From Romanomermis culicivorax (taxonomy: Eukaryota; Nematoda; Enoplea; Mermithida; Mermithidae), in contig CAWUHX010000427.1 of the NCBI GenBank assembly GCA_963922205.1, forward strand, positions 121,312 through 185,311: 64,000 bases of DNA, read 5' to 3'. How positions within the stretch are numbered: position 1 is the first letter of the stretch; the number at the start of each line of letters is the position of its first letter. The position numbers and the translations under genes are program-made. Below are positions 1-64,000 of this stretch, piece by piece. The notes under the pieces were generated by a model, which saw nothing but the letters and a program-made list of their open reading frames with translations, was not told where the DNA came from and did no database searches.

Positions 1-21
1 GAAATGGACAGGTGAGTCCAA

Positions 22-1236
22 CAAGATTGTCATACCTAGATCCATGGTTACTACCATTATCCAGGCTCATCACGATGACATCTTGGCTGGAAACTTTGGT
101 GCTAAATGTGCCACATGGCTCATAGCTTGCAGGTACTAATGGCCATCCCTCAGTCTGGACGTCAAGTCCTTTTGTCAGCAATGTGATCTTTGCCAATGGA
201 ATAAGCCTGCCCCACAAAAGACTGGAGCAGCCCTGAAACCTATCAAAATTGCGGGTCTGTTTCACCCTGTAGGAGTTGACTGCATGGGACTCATGACCAC
301 TAGTGAGGCTGGCAACCATTTCATTGTAGTCTTCATGGACTACTTTAGGAAATGGGTCCAGGCATTAGTTACTCTGGATATCACTGCCCAAACCATAGCC
401 CAACTTTTTGTCACACCAGTTATCTGTCAGCACAGGGCGCCGCAGATTCTACAGTCTGATCATAGCACTGATTCCACATCAAAACTGATGGCTGAAATCA
501 CTGCTATCTGTTAAACTAAGAGATCCACTCCACTGCTTATCATCGGATGACAAATGGTGAAGTGGAAAGAGCTAATAAAATGCTAGCTACACAGCTACGT
601 ATGTTTGTCCATCAAGGTCATACAGATTGGGACGAAAACCTGCCATATTCTGTGTTTGCCGTCAACATTAGCATGAATGAGTCCACAGGGTATTCACCTT
701 TAAAACTCATATATGGTCACACACCCATGGTACCTGTTGATGGCCCGCTCTCATTCAACCCTCGGGCACATATCATTGATGTGTCCACATATGATATGGA
801 GGTCAAATGCCATTTCACAAATGCTTTGACCTTGATCCAGAGTCAGATTGAGAAATCACAGGCAGCTTACGCTCAGTCATACGAGTGCATGGCAGGACAT
901 ATCTCATACAAAGTAGGGGATCAAGTGCTCAGACTGCACACTTCTAGCAGACGTGGTCTCACCCCTAAACCGATGCCCATTCATGATGGGCCCTATCTTG
1001 TCAGGAATGTGACATATCCTAATGTCACCATTCACCTTGAGACAGATCAAGAAGATACTGTGCATATCAATCAGCTTGGACACTACCTGTCACCTGATCT
1101 GCCCAGTGAAGCAGAGGAGTTACCTTCCTCTTCACAAGTTGTAGAGTCGGCACACTTGTTGATTCGATCAACAAGTCCGGATTTTATGCCCAATCTAATT
1201 GACCCACATCTTGATGCAGAGGTCTCCAACCCATAA
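22..1236 (+). pseudogene. Ty3/gypsy integrase fragment, decayed
   Basis: This is the 3' end of a Ty3/gypsy pol gene. In order it shows an HHCC zinc-binding region (HHDD near 70, CQQCDLC near 175-195), the integrase core with the first catalytic Asp in GVDCMG (about 270), the second in LQSDHS (about 450), the Glu in GEVERAN (about 560), and a C-terminal tail to the stop at 1236. It is broken: there is an in-frame TAA at 137-139, another TAA at 512-514, and a frame change just after it. The element continues off the left edge, so gag, protease and RT are not visible. It is clearly different from the gypsy element at 35221-50129. The family call is secure; the exact clade is not. Confidence 0.88.
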
Positions 1237-1362
1237 TCAAGACGCTCTTCTCTTCTTTGTCCCGGCTCACGGACAAGGACTTCCTTTTTCAAAGGATCAC
1301 TGTGCCCCTCATGGAATACCCATTTTTGACCCATGTCAGATCATTAGTGGAAAGAAGAGAAT

Positions 1363-2183
1363 GAGTAGCGACCAAAGCATCTAAACAAGGGTATAGCCTC
1401 ATACCACAGGTGCATCTTTGAGATAGCATGCATCTTGCCCCTAAATGTTTTTTTTCCTCTCATTATAGACCTCACCTCAATGGACCCTTGACCACCAGCT
1501 GTCACACCCCTCGGACAATCAACCAACATGAACATGCCGCATGAACCTCAACCACAACAAGGATGAGGACGCCCTTTTTCGAAGGACCGCCATGTCATGT
1601 GCCAACCAATTTTCACAAACTTCACATGATTTCCATCAGGTCCATATTTTATGTTTTTTGCCACTTTTTATTTGACAGTTACTTACTTTTATTTCATTTC
1701 ATTCATTATGTTTTGCATGCATTTTGTGTGTCATTTTCGTTTCATTTTTGTTGTTTTCCATTCAGCACAGAGGCTACAGTGTGACTCTTTAATCAGAATT
1801 TCGCCAAATAAGCTCTATGAGCTCATGGCCATAATTGGAGCATCACGTGCACTTCTCATCAGTAAAAACTAGCGATGTTTTTGCAATGCAAAATGACTAG
1901 TTAAGAAGTTCTCATTAAAGACATTCATATATTTACCATGGGAATGAAACTCGTTTCCAAGGCTGAACGTATTCGAACTGGAAAATGTATATGTGACCAT
2001 AGGCATATTCTGCACTGTTTTCCTCTCCAGGAGTTAGCTTGGGCGTCATAAGCTCTACCCAGGCCATATTGTAGACCTAGGAGGTCCTTAAAAGGGCCTG
2101 TTCTGTTAGTTTTGTGCTAACTCTTGGGTTCTCCCACTTGCATTCATTTTTGTCTTAGCTTTGTGTTCACCACCGTCAAATTT
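1363..2183 (+). repeat. Probable 3' LTR, left part (copy A of the 789-bp duplication)
   Basis: A purine-rich stretch at about 1347-1366 follows the integrase fragment and could be the polypurine tract, so an LTR probably begins near 1363. From 1395 to 2183 the sequence is nearly repeated at 5354-6143. A TTAAAAGGGCCTG block near 2087-2100 looks like a core promoter followed by an R region. The LTR is interrupted at 2183 by the A-tail of the minus-strand LINE. The outer boundaries are inferred. Confidence 0.55.
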
Positions 2184-5100
2184 TTTTTTCCTTTTTTTCG
2201 ATATTGCTTTAATTGGGAATAATTACATACAATAGGACATAAAGTATTTAGTACACATGCAAAGGAAAAAGAAAAACATATTCATAGTACTACTTACCCT
2301 TGAGGCTAGGGGTGGCTCTATGGCCGTTTTGATTTGTTGAGTTGATTTTCATTTTTATGACATCATGAGTTCCTGGATAGATTTTTTTGCTTCATAGGCA
2401 TGACGATCCAAAAGCTTTAGGAAGCAGCTGAGGTCATTTTTAAAGTGTTTAAAAGATAATTGCTTTGTTGTATTTGCAACTTTGTATATGTGAAATTTTG
2501 TAAAGATTATCAGAATATTTATGATGTTTGACATTATATTTTTTTCTGCCAGTTTGATTCCCAAGATTATGTCATTTTTTCGAATCTGAAATTTGGTTCT
2601 ACAGACTTTCTTACAGCATGTTCTACATCATTCCAAAATATTTTTACTACAGGACATTCTACAAATATGTGTAGTATATCTGCTTTTTGGTCACAGTGTT
2701 GGCCTTTGTCCGATACCTGTATTTTATATTTCGTAAGCAGGTAAGGGGTAATCAGAATGTTGTGGAGAATTTTAAACTGGAATTGCTTATATTTGTTGCC
2801 AACTTTGAGTGTGCTCAGAATTTTCCAAGATTCGTCAAATTCTCTTCCTGCTGAGAGTTGTAGTTTCTTTTCCCAAGCTATTTCGCCTTTTGGGATATTT
2901 TGTTTTGCTTCAATCATGTGTTTTTTTGCTTTATCTAGGTCATTAATGTTGAAGGATTGTATGTTGTATTCAAATTCACTCCATAATGTCTGATATCTGC
3001 TTAGAAACTGTTTCCATTGTTTAGGTATGGCAAAAATTACTTTAGCATAGTCCATCCAGCTAATTTTGACTCCTTCATTCTTTAATTTCTCATATATTTT
3101 GATGGACCATCCATCTTCCAACCAATAATATAAGTAGTTAAATTTCGTTCCTTGTATATTCGGTAAGAAGATGGATTTCTTGTCTATTAACACGCATCTG
3201 TTGTTGTTTATTCTTTGTGGAATTACTTCAGCAGGTGAAGTAATCTCGAGCGTATTGCTAATAGGAATGTTTTGAAGAGTGTCAAGTACCTCAGTGTAGA
3301 AGGGTGACAGGTATATTTTCAATTTGCTTGTGGAGAAATTCAACTGAATCAGTTCTGCCAATCCTCCCACCTTTGCCAACTCACATGTTCCTAACCTACT
3401 CCACTTACCAGGATGATTTACTAGCCCCTTGATCCATTTTGATTTGAGAGCTGTGACAGAAATTTGCACATCTGGCATCTTTATACCACCATTTTCATAG
3501 CTCTGTATCATTACTGCGGATTTTATTTTTGGTTTCGATCCATTCCACGTGAAGTTCTGCTGCATTTTTTTCAGTTCTCTCACAATTTCCTTACTCACTG
3601 GCAGATTTATGAAATCGTAGTTTAATGTGGACATAATTAAGTAATTCCACACTGTGACTTTTCCACAGAATGTTAATCCTCGGGTCTTCCATATTTCACA
3701 TTTTCTCTGACATTTCGTGATTTTTTCACCAAAATTTTTCATGTTCATGAGCTCATCATTGTAGGAGAAGTGTATACCCAATATTTTTAGCACATCTTTG
3801 ACAGGGCATTTACATAAAGTTGTTTCTCTGCTGTGATTGTCTCCTAATCCCAATACTTGTGTCTTGTCCCAGCAAATTCATTCAATATTGAGATAGCATT
3901 TTCCATGTCTTTTCCATCTTCAACTAGAATTGTAGTGTCATCAGCATACATCGAAACTTTATGATTTTCACCTTTAATTTCCAACCCTTTATATTCTTTA
4001 GATTCATGTAGATTTATAGCTAAAAGTTCCATTGCACATATGAAGATGTACAGTGAGAGAGGACATCCTTGACAGACACCTCTTTGCAGTTTGAATCACT
4101 TGGTTGAGAAACCTGCATTTTGTACTACTGCTTCAGCTCCATTATATAGTGTATTTATCCAATTGCAGAGTTTCTGGCCGAAATTGAATTTCCTCAATGA
4201 ATTAATCATGAAGTTCCAATCTAATGAATCAAATGCTTTTTCTATATCAAGAGATACCAGATAGCCCGCTTTTCCTGTTTTTTACAGTGGTCAATGATAT
4301 CCAGTATGTACCTTATATTTTCACCAATATATCTGCCTGGCATGAAACCTTTTTGATCTTCATGTATGACTTTGGCTAATGTCTTTTTTAGTCTAATTGC
4401 CACTGCTTTTGCTAGAATTTTATAGTCCACATTCAACAGAGATATTGGACGCCAGTTGGCCACATCACCTAGGTCTTTCCCAGGTTTCGGAATTAGTGTT
4501 ATTACACTTCTCCTCTAGGAATCACCCAAAACTCCATTTTCAAGACCGTAGTTTAAGGATTTCATTAAAGGCACTCTTACCAACTCCCAATATGTTTTAT
4601 AGAATTCTACTGTAATGCCATCATCTCCAGGAGATTTGCCATTTTTCATGCTTTGAACCACTTCATGATACTCTACAGTACTTATGTCTCTTTCGACATA
4701 TTCTTTGGTCTCATTTGTTATCTGCTCGTATTTATGTTTTGCTTTTTTTTTTGAAAAATTCTCCTGAACAACTTGGGCAATATTTCTTTTTTGATACAGT
4801 TTACTGTAGAAACCATGTAGTCTATTCATTATTTCTAGAGGAACTGTCGTAAGGTTTCCTTGTGCATCTTGTAAACTACTTATGTGTTTTTTATTGTAGT
4901 TTCTTTTCTCCATGTTCAAAAAATATTTGTTTGGCTTTTCTCCTTTTAGATTCCACCTTAGTTTTGTTTTTTCCATTGAAAAAGCTATTTTCCTCTCTGT
5001 ATTTTCATTGAGTTCTGCATTAACAACGTTATATCTTTCTTGATTTCCTCCAACCTCTAAATTATCTATTTGGCTCTGTAGTGACTGTAATTCTGTTCTC

Positions 5101-5353
5101 AGAGCAATTTTTTGGTTCTTTCTCTTTTTTGAGATTTCCTTGCAGTATATTATAGTTTTTTTTTCATCTTGTATTTAACATATTCCCATGTATTCACTGG
5201 ATTACTTCCCAAACTTTTGCAGTCCGCAAGTGCTTCTTTTATTATTTCTTCCAGCAGTTGGTTGTAATTTTGGTCATCTTTTAGAGTGTTATTGAATTGC
5301 CAGAAACCCGGACCTCTTTTCCTGTAAAGATTTCCTACTAGCTGACACATGAC
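2184..5353 (-). mobile_element. L1/Tx1-like LINE, 5'-truncated
   Basis: This is a minus-strand non-LTR retrotransposon. Its A-rich tail appears as a T run at 2184-2199 and its 5' end is truncated at about 5353, just downstream of the endonuclease domain. It is flanked on both sides by the same 789/790-bp sequence, in the position of a target-site duplication. It contains a 3' UTR of about 370 bases (2190-2566) and the decayed ORF2 listed separately. It does not encode a working enzyme. Confidence 0.85.
2567..5345 (-). pseudogene. LINE ORF2 remnant (RT and C-terminal domain)
   Basis: Reading 5' to 3' on the minus strand, it begins in the endonuclease-RT linker (GPGFWQFNNTL near 5315). It then shows an RT palm entry (NGKSPGDDGI near 4640), WRPISLLNVDYK near 4450, and the catalytic block MYADDTTIL at about 3937-3951. 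A long C-terminal region follows, ending with a Cys/His motif (CDQKADILHIFVECP near 2680). The frame breaks near 5155 (an A-run), 4515, 4265, 4095 and 3850. The longest open piece is 2567-3853. This arrangement matches the L1/Tx1 group of LINEs. The copy is dead. Confidence 0.88.
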
Positions 5354-6143
5354 AGCCTCATACCACAGGTGCATCTTTGAGATAGCATGCATCTTGCCCC
5401 TAAAATTTTTGTTTTCCTCTCATTATAGACCTCACCTCAATGGACCCTTGACCACCAGCTGTCGCACCCCTCGGACAATCAACCAACATGAACATGCCGC
5501 ATAAAGCTCTACCACAACAAGGATGAGGACGCCCTTTTTGGAAGGACAGCCATGTCACGTGCCAACCAATTTTCACAAACCTCACATGATTTCCATCATG
5601 TTCATATTTTATGTTTTTCGCCACTTTTTATTTGACAGTTACTTACTTTTATTTCATTTCATTCATTATGTTTTACATGTATTTTGTGTGTCATTTTTGT
5701 TGCATTTTTGTTGTTTTCCATTCAGCACGTAGGCTACAGTGTGACTCTTTAATCAGAATTTCGCCAAATAAGCTCTATGAGCTCATGGCCATAATTGGAG
5801 CATCACGTGCACTTCTCATCAGTAAAAACTAGCCATGTTTTTGCAATGCAAAATGACTAGTTAAGAAGTTCTCATTAAAGACATTCATATATTTCCCATG
5901 GGAATGAAACTCGTTCCCAACGCTGAACGTATTTGAACTGGAAAATGTCTATGTGACCATAGGCATATTCTGCACTGTTTTCCTCTGCAGGAGTTAGCTT
6001 GGGCGTCATAAGCTCCACCCAGGCCATACTGTAGGCCTAGGAGGTCCTTAAAAGGGCCTGTTCTGTTAGTTTTGTGCTCACTCTTGGGTTCTCCCACTTG
6101 CATTCATTTTTGTATTAGCTTTGCATTCATTGCCGTCAAATTT
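5354..6143 (+). repeat. Copy B of the 789-bp duplication flanking the LINE
   Basis: This is nearly the same sequence as 1395-2183, in the same orientation, with scattered substitutions (a few percent by eye). It starts exactly where the LINE 5' end stops. Unlike copy A it continues past the CAAATTT junction into further sequence (6144 onward). That is what one expects if an LTR was split by the LINE and the segment between the two nicks was duplicated. Confidence 0.85.
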
Positions 6144-7403
6144 GCATATTTTTGTTATATTGTGTAGCATCCGCCCCCCTACAGTACTCCAATACAGTTG
6201 AATATCGTTTACAACCCCCTGCGTCCATCGCCCACACTCATATGAATACACCTGTCGCCCACAGCATGCCCAGTCACCACGGTACCCCCATTTGTTGAAT
6301 ACTAGAGGGTCTCCATTCCTGACCTCCTGAGTTAACCCATCGCAGAACTGAGTGGACCTTTTCCCCTGTTCACCGATTGCTATCAGAAGCCACCAGGTAC
6401 CCGTCACCCTTCTTGTCGAATCGTAGTTTGAGAAGCAGGACTAGGTAAGTCTTCTCAGGGGATTATTATTGTTGAGGGTGTATTCTGGGGAACCGTTTTC
6501 TTAAGTCCGTTTTCCCTTGAGTCTCCCCTCAGTTAGAAGGGCGCTTGTTCTCCTTGAGTTAGGGCTGGAAAGGGGATTTTGGTTTACAATCAGGTCCTCT
6601 ATATCAGGTCATTCCTCGAGTGACCTTGTCTATCTTTCATACTGAATGGGACAAGGGATTGCCACCCCTGACCTGGCGTAGTTGTCCATTACTTAACAGT
6701 AGAACCCCAGGACAGCACCAGAGTACCCTTTAGGCCTTCCTTAAGCCAGTACTAGCAGGGTCAGGTTCCCGAAACAAAAAATAAGTGAGCCACCCAACAG
6801 AGTCACAGCATGTCACTCACAGTGACATGGCCGTATTTTCCTATCAATATGGCATGGATTCTTCCATCAATGTGATTGGCCACATTTCATTTAATGTGAC
6901 ATGGCCCCCCATTTCGTTTAATGTGACAGTATGCTCATTAGAATTTCTTTACAGTTTAGTCATATTCATAATAAGAATAATTAATTAGTAAGGTGTGTTT
7001 CATTATAATGGTTTCTCTCCAAATGTATTCTATAGCAGAAAAGTAGATTTTACAATATAGTAGAAGGAGAGTTTTGATAAATAAAAGTTAAAGGTTGGTT
7101 GCTTGCACTGCACTTCAGCAGCACGGAATACGACTTGAAAAAAATAAAATATTGGGAACCGGGGAAGCAGAACGGCTACCTTGTGTACACTGCACATGCG
7201 CTTTCAATAAACACGTCCTCCAGGCAGCATAAAAAAGGTGTTCAGAGTATGAAAATATTCTAAAAATGATTTCCCGAAGACAATAGGTTAAGTCAGAACA
7301 CCGATCATGGTTGTAAGTTCGTTGTAGTGCAAATGAGGAAAAAAAGTGCACTAATAATGAAATCATAATGGGGTGTCCCCATTAAAGCGAAGTGACACAT
7401 AAT
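6144..7403. other. No gene; probable remainder of the split LTR, then unique sequence
   Basis: The first 600 bases or so are C/T-rich and continue directly from copy B, so they may be the R-U5 part of the same LTR. A possible CA end lies near 6772. From 6785 to 6950 short GTGACATGGCC-like words recur. Nothing coding is convincing on either strand. Confidence 0.4.
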
Positions 7404-7574
7404 GGGTAAATGCGTTGCCATCATAACCATCGCCAAACACTGTTCGAAAAATAATGCTCGACCGGGATTCGAACCCAGGTCTCTGTGACTATAGTGCAGT
7501 GTTCTTCCGATTGAACTACCGAGCCAGTGTTGCGATAGTTATGAAGGGGTGATGTACGGCCGTGTGACACGTGA
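7404..7574 (-). repeat. tRNA-headed repeat, copy 1 (SINE-like)
   Basis: This 171-bp unit recurs at 7671-7843 with a few differences, separated by about 97 bp of unrelated sequence. It contains a tRNA-like head on the minus strand (7455-7525), and the unit ends with a CGTGTGACACGTGACA motif. A tRNA head plus a non-tRNA body suggests a SINE or a tRNA-derived tandem repeat. No poly(A) or LINE-like tail is seen. Confidence 0.6.
7455..7525 (-). other. tRNA-like sequence, copy 1
   Basis: On the minus strand there is a D-arm (GTTC/GAAC), an intact T-arm with loop TTCGAAT, and an acceptor that pairs except at the first base. The anticodon stem has two mismatches (CTGCA against CACAG), with a loop that would give AUA. 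The A and B boxes look usable, but folding as a working tRNA is doubtful. It is most likely a tRNA-derived repeat head. Confidence 0.55.
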
Positions 7575-7670
7575 CATTCCCCCCTTGAAAGAAGGACGAC
7601 CTCGTCCATTGAAGATGCACGTTCTGCGGCCCACCAATGTGGGACCAATCCAAGCCTCGCCATGACATGT

Positions 7671-7843
7671 AGGTAAATGCGTTGCCATCGTAACCATCGC
7701 CAAACACTGTTCGAAAAATAATGCTCGACCGGGATTCGAACCCGGGTCTCTGTGACTATAGTGCAGTGTTCTTCCGATTGAACTACCAAGCCAGTGTTGC
7801 GATAGTTACGAAGGGGTGATGTATGGCCGTGTGACACGTGACA
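7671..7843 (-). repeat. tRNA-headed repeat, copy 2
   Basis: This is the second copy of the unit at 7404-7574, in the same orientation, with about ten differences by eye. The T-stem here has CCCGG/CCGGG pairing, where copy 1 has a G-T pair. It ends with the same CGTGTGACACGTGACA motif. Confidence 0.6.
7722..7792 (-). other. tRNA-like sequence, copy 2
   Basis: It has the same arms as copy 1. The T-arm is perfectly paired and the anticodon stem carries the same two mismatches. Mismatches shared by both copies show that they existed before the duplication, which argues for a repeat rather than two tRNA genes. Confidence 0.55.
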
Positions 7844-9840
7844 GAAGCTCAAACGAGCGAAACCCAAAAAGAACGAAAAGAGCGATTTTCAATGAGCAAA
7901 TTTGATTAATGGTATGCCGAGGTTGCCAAAAAAGGATAATTTCAGACAACTTTGAGAGTACATGTATCTGCGTTGCTGCGCACATCAGAGAATTCACATA
8001 CAAACCAAATTATCTAACGCATAGTGTTGTAATAAATATATGATACCTAAGTTTGATACATCAGTGTGTTTTAGTATAAAAATATCAATATCAAAAATGA
8101 ATATGATATCAAATACCAATATTAATCAGCCCGAATATCAAAAATCAGTTTTCGATGATTTTGCTGTGCCACTCGGATTCATTACAATGTATATTCATTC
8201 TTCACGTCTATTCATCATACTTACAAATAATATTCTCATACAAAATCATGTGATATTCTGGATAGTGAACTTAAAGAAAAACATGTAATAAAACAGAGAA
8301 AAGCGAGATAATATTAACATTGTATGGTTATAAGAGTAGAAAAAACAATGGTTAAATATGTCACGGACATCCGCTCATTTGATAGTACAGTATACCTTTA
8401 ATCTCGTGCAGTATGCTCGTTTGTATTTGTCCACTTTCATGTTCACGTCTTTTTGTAACTATTTATGTACTTGACAAACGACTCTAGCAAACAGAGTCGG
8501 CGTCCCACCAGAAGCCTCCTTCCTGCATCTCTACGGGAATGCATGCGCACTGGCTTCTTCTTGATTAAGAAAGGCCAGCGCCATCTATTTTTGGCCTTCA
8601 ACTCGACCTTCTTCTCCTGCAAGAAGCGTCGAAGATTACTGTAGTCGCCTCATCCTACCGTTCTCCAGAGCGACTGACACTCCTACTCCCACTACCACAA
8701 ATACCGAGTTTGTTCCACCAAACTCGTATTTCGATACTAGAGAAGGGAGAATCGTTCAGAAGCGCCCAATTACATCAACGTCTTTTGATATTAATAAAAA
8801 GAATCGAATTTGATTATTATTTGGTAAGCCTTCTCCATAAGCTACATAAGTGGGATTGGGTCCCCAACACATCTACTCCATGGTCGATTTACCCCTTCAG
8901 TCTTCGATTGGGGTTCTCCCTCCAGGAACTCCCCTTTAGGACTAGGTTTCCAGCTCTCCACAAGGCCCTTTCTAGGACTAGGATTGCTGACGTCGCTCTC
9001 TCATCATCCACGGGCCGTCACTCTAGGTGACAGGCTCTGTGACGTACAAGGTGGAGGTAATAAGTAGCGTTTACTACCTACAGTATCCGCGTAGAACCTT
9101 TTGGCCCTCATTCCTGAGAAACCGCTACTTCCTCTATTCCATCTCTTACACCACCCCACCTGACGTTACAAATGAAAAACAAAGGTAGAGAAAGAAAAAT
9201 AGAAAAGTTCCAGGAATAATTCACATTCAAGCCCAATTCAGAATTGAAAAATCCAAGGATTTTTGTCTCCGACAATCGGCAACGGTCGGCGACTGCACTT
9301 CTGAATTGGACTACAGGGAACAGCACATTTGGCGGTTTTTCAGAGTCGCCCTTTTAAGGAAATCCGTAAAAAGTAAGCCATCAACTCATGGACGACGACA
9401 ATCGATCGAATTCCCGGAACTGACTAAATATACGTTCGTAAAAAATAAAAATAATCATTTTCAACTTTTGATAAAAAATTTTCTTTTTAAAAAAAGGCTT
9501 TGCTATTTAGGGGTGAGGTCAGAGAAGCAGTCATATTAATTACAAGATTTCTTGCATCAATTCATATCATTAATTTTATAGCTGCAACAAGTCCACACGG
9601 TACAACCCGAAGGAAACGGAGGGCCCATACCGAGTCGCATGTTTCTGATAGAAAATTCCACGGTAAAAGCTTCGCATTAACGATTTTGATGGCGTAGCCA
9701 ATTTTCGTCACACATTTTATTAAAACAGTATTTATTACCCGGAAAGTGTGACTGAATCGACGAAAACGAAATATCCATGTTTGAAGTTTTATGTGACAAT
9801 TCCATGAATCTCTTACACAGTGGTAAAACAAAAAAGCTGT
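7844..9840. other. No gene recognised
   Basis: This stretch lies between the tRNA-headed repeats and the 3' end of the valyl-tRNA synthetase gene. It includes a more GC-rich block (about 8490-9080) with short inverted motifs, which could be an old solo LTR, but no terminal motif or second copy is visible in the window. Open frames are short and resemble nothing. Confidence 0.4.
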
Positions 9841-10059
9841 TCATCTACATTTGGCGACCAAATTGTAGAGGTCGTCCAATCGCTGAATTTCGGCCTTGAT
9901 ATCAGCAATTGTCTGCGTAAGTCGTCTTTCCTGTTCAACATGGACAGTTTTTTTGAAGCGAGTAAAATTTTTCAAGCGATTAGAATTAAATATGAATTCT
10001 TTCCGTTTTTTGTTCAATTGGCTTTCTAACATTTGAGCGGCCACATTCTTTTCCGCCGT
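9841..10059 (-). CDS. VARS: VARS exon 13 (C-terminal coiled coil, stop)
   Basis: The acceptor is TTTATTCCAG|ACGGCG. It encodes a charged coiled-coil arm ([20 protein letters not shown]), the tRNA-binding C-terminal helix pair of ValRS. The stop TGA is at 9843-9841. Confidence 0.9.
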   Translation of the reverse strand, partial: TAEKNVAAQMLESQLNKKRKEFIFNSNRLKNFTRFKKTVHVEQERRLTQTIADIKAEIQRLDDLYNLVAKCR

Positions 10060-13000
10060 CTGGAATAAAAAAGAAATTAAAACTAGAAACTAAAAAGTAT
10101 TGTTATTAAAAATTGACCCAATATCTATTGAAAATCTGTTTTTGGTTACAAATCACACAATAAATATAACAAATTATTTCAGGTCGCTTTGTCACCAAGT
10201 GTTTTAAGAAAGATCGACAACCAAATTGATTAAATCAGGATATCTGATAAAACAGTTGCGTCATGCTTCAACAAAATCAATCTATTATCGTCCATTTTTC
10301 TAAATCCACATAAGCGAAGTAACAAGATGTTGATGCAAATAAAAAACCAGAATCATTCAATATATTTTTTCCACACTTCGAGGGCAGCAATATAAGAAAA
10401 ATTAAAAATAGTTCCACCTGATAAAATCGCTGTCTATTCATATAGGGACCGCCCTCAGAAATCGTCGGCCGTGCGACTAGCCATTGGGCAAACCCCACGA
10501 TTTTTCAATCCTATGGCTAGTCATATAGTAGTCATAGATACCTCCCATCAGGGCCGTGCGCAGGATTTTTTCATGAGGGGGCGGACTAGATTTTTCCACT
10601 GAATAGCCCCAGAAAATGTTGATCTTACGCGGATATACTGTGTGCATACTGCATCAATGGGGTGAGGGGAGGCCCCCCGCCCCCCTTGTGCACGCCCTGC
10701 CTCCCATACTTTTGGTCGGAAAAATACTGAAAAATGTAAATTTTTTGGACAAAAATAGTCAAAAACGTCAATTTTCTCCGCGCTTCGCGTCGCGAATACA
10801 TTTTTTACTGTTTTTAAAGACAACAATCACTTTTTTTTAACCTTTTCCGGACTTCGTAGGTGAAAAAATCGATTTTTTTCGTCAGGACTCCCTGAAATTT
10901 TGGAGAATCAGTGACCCCGGCCACGAAAATGTTGCCCGACCCCCGGACATCGGGACCCCGTTGCATGTACGAATTAAATACTGAATAGCTGACGAGCCAT
11001 TCAAAATTTTGGATAAAAGTTTGGCTGCGATCTCGCTGCATCGATATTTCAAAATGAATGGAGTACAGTATATTTATACATAGCCTGTTTTTTAACAACA
11101 AGCTTCCAAATTGAAAAATGAAAAAAAATGAGTACTGTCGTCAAAATCGTTTACATAGGGCCCTTATAGTAAGATTTTTCACTAGAAAATTTGTTAAAGA
11201 TTAATTCAGCACAAATTTTCAATCCTATATAACATATTGTTTATCGGAAAATCGAGAAAATATGAAATAATACTTGCTTTCCACTTTCATTCAAGATGAG
11301 AAATTAAAAAACTACGAATTAAGCTCACATCTAATGTGAGGCAAATCTGGCAGTCTTGATCAATCAGGTAAACGATTCGATCGTCGCGAATAACGACGTC
11401 ATTGAAGTTAAAATTTTCATTGTCGTACGTTTTAAAGTCGAATTTAGCCGTCGATCGTAAAAAACCGCCGAAAGTTTGAGCAATTTGCTTCGTAGTTTCA
11501 CCACAAATTAGAAAGCCTGTTAAAACCAAACTAAATGCATGAAGTTTTTCAACAATACAGCTTATTTTAAGCAACGAATTAGTAGATTTTATGGAGTTTT
11601 TTATCCGAACGAATAGAATGGAAAAATGTGAATTAATTACCGAAAAACTGTCTAACGGATCCAAAAATTTGCTCTTCCTGGTATATGTGGATTCATCAAG
11701 CGCGAAAAATACTGCTTTCGGTACTCAGGTTAGAATGATAACCGAATAAAAAAAAATCTTCACCCGATATAGGTTTATTATACGAAATTCCAAATTCCTT
11801 TTTCAAAGATCGAACTTTGCTGATGATATACAGAATTTTTCTCATAGAATAGTCGATTTCTGGGCGCGAAAAACAAATCTGTAAAACAAGAATAATTTTA
11901 GAACTTTAATATTTAACAATTGAGCAATTCCTCCATGATAATCGAACTTAAGACACGATATATGGGAGGCTCGAACCGACGTTAAACATGCCAAAAAAAC
12001 GTAACTAAAAACCAAATGCAGGATACTTAAAAAGGTCCAAAAAATGCTTGAGATTAGTCAAGCTCATTGTGTTCGGGTTTTGTTTACCAGATATTCCATC
12101 AGCTGCGGTTTCTCATCATTAAATTATATATACATATACAGGGCCGTGCGCATGATTTTTTCATAAGGGAGGGGGAGGCGGACTAACTTTTTTTACTCAA
12201 TAGCCCCATAAAATATTGATTTTACGCAATACACTGTTGCAAGCTGACCTCAATGGGGGAAGGGGCGGCCGCCCCCCGCCCCCCTTTGCGCACGGCCTAT
12301 ATTACCCCCACCTAAAGTCCTAAAAATTAATCACTGGTTGCCTAATTTTGAGACAAAACGACGTGTTTAGTGGACATTTAGCAGCACTACACCCGCAAAT
12401 TTTTAATTTTTACCCCTACCTGAAAAATCTGACATTGGGGACCTGTGATATATATATATAATAGTATACCATGAGCTGTACTCATTCATAATAATCCGCT
12501 GCTTTTTAATTCTTAGACATCGAGTAATCTGTAGGATTTGTATGTTGCACTGCAAGCTTATTGTAAGAATGCTTCATCATCGATAAAAATTCAAAGAATA
12601 TAACAGTTTAAGTTTGGTTTCATAAATTACAGTTGTTAATTTTGATAGTCAAGTGCAAAAGTACCGTCTCCATGAGAATTCACATTTTTCTAAAATTTTC
12701 AACACATCTTCAATTGAGAGAAGAAGAAGAATCTGCAGCCGGTTCCCCAAACAATACCTCACCAAGAATGCACTCTGCGTGATTGCCCTTACAAAGAGGC
12801 CCTCAAGAAGCTCAAATGCACTCAGGAAAGCGGTTCCACAATAGGACAACCATCACTCTGCTGAGGGCACTCACCGTGAGAAATCTTCCAACCAAAAGAG
12901 TCATAATTCCAAGAGAGTGAGGTAATATATTTTCCGTGTTACTCTCGAAACTGTAAAGACGGTCAACTAGAGGTCTTCGGGTATGCTGATTTAAAAACTA

Positions 13001-16000
13001 CGCTCGAAATGAGTGTAAACCTCACAGTTAGTTTCCAATAGAAATTAAAACTCAAAAAATGCGATTACCGGTATGAAAAACGCATTTTTTCTACATCAAA
13101 ATAATTTATCAAAATGATAGTTAACAAGTGCCGCAACTTTTGGCTGTGTCAAATTTGCACTAGGGTTACACTTTTTTTACACTCCGACTTTGGGGCCGAT
13201 TATCTCCGAAACGTACGCTCGATTTTTTTTTTTATTTTGGCGCCAGGTTTACTTTTAAGCCCAACCTTACTTTCTCGGGAATCCAAAATTTCTTTACAAA
13301 AAAATGTAGAGTGATTTTCGAGGCTCAATATCTCTTCTTGTAATGTATAAATTCTAAATTTGAGGATATAAATTTGGTCGACTGAGTTGCAAGCTTTCGT
13401 TTGATGTAAAAATATTGAGTGTAAAGTGAAAACTCGCTGATTTAAAGTGCTGTTCGAAGCGCCTCAAATTCCTGAACAAGAATATATACGCAACATATAG
13501 GGGGAAATGAAAACTCTGACCTGTACAACACTGTTATTTTTTCCCCAAATCATGCTCTTTGGGGAAAAAATTCGGAAAAGGGGAAAAAATGTTGCACACT
13601 TTCCCCATTTGGGAAAGGAAATTTTGGGGATCGAATACAGAAAAGATGCATTCGGTGCATTTTATACGGTTCAAATCTCAAAATTTACCGGCGCTTCGCG
13701 CCGGTTATGAGTTAAATAATCATTATAATGTATTATCTAGCTCAGGCACGGCTTTTAGCATGTCAACCTTCACTTATTATTTAATCTGTAATAGTTTTCA
13801 TCATCTTAAACGTATTATCGCATGTTTTAATTGGTAATCTTCGATATTTTATCTTGTAATTTAATGAAGATAGGCATTTTTCCATTCACACATTTATCGA
13901 GAAAGATCAATACGTCAAGTCTCTAAACTTTTTGAAGCGATTATTCCTTTCTTAACGTAAAGTCAATTCAAAAGCTTCATGGTATATAGTAGTTTTCGAA
14001 AATTTCTACTCTTCTTAGTCATATCTTTTCGACCAAGTCCATGAAAGTTCACGAATGAATTACTGGTTTCAAAATTTTTCAAATATAATAAAATTCTGAA
14101 TTTCCCTGGGGGGTAGGGGGGGATGGGTGAGCAAAAAACAAAAAAAAGTTCCGCAAGCCTGTTTTTCATACAGAATATGCACAAAAAATCATGAAAAAAG
14201 CTGTCTTGGAAAAAGTTCAGGGGGGTGTTTGACGATTTTTTGGCCAGGTATGGGGATTTACCCCCTCCTACCCCCTAGGTGCATGTATGGTTGAATGAAT
14301 AAATATTGCGGAAAATTAAAATTTTTTGTAAATTGTGCGAAAATTATCTGATAAAAATGGGACTTTTATACCGTCTAGCAGTATTTTTTTGCACTGTGCA
14401 AAACTTTTTCCGCTCGTGCAAAACTTTTTTTTCAGGTTTTTTGCAACGTGTGCAAAGAGTATTTATCAAATGTGGAAAAAAATTTGGTGTTTTCATACAG
14501 AAAAGAAACATTTTGGTCCATTTTAGTAGGTTCAAATCTCGAAATTTTCCGGCGCTTCGCGCCGGTTATGACTTTAATTATTATTTATTGTCAAGCTCAG
14601 GCGCGGCTTTTAGCATGTCTACCTTCACTTATCACTAATTTTAAATAGTTTTCATCGTCTCAAACGTATTATTTCATGTCTAATTGGTGATCTTCACTAT
14701 TATATCATTATATTTAATGAAGATCCCAATTTTTCCTTCATACATTTTTTGAGAAAGATCAACACATCAATTTGGTGCATTTTAGAACGTCATAATTTCA
14801 AAATTTTTCCGGCGCTTCGCGCCGGTTATAATTTTAATAATCATTATTATGTATTACATAGCTCAGACGCGGCTTTCAGAATGTCTACCTCCACCTATCA
14901 TTTAGTGTATAATAGTTTTCATCATCCCAAACATATTATCTCATGTTTTAATTGGTAATCTTCAATATTTTATCTTGTAATTTAATGAAGATACACATTT
15001 TTCCATTCACGCATTTTTCGAGAAAGATCAATACGTCAAGTCTCTAAACTTTTTGAAGCGATTATTCCTTTCTTAACGTAAAGTCAATTCAAAAGCTTCA
15101 TGGTAGTAGTTTTCGAAAATTTCTACTCTTTTTAGTCATATCTTTTCGACCAAGTTCCTGAAAGTTCACGAATGAATTACTGGTTTCAAAATTTTTCAAA
15201 TATAATAAAATTCTAGACATTACGACAGTTGAACACAAAATTCGAATATAATTCTTGAAACAAATGTTCGGAAAAATTCGCGCCGGAAAGATTAGTAATT
15301 TTTGTGGGCTCTCACTTGTCATCACAAAGGACTTAATCGTCGATTTCTCATGTAATTTAAAGTCATTATGCTCTTGAATGAGCTGGAAAATTTGTTCCAG
15401 AATGATGGTAAATTAGACTTCAAACTCGAAAATTTCAATTTTTTCCCATAATTTTAATGAAATAACGGCTCCAAAGACACCAGAATGTTTAAAAATGCCC
15501 AAAAACACTTATTAAAGCGTCCATGAGCGCTTTTGAACGAAAAAACGACTTTGCGAAAATGAGGAAAAAATTTCGACCTCTTTCCCCACTTGGGGAAAAA
15601 GCCGGCGGGAAAAAAGAAACAGTGCTGTACAAGCAAAAAACTGTGATTTTAGGGTTCGGCTACTTTACACCACGCTATAACTTTTCTGCTATGAACGTTA
15701 GCTGCAAAATTCTTTTTCTATTTTATAGAACGTAAAAAACTGAGTCGATTGGTTTCTTTTTCTTTATCGCTGATAATTTTCAAAACTTCAAAAAAATCGA
15801 AAAATCGGCGAAATTTATGGTCTAAAGGTCTTGTCGCATAGCTATATAATCCTATAAAAAAAGAACTAAAATTTTGCAAGTTCTTTGCAAAAAAATTTTG
15901 TGAGGGGCCGTCGGAGGGAGCTCCCCCTCCCTCTGAAATTTCACTCACCCCTTCCCTTCACTAAGAGACTTTTGTGAGAAGAGTTCCATTGTGGAACTCA

Positions 16001-19000
16001 AATCACAAAAAATCCCTCAAGCTGAGTGCCCTCACAAAAAATTTGAAGGTCCTCTGTGAGAGGGCCCTCACATTTTTTCTTGTGGAACCGAAATTTTTGT
16101 GAGTGTGATTTTTTGAGTGCTTTTTAGCTATGTGAGGGCCCTCACTGCGTCTGAGGGGTGATTGTGGAACCGGCTGCTGAAATTTGTTTAAGAATAATTG
16201 AAATCAAATCAAATCAGATAATGGTATCCTCAGCGGTATTTTACCTTAAATTTTCTATAATGGTTATTGTATGATAGCATTTTTAAGCAGGCAATTTTTG
16301 GATCACAGTGTATATCAAGTAGTTACACGTGCTATTTACAACAGTGATATTCGTCACTGAAGAATGCGTTTCCATATAGATAAAATAATCTGGAAATACG
16401 ATTCTTCAGGAACATTATCAATTTGCGGAAGGAATACAATCGTTGTTATCGGCTTGTGAAGCTTCGTGACATATTTCGTTTTCAAGGTATGGCTATTTGA
16501 GTTGTCATAAGTCTGCTCTATTATGGGAGCTCGAAACTAGTAAGCGACCGGAGTTTCGGCTCCAGCTTCTAGAAAATTCAGCTTATTTTCCGACTTCCAG
16601 GCTGGAGGTAATCTCAGGAGTGGTCGGAGGCAGGGGTTTTTATTTTCGTCAATTAATGCTTATTTTAAACCAAGAAACACGCTGGTCGAGTATGTACTAA
16701 ATGGTTTTTATTCGACAAGGCAACAGTCTGCTTCGTTTGTTCGGAAGCTGACAAAATTTTGAAAGTGGATACTGGAAAATTTCCGGAATAGTGCAAAGTG
16801 AGGCATACATTGGTACAAATTATCACCTGAATGATTAAATAAGCTAACGTTGCTATGCAATTTTTGTCGGCTCCTGATAGGTCAGTAGATAGCGACAAAG
16901 AATTCAAAAGTGTTAAAGCCGAAAATTGGCTTTAAATTTCAAACTTATGTTTTTGGAGAATAATTTGCATTAAATGGGGTACAGTTCTTTCGCCTGGCCA
17001 TGTTCTTTAATAAACTATATCTATACATCGTATCAAGAAGTGAGGCTGAAAGCAGTCAGAGTGAAAATAGTGCCGGTGAAGCCAGTTCTTCTGGAAATAA
17101 ATAATTATGTAGTTGAGAAAAGAAAATGTAGGTATAAAATTTGTAGCACTATATTTCATTATGCTTCCGGCTCCATCCAGTCTTCAGCTCCGGCCGGAAG
17201 TAAAATTGGACCTCCTGTCGATCACTGGTTGAAAAGCCAATATATTGTGTCTTAACTGCCGTGAAATTATTGGAAACAGTAGTAAACGTCGTTTTTCATC
17301 ACAGTTGCTAAATATTTGACACTGAGCAGTATCGAGCATTTGAGAAAGGATTATCTCAACATTGGCGCCTTATTTTAACTAGAGTGAAAATTCTCAGCAA
17401 GTAACATTTTTCGGCCTATATAATTTAATTTTGCTTCCAAGATAACATTTTCTGTTTCCAAAAATTTAGCCCGTGTTTTTTAGCATTGATAAAATTTTGG
17501 CTCGGTAATCATATTAAATCATAATTACTGTGGAAATTAATCAAACTTATTTACTTTCTCAAATTTTTCCACGACATCTTATCAATTTTGTTAAGAATTC
17601 GTTCTCCAAAGCTTAATACTAACAGATTTTCGATCTTAATTCCAGCACGACTGTTCCGCCGAAAATCTTTTTAATTATATAGGAAATTTACTAAAGAGGC
17701 AGGAAACGCAGCTTGATGTATGGAAGCATCTCCGTTTTTAATAATAGGAAGTGTTGAATAAAGCTCTTCGGTCAAAAATGGTAGAAAAGGCGCCGCCGAT
17801 CGCAAATATATATCCGCAACGGTCGCGAAAAGCCGAGCGATAACTTTTCGACGATTCTCGTCCACAATGACGTCATGCTCCGTTCGAGGTAGATATTGTT
17901 TAGAATATTCCTAATAAAAAGATATAACGATTTTTGTTCATTGATAAAATATTTGATCATACTATATATAGAACAGAAATGGACAAAATCGAACAGAATT
18001 AAATCTCATGCTGCAAATATGAGCTTTGAAGCTCCTTAGTTATCAAACTGCTGCTTGAATGAGATGACAGAATGTTGAGAGAGAATCTTCAATTTTATCA
18101 CGTTGGATAAAACTTACTAGATAGACGTCACAAAATTCATGCCACCAGAATACGTACAAACAGTGAACAGCGATGTGGAAATCGAACGACCTCAAACTAG
18201 AATTGAGTATTCTCGTCAAATTGGACAACCGGCTCAGTATCCATAAATCCAAAATAGTTAAGCTTTGAATATCTGTATCCTACAATTGACCGATTGGGAA
18301 AAAGGTGAGAATAAAGTGAGGAGATCAAGTGAGAACATAAGACAAGTTTACGAAAGTTACAAAAGTGTAAATGTTCTTTCGATATCGACAAATTTAAACA
18401 ATAATACTAGTATGTATAACCTGTCGATCTTGAATAATTTTGCATGTTTCGGAAAGCCAGGCTTTTCGCATAAATTTAAAACTTTGCCAAATTTTGTTAC
18501 AAAAATGCCGCCGATGTTCAATCGAATTCACATCAATTTTGATCGTCTGACCTGATATTGAAAAAGAAACTGTTGAGGAAGTAAACAAAACTTATGCACA
18601 AATTTCATCTAACATTTTACATCGGCGGTCAACAACGAAAAACGCAGAGCATCAGCGCCGCACTTTGGTATGCCTTTGGGGAAATTGGATATAATTGCTT
18701 TACGTCCTTCAATTTTTTCTTTTTCGGTCAAATTTGATTCGTTAACTCTTTCTTCCATATCAGACAACGATTTTCCGTGAATGACATCCAAAGGATCGAC
18801 AACGTTGCCCAACGATTTACTCATCTTTCGACCCTGAGAGTCTCGAACAATACCGTGCAGAAGAACGCTCTAGAAGAATATCATTCATACAATATATAAG
18901 ATGTATCATGCATGATATTATGAGAAAAAGAAGAAACAAAACTCAACAAAGATTGAAGTCTTACGGACATTTGCTTTTGCCACGAAATAAATTTTAAATT

Positions 19001-22000
19001 AAGATAAAGATACTAGTTATTCTTTTGAGGACATTACCACAAACGAGTATAATTTTAAACGGCATATATTACATAGCTCGGATGGACTCAAAGCCTAAAA
19101 CGTAACGAGGCGGTAAGAAATATGAAAGATTAAGGTTACTAAGTACCTTCAGTATAGGAGACAGCTACCTAACTTTCCGACCATGGGCATGTCTGTCTCG
19201 CAGCGTTGTAAAACAGATGCAATTTCTGAAAAGAATTGTTTTTTCTTACCCACAGAAGGTAAAGCAAGTAGGAGAGCAAGCGGAGCAAGGTAGGAGCAAA
19301 GCTACGGAAATTTGTGCAAAAACTTACTTCTGGTCGGAGAAGTAGATATGGAACAGCAAAAAAAGCATTGTGAATATTAATATATTTGCCATAGTCTGGT
19401 CAACATATTTTTTTATGATCGACCGTTTCTAACACATAAGAACAGACACTGTGTCACCACCAAACCGCGGAAAAACCACGAGCATTACAGCAATCACAAA
19501 AAATCGATCACTTCTGGTTCAATTTTACTTCTAAATCGTTCCAGGATTATTCGCTCTCAATTCGATCCACCTTTTGAGATACCACGGTGGAGTAATTTGG
19601 GAGAGGATGAAAAATGCTCTACGATCGCTGCTAGATTATTTTCTGCATATGGTTTCTGTACTGACTTTTTTCATATTTTGCTTCTTTTTTGTTCCACGGG
19701 GAAAATCTTGACATATTTTTCGCTGTTTTTTGTCCACACACGCTCTTTTTTCTGCTAAGAAAATGCTCCGAACTTACTTTCTCCACTTCCTGTGAAGCCA
19801 AAAAGTTTACATTTCAAAAATTGTTCTCTTTTCATTCCAAATTTACTACAGTATTGCTCGCACTACTACATCACTCCGAAACTGCTCTGATTTTAATTTT
19901 TCCACATTCTGTGATTTTGATCTGTATAAAACCTCACCTTAAATGGCAGTTTATCCGTAAAGTGCAAGCCCAACATCAACATTCGACTAACCCAAAACGA
20001 CAAAATATCATGGCCCGTTTCCATCAGCGATAATAAAGGTTGATCTTGGCTGAAATCACACTTATTGGGCCATCCATTGACAACTAGAGGAACTAATGCA
20101 GAGCTGAACCACGTGTCTAAAACGTCGGGGTCTTGTTCTATTGATAAAATATTGCACGACGGAAATTTGGCTTTAACAACTCTTAAAGCATCGTTCTGAT
20201 CATTAGCGGCAACATATTCCCAGCGATTAATGTTAGAACGATTGCAAAGCTCGACTTTATAGGCCGGTATCGCATGACCCCATACAAGTTGTCTACTGAG
20301 GCACCATTCGTTGCTTTTCTCTATCCAATGCCTGAATAAAACGTTTGAAATGAAACAAAAAAATGAAGCCTCGTAGAGAATAGTTGAAGGTCTCATTTTG
20401 TAAAAGGAACTTTTGCGAATCTGTAGCTTAAAACTAAATTTTATAAAATTTAATTCCCATCGCAAATCTTATTTATCGAGAGTAAAAATGATGACGAAGA
20501 AATCTTACACTTGAAAATCGCTTTTTGGAAAGATCGTTTGGAGAAGATGAGAAGAAGTGAAAGTTCACTCGCTACGTGCATACTCTAATTTTTGCATGGA
20601 TTGAAATAAAGAATTTTCCGATTTCCATTGAAGTGTATTAATCGTGCCGATCTTAAAAATTGCGAGCTAAAGTTTTTATTTTGGTTACTTTCTCAATTCC
20701 TGAATAAGCAAACTCCTGGAGCATTAAAAGTAAATTAATGAAAACCGAGAAAACGCATATGAATATAAAAATTTAATTTTTAATTAGATAACATCGTTCG
20801 TTATACATAAGCTTACTTCAAGAATGATCTATGAAACGACGGATACAAAGCTATTTCTTGTTCGTCTATCAACTTGAGTACCCGTTGGCCCAAAGGCTTA
20901 CAATTGAGAAACCACTGACTTTTGGGCATCGGTTCAATGACGTCTCCAGTTCTACTACAAACAGGCACGCTCGTCTCAAATGGCTTCTTTCCAACGAGTT
21001 TACCTAAAAGCAAAAGCAATAGGGATAAGAACAATTGCGCATGGGGGAAGTTCGAGATGACCACAGGCTGAGCTTCGGACCAAGGATTTACTGTCGGACG
21101 ATTTGGGACGAAAAGGTAACTACGGCTGAAGATTATACGCGCATAGACAAAAGCCAGCTGCATACTATTTGGACCAAAACAGTCACAGTGGTATAAGTCA
21201 GGCCAGCCGTAATTTTAGGCAGCCGTATTCGTTTTTTGCATAGCAAAATTTCACAAGTAAAACACAGACTACGGTTTGGCCGTTTTGTCATCACTCGTAA
21301 TGCTAATAGTAAATTAAAAATGAAAACTTTGGAGTTTCAGATTAGAAAAAGTGCATTACGGTGCGTTTTAGGGGCTCAAAATTTACCATGACTACAACCG
21401 GTAATATTCATTATGATTAAGCTGAAAAGCGACCGTAAAGAATTATGCTTCCATTTCCCTCTTATCCCCAATGGCTTGCATGCATATGGTGACTCAGTGA
21501 GTAAAATTCCGAAAAAATTCAACTTTTCGATTGTGATATGAAATTGTTAATTTTTCTCTATTCATTTGATATCATCATTCTTAACCTGAAAATTCTAATC
21601 AAGAGTATTACAAATTGTCGCTAGCATTAAGCCGCATTCATACTTTATGTCAAGGCCACGGCATATGACATGCAACCAATCATATTTAACTTCAATTTTT
21701 CGCGGCGCAGTCTGATTGGCCGCCGTAGCTATGGCCGTGACGTGAAGAAAATGCTGCCACAGGCTTCTCTCGAGGTCGACATTTGGCCGAGGCCAAGACA
21801 GACGCATAACATACTAACATATAGGTTATTATTGGTATCATACTTCAGGTATCATTCATGGAAAAATTTCGAATAGGATTCACTTTCTTCTCATTCCATG
21901 TCAGCTACGATATTGCATTGATGGATAGATTAGAAAGAGTTTGAGTATTATGACTGGTAAAAAACTAAATTTTCAAGAATATGGTCATTACTAACTGTGA

Positions 22001-25000
22001 GAAACTTATTTATTCCCAGAAGGAATTGCACTGAACATGTATTCTTCTTACATACTCTCTGAAAGCAAAACAACTGACCTGTTTGTTGTAGTAATCCCAA
22101 ACCTCACTTTGAAAAGTATTACTTTGTTAAGCTTGAGACTTCCTAAATTTTACAAATTCTGAGCTATAACTATGATAAAGAGCGCTCGCCTAATATCTAA
22201 AATTTCCATGACAGCTAGCTGCTGATTCCATGAATACTGCTTTCCCAAAGCCAGTTTTGAGCAGATACAAATCCAGTTTTTTGGCTCGGCTGAGACAGTC
22301 TCTGGTGAGACGGCTTTGAGTTGGCTATGGATATCCGTTCCACAAATGTGCTCGCGAGCTTGCTCACGAGAACTAAAAAGAAAGACAGCTCTGTGATGAA
22401 ATTTACGTTATCTTTGGCGCTTCCCTAATTGATATTTATATCTTCAATTGGTTTTAGAATAAAGTTAGCGTGCGTTTCTGTGCTTGTGCCAATTTTTTAT
22501 GACTGACTATTCATAACATAAGTAGTTTCATTTTTCCGTAGAAAATATTGATTTTTGGACAGAAAATTGAACAAAGAGCGGTAAAAAATGTGAATTTCTC
22601 CGGAAGTTAATTTTAATCTTTCAATAAACAACGATCAAAAAATTCAATTTCCTGATAGGAAATGTCTGATTTTGAAAAAAATGAGCTGAAATGTCAATTT
22701 TTGGCAGGAATTGGTTAGTGCGGAAAAAACTGTCAAAAATGTCGAAGTTTTCTTGAAAAATTGCGATTTCTGATCAAAAATGTAAATTTTTGGGTTCTTC
22801 GTTGTTTTTCCGTGGTTTTGCAGATAAAGATTACTACTTTCCGAAGTGATTTACGGACTTTTTAATCGAAAACACCGAATTTTTTCTTTACTGTCTCCGT
22901 CCCCGAAGAGTCCTCGGCTTCCCGTTCCTAACAAAAATGTCAATTTTTGGATCCTAAAAACTAAATTAAAAAAATAGAAGTTTTCTTGTAAAACCTTTGT
23001 TTAAAATCCCAACACGGGAAAGACCTCACGAAAGAAAGAAGCTATGAACACTCACGAATAATTACTCTAGAGCATGGCGCTGTCTTAATGTACGACCTAA
23101 TACGTGGGAAAAATTTGAGAGATACAAAACAGAGACAGTCGTAAGCATACGTGTAACGGGGGTCCCGAAGTATGGGGGAAAGGGTAGGGGGGCGGTCGGA
23201 TGACCTCTTTAGGGCTAGGGGTCATTGACTCCTCAAAATTTTAGGGTGGGTGTCCCTGAAAAAATTTCGATTTTTTTCATTAAAAAGTCCGAAAAACGGT
23301 TCAAAAAATAGTAATTTTTGTCTTAAAAAACCGCAAAAAATGTATCCATGGCGCGAGGCACCGAGAATTTTTTTGACAATTTTTTGTTCAAAAATTGACA
23401 TTTTTCATCAGACAACTGACATTTTTCAGTATTTTTCCGACCAAAAGTATGGGGGTCCCTATGAATTCCATATGGCTAGCCATAGGATTGGAAAATCCTA
23501 GGGGGCACCCAATGGCTAGCCATAAAATTAGAAAATCCTGGGCGACCCCCCTCAGGATTCTCCATTTTTGGGGAGTTAATAAAGCACTTCCCCAATTACA
23601 TGACTGGTCTTAAGCCAGCCCCTAGCAGGCTTACAATTTGGCTCTGCTCTTGCTCGCTTGAGCATTTTTTCGTTCGTGGAACACATCTGGCTGAGCATTT
23701 CTCTGTCTTGAAAATTTTGTGGAATCCATTTACTCTTTTATCTCTCTGAGAGTTAAAACAGCAGACAATCTGGGGACAGAGCCAATGTTCGCGCGAGAGA
23801 CACTTTCTGGGAACCGGCTACAGATCTTTTGTTTCAGAGAAAAATTTATAATGCATTATACATTCTAAACTGAAATTACATTGTATTTTGCTATCTTATC
23901 GAAAATACTAGTTTTGAGTGATCTTGCCACGATAGGGCAAGGGACAACCACGTATGAAATGCATTTTCCAACATTTTAGAGGCTTCTATATCCTAAAATG
24001 TTCGAGCCGGAATGAAAAATATTACTTTGAACACCTTTATTCAAGCGAGCAGCGCGGCGCTTAATGGCGGAAATTTTTAGAAATCTGATATGATAAACTA
24101 CTCGCGATGGTTTATTTAACATTGATTATTTCACTAGATTTAGTTACGCAATCTGAAAATGTGTTTTTTTTTGTAACATTTCTGACGATTAGTGATTCTA
24201 TTGACCTTGAAATGATTCAATGTGCACGAAAACGTACAAATAAAATGCCCGTGATTTTTAAGTAAAAAAATTGTATGGGAAAAATTAAGGAAAAGTTTTT
24301 GATCTTGGTCCACATTTGAGAAGAAATAGTGATTAGTGCACAAAACTTGTTAATGAAAATTCTAAAAATACCTATCTGACATCTAGCATTTTTAGGACAT
24401 ATCCGCCACTTAATATTAGGACCATGCACACGTATGGAAATAAGGCTGCAATAAACACTAATATAATAAATTTCTATATGAAAAAATTCGACGCTATGGG
24501 AGAAATCATTTACAGTTTTACCTTTTATCGTGAATAAACCGTTTTCAGGTTATCATATCAATGAACAAATTAAACAAAACACACGTTTTGCGAAGCTTAG
24601 AATGAATACAATCGAGTTTTGCTATATGTTCAACGAGAAAGTTGATCGAAAGTTAGTTGCAGAACAATTCACACTTGATACAGTAAAGTTGATTTTGAAA
24701 AGCCAGTGAGAAAGCGTTTTCTTGTCAGAAATTGTGTGAATTGATACCTTACCTACCTTATGTTAGGTCATTTTGATTGGCCCCACTAATAATTGCGGTG
24801 AAAAATTCAAGCATATCAGATTGTCTGAGGAATTGTTAGAAATTGTTTTCCAAGAAATTGCCAGATCAATTAAAAAAATTATTGACGTGATTTAGATTAT
24901 TCATCTTCAGTATCTTTATTAAAGAATCACACTGCGGTATGATTCTAATGATGAAAATCGCCTGAATGATTATCCTTGTGACAAAGATAAAATTGTATGA

Positions 25001-28000
25001 TAAATTCAACAATATTTTGTCCATTTTATTAACATACCTATAGCCAGCAAGCACTCGACTACTGAATCACGAGCTTCGAATCGAGTTTTTCCACGAATTT
25101 CAGCGAAAGAGCTCTCATCATTGACGATGCCATTATCATCGAATAAATTCTGAATGCTTATTTCAGAATCGCGGAAATAATGCTTGTGTCGACAATATAT
25201 CGCATAGTCCGTCCTATCATGACCGGGCGTCAGTTTGAGAACGCCCGTACCTAAATTAGGATCAACCTTAATAGAAAAAGTTAGTTTTAGCCATTGTACA
25301 TAGGGAGAAAACCCCAAATACTCCTATCAAAACTTTTTCAAACGGTCATTCATCCATGATTTACCCCCACTTGAACTTGTAGAAATTGAACAAGAAATGG
25401 AAAAATATCATTCTCCTGCTAGAATTGGGTTTTCAATGCAATTTTTTACTATACGCGTACCTCTCCGCCAATTTTACGCTAAATTTCTCTTTCCAGACTC
25501 TCCCATATGGAAAATTTTCGCTGTGAATCTCTAGTTAGCACGACACATTAATCCGAAAATTTTTCTTATTTGTTCTTGCCTGAAAGTCGTTTATTGTCGT
25601 TGAAAAATTAAATTTTAGTCAACGAAAAGTTGATCAAGAGACCAAGCACAATCAGAGGCAGTGTTTTTTTGCACTGTGCAAAACTTTTTTTTCAGGTTTT
25701 TTGCACCGTGCAAAAAAATATTCATCAATTGTGGGAAAAAATTTGGTGTTTTCATATAGAAAAGATAATTTTGGTGCATTTTAGTAGACGAAAATTTCAA
25801 AATTTTCCGGCGCTTTGCGCCGGTTATAACTTTAATAATCATTAGTATGTATTACATAGCTCAGACGTGGCTTTCAGAATGTCTAGCTTCATCTATCATG
25901 TAATGTATAATAGTTTTCATCATCCCAAACGTATTATCTCATGTTGTACAAAAAAACCTGTTTATAGTACAAAAAAATTTTTCGGCGCGCAAAACTTTTT
26001 TGGTGATTTTTTTGCACCGTGCAAAAGAGCTCGTGCAAAAAAACACTGTAATGTTAGGCACTATTTTAGGCACATCACAAAATGCTTATTAAAACAAAGA
26101 ACCAGTACATATAACATCACAGCTAACAACTAAAATCATATTTGGTTTCAATCTACACGAATACGTTTTAATGATTGATTTGAACCGAAACATATAAAAT
26201 ATTAATAGTAAATTACGAAGAATCGGTCAGAAACCAGGATCAAATTGAAATCATTGAAATGGATTGAACACGACAGTATCAAGTCCAAGAGTTAAAAATA
26301 CAATAGCGTAAAATTACTTCGCTATCTGCAATTATTGGCATAATATTACTCTCAATAAGCGGATTCTTGCAATACCGACCGATCAAGCCGGAATATCTTT
26401 GATCACTAGGATTTACAGCTAATGCACAGTCTGCGGGTATAGTTTCGGGTCGAGTAGTAGCAACAGTGATGAACTGATCGTGATTTTCATCAACTAATTC
26501 ATAATTTACGTTATACAGCCATCCAAATTCGCAAGTCTTATTCGGTGATCCTGGGATTTGAAATCGGGTAGGTTGTTCTACACGTATGGTTTCAACTTCA
26601 ACGTCGGACAAAGTAGATTTCAAGTAAGGTGACCAATTAACTAAGCGATTGTCGCGAAATATAAGCCCCTCATTGAAAAGACGTTGAAACGCGTATTTGA
26701 CAGCATGAGAAAATTTCTAAAAAGAGCAGGATACGTTAAGAAAGCGCTATTAGGAGCACGAAGTGTATAAACCACAGGATAAGATAGCATCTTAATAAAA
26801 ACTTGATCAAAACCGGTACCATGTTTTTGCCGGTATCCGTACCTTTTGTATGCCCGAATCCACGTGGCTGGCGCGTCAGACAAATAAAGCGAATTCTCGA
26901 TTTTCGGAATACAAGGCACACCAAGCCACGTGGATGGTTCGGAACTAGTGGTTGTAGTGATGGGATGGTATGTGCGAGGCAGGCCGCGTGCCGGACGCAC
27001 CACTACAGCATACCAGCACTTATCCCATAATGCCATAGCATGCAATGCAACCCAAGTTTTTTTATTAGTATGAGTCCCATTAGCACGGCTACTAACTTTC
27101 CTTATTTTGCGTTACTTTTTCTAAGCACGAATAAAATTTTCATTAGCACAGGCCCAACTGCATTAGCACCGTGCTAAAAAAAGAACCATGAATGCAACAC
27201 CACATTTTGTCCGCGTGGAACAATTTTTTCCGACAGTAGACAGGATTCCGCTTCATGCTGGTTTAAATAACCGTATTTCGAAAATTTGTGCTATTTCCAC
27301 TGCTGGATTTTCTTTTCGCTTCCTCATATATGTAAAGGTTTATAATGCCGTAATGCACAAAGAAATTTTTATGGATTTCTTTGACAGATTTTTATGGATT
27401 TTTATACCTTTCGCCAATTTCGCCAAAGCATGCATTGAAAAAGCGTCTTTAAATGATGTCTTTTAGTGTACCATCGAAATATTATCATTACTTAGTAGTT
27501 CCTTACTGTTTCAGTAACTTCCGTTATTTACGACCAATTATGACTGGGGTTTTGGAAAGAAAATGTTTGTATAAACTTGAAAGCTGTAAAAATTTTGTAG
27601 CATTTTCTCCAGAAGTGAAGCATGGCATGTATAAATCTGAAAATTATTAGGAAGGTTTTTGGAGGTGACTTCTTTTTACCTCTGTGCAAACATTACAAAT
27701 ATCCGGGTACAGGCCCGTGCACAAGGGGGGTGGAGGGGGGCCGCACCCCCCCCCCCAATTTAAGCAGCATGCACACACAGTGTATCGCGTAAAATCAACA
27801 TTTTCTGGGGCTATTCAGTAAAAAACTTAGTCCGCTCCCCCATGAAAAAATCCTGCGCACGGCCCTGACCGGATATACGAAGGTGCGAAAAACACGGATA
27901 TCCGTATATGAAAACTTTTCTGGTGAACATCACTAATCACTAATCTTAAATAGGAGAAATCTACTACAGTGAAGAGATCAGCAAAAGTACCTCATCAAGT

Positions 28001-28642
28001 GTGTAGTAACATTTGCCCCAATCTAAAGACGAACCAAGCCTGTTCAATTGTTGTGTAATTTCTTCACAGCGATTATTTTTCCACTGAGTGCAATGACGTT
28101 GGAATTCTTCCGGCTCTAGGTCTTTCTTCGACAGACGTTTATCTCTTTCTAACCATTTCCTAACGACAAGCTGGGTGGCAATACCAGCGTGATCGAAGCC
28201 GGGCACGAAAACGACGTTATGGCCGCACATACGCCGCCTAAAAGACAAATCCGACTCTATCTTCGAACTTCGAAGAAAATAGGAATGTTTATTTCTTGAC
28301 GCAAAAAAACGTAATTACACGTTCGTAACAAAAATACATTTTCTCAATTATATATCAGGAAGCTCACCATCGAGCATAAGAATCTTGGATGGCTACCGTT
28401 AAAGCATGTCCAATATGCAAATTTCCAGTCACGTTGGGCGGTGGTAAGCAAATGATTTCGTTGGTGGACGTTTCGTCAACACTTTTATCTTTCTCACTTA
28501 AATGTCGCCACCATTCCAGCCATTCGGTTTCCACAATACTTGGATCGAAGGCCGGCAAGTGGGGTTTCATCGGCTTCTTCGAACATACAGTTTTAGATGA
28601 GTATTTCAAGACATGCTTTTGACGCGTCCGCAACAAATTCAT
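9841..28642 (-). CDS. VARS: Valine--tRNA ligase (complete, 13 exons)
   Basis: This class I aminoacyl-tRNA synthetase charges tRNA-Val and edits mischarged Thr. By eye the exons are 28368-28642, 27991-28237, 26318-26716, 25038-25266, 20817-21003, 19938-20331, 18614-18869, 18408-18551, 18118-18272, 17692-17910, 11764-11878, 11329-11516 and 9841-10059. All junctions are GT-AG and the total is 3027 nt, a clean 1008 residues plus TGA. Domains in order are HIGH (NLHIGHAL), CP1 editing (TTRPET, then GHDRTDYA), the DVLDTWFSS and GHDILSFWV blocks, KMSKS, anticodon-binding helices (RHFCNKIW), and a C-terminal coiled coil. The N-terminus ([17 protein letters not shown]) is short, basic and free of acidic residues, which suggests a mitochondrial presequence. 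There is no GST-like extension of the vertebrate cytosolic type. Whether it is mitochondrial only or dual cannot be decided here. Introns of 4.0 and 5.8 kb are swollen by repeats. Confidence 0.93.
10440..10970 (+). repeat. Intronic repeat, copy R1 (inverted relative to 23140-23560)
   Basis: It shares blocks with 23140-23560 in reverse complement: CTATGGCTAG...CATA, ATACTTTTGGTCGGAAAA, and the following A/T-rich part with Cs around 10900-10960. It is interrupted by a 151-bp MITE at 10549-10699. The family is unknown and no coding capacity is seen. Confidence 0.65.
10549..10699 (+). mobile_element. hAT-type MITE with perfect 8-bp target duplication
   Basis: The ends are CAGGGCCGTGCGCA and TGTGCACGCCCTG. 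The 8 bases CCTCCCAT flank it at 10541-10548 and 10700-10707. The empty version of the site is present in the paralogous repeat near 23445-23465, which proves a simple insertion. Two relatives lie at 12139-12297 and 27710-27867. It is non-autonomous, and the interior includes a C-rich tract. Confidence 0.88.
11329..11516 (-). CDS. VARS: VARS exon 12
   Basis: The acceptor is TTAACAG|GCTTTC and the donor is TTAGAT|GTGAGC. It encodes a divergent region between the anticodon domain and the C-terminal coiled coil. It is assigned by phase and position. Confidence 0.8.
11764..11878 (-). CDS. VARS: VARS exon 11 (small exon)
   Basis: The acceptor is TTTTACAG|ATTTGT and the donor is TCGG|GTGAAG. The 38 codons include [14 protein letters not shown], which corresponds to the conserved helix after the anticodon domain. 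It was found only by following phase and homology, because the stand-alone reading frame is short. Confidence 0.85.
12139..12297 (+). mobile_element. hAT-type MITE, second copy, right terminus eroded
   Basis: It begins CAGGGCCGTGCGCATGATT and follows the 10549 copy through the C-rich tract to GCGCACGGCC. It lacks the final CTG, so no clear target duplication can be read. Confidence 0.7.
12310..12445 (-). mobile_element. Fragment related to the hAT derivative at 52188
   Basis: Read on the minus strand it starts CAGGTCCCCAATGTC and continues AGGTAGGGGTAAAA, close to the first 40 bases of the element at 52188-53053. Only one terminus is visible. Confidence 0.45.
13670..14110 (+). repeat. Palindrome-bearing repeat, copy a
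   Basis: It carries CCGGCGCTTCGCGCCGG (13688-13704), a 7-bp stem with a 3-base loop. The shared body includes GCTCAGGCACGGCTTTTAGCA, TGTTTTAATTGGTAATCTTC and a block ending AATATAATAAAATTCT near 14097. Related copies are at 14388, 14775 and 25659, and inverted at 32270. Confidence 0.7.
14388..14745 (+). repeat. Palindrome-bearing repeat, copy b
   Basis: Its lead-in (TTTTTTTGCACTGTGCAAAAC) matches 25663 onward. It has the same palindrome at 14549-14565 and the same following body, truncated near 14745. Confidence 0.65.
14775..15612 (+). repeat. Palindrome-bearing repeat, copy c (longest)
   Basis: The palindrome is at 14809-14825. The body continues past the end of copy a into a block with CATTATGCTCTTGAATGAGC and ends at CCCCACTTGGGGAAAAAGCCGGCGGG. 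The whole unit is found inverted at 32270-32930, so the family is longer than copies a, b and d show. Confidence 0.65.
17692..17910 (-). CDS. VARS: VARS exon 10
   Basis: The acceptor is TTTTTATTAG|GAATAT. It carries [15 protein letters not shown], the conserved end of the helical domain. The donor is TTA|GTAAAT. The next intron is 5.8 kb long. Confidence 0.9.
18118..18272 (-). CDS. VARS: VARS exon 9
   Basis: The acceptor is GATACAG|ATATTC. It encodes [10 protein letters not shown] and [11 protein letters not shown], typical of the helical domain. The donor CTA|GTAAGT is near consensus. Confidence 0.85.
18408..18551 (-). CDS. VARS: VARS exon 8
   Basis: The acceptor is ATATCAG|GTCAG. It encodes [20 protein letters not shown], the start of the anticodon-binding helical domain. 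The donor at 18407 (CTA|GTATTA) is the only nearby one that keeps frame with exon 9. An upstream GT at 18420 would not. Confidence 0.8.
18614..18869 (-). CDS. VARS: VARS exon 7 (KMSKS motif)
   Basis: The acceptor is TTCTTCTAG|AGCGTT. It contains [17 protein letters not shown], the ATP-binding KMSKS signature. The donor AAAAT|GTTAGA was chosen because it joins to exon 8 with the family's spacing. Confidence 0.9.
19938..20331 (-). CDS. VARS: VARS exon 6 (catalytic core)
   Basis: The acceptor is TTATTCAG|GCATTGG. It contains [30 protein letters not shown] and [14 protein letters not shown], all conserved class I ValRS blocks. The donor is TTTAAG|GTGAGG. Confidence 0.93.
20817..21003 (-). CDS. 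VARS: VARS exon 5
   Basis: The acceptor is TTTTAG|GTAAAC. It encodes the link back to the catalytic domain ([17 protein letters not shown]). The donor is TTGAA|GTAAGC. Confidence 0.9.
21003..25037. other. VARS intron 4, repeat-rich, no exon seen
   Basis: This 4.0-kb intron holds the R2 repeat (23140-23560). It also has an imperfect inverted repeat around 21651-21755, with GTCAAGGCCACGGC facing GCTATGGCCGTGAC and ACCAATCA facing TGATTGG. AT-rich sequence makes up the rest. Nothing coding is supported. Confidence 0.5.
23140..23560 (-). repeat. Intronic repeat, copy R2 (empty-site paralog)
   Basis: It is an inverted relative of 10440-10970. Around 23445-23465 its sequence runs straight through the point where R1 carries the 151-bp MITE. 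It includes two TATGGCTAGCCATA-like palindromes. Confidence 0.65.
25038..25266 (-). CDS. VARS: VARS exon 4 (editing domain, second half)
   Basis: The acceptor is ATTAAG|GTTGAT. It carries [22 protein letters not shown], whose GHD replaces the more usual AHD while keeping the Asp. The donor is ATAG|GTATGT and leaves phase 1. Confidence 0.92.
25659..26048. mobile_element. Short element with CAGTGTTTTTTTGCAC inverted termini
   Basis: It begins CAGTGTTTTTTTGCAC and ends GTGCAAAAAAACACTG, a 16-base inverted pair. Further GTGCAAA/TTTGCAC words lie just inside. It contains the palindrome-bearing repeat, copy d (palindrome variant at 25807-25823). No direct duplication flanks it, so it may be a fold-back element or a chimera. 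Confidence 0.55.
26318..26716 (-). CDS. VARS: VARS exon 3 (CP1 entry, editing domain)
   Basis: The acceptor is CTTTTTAG|AAATTT. It contains [15 protein letters not shown] and the editing-site motif [10 protein letters not shown] (usual form TTRPETMLGD). The donor is GAA|GTAATT. It is 133 codons, phase 0 at both ends. Confidence 0.92.
27710..27867 (-). mobile_element. hAT-type MITE, third copy, opposite orientation
   Basis: It starts CAGGCCCGTGCAC and ends TGCGCACGGCCCTG, the reverse of the 10549 copy. The flanks TCCGGGTA and ACCGGATA match at 6 of 8 positions, consistent with an older insertion. It lies in VARS intron 2. Confidence 0.75.
27991..28237 (-). CDS. VARS: VARS exon 2 (Rossmann fold)
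   Basis: The acceptor is TTTTAG|GCGG and the first base completes the Trp codon from exon 1. It carries [10 protein letters not shown], a strong family signature, and ends in frame at GAT GAG|GTAC. Confidence 0.93.
28368..28642 (-). CDS. VARS: VARS exon 1 (start codon, HIGH motif)
   Basis: It starts at ATG 28642-28640, giving a basic leader and then the conserved start of the catalytic domain with [12 protein letters not shown]. The donor is TG|GTGAGC at 28367. Upstream non-coding exons cannot be excluded. Confidence 0.9.
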
Positions 28643-29825
28643 ATCAAATTCAACGAAGTCTTGAATAAAATCACGAATTTAATATCAACCTTTTCTAGAT
28701 ATTGTATTTTTCCACATGCGAAAAATATTTTAAACGCGTTTTTCCCTCAAAAGTACTCATAATCGTTATTTATAAGCGTTTTGAAACACATTTTCACATA
28801 ATGCTTTTACTGGCATCGAAAATTTTCGGAATCGAAGAAAAAATTGAAATTTTAAAATTCGTCTTAACTTTTTTATACACAATGAAATAAAATTTCATTA
28901 GAGTTTTATGCTTTTAAAGCCGTTCTGCGATCGGAAAAATAAACGTTACAAGAGAAAAAAAAGAAATTCATAAATTACGAAAAAGAACAATAGTAAATAT
29001 ACAAGCTCATGGAAGTGTTGTAAACACGCCATTTCGAAAGAATTGCTGAGAGTTTCTGAGCCGCAGAGCTGGATTTTATTCTATAATTTTTCGGAATGAT
29101 CTTTTCAGATAATTTTTTGGGAAAAATAATTTCGAAAAAGGCGATAAATATGGGGGTTCGCAATGGAAAAGATGAACTTTGATGCATTTCATGGAGTCAC
29201 TTCATAAACATGCAGACGAATTTAAATTGATAAAGTGATTTCAGGACATTTCAAGTTTAACTTGAAGTTTTCAAACATTTAGTTTTTTAAATTTTATAAT
29301 GATAAAGACATGTTTTTGCACAGATAATTTGAACCTGATGCTTATTGAATTTTTTTGTACAATGAATTTTTTTGTACAAATATTTTTTGGCCGATTTTTA
29401 TACATGTACATATATACATGTACGAGAAAAACACTAGTCGGAAGTAACATTTTGAACAGTATTTTTTAACACGTATCAACTGATCGAATATCTAAATAAT
29501 TACATACATTCCACAGCGTGTTACATGCCTACTCTTCGATATTCTTCAAATAAATTTAAATTTGGATTGAAAAAAAGAAACCATTTGATTCATGATTTTC
29601 AAAGCAAAAAAGCTTGAAATGAACACAACAATGTTACTACTAAAATAACAATGATACATAATGCAAATGATATCCAACAAATTAAGCAGTTTGTTAACAA
29701 TTGTGTATAACTGGTACCAATACTGGCGCCGGTCCTTGGGCACCGGCATCTGCACAGACACTGGTAAAAAGTTGGCACTGACACATCCCTACTATGTATG
29801 TATTATGCTTATAATATTCGAAGTA
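28643..29825. other. Upstream of VARS; no gene, part of an outer repeat
   Basis: The VARS promoter should lie here, but no clear TATA or initiator is apparent. From about 29715 to 29790 the sequence is GC-richer with ACTGG/CACCGG words that recur at 32030-32090. The composite hAT element was therefore inserted into another repeat. Confidence 0.4.
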
Positions 29826-30212
29826 ATTATCGGTAGGGATGGGCCGGCTCGACTTTTTTGGCGACAGCGGATCCGGATCCGGATCTTAGAAAATTTGGTT
29901 CAGCGGATCCGGATCCAAAAAAAATTGGTTCAGCGGCTCCGGATCCGAATCTTGAGGAACAGATCCGAGCGAATCCGGATCTTTCAATAAGTATATGTAC
30001 TATGTCTGATTTGTCTAAAACTGAATTAAATGAATTTATATTCATTGGTGTCAATAGATTAATAGATTATTAATGATTGAAGTGTTCGTTTATTGAAATA
30101 GTTTACATTTACTAATTAGTAATTTTCATTCATTAAATTGTATTCATGCTTAGATTAATATTGGTTTCATCAGAAAATAAATGAATAGAAATGGAAACTT
30201 TTTTCAGAAATT

Positions 30213-30401
30213 ATGGATTCAAGTTTTTATTTCACTAGCAGAGTGTGGGACTAATTCACAGTGTCCCCAGATGATGAAGAAAAGGCAAAGTGCAATAAAT
30301 GCAGAATCCAGTTATCCAGAAAAGGTTGTGGTACTGGATGTCATAAAAAACATTTGGAGAGGAAACATATGGCAATATATAAGCAGTTTGCGGCTGAATA
30401 A
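30213..30401 (+). pseudogene. hAT transposase N-terminus, BED zinc finger (broken)
   Basis: This 63-codon stretch has the BED layout: SRVWD, then CNKC, then H-K-K-H-LERKH, ending in a stop at 30399-30401. It carries a TAA in place of the tyrosine codon after VWD, so it is dead. The inverted copy at 55329-55517 has TAC there and is open. BED fingers are typical DNA-binding N-termini of hAT transposases. Confidence 0.75.
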
Positions 30402-31426
30402 AAAGAAGATAATGAAAATAGAAGTAATTGTGGAACAAATTGCTACTAGTATAGTTATGTTAATGAATTAATTTTTGTGTTTTCTTTAAAGATAGCCAAA
30501 AACTGAATCTAGCAACTCAAAAACCAAATTAGAGCATGAACTTAAATCTCAAACGTCTCTGGACAATTGCTTCATCTAGAAAGTAAACTTAAATTAGCAC
30601 CAGCGAAAAGTGTCACCAATGAACAGCTATTGAGTGGTGCTGGTCAAATTTATGATCCTACCAAATATCGTTTGAAGGGCGACACTGTTGAAAAATAACT
30701 GTTTCTCAAGTATAATTTTGCTACCATTGCAGTGTTTTTTTGTACAAGCCTTTTTGTACCTGTACAAAGATCAGCCAAAAAGTCTTTGTATGAATAAATT
30801 TTTTTTGTACACTGAGAAAACGATGATCTTTCATGTATTTTCGCACAAAGTTTCCTCCTAATAGCACTCGAGTTCCCGTCCTTCATAATCATCTTACAAA
30901 TTAAGAAAATATACTCATAACTTTCATAAATCTGAAAAACTTCAAGCTGAAATTTCTGAAAATTAGTTCCATGATGCTTCTCAATTCAAACTCGACTTCA
31001 TGTTTAAAATTTAAGTAGCAGAATAGTTGGAGTAGATTTTGACGTTCTCAAATGGACCGATATTCGCTTTTTCTGTACAGGAAGACCACCAACATTTTTT
31101 CCTTTACTGGAAATTTTTTCTTCAGGAAGCACTATTTGTTGAAAAATAGTATTGCAAAGAATTATTTATCCGGGGCGAGGCACCGGAAAATTTTTGGTGT
31201 TTCTTAATACTGCAAAATTTTATGTGAATAATAATGAATAAAGATCCGATTATGACTGGATCTTAATCATTGACAACAGCAGATCCGGGTCCGGATCTTA
31301 AAAAATTTGGTTCAGCGGATCCAGATCGGATCCGGATCCAAAAAAATCTGGTTTAGCGGATCCAGATCGGATCCGGATCGTAAAATTCAGGTGGATATCC
31401 GGATCCGGATACCTGGCCCATCCCTA

Positions 31427-31838
31427 TTGACCACATTTCATACTGTTGCCTAAAGTTACTTTAGGTATCTTTTGCATTACACACGTTATAAGATGGGTGG
31501 CCACCAGGCGCACTGATACCAAAAAATTATTATGAGCAACACAAACTTGACAAATAAAATCACAGGTGGTATCAAAATTGTCTACCAAGCAGTTACCACA
31601 TATCCATTCATCACAGCATGCCCAGTCTTTTTTGTACTTTTTCTTGCAAATTGTCCAGTGAATACAGCAAATGTGAGACACATTAGTGCTCTTAGCGTTT
31701 TCTGCTTCTTTCAATTTCAGATGAGCAAGAACTTCTGGTTCCGCCAAAGTCAGGCCAAGCACATGACAAAGACGTTTCCTGGAATTTTTCGGCTCATTTC
31801 TTTGAGATGTACTGTCTGAAAGTACTTGATGACACACC
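31427..31838 (-). pseudogene. Captured pogo transposase C-terminus
   Basis: The minus strand encodes ICCIHWTICKKK and WACCDEWICGNC, a Cys-rich PHD-like tail found at the end of some pogo-type transposases. It is nearly identical to 53890-54301. It sits between two hAT termini and has no pogo ends of its own. Confidence 0.7.
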
Positions 31839-32269
31839 GGATCTTAATCATTGACAACAGCGGATCCGGATCTTACAAAATTTGGTTCAACGGATCCAGA
31901 TCGGATCCGGATCAAAAAAAAATCTAGTTTAGCGGATCCGGATCGGATCCAAAAATTTAGGCGGATATCCGCGAATCCGGATACCCGTCCCATCCCTAAT
32001 TATCGGTGCTAAATATAGTGGCACCTGCCGATGCCAGATACCATGGCACCTGTGTCAGTGCCAGTGCCTAGAACATCCCTAGTCTATACTTCAGCCGATA
32101 AGATGCCTAAAAATAAAGGAAATTAAGTCTTTGACCATTGAAAAAATTTGCGACATTTGCCAAAAACGCTCAAAACTTTTTGTTTTTTTCCAAATTTTCT
32201 CGTGCATTGATCTTAATCTTTTTTTATTTAAATTTAAATCATTTTCACTTTCTATTTAAATCACTATTT

Positions 32270-32930
32270 TTTTCCGCCGGCCTTTCCCCCAAATGGGAAA
32301 GGGGTCAAATTTTTTTACCCAATTTTTCCCAAGTCGTTTTTTTCGCTTCAAAATGCTCATAGACGCTTTTTTCAAGTGTTTTTGAGCTTTTTCAAATATT
32401 CTGACATTTTTAGAGCCGTTAATTCATAATAATTGAAGAAAAATTCGAGTTTGAAGTCTAATTTACAAGCATTGTGGAACAAATTTTCCAGCAAACTATC
32501 CAAGGGCATAATGACTTTGATTTACATGAGAAATAGACGTCAAGGTCTCCATGATGACCAGTGGGAGCCCGAAAAACATGTTAATGCTTCCGGCGCAAAG
32601 CGCAGGAAAAATTTTTAAATGAGTATTCGTTCATAAACTTTCATAAATTTGGTCGTAAAGCTATGAGTAAGAAGAGTAAAAATTTCCGAACACTACTTTC
32701 ACGGAGCTTTTAAATTTAATTTACGAAGGAATAATCGCTTCAAAAAGCTACCGTGTTGATCTTTCTCAACAAAACGTGATTCAAAAATGCAAATCTTCAT
32801 CAAGTATCAAGATAAAATATTGAAGATCGTCAGTTAAAACATGATATGTAAACACGTTTACGATGATGAAAACTAAAGATTAAATGGTAAATAAAGATAG
32901 ACATGTCAGCTGAATGCCGCGGCTGAACCG
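32270..32930 (-). repeat. Palindrome-bearing repeat, inverted copy e
   Basis: It is the reverse complement of most of copy c. It starts with CCGCCGGCCTTTCCCCCAAAT and has the eroded palindrome TCCGGCGCAAAGCGCAGGA near 32590. It extends through the ATCTTCATCAA block to about 32930. Confidence 0.6.
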
Positions 32931-33077
32931 ATAATGAACAATATTACATTGTTAAGAAAGCATACAGTCAAAGCTATATAATTTTTTTAAAGAAAAAACA
33001 ATTTACTACTAATAACGAATCTAATAACGAGAGCATTGACCTCGGGGGACAGGTCAAATCTTACGAGTGCCTTTTCA

Positions 33078-33155
33078 GTTTATGTGCGCTCTTTGGTCGA
33101 ATACTGCTCAACTGTATGGAATCCTCATTGTTCCCCTTATATAGAATTTGTGTCA
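33078..33155 (+). pseudogene. LINE reverse transcriptase tail fragment
   Basis: The stretch reads VYVRSLVEYCSTVWNPH, the conserved block after the RT thumb in jockey/CR1-type LINEs. It is short and isolated. Confidence 0.5.
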
Positions 33156-34277
33156 GGGATGGACATAGTCTATCTCCAGGTTGCGAAGAAATAGCCAAAG
33201 TGGACGCAAATCGCGTCCACGCCGATTTGCATAGACACCGTGCATAAAAATGCCGGTCGTCTATGTTTTTGGTCATTCTTTGATTTGTTGTTTATTTTAT
33301 AATATAGAAAATCGGCGGCCAGTAGGCCATTTATTATAATATTATTTTTATTATATTTTTGTGGAGTGTTTGCCCGAAATACAACGTCCCCCGCCAGACA
33401 TTTATTGGACTTCTTGCAGCGGAGGGAAGGCAGGTTAGACCCTGGATTTCTGGAGTGCCACCCAGCATGCAAGTCTACATTTGCAACTCAATTCTCGGCC
33501 TGACTTCTAGGTTTGCCCCAGATTTGAAGTTACTTGAGCTCAGAGAGTTTTCGATCTTCTGCAGTTCTTTGGAACGAAAGCAGGTGATCTTTGTTGACTG
33601 TGAGACTGACCGAACTGTTGCAAACTTATTCTATCTAAGGTTTCGGCCTGATTAGGTGAATTAGCGAGTGACTGATTAGGTCTATTTTTGATAACCAATC
33701 CATTTTATTATATTTCTCAATTCCAATACCAAGTCTCATTTCAACATTTGTTGAAAAATTCAGGAGTTTACCAAACAAATTTTTGGTTTTAATATATTCT
33801 ATTTGATGATCAGTACCCAATCATTTAAGGGCTGGAACCAGGCCTTTTTGCTTTGAAAATCACGAGCTACATGGCTTTTAGGTCTAAATTTTCAGGATTA
33901 CAAATTTAAATTTTGCGAGCCAAAACTTTGTAATTGAAGACTATGGAAAAATAGGGTTGTAACACAATGGATAATCTATGGATATTCCCTCAGTTGACAC
34001 GTGTTCAAAGAAACTACTGTTTAAAATTTTATTGCCAACCAGTGATTTTCTGATACAGGACATTTCCTAATGTATACATCATACATGCACATAGGGTATT
34101 GGATTACTATACCCTGAAGGTCGAAGTGAAGTTTTGCTATAGGCCCAGTCTCAGAAACCTGAGTACTGAAATATTGTCCAAGAACTAAAAAAATAAGCAA
34201 AATATTTCTGAAAGAAGATCAGATTGAGAATATGCTTCATTAGGTCGTTTTTTTATTTGACTTGGATCATCAGTGCG

Positions 34278-34565
34278 TTAATAATTCTGGCAGATCCACG
34301 CCTTTGCACATTTGGCAGCATTAAAATTTTGAATTTCCTTCGACCCATTGATTCTAATACAAAGCAGGTCATCAAGGGTTTTGCCTTGTAGCTTTAACCT
34401 CCGAGCAGTCCTAAAATGGTTCATGATAGAGAAACCACATTCCGCATCAGCACTTCCAATTGGGAGTACTACCCAATCCTGGAAAAAAATTACTATGTGT
34501 ACATTTTGGACCTTTCCAATACCCTGAGGTACCTGACCTTGTGCATGTGTGGTATACATGTACAA
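34278..34565 (-). pseudogene. hAT C-terminal dimerisation domain fragment
   Basis: It encodes LPIGSADAECGFSIMNHFRT and LDDLLCIRINGS, the hATC signature. The N-terminal and catalytic parts are missing. The adjacent sequence (34560-34690) is a diverged relative of 30740-30890, so it probably belongs to the same hAT family. Confidence 0.75.
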
Positions 34566-34939
34566 AGATCAGCCAAAAAATCTTAGTACAAAGAAAAATC
34601 TTTGTATGCAAAAAAACCACGATATCCTGTGTATTTTTGCAGTAACCTTCTACGAGGATAGCATTTGAGCTCATGTCTTTCTGGCACAAAATAATAGGGC
34701 ATCAAAGAAATTTTTAGATTCTGACATTCTAAAATGCTAGAAAATGAATTAAAGGATAACTAATTCAATAAGCGTAAGGTTCAAATTTTCTGCTCAAAAG
34801 ATGTCTTTATCATTATAGAATTTAAAGAACTCATACTTTCATAAGTTGGAAAAACTGGTATTGCTACGTCTGGTTCACACTCATCTTATAACGTTATATG
34901 CACACACTCGAGCATAGTATGTTATTGGAATGGGATAGA

Positions 34940-35035
34940 TGGGGTGGGGCTAAGGCTTTTCTTTGGCTTAGGCTTAGTGCGCGAGCCTAAATAATGTCAA
35001 AGCTGAAGCCTAGGCCTAAAAATAAGCCTAAGCAA
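34940..35035. repeat. Degenerate GCCTAA/TTAGGC-rich stretch
   Basis: Words GGCTTAGGCTTAG, GCCTAGGCCTAAAAATAAGCC and similar recur. It is flanked on the left by TGTTATTGGAATGG, which is also present, inverted, beside the related stretch at 50881-50938. Confidence 0.5.
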
Positions 35036-35220
35036 GCGCGGATTTAGGGGGTCCCACTGAAGCTTTTGAAATACGATATTTTTCTGTATACCTATAGGCA
35101 AGTTTGAAAAATTTTTGAATTTTTTTTGGAAAAATACTTAATTTTCAGTCATACTTTGGCCCGCCTCACGAAAAAATTTCTGGATCCGCCACTGTGTCAA
35201 GGGGCATTTGACAATAAAAT

Positions 35221-35829
35221 TGTTGGGGATGTGCTTACGGCAGTAGCAATCCCACATCTATGCAAAATTGGTGAATCGACAAAGTTACGATTCCACCAAA
35301 AAGGAAGAAAACATTCATTCGTGTTTACCTTCGCAATTTTGGTGTGTTTTGGGCGAGTCGCGTCCGTGATAAAATGGTATTGTATTGTTTCGCCTAGTAA
35401 AGGCAAATGTCGACAGCCCCACACCAGATTTGCATATTAGTAATATAATAATTATTTATTATTTACATTATTATTATTTCTCGCGCATTGAGCGGTTGGA
35501 GGGAGTCGTCTTACACGGGAGCCAAGCCAAGGTGAAGCCCCAGTCCTTTTGGATATTATTGAAGTGAGTTCTGTGTATTTGTGTGAACCTTTAGGAGGCA
35601 TCTGGGGAGACCCTGAGTGCCCTTCGATTGCAAGAGTTAGACTTTCCAGTTACTTATTAGTGACTGAAGGTTGTGTTTATTTCTGCTTAAGGACTGTTGC
35701 ACTGTGTTTAGTTGATTACTAATAGGAAGCTCCTTTGAGTGACCTACAGTAGTAGATTGAGTACAAGCCAATAGGACTTGAGTCATATTGCTGACATCTT
35801 CGGATCTAAGCAGAGATATAAACATAACA
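35221..35829 (+). repeat. 5' LTR
   Basis: It runs from TGTTGGGGATGTGC to AACATAACA, 609 bp, and matches 49524-50129. It includes a 3-base duplication-like difference near 35415 (CATATTAG against CATAG). Confidence 0.93.
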
Positions 35830-35831
35830 AG

Positions 35832-35847
35832 TGGTGGCTTCTGACAC
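35832..35847 (+). other. Candidate primer-binding site
   Basis: TGGTGGCTTCTGACAC begins 2 bases after the 5' LTR and starts with TGG, the complement of a tRNA CCA end. The primer tRNA is not identified. Confidence 0.5.
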
Positions 35848-35923
35848 TTGCAATACGGAAGAGCGCAGAGTCACTCGAGGTGTCACAAAACCTAAAGGTT
35901 TTTACAAAGACTTAGGGCTCAAA

Positions 35924-38900
35924 ATGTCCAAAAATGCTGGTGATTTAGCCTCTGGTACGACTTTACCGAGGACTCCGCCTGGTGTAAGGCATGATGAGTC
36001 GGATAAATCTTTCCCACTGCCCGTGGTATCTAATACTACGAGCAAGCAGAAAGACTCCGACTCAAGTGCCATAAGCCAGCGGGCTGAGGTAAAATTGGAC
36101 CCAGTAAGCGCTCCCACTTCCGTAGCGCCTATAATGGCCACTAATAATATCAATAATATGGCCACGGCAAAGGAACTATTGACTGCCGAAGATAGAGACA
36201 CTCAATTATTAGCGCCTATTGATAGAAGGCCGAAATTGGCCGAGGATCATATGGATCTGTTCGATCAATTTAGAGAGGAACGTTTTCGACGACCTCGACA
36301 ACGATTCGATACGTATCATCGTGAATACGTAAACGAAAATTTGGATAATATTCGGGACGATTACCGTCATGATTCATTGGACGACTTACGATTCGAAATG
36401 AGTCAAAAGGACGACGAGATTCGACGACTAAACGTCAAAATTGATAAAATGGCCGATTCGATGGTCGGAGTCCAAGGACTATTGGAAAGATTCGTCCTGG
36501 ATCAAAAGGAAAGGGATATCCGAGTGAGTATGACTACAGACAGACCATTGCAAACTCAGGATATGTGTAGAACTTTGCCAACGACGTCTGCAACCTGTAT
36601 TGCCAATGACCAAAGGTTACGGCAGATGGAAGCAGATGAGTCAGAGCAAAAGTTCACAGTCAAACCTGCTGTGAAATCAAAGGTTTCTACGGAAAAACGG
36701 GTAACTGAACCGCTTGCTGTTCGAGAACAAGCAAGTGATATAGTTGCTCAATTTTTCCAAGAGGCTGATGAGGAAGCAGCAGGTAGTCATAAGGAAAGCA
36801 AACATACTACGTCGAAGCACAAACGATCCAAAAAGTCCACACGAGGAAATTCATCAGATTCTGATGACTCCTCAGTGGATGGATTGGAGCCTACTGTGTC
36901 AGATATAGTGAAGGCTGTAAAGCCAAAGCTACTCCTCGATGACATGACTGAGACACAAGTTCTCAGCTTCCTAAATGATTTAGAGGCAGAATTTACTTCA
37001 GAAACTACTGATAAAATGAAGCTGGCTGCCTTACGAGCGCTTTCTAAGGGTGTACCGAAAGCTACTGCCAAAAGGTTCAAAAGTTACGAAAAAGCCCGAA
37101 GAAAGTCGCTCAAAGTGCAAGCTCCAGATTCAAATGTCGGTATGCAAACAAGGGAGCTGATGAACATAAAGCAGGAATTTGATGAAGCTCCAGTGAAATT
37201 CCTCAAGAGAATTAGTGTGCTAGTAGATAGATTATATCCTAATAAGACCGAAGAGTTCAGAGATCGTTTCATAATTGATACCTTTTTATATAAAGCATCT
37301 GAAGAGTATCAGATGGAGTTGCTAGATCAAAGGGAAAAGTATGAAACATGGCATGATCTAGCAGAGGATGTGCACAAGATTGATAAGCGGAACACAGCTG
37401 CTTATAAAAAGAGAGGAACTGCGGAGTCTCCAATTGTGATAAATGAGGTAACGATGGGTGAAGGGCAAGCTGAAGTGGCTTATGTCGGTAGAAATAAATT
37501 TGGCAATGCCCCACAAAGGCAGTTTCAAAATAAAGCTATGCGAGAGCAAGCAAGGAGAGAGATGCAAGCCCCGATCCTGGTGTCAGAAAAGAAGGATTCC
37601 GATACTTCTATAGAAGAGAATAACTCACAGGGGACTCAAATGGCTACTACTCCCCAAAAGGGAAAAGAGCCTGAGGAACCTAGCAGTGATTCTGTTCTAG
37701 CAAAGTTATCACAGGAGATTGCGAAGTTGGCTCAGTGTTATCAGGAGATAAGCCAAAAAACTGATGCTAAATTGAATGAAATTTCTGCCAAAGTTAATAA
37801 GGGCAAACCCCAAAAACCTGGTGGAAACGAGTTCAGGAAACCATATTGTCGATACCATAGAAATAATTCTCATGACACATCCGAATGTAAAACCCTTCAA
37901 TGGAAAAATGCACAAGGACGTAATTGGGATAATCAATATGGTGGAAACAGAGGTTTCAGGCAACAGTTTGGAGGCTTTAGAGGAGGATATGTTGGCGGGA
38001 GCAGTAGAGGTGCTCATGCCGTAGGTTATTATGGTGATACTATGGATTATGATACTTATCAACGATTCATGGATTACCAGAATAGATTGCGGAATGAGCA
38101 ACTCTATATGGCACCACAACTGCCAGCCCCTAGCCAACAGCTGATGATCACAGCTCCCCCTCAAGGTCAGGTTCAAATCAGTAACCCTAGCCCAAGTGTG
38201 CAAGCCATTTCCAGTAGTCAACCATCCACGTCCAGTCAGACAGAGTTGGGATCTGCTGGAAGTGTTAATAGCATTGCCACTACGGGTCAAGGTGTTAGTG
38301 AGATGAAATGGCCTGGAGTCTTGAAGTGTGCCATGATGAAAGAAGATTATTCAAAGGTTACGAAAGCGTTCAAGCATGGGATAATTCCTAATCAGGAGGA
38401 ACGATTAAGGTTTTCTAAGTTTCCTCGAACTCTCCCATTTCACATTAATGTGACCGTATGTAATACTAACACCAAGGCTCTAGTGGATACTGGTGCTCAG
38501 TGTTCGGTGATGTCTTCATGGTTTCTTAAGGAAGCTTTTGATGAAGAATATACCGGATATCCTGAGATACTAAAAGTCACTGTTGCTGATGGTGCAGTAG
38601 TACATGCACATGGTTACATACAATTCAAAATGCATTGTGAATTCGGAGTTTTCTTGGTGAAAGCCATAATCATTCCTAATGCGGAGGAAAATCTCATAAT
38701 TGGAACGGATTTCTTAGCACATCCGGATGTTGGAGCGATGATAGATTTTGGTAAAGGTATCATGAAACTTAATGGAGTTGAGAAAGCTATAAGTGTTGTA
38801 CCTAAAGATCACGCAAGTCATATACAAGCTATTGATTGTATAGGGGAAGCACCTATAGTACATTCAAGTCCTGAAGAGGATCAATACCCCAGGATCTGCC

Positions 38901-41005
38901 AATTAGGTATAGTGGTTCCAGTGGTATCATGTACGAAAGTATACGTACCACATGGAACTGAGGTGCTTATTAAGGCAAGATTATGGGAACGATCGTCTAA
39001 AACAGATCTCAATTGTTTGGTCATAGATGGAAATAAAGAGGAAAAGAAATTCAGAGTTGATAGCATACTGGTTGATGGTAAACGGGAAGACTTTGTTCTG
39101 ATGATTTCGAATAATACGGGTTCCGGATGCCAACTGCAACCTAATCAGGTTGTAGGCTACTGTGACTCAATATTACAAGAAAATTCAGGAGTATCAGACG
39201 TACAAAGTACGAGTTGTGGGATATTTAGTGTTGAAGATAATTTTAATGCCACTCCCAGAATGTCTGTGCATGATGCATTGGCATTTAGGGAAGCACTATA
39301 TAAAATGATCTCCAAGGCTGATATCAATGAGGAATTAAAGGAAACAGCTGTAGCAAAACTGTCTAAGTACAGGGATGTTTTCAGCTTACCCAATGATCCC
39401 TTAACTGCAACACCGTATCTTACGTGCAAAATTGATACTGGTAATGCAATGCCAGTGGCAAAACATTATTATAGAGCTCCCATTAACCAAAGATCAGGGA
39501 TTAGAGCTCAAGTCCAAGACATGTTAGATAAAGGAGTTATTGAACCCAGCCGGTCACCGTGGGCTGCTCCACTTTTCCTAGTTGGGAAAAAAGACGGTTC
39601 CACGAGACCAGTTGTGGATTTCAGAGGTATAAATGAGGTTACTAAGGACGATAGGTACCCTATACCTAGAATGGATGATTATTTGGATTGTCTAGGTAAT
39701 GCCAAATTTTATACCACATTGGATCTAAAGTCTGCATATTGGCAAGTCCCACTTGAGGAGAGTAGCAAGGAGAAAACTGCATTTATATGTCAGGAAGGCC
39801 TACATCAGTTCAAAGTTATGCCTTTCGGACTTAAAAATGCACCTGCAGAGTTTCAGAGAATGATGGAGAGAGTGTTGCATGGTCTAGTCTGGAGAATCTG
39901 CCTGGTTTATATTGATGATATCATCGTGTTCTCCAAAACTTATGAAGAACATTTGGAGAATTTAGAGTTGGTCTTGCAAGCTCTTCGGAAAGCAAAGCTA
40001 ACACTTAAACCGGAGAAGTGCGAATTTCTTCCAAAAAGTGTTCATTTTCTTGGACACATACTGGACGAAAATGGAATCTCACCAGATCCGAAAAAAGTGA
40101 AGGCTATTAGGGAATTCGAATTTCCCAATAGCGTTAAGCGTATGCAACGATTTCTGGGGATACTGCAATGGTGTAAGAAGTTTATCCCAAACCTTGCAAA
40201 TCTTGCAGAACCGTTGTATAAGCTTACCGCTACGGGAAAGAAGAAGTTCCAAGCAACAGAGGAACATCGCCAAGCGTTTGAGAAACTGAAAAAAGCACTC
40301 ACCTCAGTGCCATTTCTACGGTATCCTGTTTTGGATGGAACTGCAGAGTTCATTCTCCAAACAGATGCCAGTGGAACCACACTGGGAGCAGTACTTTATC
40401 AGAAGACTCAAGATGACCAATGGGTAATAGCTTATAGCAGCCGAATCCTTAAGGAAGACGAGAGGAAGTGGTGTGCTACAGAGCGAGAATGCCTAGCGGT
40501 TGTCTATGGTCTTAAAGTTTACCGGCACTATTTGTTTGGGCAAAAAGTATTGATCAAGACTGATCATAATCCTCTTTTATCTATGAAAGTAAATACTCAA
40601 ACCAATGATAAATTGAAAAGATGGTATTCCATTATAAATCAATTTAATCATAGGTTGGAGTATGTGCCCGGTAGACAAAACACAATGGCTGATTTTCTAT
40701 CAAGGAAAGATGAACCCGAAGACGCTAAGGACAAAAACCCACCAAAATGGGAATATGTCTTCAAAATTCAATTTCGTAATTTCGGAACTCAAACCAATGA
40801 AATTGAAACCCAAATACAGGTACAACAATTTCAGAGGATGAGGGACGAAGAGGTTGAAAGTAGAGACGAAAAAATTGTCCCCAAGCAGACCAAGGAATTG
40901 ACGGATATCCAGGAATTGACGGTAACGAATGACAATATTGCACCAACTACCAAAGATGTATTGCAGAGCAGAAATGAAATGCAGACAGAAGCTTACGGTA
41001 GTTGA
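35924..41005 (+). CDS. Gag-Pro-RT-RNase H polyprotein of the gypsy element
   Basis: This is an open frame of 1693 residues. ATG 35924 was chosen because the frame upstream lacks ATG and overlaps the primer-binding site. Domains are a disordered acidic/basic N-terminus, a coiled coil (about 146-200), a capsid-like region (about 340-490), a Cys/His knuckle of form C-x3-H-x4-H-x4-C (near 642), an RG-rich stretch (near 680-705), and an aspartic protease with VDTGAQCS (Asp at about 855). RT follows with YIDD (about 1329), then RNase H with TDASG (Asp about 1482). No break is seen. Gag and pol share one frame, and integrase follows in another frame. Confidence 0.93.
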   Translation: MSKNAGDLASGTTLPRTPPGVRHDESDKSFPLPVVSNTTSKQKDSDSSAISQRAEVKLDPVSAPTSVAPIMATNNINNMATAKELLTAEDRDTQLLAPIDRRPKLAEDHMDLFDQFREERFRRPRQRFDTYHREYVNENLDNIRDDYRHDSLDDLRFEMSQKDDEIRRLNVKIDKMADSMVGVQGLLERFVLDQKERDIRVSMTTDRPLQTQDMCRTLPTTSATCIANDQRLRQMEADESEQKFTVKPAVKSKVSTEKRVTEPLAVREQASDIVAQFFQEADEEAAGSHKESKHTTSKHKRSKKSTRGNSSDSDDSSVDGLEPTVSDIVKAVKPKLLLDDMTETQVLSFLNDLEAEFTSETTDKMKLAALRALSKGVPKATAKRFKSYEKARRKSLKVQAPDSNVGMQTRELMNIKQEFDEAPVKFLKRISVLVDRLYPNKTEEFRDRFIIDTFLYKASEEYQMELLDQREKYETWHDLAEDVHKIDKRNTAAYKKRGTAESPIVINEVTMGEGQAEVAYVGRNKFGNAPQRQFQNKAMREQARREMQAPILVSEKKDSDTSIEENNSQGTQMATTPQKGKEPEEPSSDSVLAKLSQEIAKLAQCYQEISQKTDAKLNEISAKVNKGKPQKPGGNEFRKPYCRYHRNNSHDTSECKTLQWKNAQGRNWDNQYGGNRGFRQQFGGFRGGYVGGSSRGAHAVGYYGDTMDYDTYQRFMDYQNRLRNEQLYMAPQLPAPSQQLMITAPPQGQVQISNPSPSVQAISSSQPSTSSQTELGSAGSVNSIATTGQGVSEMKWPGVLKCAMMKEDYSKVTKAFKHGIIPNQEERLRFSKFPRTLPFHINVTVCNTNTKALVDTGAQCSVMSSWFLKEAFDEEYTGYPEILKVTVADGAVVHAHGYIQFKMHCEFGVFLVKAIIIPNAEENLIIGTDFLAHPDVGAMIDFGKGIMKLNGVEKAISVVPKDHASHIQAIDCIGEAPIVHSSPEEDQYPRICQLGIVVPVVSCTKVYVPHGTEVLIKARLWERSSKTDLNCLVIDGNKEEKKFRVDSILVDGKREDFVLMISNNTGSGCQLQPNQVVGYCDSILQENSGVSDVQSTSCGIFSVEDNFNATPRMSVHDALAFREALYKMISKADINEELKETAVAKLSKYRDVFSLPNDPLTATPYLTCKIDTGNAMPVAKHYYRAPINQRSGIRAQVQDMLDKGVIEPSRSPWAAPLFLVGKKDGSTRPVVDFRGINEVTKDDRYPIPRMDDYLDCLGNAKFYTTLDLKSAYWQVPLEESSKEKTAFICQEGLHQFKVMPFGLKNAPAEFQRMMERVLHGLVWRICLVYIDDIIVFSKTYEEHLENLELVLQALRKAKLTLKPEKCEFLPKSVHFLGHILDENGISPDPKKVKAIREFEFPNSVKRMQRFLGILQWCKKFIPNLANLAEPLYKLTATGKKKFQATEEHRQAFEKLKKALTSVPFLRYPVLDGTAEFILQTDASGTTLGAVLYQKTQDDQWVIAYSSRILKEDERKWCATERECLAVVYGLKVYRHYLFGQKVLIKTDHNPLLSMKVNTQTNDKLKRWYSIINQFNHRLEYVPGRQNTMADFLSRKDEPEDAKDKNPPKWEYVFKIQFRNFGTQTNEIETQIQVQQFQRMRDEEVESRDEKIVPKQTKELTDIQELTVTNDNIAPTTKDVLQSRNEMQTEAYGS

Positions 41006-42404
41006 TGCAGTCACAACTAGAAGACAAGCAAAACTTCAGGATCAAAGTGCACAAAATCAAGAACAGGGTACATCTGTACAAAATGGTCCTGAAAACATTG
41101 CTTGGCTTTTTCCCAATAGAGAGAAAGAGTTTGAAGAGGTGAAGGAAGGAGAAAGTGAACAGAAGGATGATGATAAGATCAATTATCCAATTGATCTAAA
41201 TGTTATCGCTCAATTGCAAAAAGAAGACGCTAATCTTACCCTAATTTGGGAAAGATTAGGGGTCAAAAGCACTACGAAGTATCATAGTGGATTCTATGAG
41301 GATAACGGAGTTCTTTATAGGGAAACTGAGGGACGTGGCCATGATCAGATCGTGGTCCCGAATTCCCTCAGAGACAGCATACTTCACCAATATCACGGAG
41401 CCGTTATAATGACACACCAAGGGTTCAAAAGAACTCTGGGTATTGTCAAACAGCGGTTCTGGTGGCCTGGCATTGAAAAAGATGTCAGAAATTGGTTGAA
41501 GTTTTGCCCTGTCTGCCAAGTGGCTACTCCCGGTAAAAGCTCCATATCCCCATTGATACCCATTATACTGGAGGGTCCCTTGGATATTGTGTCTGTGGAC
41601 ATAGTAGGGATTGCTCCCTTGAGGGAACGTCGCCCATATGTCATTGTCTTTCAGGATTATTTCACTAAATGGGTTGAAGCTATATTGATTCCTGATCAGA
41701 CGGCTGAAACCATAGTGGATGCATTCTTAGAGCATGTGATATTTAGGCACGGTACCCCAAGAAAACTTCTTAGTGATAACGGATCTGGATTTAATTCAGA
41801 TCTTATGAAAGCAGTCTGTAAACTGTTAGAGTGCAGAAAAATTTTCACAACAGCATACCACCCACAGGGTAATGGTATGGTTGAGAGATTTAACCAAACT
41901 CTAATAAAGCAGCTGCGAAAAGTTGCAATTGAGGATAACAATAAATGGCCAAGGTACCTCAGTGCAGTGGTATTTGCATATAATGCCACACCCCAGGCAG
42001 CAACAAAATGCTCGCCATTTTCACTGCTGCGGGGGCATGAAGCTAATTTTGGTATCAATTTCACTGCTGCCCTTAGAATAGTCATGCCTAATGACTATGA
42101 GGCTTACAAGTATGTTTTGGCTACCCATCTTACAAATTTGTACGAAAGTATTGCCGAAAACATACAAAAAGCCGCTAAGGACAGCAAGAAATATTTTGAT
42201 AACAAAATTAAAACTTCTGGTTTTAAAAATCAAGATTGGGTTCTGTTGAAAGTAGACAGACAGAAAAAATTGGGGTTACCTTGGCAAGGACCATATATCA
42301 TCATCGATGACAAAAGATTGAAAGACAATGTGCTCACAATAGCGCATTGGAATAACCCGCTTAAAAAGCAGGTCGTATCGGCAAGTAGGCTAAAACACTT
42401 TTGA
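40929..42404 (+). CDS. Integrase of the gypsy element (separate frame)
   Basis: This is a 491-codon frame overlapping the end of gag-pol by 77 bases, in the +1 frame relative to it. It has the HHCC zinc domain (HQYHGAV ... CPVCQ), and a complete D,D-E core: Asp in SVDIVG, Asp in LLSDNGSGF, Glu in GMVERFN. A C-terminal domain ends in SASRLKHF. All catalytic residues are present. Expression may need a frameshift in the overlap, or the frame may have been split by one indel. An AATAAA signal lies downstream near 42565. Confidence 0.9.
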   Translation: MTILHQLPKMYCRAEMKCRQKLTVVDAVTTRRQAKLQDQSAQNQEQGTSVQNGPENIAWLFPNREKEFEEVKEGESEQKDDDKINYPIDLNVIAQLQKEDANLTLIWERLGVKSTTKYHSGFYEDNGVLYRETEGRGHDQIVVPNSLRDSILHQYHGAVIMTHQGFKRTLGIVKQRFWWPGIEKDVRNWLKFCPVCQVATPGKSSISPLIPIILEGPLDIVSVDIVGIAPLRERRPYVIVFQDYFTKWVEAILIPDQTAETIVDAFLEHVIFRHGTPRKLLSDNGSGFNSDLMKAVCKLLECRKIFTTAYHPQGNGMVERFNQTLIKQLRKVAIEDNNKWPRYLSAVVFAYNATPQAATKCSPFSLLRGHEANFGINFTAALRIVMPNDYEAYKYVLATHLTNLYESIAENIQKAAKDSKKYFDNKIKTSGFKNQDWVLLKVDRQKKLGLPWQGPYIIIDDKRLKDNVLTIAHWNNPLKKQVVSASRLKHF

Positions 42405-42945
42405 TACCAAGGTACCAGATGGTCTCGACACGAAATGTCCCAGGTCTTCCGAGATACTCCAGTTAACGCAACTGGAAATCCCGCCGAGACCGAAGATCAC
42501 CCGGTCGTTATTTCTGTGTCTAAAAATTTTTAGCGGAAAATGCCGTATACGTGTATTTTATGTGAATAAAATTTTTATTTATTGTGTTATTTAACCGATT
42601 TCTATTCGTTTAATACCTTTTAAATTTTGGGTAGCGAAGGGTCAAATTTTCAGAATAATATTGTTAATTTGTACACCCGACGCTAAAATTTTTGAATTAC
42701 ATTTTGGGAGGTTTACGACTAATTTTCATTTTCAATTTCAAAAGTCGTGTTTTTCTTGTGCTCCGCGTCGCACAAAATTTTCGGAACAAATTTTTTCGTC
42801 CAGCCCAAGGACCGGATAAAATTATTTTCGGTAATTTCGTATATTGTATTGATATTGAAGTAACGATAAATGTTCTTTAACATTTTGTTTACTTTAGAAG
42901 ATACAACGCGGAATTTTAGAAAAAATTTTTTAAAAAATTTTGCAA

Positions 42946-43057
42946 ATGTCGAAATTAGGCCTTGCGCCTTTCACGCGAAATTATTGCGCACACGCCGACC
43001 ACGTTAAGGCGGGCCAACCGCGAGGTCGCCAAAACAATCGTTATTTTTTGACCGACG
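42946..43057 (+). CDS. Cargo gene exon 1
   Basis: It starts at ATG 42946 and encodes 37 codons rich in Arg, Asn and His (TRNYCAHADHV). The donor G|GTAAGTTT is strong. The joined Asp codon continues the exon 2 frame exactly. It is inferred from splice signals and phase, not from homology. Confidence 0.65.
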
Positions 43058-43412
43058 GTAAGTTTTTATTTAATTATCTCTTGGTATGTGGGACGAATTC
43101 GCGCATTTAGGTGTCTTAGGAATGATTTCTTCACGCTCAATTTTCTGAATGGGCCAACCAAGGGGAAAACGAGTTCGAAGAAAAGTTTCTAAAAATGTTA
43201 GGATAGGTGAAAAGAAAAAACCTAATGGATTTACGGCCCTAAAAAGCCAAAGTCTAATGGTTTTTACCTTGGATCCGATTCTGAAGCATTTATTTTTGGT
43301 TTTATTAAAGCCCCTGGTTTACTAAATTTATTTCTTGGATTAATTAAAATCTTAATTGGTTATTTATTCACTATTTAATTTTGGTACCGAGGCGTGAAGT
43401 TATTGCTAGGGT

Positions 43413-44288
43413 CAGGGCCGTAACCAGGATTTTCCCAAGCAGACCATATAAAATGTGCCTAAACTAAAAAAGTGAGGGCGCGCAACGCCCGAGCTTCAGG
43501 CTGGGGGGTTTGGGGTGGCGCGCCTAAGCGCCCCCCAACAGGGTCTGAGGCAGAGCCCCAGAAACTTTGAAAAATACGCGCTTTATATGCTGAAGAAACA
43601 TTAAAAATTAATGTTTTTGGACCACGTTTTTGTTATAATTTGCTGAAAAATGTGGCATAATCCAGCTTAAAACTACAATTATCTCATATTGAAAGATTTC
43701 CACAAGAATATTTACATTTCAGTAAATCTAACCCAAAATTAAACCGAGATATTCAACATCCAAATATACATTTGTCTTATTTAAACACCTCCATTCAATT
43801 CAATAACGCTTATTGTCAAAATTTATTCTCACTCATTCTACGCAACTAAATGATGAACTCTAAACGACGATTTTGCTACTTAGCAAACAAATCTATAACT
43901 TCTTCAACATCCAGGTTCACGTTTCGATTTATGTACAATTGCGCTAAGCCGTTCAAGCGATCTTCACCCATTGACGCTCGCAAGTAATTTTTCAGGTAGC
44001 GCAAGTTTGAAAACAATCGTTCGAAAACAATTATCGACACGATTTTTTTTTAAAAATACATCTAGACTAGTTTGATTTCGCTTCAGACTAGAATGATTGC
44101 GCTTCATTCTGAATTGAATACACTTTAAAAACTGTTAGGAAAATGAGTGGTGAACAATATTATTAAATAAAATAGTGATTCTATACACTATTGTTAACAC
44201 ACAAAACAATTGACAAAATTGAAAAATTTATTCAATCGCCAAGGGGTGGGTAATTACCCTCCCTACCACCCCCTTAAATACGGTCTTG
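43413..44288 (-). mobile_element. hAT deletion derivative inside the cargo-gene intron
   Basis: It starts CAGGGCCGTAACCAGG and ends with AATACGGTCTTG. The 8-bp duplication GCTAGGGT is perfect at 43405-43412 and 44289-44296. The element is 876 bp and retains only a transposase C-terminus (43876-44040). Its position in the intron leaves the cargo reading frame unaffected if splicing is kept. Confidence 0.85.
43876..44040 (-). pseudogene. hAT transposase C-terminal fragment
   Basis: It encodes FERLFSNLRYLKNYLR, GEDRLNGLAQL and VDVEEVIDLFAK-like residues (here LDVEEVIDLFAK), followed by TAG at 43878-43876. This is the hATC dimerisation region of ZMYM/repressor-type hAT proteins. The rest of the transposase is deleted. 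Confidence 0.8.
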
Positions 44289-44562
44289 GCTAGGGTAAGT
44301 GGTAAATTGACGGCGGCCGACGTCGAGAAGCGAAAAGTGGTGCAGATGTGAGGTTCCTGAAAAATTGGTGTAGCATTTGCGTTAACCACTGGGCCTGCTT
44401 ACTTTATGACTTTGACACCTAACCTCACTTATTAATTTATTTTTCCCCACGCTAAATCTTTTTCCTAATTTGGTGCCGGTCAAAATTGATTATTTATTTG
44501 GTGGTGGTGGCCTAATGCCTGATTTATAAAGGGTCAAGGGGCAAATTCTTTTTGATTTTTAG

Positions 44563-45330
44563 ACTACAACATCAAGCGTCTGGTCCGCGTCGGAGAAATC
44601 GAACAATGGTTCGCCGGCGTGATGGGTTATTGGCCGCAGCGACCAATGGAACCCGAACGGGTTCACGGCGGCAACGTCGAACCGATCCTGAAGCAATTGG
44701 CCACAAGCCAGTTTCGGGGGCTAGGCGTTGTCGGATTCGACGTCGAAAAGGTCAAGAAGACCGAGGTATGTATAATACCTTATAAGGTAGCGATCCAGAA
44801 CCCGGAAGGGAAAGAGTTCGCTAGGCTGGTGTCATTTGCACACATAGATGGTTCCAGCTTTGTGATCGACCTTACAACATTGAAGCCGCAGGAATGGGAT
44901 CTTTTGATTTCATTCCTGGCATCAGTGGATCGTTTCTTGGTCGGTTTCAAAGTTGTGGATGATCTGGTTGCAATTTTGAACGTCTACGGATCCGGGTCAG
45001 GGGCCTCGGCTCATGACAAGACGAAAATTATACAGGCCCGTAAGGATTTGGAAAATATTGGGACTGTGAAATTTGCGTCAGATTGATGACAGGGCCCATG
45101 GCCAATCATGCTCGTGATTTAGGATTGTGTCCTGAAAACCTTGGGTTAAAAGGACTTTTCACCGAATTTTACTTGGCTGATGTCGGCAAATACCAATGCG
45201 ACTTCGGTGACAAAAAGATTCGAGAAAAGTTCTTGGCCCCCAAGATTCAAGACACAGAAATTGTGTATGCTGGCCTGGACGCCTATTATTCAATTGCCGT
45301 ATTTTTGGGGTTCTTTCACTACGGGTTTTG
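44563..45330 (+). pseudogene. DEDDy 3'-5' exonuclease domain of the cargo gene
   Basis: The exo I motif is GFDVEKV (Asp codon 44739-44741). Exo II is GFKVVDDLVAIL (Asp 44956-44961). Exo III is YAGLDAYYS (Tyr 45266, Asp 45278). The order, spacing and the Y-x3-D of exo III match the RNase D/WRN family. A one-base slip near 45075-45085 separates exo II from exo III, so this copy cannot make the domain unless the slip is bypassed. The likely activity is 3'-end trimming of RNA or DNA, which is inference. Confidence 0.75.
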
Positions 45331-45967
45331 TGGTGAATTGAGTGGGGTTACGGCAACATACCCCCATGATATTGTATCGCCGGCCCAAGTGAAGACCTTG
45401 GCCTTCCGCTTTTATACGGTGTACTCTCAAGACCTAACGGGGTTCGAGGATCGAAACTTCGTAGATGAGAAGGACATCGTAAAGAGGCAGTTGTTCAAGG
45501 TCTACCATATGATGCAGCAAGAGGTAATGGCCAGGTGGGCTACACAATTTCATAATGACTTGCCAGAATATTTGTGTCCTGCGGATATTAAAAATCCCGC
45601 TAAAGCTACGGACCACACTTTACTGTCTGGGGTTTATCCCAAGGCGCTAAAAGCTGGTCCAAGCAAAAAGAAAACAAATCAGTGGGAAGACGTAAGTGAT
45701 CCAGAGGACATGGATACAATGGAACAACAGGTCAATAGGACAAACGAGGTGATAAACCGACTGCATACAGAAATGTTGCAAGGGGTTTCATTTTTCAAAT
45801 TGACGGATCCTGTAGATGTTGTATGGTATATCACAGCCGGTCTTGCCATGAATAAGACTCCTCAACAGGACTGGTCGAAGCAGCTTCAATTGTTTCAACT
45901 TGGAAGGGACTGCTAGGAACCAGTGGAAATCGACACCGGTATGGCTTAGTACGACAGGGATCACTGG

Positions 45968-46711
45968 ATGGCGGACTTGAGGAATTACGAGCATGTCATG
46001 GACTCAACAAAGTTCCCTGCGTTGGAAAAGGCATGCAACCTAATTCCTCTACCATTCTTTGTTTTCTGGCCTCATAGCCGTGCCGAGTACGATTACATAC
46101 TGAGGGAATTATTGAATTATAATTTCCTCAAATCCTACTCGAAGGAGGATGCAGAGTTAATAAAGAAGATGGCATGGAAGACCGATGACAGGGTTTTACA
46201 GAATTACGACATAGTAGCATCCTTACGGCCAATGGAACCTGAACATGCTGTAAAAGGCAAAAGGGTTACGACCTGGCAAAATAGGTTTGGTTTTATGCCT
46301 ATTCGGTTGCGCTTGCGCAACAGAATAGGTTCTCCAATTTCAACGGAAAAAGCAAAGGACAATATTACCCATAACAAGGATTATTGGGCCAACTGCTTTT
46401 TCTACGTCAGATTCTACTATGCGGAATTCGGTAGTAAAACCCCCTCACTGCGATATGGCCTATCACCAGACACGCCTACTCTTCAGACGGGTCAGATCAG
46501 ATGTATACTGGCTGATTATCCGATGTATACTATTGAATTTCCTGAAAAGTGTATTCACCGGAGGCCTCTGCCGTCGGAACTACCTATGGTTACCTATTCA
46601 TACGGTAATCAAACCAAACAATCCGATTTCAGGACGAAATCTGATATACTAGACCCTGATAATGAACCCACAGTTCAAATGGGTCGAGTGGACGAGGACG
46701 TCACGGAATAG
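45968..46711 (+). CDS. Cargo gene middle region (open piece)
   Basis: This open piece of 247 codons is in frame with the flanking pieces. It has aromatic and Pro-rich stretches (LPFFVFWPHSR) and an acidic end (RVDEDVTE), and I do not recognise the fold. It lies between stops at 45947 and 46709. Confidence 0.6.
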   Translation: MADLRNYEHVMDSTKFPALEKACNLIPLPFFVFWPHSRAEYDYILRELLNYNFLKSYSKEDAELIKKMAWKTDDRVLQNYDIVASLRPMEPEHAVKGKRVTTWQNRFGFMPIRLRLRNRIGSPISTEKAKDNITHNKDYWANCFFYVRFYYAEFGSKTPSLRYGLSPDTPTLQTGQIRCILADYPMYTIEFPEKCIHRRPLPSELPMVTYSYGNQTKQSDFRTKSDILDPDNEPTVQMGRVDEDVTE

Positions 46712-47056
46712 GAAAGTGAGGATGAGGATAATTCCGCACTCCTGGGAGAGGAAAGCTGCAAGGAGGTTGACGATGAAGACGCATTATTGTATATTTCGAT
46801 CGCCGACCCCCAAGTAGCCGAATCTGCGATGACAGCATCCTCTGTCACGCAGTTGCAACCGCAACCACAAGTTGTGACGCAGCTGCAGACGGAAATGCTG
46901 CCACCACCGCCTGGCTTACCTACGCCACAAGTGATACAAACATCTATGGATGCAAGTCAGTACTTGTCTAGTGTAGAGAGTCAAGCGCAATCGGAAGAAA
47001 TTCCGATTGCCCAGGATGAGCAGAACGTGTAAGAGCAAGCTTACATTAGCGAGTAC
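46712..47056 (+). CDS. Cargo gene acidic and Gln/Pro-rich segment
   Basis: It continues in the same frame after TAG 46709 with an acidic run (ESEDEDNS), then Gln/Pro-rich sequence (QLQPQPQVV, LPPPPGLPTP). It meets TAA at 47030. It looks disordered. Confidence 0.5.
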
Positions 47057-48619
47057 ATGGATGCTGAAGGTGTAAAGCAAAAGGAGGAAGAACAGACAGC
47101 AGGGACACCTAGCCATACTGTGGTGGAAACACCACAAGAGCTAGCGGCCCGGCTGGCTGAAGAGGATAAGGAAATTCAAGTATTAGCCTTGACCTGGGAT
47201 AAAGAAGGTGTTCCCGGATACTATACTGCTGAGGCAATAAAAAATATGAAAATAAAAGGTTTAAATGATAGGCAAATTTTCGTTAACTTGAAAAAGAAAC
47301 GAAAAACAAAAGCCCGTCAGGAGAAGAAAAAGGTAGAAAAGGCAATTGCGCAGCCTGCAAAGGTTACGCAGCCGAAACCTGCCAAAACTTCTGCTCCGGC
47401 TTCAGCAACGGTATCCGTGACCACCGTATCTTCAACTACTCCTGTGTCGCAGACTGTCTCTACAGGTACTTTATCGATGGCAACGAGTCAGTCCACGCAA
47501 TTTGTGTCGCAGGCTACGGACACCTCTGCTTCCGGACGGCGTCAGCCCAAGGTGCAGGGAGCTCCTAGCAAGCCACAGGTTGCAGGACCAAAAGTTCAAA
47601 TCTTTACACCAGGAAAGATAAAGCCGTTAACTCTGGTTACTGTTGACCCAAATCAACAAACACCAGAAATGATGGTGGAGTTATTCCGGGATGTATTGTT
47701 GGATTTTTGGCAAGTCACCAAAGATAAAAGTAGAGCCAGAGGTCCAATTTCTTTTGCTACACCAGAATTGGCTAATTATTTCTGCGACGAGCAGTTTGAA
47801 GATCCAGAGATCTGGCTGATGGTCAATAAAGCGGTCAGGACTATATACAAACTGTATCAGCCACAGTTTGATGTCCAAGGTGGATTTTTATACGACTCGC
47901 GAAATATTCCAGAGCCACTATGGGATAGGATCATTCGTGAAATTGTCCTTGAATGGCTCACGGAATATCGAGTGAGTGTCGTATTTGCAGCTGTCAGGTA
48001 TTTGTGTATGATGATATTCCTTATGCTTGACTATGCACCACTTACGGCTGAGCAGATCGGTAAACGATCGGTCTCAGCCAAAGTGTTTGCAAACATCATG
48101 CTGTTACAGGAATATCGGAGTGCCACTGCTTCGGATGTTTTTAAGACTGCCTATTGCTTGGTGATGTATAATTACAGTCAACAAGCGGCGGAGATGGATG
48201 TCAAAAGGTCAGGTAGCCCAAGTCCTCCGACTACTGTTAAATTTAGCAAAGTTCAGAATAATGCGGGACAGACCTTTCGGGCACCCGGACCCCCAAGCAG
48301 TCAAACTGGTGGTCAAGGAGCCACGGTTGGTATAGCCAACCAGGTCTTCGCTGGCCCCAGTTCTGGCACCGGGCAAGCCTCCAGAACCATTCCGAAACAA
48401 CAGCAACCTATACAGCATATACAGGGTGCTAGGGGAGCTCGCGGAGGACGGGGAAGGGGTGCCCAACCAGGCCAGTTTCATTTCAACAATCCGAACAGGG
48501 GCAGAGCTGGTTACGTTGGTGGCCGAGGTATATACCGAGGACAACACCCTGGTGGTGCATTCCGAGGTCGCGGAGGTCATCAACAAGGCCAGCAGCAAGG
48601 CGGCGGGCAGCAACAATAA
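47057..48619 (+). CDS. Cargo gene C-terminal piece with RGG tail
   Basis: This is a 520-codon open piece. It has a Lys/Arg-rich helix (KKKRKTKARQEKKK), a Ser/Thr/Pro linker, and a helical region (about 47640-48200) containing EIVLEWLTEYRVS and LMLDYAPLTAEQI. The tail has repeated RG and GG (GARGGRGRG, GGRGIYRG, FRGRGG) ending in Gln/Gly. RGG tails bind RNA, and Gag of the same element has a similar stretch near 37930-38010. The folded region matches nothing I can name. Confidence 0.65.
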   Translation: MDAEGVKQKEEEQTAGTPSHTVVETPQELAARLAEEDKEIQVLALTWDKEGVPGYYTAEAIKNMKIKGLNDRQIFVNLKKKRKTKARQEKKKVEKAIAQPAKVTQPKPAKTSAPASATVSVTTVSSTTPVSQTVSTGTLSMATSQSTQFVSQATDTSASGRRQPKVQGAPSKPQVAGPKVQIFTPGKIKPLTLVTVDPNQQTPEMMVELFRDVLLDFWQVTKDKSRARGPISFATPELANYFCDEQFEDPEIWLMVNKAVRTIYKLYQPQFDVQGGFLYDSRNIPEPLWDRIIREIVLEWLTEYRVSVVFAAVRYLCMMIFLMLDYAPLTAEQIGKRSVSAKVFANIMLLQEYRSATASDVFKTAYCLVMYNYSQQAAEMDVKRSGSPSPPTTVKFSKVQNNAGQTFRAPGPPSSQTGGQGATVGIANQVFAGPSSGTGQASRTIPKQQQPIQHIQGARGARGGRGRGAQPGQFHFNNPNRGRAGYVGGRGIYRGQHPGGAFRGRGGHQQGQQQGGGQQQ

Positions 48620-49523
48620 TTTTTAGCCGCCAAAATTTTGGTCAAAAATCCTCCATTCTTGACTTCATTTCATTTATTCAAAAAACACAAAAAAAACACA
48701 AAAACATAAAAAATTACAAAAATCCAAAAACATTATAAAACATAAAATACAAAAATATTATTTAAACTTTTGGTTGTGTTGTTGCCTTTCAAAAAATCTC
48801 ATTTTTGGCCAAGCTCATCACTTGAGTCCACCATTTTGATTTAATATTTCTTTCACTTATTTTGCATTTGTTATTATTTTTCTCGTATTTTAATCTCGTC
48901 ATTTTTGCCTCGTATTTTTCTTGTCGTTCTTTCGGTGCCTTGTAAATATTTTGTCATTTGTGCCTCGTATTTTAAAATTTTTTGCTCAATATTTTTTTGC
49001 CCTACTAGTTTTGTAAATACTTGTTCGTCATATCGTATTTTAAATTTTTTTGTACAAAAAATTGGCGACGAACCGAAAGGGGCGATGGAGCGGACGAAAG
49101 TAGCCGATTACTGCAAGGATTGGGACGCTGCTGCCAAAGACACTCCACATCACTCAATGGGACGAAGCGATCGACTGTGGAGGAAGGTACCTAGGAGCCT
49201 CAAGGCACACTGGCGAAGCCAGGGAAAAGTCAGGCCGATGCAGAGTCGTCAATCCGTCAGATGCTGGATCAGTGATCGATCATGCCGCAGCATCTCAGTG
49301 GACAGACCTAGGTAACCTTGTAAAAAGACTTGACGTTGGAGGTGGTCTTGACCCGTACACCCTTCGGGGTCAGGTCAGGACGATTATGACCCGTACACCC
49401 TTCGGGGTCGGATCATAATCCTTTTAAGTTGGGATCCAGTAGTAGGTCACACCGTAAAAGGTAAAAGTCCTGCTCATGGTTTCCTTCTTCACCTCCCGTT
49501 GGTCAGTTTCAAGGCCCGAGGGA
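48620..49523. other. 3' untranslated region of the gypsy element
   Basis: It is A/C- then T-rich up to 49060, then more GC-rich. Two identical 22-base hairpin units lie at 49350-49371 and 49388-49409 (GACCCGTACAC...GGGGTC). The purine-rich GAGGGA just before the 3' LTR is a weak polypurine tract. Confidence 0.55.
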
Positions 49524-50129
49524 TGTTGGGGATGTGCTTACAGCAGTAGCAATCCCACATCTATGCAAAATTGGTGAATCGACAAAGTTACGATTCCACC
49601 AAAAAGGAAGAAAACATTCATTCGTGTTTACCTTCGCAATTTTGGTGTGTTTTGGGCGAGTCGCGTCCGTGATAAAATGGTATTGTATTGTTTCGCCTAG
49701 TAAAGGCAAACGTCGACAGCCCCACACCAGATTTGCATAGTAATATAATAATTATTTATTATTTACATTATTATTATTTCTCGCGCATTGAGCGGTTGGA
49801 GGGAGTCGTCTTACACGGGAGCCAAGCCAAGGTGAAGCCCCAGTCCTTTTGGATATTATTGAAGTGAGTTCTGTGTATTTGTGTGAACCTTTAGGAGGCA
49901 TCTGGGGAGACCCTGAGTGCCCTTCGATTGCAAGAGTTAGAGTTTCCAGTTACTTATTAGTGACTGAAGGTTGTGTTTATTTCTGCTTAAGGACTGTTGC
50001 ACTGTGTTTAGTTGATTACTAATAGGAAGCTCCTTTGAGTGACCTACAGTAGTCGATTGAGTACAAGCCAATAGGACTTGAGTCATATTGCTGACATCTT
50101 CGGATCTAAGCAGAGATATAAACATAACA
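49524..50129 (+). repeat. 3' LTR
   Basis: This is the 606-bp partner of 35221-35829 with four substitutions and a 3-base gap, ending AACATAACA before the AAAT duplication. Confidence 0.93.
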
Positions 50130-50133
50130 AAAT

Positions 50134-50880
50134 TAAGTTTGGGTACTTTTTGTTTTTAATAAACAAACAACAACAAAACTATAATTAACATACACCTTTC
50201 TTTTCCTTGGGTGCGATGGGAGTCATAATTTCTTTGTTTATTGACTGCACAAAAATGTAATCCAATATTATACTAATACAGATTAATCGCGATGTAGAAG
50301 AGTAACGTGGTGGAGTAAAACGATCAAAAAATAGAAATGCGTATTCCAAGAACTCACTACGAACTTACCAGACACTGAACTCAAAACTCTGTCTTTTCCC
50401 TTTTTATTCCTTCCAAATTTGGTGTCCATGCCTGGGGGTATCTGCTTAAATTTGTCTTGGTAACTGTCTGGGAGAGAATTGATAAAGGGCTGTACTTTTA
50501 GGGATTAACGTATTTGCCTTTTCTTGTTTCCTTGGTGAAGGTTATACTGCTTTTCATAAAGATAAGTTCATTTGTATAATTTCACTTTTGATTATATTTC
50601 CTGTGTAATTATGCACTTTTGATAGAGACTTGGACGACCTTTTTCTTTGGTTAAGTTAATGAATTGGCAAAGCTGTTCAATGGTTTAAGAATCTAGAAAT
50701 CTCGAATTTTGGCTTGATTGATCACGTGGAGCAAAAATGCAGATTTTGAGAATAAAAATAAAACAATTAATCAAACAAATATTATTTCTTGAAATTTTAT
50801 ATGTGAATACGAAATTAATAAAATTACTAAACCAATTTTAAATATGCAAATATAAATTAAAGCTGTATTACATGACAACT
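50134..50880. other. No gene recognised
   Basis: AT-rich flanking sequence with no clear repeat or open frame. Confidence 0.4.
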
Positions 50881-50938
50881 GAGCCTAAGTCTAAGCCTTA
50901 GCCTATGCCTAAGAATAAGCCTGAGCCTAAGCCCCGCC
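50881..50938. repeat. Degenerate GCCTAA-rich stretch
   Basis: It has GAGCCTAAGTCTAAGCC, TATGCCTAAGAATAAGCC and similar words. It is inverted and related to 34940-35035, with TGTTATTGGAATGG in the neighbouring bases on the minus strand. Confidence 0.5.
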
Positions 50939-51928
50939 ACGTTAATTCCATTCCAATAACAAACTCTGTCTCACATTCGAAGCTCTTACAAAAACTAAAA
51001 GGACATAAAATTGATAAATTCCCAATGAATTGGATTTGTGACTTTCTTACAAATAGAACTCAATGTGTAAAACTAAGTAATACCATTTCTGCTCCAACTC
51101 CAATAATTAGTGGCGTTCCTCAAGGAAGTGTGTTAGGTCCAACATTGTTGATGATATTTATAAATGATCTGAGTGATATAATTAAAAGCGATCTCTATCT
51201 ATTTGCAGATGATGCTAAAATTTTTAATGATGCATGTAATACAGTACTAATCAAGGAAGATCTAAACAGTTTCTATAAATGGTCTGAGGAATGGCAACTT
51301 AGTATGTCATTGTTCAAATGGGCAGTTTTACATTTGGGGAAAAATAATCCATCAAATCAGCACAAATTGGTGACGTGATCTTGATGCCATCACTGAAATG
51401 AAAAATCTTGGTGTTTATGTTGACGAAAAACTCAGTTTTGTTCCGCACTGTGATTATATGATCAAGAAGGCTCCTAGGGTATCGAATCTAATTTTTAAAT
51501 GTTTCAACTCAAATATAAATGAATTAAAAATCAGGGCATTCAAAACTTATGTTCGCTCAATCCTTGAGTATGGTAGTCCTATTTGGAGTCCTTCCCTAAT
51601 GGGTGAAATACAAAGGGTAGAGAAAGTTCAGAGGTGGTTCACAAAACGATTATATGGCTTTAACTCTAGGAAATATCAAGAATGATTGGAGTCTGCCAGT
51701 CTGCATTCTCTTGAATTGAGGAGAACTATAACTGATTTATGGTATGTTTATTCTATAATCTTTAATGGCATTTTGGACTCAAATAATTTTTTTTGTATAT
51801 GTACAGTAATTTTAATTATCGTATTAACAACCCATATAAATTATATAAAGACAAAATTTCGTACACAATTACTCGAAAACGATTTTTGTAATAGATATAT
51901 TGATACGTCATGTTACATCCCCTGTTAA
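50939..51928 (+). pseudogene. Jockey/CR1-like LINE RT fragment, 5'-truncated
   Basis: It encodes GVPQGSVLGPTLLMIFINDL and YLFADDAKIF (the catalytic FADD), then MKNLGVYVDEKLSF, YVRSILEYGSPIWSP and a C-terminal tail. Breaks are a stop and frame change near 51376-51398 and a TGA at 51683-51685. The endonuclease and the first RT blocks are absent. It runs into a pogo terminus at 51952. Confidence 0.82.
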
Positions 51929-52187
51929 TGTTCATGTAAAAACGATGTATAAGGTAAAGTGTGGTAACTATGGCCACGGGACAACTTTGGTCAACTTCAC
52001 TTGAAACATCGCCGAATTTTTCCACAGTAAGATATGCAGATACAACTTGGTACATTAATGTCTAAGTAATCAGTAAATGTTACTGTGAAAGGATATTGAA
52101 ATCCAAATAAAATTGAGAAATTTGTGGGTCCACAATGTTGTCATTTTTTATGAAAATTTTTAAATTGAAAAAAATTTGGGTTTAACT

Positions 52188-53053
52188 CAGAGGTCCCCAA
52201 GGTCGAAAATTTAGGTAGGGGTAAAACCGTAAATTTTTAGGGTAGTACTTAAAATATGCCGTGACCTTTTTTTTTTGCTCCCAACTTTTTTGCAGAGGAG
52301 GCGGGAGTTGTTGCAGTACTCTAGCCTTACAGTCAAAAAACATTTACTATTTCAGCTCCCTTTTCCAGCTCCCAATCATGCAACTTCAATGCACTAATTA
52401 TGTGTGGACACAACATACTTTTGGAAACATTATTTGAACCACCATCTGCAGCAGTATCCTGCTAAGGCTTGGAAAACTGCTTCCAATTGAAAGTCCTAAT
52501 GCTGAATGCGGCTTTAGTATTATTTATCCCATTACATTATGACCTACGAGTTTGAAACCAAGTACCACTCCTGATCGACGTCAACAGACCTCACATGTCT
52601 CAACTCATAGCAGGAAAAAGACCCGACACAGAAGCGGGGAAAAGGAAAGGAGAGCATGGAGAGGAAGACTTCCCAAGAGGCGATTTTTCAATAAATCACG
52701 TACACATAAGTCATTATTTCATCTCCCAATTATATTTATAATGATTTCCTACAAGTAGTATATATTAATGTGCTGATATCCTTTCCTAAAAATCGCTATA
52801 TGGCACAGAAGTTGCATACTTTCCCATTATGATTTGCTCAGTAAATGTGTCAAAAACAGCAGTGAGTAATTCCTCAGAATCACACATTGTGCAATTTTTC
52901 TCGAATTACTATAACCTACTGGGGAGAGGATGAGGTCTACCAAAATTTTTTGCTATTAGTGAGCTGTTTTTATGGAGGTAGTAAATGAATTTCCAAATCT
53001 AAGAGGGGGGTAATACCCCCCCCCCATACCCCCCCCCCCCATGGGGTGCTCTG
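52188..53053 (+). mobile_element. hAT derivative with perfect 8-bp target duplication
   Basis: The ends are CAGAGGTCCCCAAGG and CCATGGGGTGCTCTG. GTTTAACT flanks it at 52180-52187 and 53054-53061. The matching site in copy B (near 57270-57280) is uninterrupted. It is 866 bp, with a long C run near the right end and a transposase scrap inside. Confidence 0.88.
52478..52541 (+). pseudogene. hAT C-terminal scrap
   Basis: The stretch encodes LLPIESPNAECGFSI, the hATC signature, and stops at TGA 52541. It is related to 34278-34565. Confidence 0.65.
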
Positions 53054-53314
53054 GTTTAACTCATCTGCTGCACTCAAAACTTTCACTAACAATTAAGTGT
53101 CTTCAAAGAATCTCTCCTTTCTGTTCCATATAAAAAAATAACTAGGTACCCGTTTCAGAGAAAAAAAATCGGTTCAAAAGCGGGAATCTTTGGCCAGTTG
53201 GCACGTAACTTGGGTCAAATTAAAATTTAAAAAAAAAATAATTTGATCTTACCTCTTTTCCAGACAAATTATTTTATCCTGTATATAATTTTTATTGATT
53301 ACGTACTTTGCAAT

Positions 53315-53690
53315 ATGGTCAGGTGCTACAAAAGAAAGCCAGATCCACACAAATACCCGACAAATTACTCAACAGAAGATCTCGAAGAGGCCATTGAGGC
53401 TGTTTGAAATGGGTCAAAAACTAGAGCAGCAGCTCGAATTTACAATTTTCCATATAGACTATTACAAAACAAAGCAAAGACAAGACAGTTGGGAAGGATT
53501 GTTTGTAAAACATACCTCAGGGTGGCTGAAAAATTGAAGAATTGCTACTTGTCGAACTGGTCAAATCTGTTGCGATCGTAAGCCTGCCATTCAAATAAGA
53601 TTGTCCTATCACTATAATTGACAGTTATCTACACGAAAACAAGCCGTAACTGTTTAAGGCAAAGAAGACTGTAGGATGCATAATGCAATT
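53315..53690 (+). pseudogene. pogo transposase N-terminus, copy A
   Basis: MVRCYKRKPDPHKY starts a Psq/CENP-B-type helix-turn-helix (YSTEDLEEAIEAV), followed by stops and frame changes. It aligns with 57604 onward. Confidence 0.7.
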
Positions 53691-53889
53691 AAATACTAAA
53701 TTAATGCTGATAACAGTACAACAAATGTACTACGACAGAATTTATTGGCATTGTCTCTGCAGTGATCAGCTTTGACATTTGAAAGTATGTATTTTTGTTA
53801 CAAAATACAGAAGAATGATATCTAAAATTTTTGGAATGCCCACATTGTCAATGTCAGTGATTAACGAGGTTACACCATCAAGACGACCA

Positions 53890-54301
53890 GCAGTGTCATC
53901 AAGTACTTTCAGACAGTACATCTGAAAGAAATGAGCCGAAAAATTCCAGGAAACGTCTTTGTCATGTGCTTGGCCTGACTTTGGCGGAACCAGAAGTTCT
54001 TGCTCATCTGAAATTGAAAGAAGCAGAAAACGCTAAAAGCACTAATGTGTCTCACATTTGCTGTATTCACTGGACAATTTGCAAGAAAAAGTACAAAAAA
54101 GACTGGGCATGCTGTGATGAATGGATATGTGGTAACTGCTTGGTAGACAATTTTGATACCACCTGTGATTTTATTTGTCAAGTTTGTGTTGCTCATAATA
54201 ATTTTTTGGTATCAGTGCGCCTGGTGGCCACCCATCTTATAACGTGTGTAATGCAAAAGATACCTAAAGTAACTTTAGGCAACAGTATGAAATGTGGTCA
54301 A
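53890..54301 (+). pseudogene. pogo transposase C-terminus, copy A
   Basis: It encodes the Cys-rich tail (CCIHWTICKKK, WACCDEWICGNC, CQVCVAHNN). Its reading frame ends in a TAG formed by the first bases of the hAT terminus at 54302. It is nearly identical to the captured piece at 31427-31838. Confidence 0.7.
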
Positions 54302-55735
54302 TAGGGATGGGCCAGGTATCCGGATCCGGATATCCACCTGAATTTTACGATCCGGATCCGATCTGGATCCGCTAAACCAGATTTTTTTGGATCCGGATCC
54401 GATCTGGATCCGCTGAACCAAATTTTTTAAGATCCAGACCCGGATCTGCTGTTGTCAATGATTAAGATCCAGTCATAATCAGATCTTTATTCATTATTAT
54501 TCACATAAAATTTTGCAGTATTAAGAAACACCAAAAATTTTCCGGTGCCTCGCCCCGGATAAATAATTCTTTGCAATACTATTTTTCAACAAATAGTGCT
54601 TCCTGAAGAAAAAATTTCCAGTAAAGGAAAAAATGTTGGTGGTCTTCCTGTACAGAAAAAGCGAATTTCGGTCCATTTGAGAACGTCAAAATCTACTCCA
54701 ACTATTCTGCTACTTAAATTTTAAACATGAAGTCGAGTTTGAATTGAGAAGCATCATGGAACTAATTTTCAGAAATTTCAGCTTGAAGTTTTTCAGATTT
54801 ATGAAAGTTATGAGTATATTTTCTTAATTTGTAAGATGATTATGAAGGACAGGAACTTGAGTGCTATTAGGAGGAAACTTTGTGCGAAAATACATGAAAG
54901 ATCATTGTTTTCTCAGTGTACAAAAAAAATTTATTCATACAAAGACTTTTTGGCTGATCTTTGTACAGGTACAAAAAGGCTTGTACAAAAAAACACTGCA
55001 ATGGTAGCAAAATTATACTTGAGAAACAGTTATTTTTCAACAGTGTCACCCTTCAAACGATATTTGGTAGGATCATAAATTTGACCAGCACCACTCAATA
55101 GCTGTTCATAGGTGACACTTTTCGCTGGTGCTAATTTAAGTTTACTTTCTAGATGAAGCAATTGTCCAGAGACGTTTGAGATTTAAGTTCATGCTCTAAT
55201 TTGGTTTTTGAGTTGCTAGATTCAGTTTTTGGCTATCTTTAAAGAAAACACAAAAATTAATTCATTAACATATAACTATACTAGTAGCAATTTGTTCCAC
55301 AATTACTTCTATTTTCATTATCTTCTTTTTATTCAGCCGCAAACTGCTTATATATTGCCATATGTTTCCTCTCCAAATGTTTTTTATGACATCCAGTACC
55401 ACAACCTTTTCTGGATAACTGGATTCTGCATTTATTGCACTTTGCCTTTTCTTCATCATCTGGGGACACTGTGAAGTAGTCCCACACTCTGCTAGTGAAA
55501 GAAGAGCTTGAATCCATAATTTCTGAAAAAAGTTCCCATTTCTATTCATTTATTTTCTGATGAAACCAATATTAATCTAAGCATTAATACAATTTAATGA
55601 ATGAAAATCATCAATTAGTACATGTCAACTATTTCAATAAACAAACATTTCAATGATTAATAATCTATTAATCTATTGACACCAATGAATATAAATTCAT
55701 ACTACTCAATTTTACACAAATTAGACATAGTACAT
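54302..55735 (-). mobile_element. hAT element, second copy, inverted, one end lost
   Basis: It begins TAGGGATGGGCCAGG with GGATCC-rich arrays and matches 29985-31426 in reverse, at about 95% or better by eye. It stops near 55735, without the other terminus. It contains a short CAGTGT...ACACTG insert-like motif near 54920-55000, shared with 30735-30822. Confidence 0.8.
55329..55517 (-). CDS. hAT BED zinc finger exon, open copy
   Basis: This 62-residue open frame on the minus strand has SRVWDYFTVSPDDEEKAKC, NKC, and CHKKHLERKHMAIYKQF. It is a canonical BED finger with its Cys and His residues intact. The frame ends without a catalytic domain, so it is a transposase start or a first exon whose rest is missing. 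The sister copy at 30213 has a stop. Confidence 0.7.
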   Translation of the reverse strand: MDSSSSFTSRVWDYFTVSPDDEEKAKCNKCRIQLSRKGCGTGCHKKHLERKHMAIYKQFAAE

Positions 55736-57048
55736 ACAGTACAAATGGATCGCAACACTGGCGATAATTGGCGTTAACCCCTTTGTGTGTTATAGGGGAA
55801 AAATGGCAGAGCAACGTTTTTCAACGAGCGACGATTAGCGACAGCTAAAGGTCGAGTTCGTACGCACGTGTTGACAATTGATTTATGATGTTCAACAGGC
55901 GCGTACGACGAAAGAAGAACAAAGGGACAATGTGCAACCTATACGTTATATCGTTCGGCTGGGACGAAAGGACAGAGGTCAATGAGGAAGAGCCGAAGAA
56001 TTACCTGTTTGTTTATTTATGTTGTCATAAATTAATTCGCATGTTTTGATTATTTTTGAATGTCTTTAATAAAGATTGGCTAACAATATATACTTCATAT
56101 TACGATTTTTTGATATTTTAATGTAGTTGTTAATAAATAAAATTGTTGGGAAAAAATTACTGCATGCCTTATTATGGCATCGATTGCCATAAACACTCAT
56201 AATTTTTTTTGCAATTTTGAAAAAATTACTGCATGCCTTACTGTGGCTTCGATTGCCATAAACACTCAAAATACAAATAAAGAGAAATATACAATACACA
56301 ATGTACATAATCAAAACTCAAAAGAAATAAACTACAGAATTGTATCAATGCATCACATATATACATATGCACAGAGAAGTTGAAATGACACAATTTTTAG
56401 CTATACCGTTTTGGATAAGAGGGTTTTAAATTGATAGATTATTACTATGTTATTAATATTACAAACCATACCTGTACTTGGGGGCCCCCAACTTGGCCAA
56501 CCCTGTACCCAAAATCCTTTACCCCCCCCTCAGTTTGGAAAAAATTGAAAAAATTTGCAAAAAAGTGTATGCTTTTTGGCCTTTTTTGGGAAAAATTTCG
56601 ACTTTTTTCTGCCCCCCCCCCCCCCCCCCAACTGGTCGGAGGTCTTATGGGTATGTGTTGGAGAGATTTATTTTTCAGCGTTGTAGAATATAAAAAACCG
56701 AAAATTTTTCCGGCGCTCCGCACTGGAATAGGGAGCAAATCACACTTCATCAGTCTGATTTTAATTTATTTCCCAATGTTATGAAGCTTCATTTTCCAGC
56801 GTTTTAGAAAGTATAAATCCAAAAATTTTTCCGGCGCTCCGGGCCGGGCCAAGAACTAAATAAAATTAGATTATTCTAATCAGAGCCATAGAAATGTTAA
56901 TAACAGATAAATTCCTGAGAAATCTGTCGTTAACACGCTCCACGCGCTCCTGTAGAACACCAATATATTTGTCATGAGCTCATTTTGGCTAATATAACTA
57001 GAATTTTCTCAATTTTTTTCCTCATTTTTGCAGGTTTCTGACTCCAAA
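55736..57048. other. No gene; tandem and poly-C repeats
   Basis: A 70-bp tandem pair starts at 56151 and 56221 (ATTACTGCATGCC...CGATTGCCATAAACACTC). A C-run is at about 56612-56629. Two TTTTTCCGGCGCTCCG motifs lie near 56705 and 56830, related to the palindrome family. 56870-57050 is a repeat whose paralog is at 59610-59795. Confidence 0.5.
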
Positions 57049-57050
57049 TA

Positions 57051-59453
57051 AGGTAAAGTGGGGTAACTTTGGCCACGGGGTAACTTTGGTCAATTTCACT
57101 TGAAACATCGCCGAATTTTTTCTCTGTAAGATATGCAGATACAACTTGGCACACTAATGTCTAAGTGATCAGTGCATGTTACTGTCAAAGGAAATTGAAA
57201 TCCAAATAAAATTGAGAAATTTGTGGGTCAACAAAGTTGAAATTTTTTTTATGAAAATTTTCAAATTGAAAAAAATTTGGGTTTCACTCATCCACTGCAC
57301 TTAAAACTTTCACTAACAATTAAGTGTCTTTAGAGAGTTTCTCCTTTCTGTTTTGTATAAAAAAATAACTACCCATTTTCGAGCAAAAAAATCGGTCCAA
57401 AAGCGGGAAACTTTGGCCAGTTGGCGGGAAACTTTGGTCAGGGTGGGTAACTTTGGTCACATTATATTTTGACGGGTAACTTTGGTCAAATTAAAATTTT
57501 TAGTGCCACACATTTTTCTACTTATTATAACTTGATCTTACTTCTTGTTCAGACGAATTATTTTATCCTGTATATAATTTTCATGGATTAGGTACGTCAC
57601 AATATGGTCAGGCATTACAAAAGAAAGCCTGATGCGCGCAAATACCTGACTAATTACTCAACAGAAGATCTCGAAAAGGCCATCGAGGCCATTCGAAATG
57701 GGTCAAAAATTCGAACAGCAGCTCCTGTTCATAATATTCCACATGGAACATTACAAAACAAGTAAAGGCAAGGCATTCAGGAATGATTGGTCCTAAAACG
57801 TACCTCACAGCAGCTGAAGAATCGCTACTCGTCAAACTGGTCAAATCTGTCACTGTTGTGAGCGTGCCATTCACAAAAGATTGCCTTATCACAATAATTG
57901 ACAGTTATCTACACGAAAACAAGCCGGAACTGTTCAAGGAAAAGAAGACCGTAGGACGTGAGTGGTTTTGTTCATTCTTGAAACGTCATGGAAATGCATT
58001 ATCCGAAAGAATTCCACAAAATTTGCCAGCTGTCTGGGCAAAAGCATTGACACAATTTGTCACCAGTAAATGGTTGACTTATTCGAATCCACCGTAAAAA
58101 ATTGGCCTTGGATTTGAAACCTGAATGTATGTGGAATGTTGATGTGACCAGATTGAGCACAGATGTTGGCTGCAGCTAAGTTTTGTGTGCCAAAGGCATG
58201 GGAGACCCTCATCGAATCGTACATGATGAAGGAAAACTAGTGTTTACCATTGTTGGCTATGGTAATGCTGCCGACGATAGTATACCACTTCTAGTAGTAG
58301 TCAATGATGGCAAGAATTGTGTGACAATTGGTGCTTAGGTGGATTGGATTCGTTTCGCAATGCTGTTGGAGAGAATAGACGGATGGAAAGTAATTCACTG
58401 ATTTTTTTGTTATATCTCTTTCATACATGTAATGGAGCCCCGAGGTCTAGGGGGGTTGGGCAACTTTTTTGGGGCTGGGGGACAGTAATTCCCAAAATTT
58501 TGATTTTGGTAGGAGGGGTCTCTCAAGGGTGCCCAACTCTTGCTCAACTGAAAGAATTGAAAGAAGCGAAAAAAGCTAGAAGCACTAATGTGTGTCGCAT
58601 TTGCTATATTCAATGGGCAATTTACAAGAAAAAAGTACAAAAAAGACTGGGCATGCTGTGATTGTTTGGCTGATGATTTTGATCCCACTGGTGATTTTGA
58701 TTGTCAAGTTTGTGTTACTCATAACAATTAATCTTCCTTTAAATTTGGTTAATCTCATGTATTTTGATCTTAAAAACGCGCATTTATCATTGTTTTAGTG
58801 TACCTCATGTTTTTGTGTGTCGACCAATGTTACCCACCCATTGGTGGGTAACATTGGTCGACACGTTAATTTTTTTTCGTTAATAAATTTTGAACGATTG
58901 ATATTTTTATTTTCATTCATATTGATATTTTCATGTACCTCTTAACTTGCTGTATCTGAATAACACAATATTTTTCACGTCAGGCACTTTTTTAGGTCAA
59001 TTGACCAAAGTTACCCACCATAGGGACAGCCGGGAGTAGATTTACGAAAACTTTTTTGCTGTTGATGATATTCATCATTTTCAGCTGAAATTTTGTGACA
59101 ATAAAGGCCGATGGATATGTTACCTCATATCCAAAATTTGTTTTGTTACGTTCTATCTTTGGTGAGATATAACGATTTTACTTGTCAAAAAAGTAACTTG
59201 GACAGAAATTATAATGGCGACCAAAGTTGACCACCATGGTGGGTAACATTGGTCAAAAAGTGAGCTCTTTTCAACGATCAATGGTAGGTTAAATCTGCAT
59301 GCTACTTATGAGATGACGTGTTTAATCGATTTGTCTGACATTTTTGACATATGAGTTCCATGAAACATTTTTATGAATTCGCGATGTATAAAAAGTTATA
59401 TGTTAAAGAAGTCGAATTGACTCGATTTTGACCAAAGTTACCCCACTTAACCT
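57051..59453 (+). mobile_element. pogo-like transposon, copy B, full length
   Basis: Terminal inverted repeats of about 24 bp begin AGGTAAAGTGGGGTAAC and end GTTACCCCACTTAACCT, flanked by TA (57049-57050 and 59454-59455). The empty site, with a single TA, exists at 59790-59805 in a paralogous repeat. TAACTTTGGTCA-like words are repeated near both ends. The transposase inside is broken. Confidence 0.88.
57604..58800 (+). pseudogene. pogo-type transposase, copy B (broken)
   Basis: MVRHYKRKPDARKY opens a Psq-like helix-turn-helix. After a stop at about 57762 and a frame change, a CENP-B-like domain follows (57783-58097: EKKTVGREWFCSFLKRHGN). The DDE start is WNVDVTRLSTD near 58135, where a Val replaces the usual Glu after the Asp. 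More stops lie in the DDE part, and a remnant of the Cys-rich tail is at 58560-58730. It cannot be a working enzyme. Confidence 0.8.
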
Positions 59454-59609
59454 TACAACAAAATGCTCGGGTATGCTCCTAAAATGCATAAAAAAGCATC
59501 CGTAGCCACATTATAAACGTTTTTTAAAATGAGGAAAATTTTTGGAAAATGAGGAAAAAAATTTTGAGTCCGGTTCTCATGTGGAAAAAATCTTCGAGGA
59601 AAAAAACGG

Positions 59610-59820
59610 TGATTCTAATCGGAATCACAGGAATGTTGATAGCGGATAAATTCATGAGAACTCTACCGTTTACTTGCTTTATCCGCTCCTATAGAACACC
59701 AATATAATCTTGATGAGCTCATTTTGACAAACATAACCAGAATTTTCTCAATTTTTCCCCTCATTTTTGCAGGTTTCTGACTACAAATACAACAAAATGC
59801 TTGGGTGGGTAAGCGGTACT
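59610..59820. repeat. Paralog of 56870-57050 (empty site for pogo)
   Basis: The text GCAGGTTTCTGACTACAAATA continues directly to CAACAAAATGCTTGG, exactly where the other copy carries the pogo element. Confidence 0.8.
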
Positions 59821-59979
59821 ACTGTGCGAGGTGCACACCCACCTTATAGCGTTATGACGATAAATGTATATACAGTATATCTGTCAGAGTATCGATTTTT
59901 GTAGCAAAAAAACTAACTTGCTCATCAAACTCAAAAATAGCTAAAAAAGCTAGAAACGTGTCAAACGGCATCGACACCA

Positions 59980-60525
59980 CCTTGGGAGGCTTGGGCACGA
60001 CCACACGACCCGTGGGAGGTCAAGGGGTAAGGCGCCGCACAATTTCTTGCAAATTGCGCTGTTTCTTGGAATCTTTTCAACAATTTGATCAAAATATTGA
60101 CTACTAAATTGAGCGTTAAGTGCCACACATTGTGAGGGGCCAGGCCACATGCCCCGTGGGAGGTCAAGGCGTAGGTGCCGCACAATTTCTAGCAAATTGC
60201 GCTGTTTCTTGGAATCTTTTCAACAATTTGATCAAAATATTGACTACTAAAATGAGCGTTAAGTGCCACACATTGTGAGGGGCCAGGCCACATGCCCCGT
60301 GGGAGGTCAAGGCGCTTCATTTTTACTTATTTTTAGTTTTTTTTGTTTTTTTTATCTGTTTTTTCTCCAGTTTTTTATCGAATATTTAATTATTTTTTGT
60401 TTATTTTGTTTTTGTGGCTTATTTCACGTCAAAAAATGTTTTTTTCGTAATTTTTCAATCTGTTTTTTCGCTTTTTTGTAGTTTATTTCTACGTTTTTTA
60501 GTTTTCTGAAATTTTTTTCCGGAAA
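59980..60525 (+). repeat. Merlin left terminal inverted repeat with tandem units
   Basis: It has two units of 143 bp (60038-60180 and 60181-60323) plus a diverged partial unit to the left, then a T-rich inner part ending near TTTTTTTCCGG. It is inverted relative to 63411-64000. Confidence 0.8.
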
Positions 60526-60702
60526 AACACAACAAAACGTCATATATAAACGTGATATGATTAGTGATGTAGTAAACATGCAGTAAGTACCAATTAAAAG
60601 TTGTGGTAATGGGCTGATTTCTTTTCATGATTTTTGACAACTATGTAGACTTCAACAGTTTTTATTCAAACAACTTTCCAAACAAAAGACATGTTTTCCA
60701 AT

Positions 60703-62564
60703 TTATACTGGATAGGCTTGTCTTATAGCTTCGATCAAGCGACAAAATGGATGTTCAGGATTCAATCCTCTCCACCAAAACTCAGCCAAATGACCCGGAA
60801 GTAAAGCAAACGAAGTGCCACGATAAAGTCGCAAAATTATGGTTTTAGCTGCCCCCCAGGAACTTTCTATTCTTTGCGTATTGCAACCAGTGAGTGGGTC
60901 AACGAAAAAATGCTGATGATTGACCGTTTCATGAATATAACCGAGATTCGCTAAATTGTTGTACGCCCGCCATTCGTCACTTCTAATTGTTGTTCCTGGT
61001 GCCACGTGTTGCTGAATGAACGGTATCAATGTGGCGGCATTTCTATGTTGAACAACAAAGAACCTGCGATCCAATAAATTATTTGCGCGCTTGTGAACCA
61101 TGCCAAATACCCAAGGGCCTCTTTCACCATTTCCATAATTGCGCCTGGCTGGTCCCACCTGATTTCCACGTAGCATTCGCCCATGCATGTTGGCAGCTGG
61201 CTCACGCCGACCAGCAAAAAAACTTTCATCTATTTCAACTATTTCGTTTGGACCTCCCATTGGCGGTGCTTGATTCATGGCGTCCAATAGCAATTCACGT
61301 ATATAATGATGCCAGTCGGTGAGAGCATGGTCATTCCTCATGCCAATAAAATCTCCCAACATTTCATGACATTGCTTCGTGCCAATTTTTTTAGCCCAAA
61401 GCCAATGTATCATGAGAACTTTATCGGTCGATAATTTGACACTTGGTCGATTTATTGCGTCCATTCGAGCAAACCAAGTTCGATTACCTTGACCGCCAAA
61501 TACTGCTCCTCCTTTTTTTAATGAAATCATGGATTTGCATTTTGTACAACGGGCCATATGTGACCGTCCTGAAATTAGTAAATATTCTGATATTGTATTA
61601 GTCAGTCAAAGGCAATGCAATCTTGGTTTGGCTTGACCAAGACATTTGAATGAAATAAAGGGGCATCATGGCATACAAACAAGGTAAGAGCAACTTTCGA
61701 GTCCATAAACTTATTGGGAAATATTCCCTGTTTCTGTTTGTTCTCTTTTTTTTACATTCTCATTTTCTTCTTTAATATTCTATTTTGTTACTCAGTGAAT
61801 GAAACAGAAAGAGTGCAGTGATGCAGTCAGATGTAAGAATGGAAAAAATAAGAAACTGATAAATGTGAAAAAAACAAAGATGCATATAAAAACTGCAAAT
61901 GAAAAATACAAAAAATAAAACATGAATTGACAAAAATAAAAAAATAAAGAATGAGGGGAAAAAGTATGCAAGTAGAAAATGGACAATAATATAGATAACA
62001 AAGATATTGAACTTAGTAATATGTGAAATAAAATAAAATATTGAATAAAAAACGAAAGAAAAAATGCAATAAAAATATAGAAAAATGATTAGGTGGTGCA
62101 CAGAAAATGCAGCAGAAGAAAATATGTAAATGATAATCAGGCACGAAATCTGATGAACGGGAATTATGTTTCTTAATGCATGTAGTCTGTATAGCCAATG
62201 GACAGTCCATTATTTAGGCAATGATGGGATGGTTGAAATATTCAATAGCAAAATTAACGATGATGGAGTTTTTGGCTGCATAGTATATGTTATGCGGTTT
62301 CTTCCATGAACAGGAGTTGGCCAGATAGTCAAAAGACCACATGCATGCAAAGATTATGTAACCAAAAAAAAATTTACCTCGAATAACCGTTCTGTATAAT
62401 TCCCCATTACAATTTGGTTTGGGACACATGGGTCTGTTGCCCAGCTGACCAACTCCTGGAATATTTGGCAAAAGTCCATTGGTAATTGCGAATTCATTTG
62501 CCGATTGTTCATTTGCGCAAATTTGAGTTATTTGAAAAATATTGGGATCGGCTTGTAAGGCCAT
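60703..62564 (-). CDS. Merlin (ISXO2-like) transposase, two exons, apparently intact
   Basis: Exon 1 is 62378-62564 (ATG at 62564; donor CGAG|GTAAAT) and exon 2 is 60703-61568 (acceptor TTTCAG|GACGG). The total is 1053 nt, 350 residues. A zinc-ribbon pair is formed by CPKPNC in exon 1 and CTKC at the exon 2 start. The DDE triad is Asp in VEIDESFF, Asp in IRSDEWRAY, Glu in QRIESSWG, with no stop between. The intron (61569-62377) is A-rich on the plus strand. ISXO2 catalytic domains are the Merlin hallmark. A longer in-frame start at 62648 is possible. Confidence 0.85.
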
Positions 62565-62971
62565 TTTTTGCACGCACCACGTAAACAATGTCGTAATAAT
62601 TCCGGCGTAACAAAACGAAAACAAAGCGAAAACGAATGGAGTAAACAAAAGTCGGGGTTACTCAGTTACTCACACACTCATATGCATGTGACTACTTTAC
62701 ATTAAATATGAACCAAATATTGTATTAAAAAGACATTTTATTTTAATGTGTAGTTAATGTAATTGATGAATGTATCATAATACACATTTACATCATGGTA
62801 CAGGGCACATCAAACCGAAAATTCCAAACATTGATATTTCCTATCATGGTCAATTGACTGATAAAATTATTCAGAAAAAATAGGAAAAAAAAATTATTTC
62901 AAAAAAAAAATCCTGAAAAAATCCTGGAAAATTTATGACCTAATAGCTAAAGACGACTTTGATTATTTATT

Positions 62972-63245
62972 TCAATGAAGAAAACAAAAAATATTACAAC
63001 AAAAAATATTACAACGATTTTCAGTTTTAAAATTGAAAACAAATTTGTCGTGGTAACCAGCGTATCGGGTCAATAGTTCGATGGTTAAAAACAATAGCCA
63101 TTCACCTAAGTCGTCGTTCGATAAAAAATCGCGACTTGATATTTTCGAAAATTCCAATTCTAATAAAAAATTGTTGGCCATTGAACATTTTTCCACAATT
63201 TTTGAACGTAAAATTCGACGTTGATCCGAAGTTAGATTCGAAAAT
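62972..63245 (-). CDS. Unassigned open stretch inside the Merlin element
   Basis: Minus-strand codons from about 63230 read SDQRRILRSKIVEKCSMANN, then SRDFLSNDDLGEWLLF and TRYAGYHDKF, ending at 62972. The amino-acid texture is that of a folded exon, not noise, but no family is recognised and no good splice site is certain. It could be a second Merlin frame or captured host DNA. Confidence 0.3.
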
Positions 63246-63410
63246 TGAAATTTATTCTATCACTAGAAAAATAAATGAAATTAGAAAAAAATTTTGAAAA
63301 ACTTTCAAAAAATTTTTTTTTTAAATTCAAGAAAAGAAAAACAAAAAAAAAATAAAAACAAAAAGCAAGTGCAGCACATAAACCATAAAATTCATAACAA
63401 TCCAAAATTT

Positions 63411-64000
63411 TTCCGGAAAAAAATTTCAGAAAACTGAAAAACGTAGAAATAAACTACAAAAAAGCGAAAAAAACAGATTGAAAAATTACGAAAAAAAACA
63501 TTTTTTGACGTGAAATAAGCCACAAAAACAAAATAAACAAAAAATAATTAAATATTCGATAAAAAACTGGAGAAAAAACAGATAAAAAAACAAAAAAACT
63601 AAAAATAAGTAAAAATGAAGCGCCTTGACCTCCCGCGGGACATGTGGCCTGACCCCTCACAATGTGTGGCAGTTAACGCTCATTTTAGTAGTCAATATTT
63701 GATCAAATTGTTGAAAAGATTCCAAGAAACAGCGCAATTTGCAAGAAATTGTGCGGCACCTACGCCTTGACCTCCCACGGGGCATGTGGCCCTGGCCCCT
63801 CACAATGTGTGGCAGTTAACGCTCATTTTAGTAGTCAATATTTTGATCAAATTGTTGAAAAGATTCCAAGAAACAGCGCAATTTGCAAGAAATTGTGCGG
63901 CACCTACGCCTTGACCTCCCACGGGGCATGTGGCCTGGCCCCTCACAATGTGTGGCACTTAACGCTCAGTTTAGTAGTCAATATTTTGATCAAATTGTTG
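63411..64000 (-). repeat. Merlin right terminal inverted repeat, incomplete
   Basis: It starts inside with CCGGAAAAAAATTTCAG and runs outward through at least two full 144-bp units and the start of a third. It continues past the window edge. Confidence 0.8.

Follow-up and report, generated by a model that had tools for sequence, protein, structure and literature searches.

A Ty3/gypsy-like retrotransposon family of Romanomermis culicivorax whose spliced third gene probably encodes a DEDDy exonuclease

The window analysed here, a 64,000-nt stretch of a Romanomermis culicivorax contig, contains a damaged copy of a Ty3/gypsy-like element of 14.9 kb (35221-50129). Assignment to this group is based on LTRs with TG..CA ends, a 4-bp target duplication and the order PR-RT-RNase H-integrase; the 5′ and 3′ LTRs differ by 4 substitutions and one 3-bp indel. 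An additional gene, hereafter the cargo, occupies 42946-48619, after the integrase and thus in the env position. The features are as follows (window coordinates; C69 is a relative of the element described below).

35221-35829, + strand: 5′ LTR, TG..CA, with the AAAT target duplication just before it (35217-35220)
35832-35849, + strand: primer-binding-like site, which starts TGGTGGCTTCTGAC, two bases past the LTR
35828-41005, + strand: gag-protease-RT-RNase H open frame (1,725 aa)
40926-42404, + strand: integrase frame with H2C2 zinc finger and rve core, in a frame other than that of gag-pol
42946-43057, + strand: cargo exon 1, an ATG, 37 codons in all plus one base; 42% identical to C69 over 31 aa
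43058-44562, + strand: predicted cargo intron, GTAAGT..TTTAG (donor GTAAG at 43058, acceptor AG at 44561-44562)
43413-44288, strand unassigned: hAT-like fragment nested within the cargo intron, with ends CAGGGCCGTA / CAAGACCGTA
44563-45039, + strand: first part of cargo exon 2, with motif I FDVE and motif II VDDLVAIL
45010-45110, + strand: frame-break stretch of the window copy, resembling a 53-nt GT-AG intron (45040-45092)
45044-48619, + strand: long cargo frame up to the stop at 48617-48619, interrupted in the window copy
45093-45330, + strand: remainder of the putative exonuclease domain, with motif III YAGLD
47627-48208, + strand: C-terminal domain, predicted helical with one very hydrophobic helix (pLDDT 55, pTM 0.58)
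48420-48619, + strand: RGG/GRG-rich tail
49524-50129, + strand: 3′ LTR, TG..CA, followed by AAAT (50130-50133)

The gag portion of the long open frame carries a C-x2-H-x4-H-x4-C motif and an RGG stretch, and a search for dUTPase across the 1,725 residues gave nothing with an E value of 0.1 or below. A relative, C69, has an RT 79% identical to that of the window element, different LTRs and a cargo gene in the same place; there too, the start TGGTGGCTT follows the LTR. The nested hAT-like fragment is flanked by an 8-bp duplication, GCTAGGGT.

We then considered the structure of the cargo gene, for which the first-pass annotation had proposed a spliced frame ending in an RGG tail. The tail was confirmed and runs up to the stop codon. 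As for splicing, the splice position of the intron at 43058-44562 is identical in C69, and judged from sequence this intron is real and common to two element families. The second proposed splice did not hold: the 53-nt segment formally joins the two frames, but the region is coding in C69, and all 19 other copies examined differ there in length from the window copy. The break is thus a frameshift private to the window copy. Four in-frame stops follow, TAG at 45914, 45947 and 46709 and TAA at 47030, so that together with the frame break they leave the window copy unable to encode a full protein. An alternative genetic code for TAG and TAA was rejected, as neither codon occurs inside the 1,725-aa frame. 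An intron around 45914-45947 was similarly discarded: the coding signal is neutral there yet strong around the later stops, and several sister copies have a single 1,356-aa frame. The C-terminal domain has a counterpart in C69; its hydrophobic stretch reaches a mean hydropathy of 2.29 over 19 residues, and the same stretch appears hydrophobic by eye in C69. A Gag origin of this domain was not retained (best E 0.73 when the cargo frame was compared with the gag-pol frame by blastp).

DEDDy exonucleases are recognized by a D-x-E in motif I, a D in motif II and Y-x3-D in motif III. In the window cargo, FDVE, VDDL and YAGLD occur in this order, between integrase and 3′ LTR as the first-pass annotation had it, and all five catalytic residues are present in the window pieces as well as in C69. 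The motif pattern is matched by 7 of 300,000 shuffled sequences in addition to the cargo, while a narrower first version matched all five known members but not the cargo. In direct searches, the window cargo frames had no meaningful match in Pfam or NCBIfam, nor did the joined exonuclease domain when searched against Pfam, PHROGs and the sequences of the PDB; a 5-sequence bacterial profile and hhalign did not find the cargo. The single-sequence model of exon 2 was poor (pLDDT 40) and gave no match in a structure search. With profiles, the query being the pieces joined across the frame break of the window copy, the cargo scored 26.7 bits against 14 DEDDy sequences (0/5,000 shuffles as high, best shuffle 9.0) and 10.8 bits against seven solved DEDDy enzymes (0/50,000). 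Smaller profiles discriminated less: WRN alone gave 0.3 bits (97/2,000 shuffles as high), EXD2 alone was equalled by 10/2,000 shuffles, WRN and EXD2 together by 2/2,000, and family B alone by 6/5,000.

A link to recognized members came from the same 359-Mb genome. When cargo pieces were compared by tblastn with its PF01612-positive loci, six of 18 matched (best 6.6e-12); the matched loci are genes of other elements in this genome, and the family C genes, homologous to the cargo, pass the Pfam cut-off. Order and residues of motifs I-III are those of WRN, EXD2, MUT-7 and RNase D (PF01612), and the profile match agrees. The cargo has nevertheless diverged far from the cellular enzymes (3-13 bits, versus 57-186 for members left out of the profile) and, unlike them, continues into roughly 1,000 residues of domains without an assigned fold. 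By these sequence comparisons, the N-terminal part of the cargo is a divergent DEDDy 3′-5′ exonuclease domain.

The cargo gene belongs to the element and has moved with it. The LTRs and AAAT on both flanks enclose it, as first annotated, and the same pol was found in the stretch fetched upstream of 18 of the 19 other cargo copies examined; copies without the cargo, with the gene standing elsewhere as an ordinary host gene, were the outcome that would have spoken against this, and the copies examined carry gene and element together. Counting the window copy, the genome gave at least 135 scored matches for one cargo piece. Among the matches listed, 14 copies share a 1,356-aa open frame and 17 have one of at least 1,355 aa, and many others carry stops. 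Over 20 copies, hand-picked among entries whose piece is free of stops, pN/pS of the cargo was 0.197 (codon bootstrap 0.147-0.264); 155 codons of exon 2 gave 0.275, and within the same 12 elements the value was 0.160 for the exonuclease stretch versus 0.136 for RT/RNase H. The cargo is therefore under purifying selection close to that of RT. D-x-E, the motif II D and the motif III Y were each kept in 18 of 19 other copies, and the motif III D in all 19. Between the window element and C69, cargo pieces are 28-44% identical, and other elements of the genome carry a second type of DEDDy gene adjoining the integrase downstream.

We consider it probable that the element belongs to a Ty3/gypsy-like family with many copies, in which the third gene specifies a spliced, multi-domain DEDDy exonuclease protein maintained by selection. 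The product would have about 1,370 residues and be made from a spliced message of the env position, with the putative exonuclease followed by a conserved middle region, an acidic low-complexity linker, the predicted helical domain and the RGG tail. Intact copies would make active enzyme. The intron persists in DNA copies of two families and would have been lost had spliced RNA been copied; the copied RNA would thus be unspliced, with spliced message serving translation and unspliced RNA being packaged. The step of which we are least sure is that the RGG tail would hold the enzyme on RNA, where it would act on 3′ ends to the benefit of the element.

Could the gene instead be a host gene picked up once and now decaying? 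The four stops and frameshift of the window copy and the stops in many listed copies would fit, but 14 copies share the full frame, the cargo is under purifying selection and the gene occurs in two LTR families differing at over half its residues, and we give this passenger explanation hardly any credence. It is also improbable that the gene retains an env-like job in membrane passage, the exonuclease fold being an incidental scaffold: location and the strongly hydrophobic stretch, seen by eye in C69 too, would agree with such a role, whereas by eye there is neither a signal peptide nor glycoprotein-like sequence, the RGG tail comes after the hydrophobic stretch, and catalytic residues that persist in 18 or more of 19 copies would be superfluous in a scaffold. 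Those residues, kept in the window pieces, in C69 and in nearly all copies examined, likewise make it unlikely that the domain is a catalytically dead, RNA-binding DEDD fold of the kind described for EXD1 and Maelstrom in the available part of PMC5408684, although the domain is divergent and alignments place an S-N-W ahead of motif III in WRN and EXD2 that is missing in the cargo.

For an active exonuclease, the substrate must be considered. The enzyme may aid the element's own replication by trimming its RNA, tRNA primer or cDNA at the 3′ end. Selection about as strong as that on RT and the linkage of cargo to pol are consistent with this, and 3′-end processing of retrotransposon RNA was proposed for bdelloid ORF3s in the part available of PMC5408684; most gypsy elements, however, replicate without such an enzyme, and we regard this role as possible rather than probable. 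Our tentative preference, as the slightly likelier of the two, is that the enzyme removes or trims small silencing RNAs or other RNA made by the host. Since sister copies keep the gene intact and selected, the element seems to depend on a nuclease dispensable to most gypsy elements. On a bolder and rather doubtful extension, an exonuclease gene obtained or exchanged by several lineages replaced env as essential third gene, as a counter-defence enzyme that strips host silencing RNAs from element RNA, and selection is near that of RT because copies without the gene are silenced.

Elements of this kind are already known. The first-pass annotation named Athena/Terminon as retroelements with DEDDy exonucleases, but the accessible text of Rodriguez, Kenefick and Arkhipova (2017, PMC5408684) describes the gypsy-like bdelloid rotifer LTR retrotransposons Juno1/Juno2 and Vesta2/Vesta5 with a DEDDy ORF3. 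These share with the Romanomermis element a retrovirus-like pol, TG..CA LTRs, a DEDDy gene between pol/integrase and 3′ LTR, and the occurrence of this kind of gene, within a single genome, in LTR lineages not related to each other. That text places a dUTPase between PR and RT in Juno, Vesta and TelKA, a domain not matched here; the motif is given as DEED, versus D-E-D-D in our cargo (a comparison by description); and variation data, which concern env- and GDSL-like ORF3s, did not depart significantly from neutrality, versus pN/pS of about 0.2 here. As far as that text goes, selection, copy number, the long spliced multi-domain protein and the missing dUTPase set the Romanomermis family apart from Juno/Vesta. 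Terminon/Athena elements of rotifers also carry DEDDy 3′-exonucleases as extra genes but, as described in the available parts of PMC6431247 and PMC5408684, have a Penelope-like RT and are telomeric, non-LTR and up to 40 kb long. The planarian Burro is likewise large and gypsy-like with extra domains, but these lie within a very large ORF1 and include BIR, ankyrin and BCL2-like domains, with no DEDDy described in the available part of PMC6431247.

In its available text, the 2017 work left undecided whether DEDDy and other enzymatic ORF3s benefit their elements (PMC5408684). A DEDDy ORF3 in many recent copies, with constraint near that of RT and catalytic residues kept, together with the second DEDDy gene type downstream of integrase in the same genome, makes this question testable. 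Should the enzyme act on silencing RNAs, an animal retrotransposon would here carry a counter-defence gene that encodes an enzyme. As to the host genome, a class I tRNA synthetase gene, presumably valyl, extends over about 11 kb, a span that fits poorly with the short introns of bdelloids.

The cargo, the third gene of the Ty3/gypsy-like element, sits in the env position:

35221-50129: LTR element, with LTRs of 609 and 606 bp that start with TG and end with CA
42946-48619: cargo gene, the sole gene between integrase and the 3′ LTR
42946-43057: cargo exon 1, ending at a GTAAGT donor and joined in frame to 44563

Four substitutions and one 3-bp indel separate the two LTRs, and AAAT is present on either flank; as the first-pass annotation had stated, LTRs and duplication enclose the gene. 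The Pfam matches follow the Ty3/gypsy order: protease (6.7e-7), reverse transcriptase (2.8e-39), RNase H (1.5e-30), then integrase with its zinc finger (3e-19) and its core (5e-13); dUTPase gave no match. The integrase frame is out of register with the gag-PR-RT-RH frame, the shift being located at 40926-41005, an unusual place between RNase H and integrase; it may be a mutation or a programmed shift.

Neither the cargo pieces nor the joined domain gave a meaningful match in Pfam, NCBIfam, PHROGs or PDB sequences. The cargo was missed by a profile built from five bacterial DEDDy enzymes, and single-sequence structure models were poor, with no structural match. Profile scores were computed on two open cargo pieces joined at a supposed second intron. 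Scores were weak with WRN alone (97/2,000 shuffles as high), EXD2 alone (10/2,000) and both together (2/2,000). The profile of all seven solved enzymes gave 10.8 bits over 125 aligned columns, reached by none of 50,000 shuffles, and of the 351 frames of at least 60 aa (window and E. coli locus), RNase D itself was the only one to score above the cargo. With seven genes of family B, a DEDDy type found elsewhere in the same assembly, added to the solved enzymes, the cargo reached 26.7 bits, above every one of 5,000 shuffles (best 9.0), and its motifs I-III (FDVE, VDDL, YAGLD) aligned in register; family B alone gave 4.7 bits (6/5,000 as high). These scores bear out the DEDDy motif order originally read by eye. 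In a weaker and partly post hoc test, one motif pattern fitted each of the five bacterial members and missed the cargo, and a second matched four of the five as well as the cargo (7/300,000 shuffles).

The GTAAGT donor is the only GTRAG within 42946-43400, and codon-usage scores gave no support for exon 1 itself. Because a related element on contig C69, with other LTRs and the same kind of gene, has a like exon 1 (42% identity across 31 aa, 4.7e-5) and shares the positions of donor and acceptor, the first intron is real. The spliced reading frame initially proposed thus stands for this intron and falls for the second splice, which is a frame break: the 53-nt intron suggested by the sequence was ruled out, the stretch being coding in the C69 relative. 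Within 45010-45110, length differs from the window copy in all 19 other copies examined. The window copy is broken, with in-frame stops (all TAG or TAA) at 45914, 45947, 46709 and 47030. Since four exceed the number predicted from LTR divergence (0.5 expected, P 0.002; P 0.03 at the divergence upper bound), some may be older than the window insertion. An 876-bp hAT-like fragment (43413-44288) is nested in the first intron, with an 8-bp duplication GCTAGGGT and ends CAGGGCCGTA/CAAGACCGTA; its minus strand carries what we take, by eye, to be a hAT-transposase-like C-terminus.

Intact copies exist. Piece 45044-45913 has at least 135 scored matches in the own genome, window included, from 2,866 first-look candidates; among the matches listed, 14 copies carry a 1,356-aa open frame and 17 one of at least 1,355 aa. 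Nineteen other copies (90-98% DNA identity) were picked by us from listed entries without stops in the piece, and 1.2 kb was fetched at the expected pol place of each. Pol lies upstream in 18 of them (93-98% identical; two at a shifted distance), so that in the copies looked at the cargo goes with the same pol, the linkage that had been proposed as a check. Motif I D-x-E, motif II D and motif III Y are each kept in 18/19 and motif III D in 19/19; motifs I and II are gone from one copy. Copies also cluster on one strand, 5-13 kb apart, at C104:307996-319823 and C8:1942463-1962040 (contigs of the same genome, G000), a spacing below one element length (~14 kb); these are probably tandem or recombined elements.

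Mean pN/pS was 0.197 (codon bootstrap 0.147-0.264) for 190 pairs among 20 copies, window included, over 290 codons with motif III, and 0.275 over 155 codons containing motifs I and II, where stops in three pieces were skipped. For the 12 elements whose RT/RNase H could be aligned, pN/pS was 0.160 in the cargo and 0.136 in RT/RNase H. The choice of stop-free copies may lower pN/pS somewhat, but a fivefold higher per-site frequency of synonymous changes is unlikely to come from it. The cargo is under constraint, which shows that the element benefits from it.

The relative belongs to a second family:

281543-296118 (contig C69): LTR element, LTRs of 644 and 621 bp, GACA duplication

Its RT is 79% and its integrase 63-75% identical to those of the window element. 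The same gene occupies the same place, with successive pieces 44, 33, 41 and 28% identical, motifs FDVE, EDL and YAALD and a conserved C-terminal domain; it is also broken.

The own genome (359 Mb, 595 contigs) gave 80 PF01612 matches, all above cut-off, the window cargo not among them. At least 10 kb was fetched around each of 17 of these places, chosen by hand. A same-strand integrase was located upstream in 12 (L010, L012, L013, L014, L015, L017, L018, L019, L021, L022, L025, L026) and RT only at L023; no pol was found in reach at L016, L020, L024 and L027. At L015, L019, L025 and L026 the gene is flanked, as by LTRs, by direct repeats (minimum length 275-440 bp, 96.5-97.5% identity), and repeats of other kinds occur at L016 and L020. 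In the tree, groups B and C are each supported at 100/99 and the C69 relative joins C at 91/83; element genes separate from solved cellular enzymes at only 76/53, with a long-branch warning. By tblastn, cargo pieces matched group C in 6/18 loci searched (best 6.6e-12), four of the six with integrase upstream. This genome thus has no fewer than two distinct kinds of DEDDy gene behind integrase. Group B, with full-length frames of ~610 aa, is multi-copy and mostly behind integrase (L002-L010, L015, L017, L019, L021-L026). Among the group B loci compared, exonucleases are 64-94% and integrases 55-85% identical, with no clear sign of recent swapping.

DEDDy-carrying LTR elements are an already known kind: bdelloid rotifers have them (PMC5408684, the one primary report recognised in the open-licence literature searched), and PMC6338049 lists a DnaQ-like 3′-5′ exonuclease among known accessory domains of LTR elements. 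No report of such selection, of this copy number or of a long spliced multi-domain form like this one was found in the open-licence literature searched. The element moves via RNA, yet DNA copies of two families retain the intron, which suggests that unspliced RNA is packaged and that the protein would be made from spliced RNA, like in retroviruses with env; PMC5408684 describes spliced messages as the typical source of ORF3 products in LTR retrotransposons. That the exonuclease comes first in the protein and the RGG tail last points to an enzyme held on RNA. Its target could be the element's own ends or host silencing RNA; we slightly favour the latter because viral DEDD-type exonucleases, e.g. 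arenavirus nucleoprotein, serve immune evasion.

Other features of the window are as follows:

17674-28678, minus strand: pieces of a class I tRNA synthetase gene with long introns (Pfam tRNA-synt_1 in two pieces tested), a eukaryotic host gene, presumably of valyl type
60706-61605, minus strand: ISXO2-like (IS1595) transposase frame (E 3.2e-22)
2570-3877 and 50902-51375: RT-related frames (zf-RVT, RVT_1) of other retroelements near the element
7454-7525 and 7721-7792: a pair of tRNA-like sequences at 267-bp spacing within a repeat, both called tRNA-Tyr and bearing an unusual ATA anticodon; the repeat may be tRNA-derived
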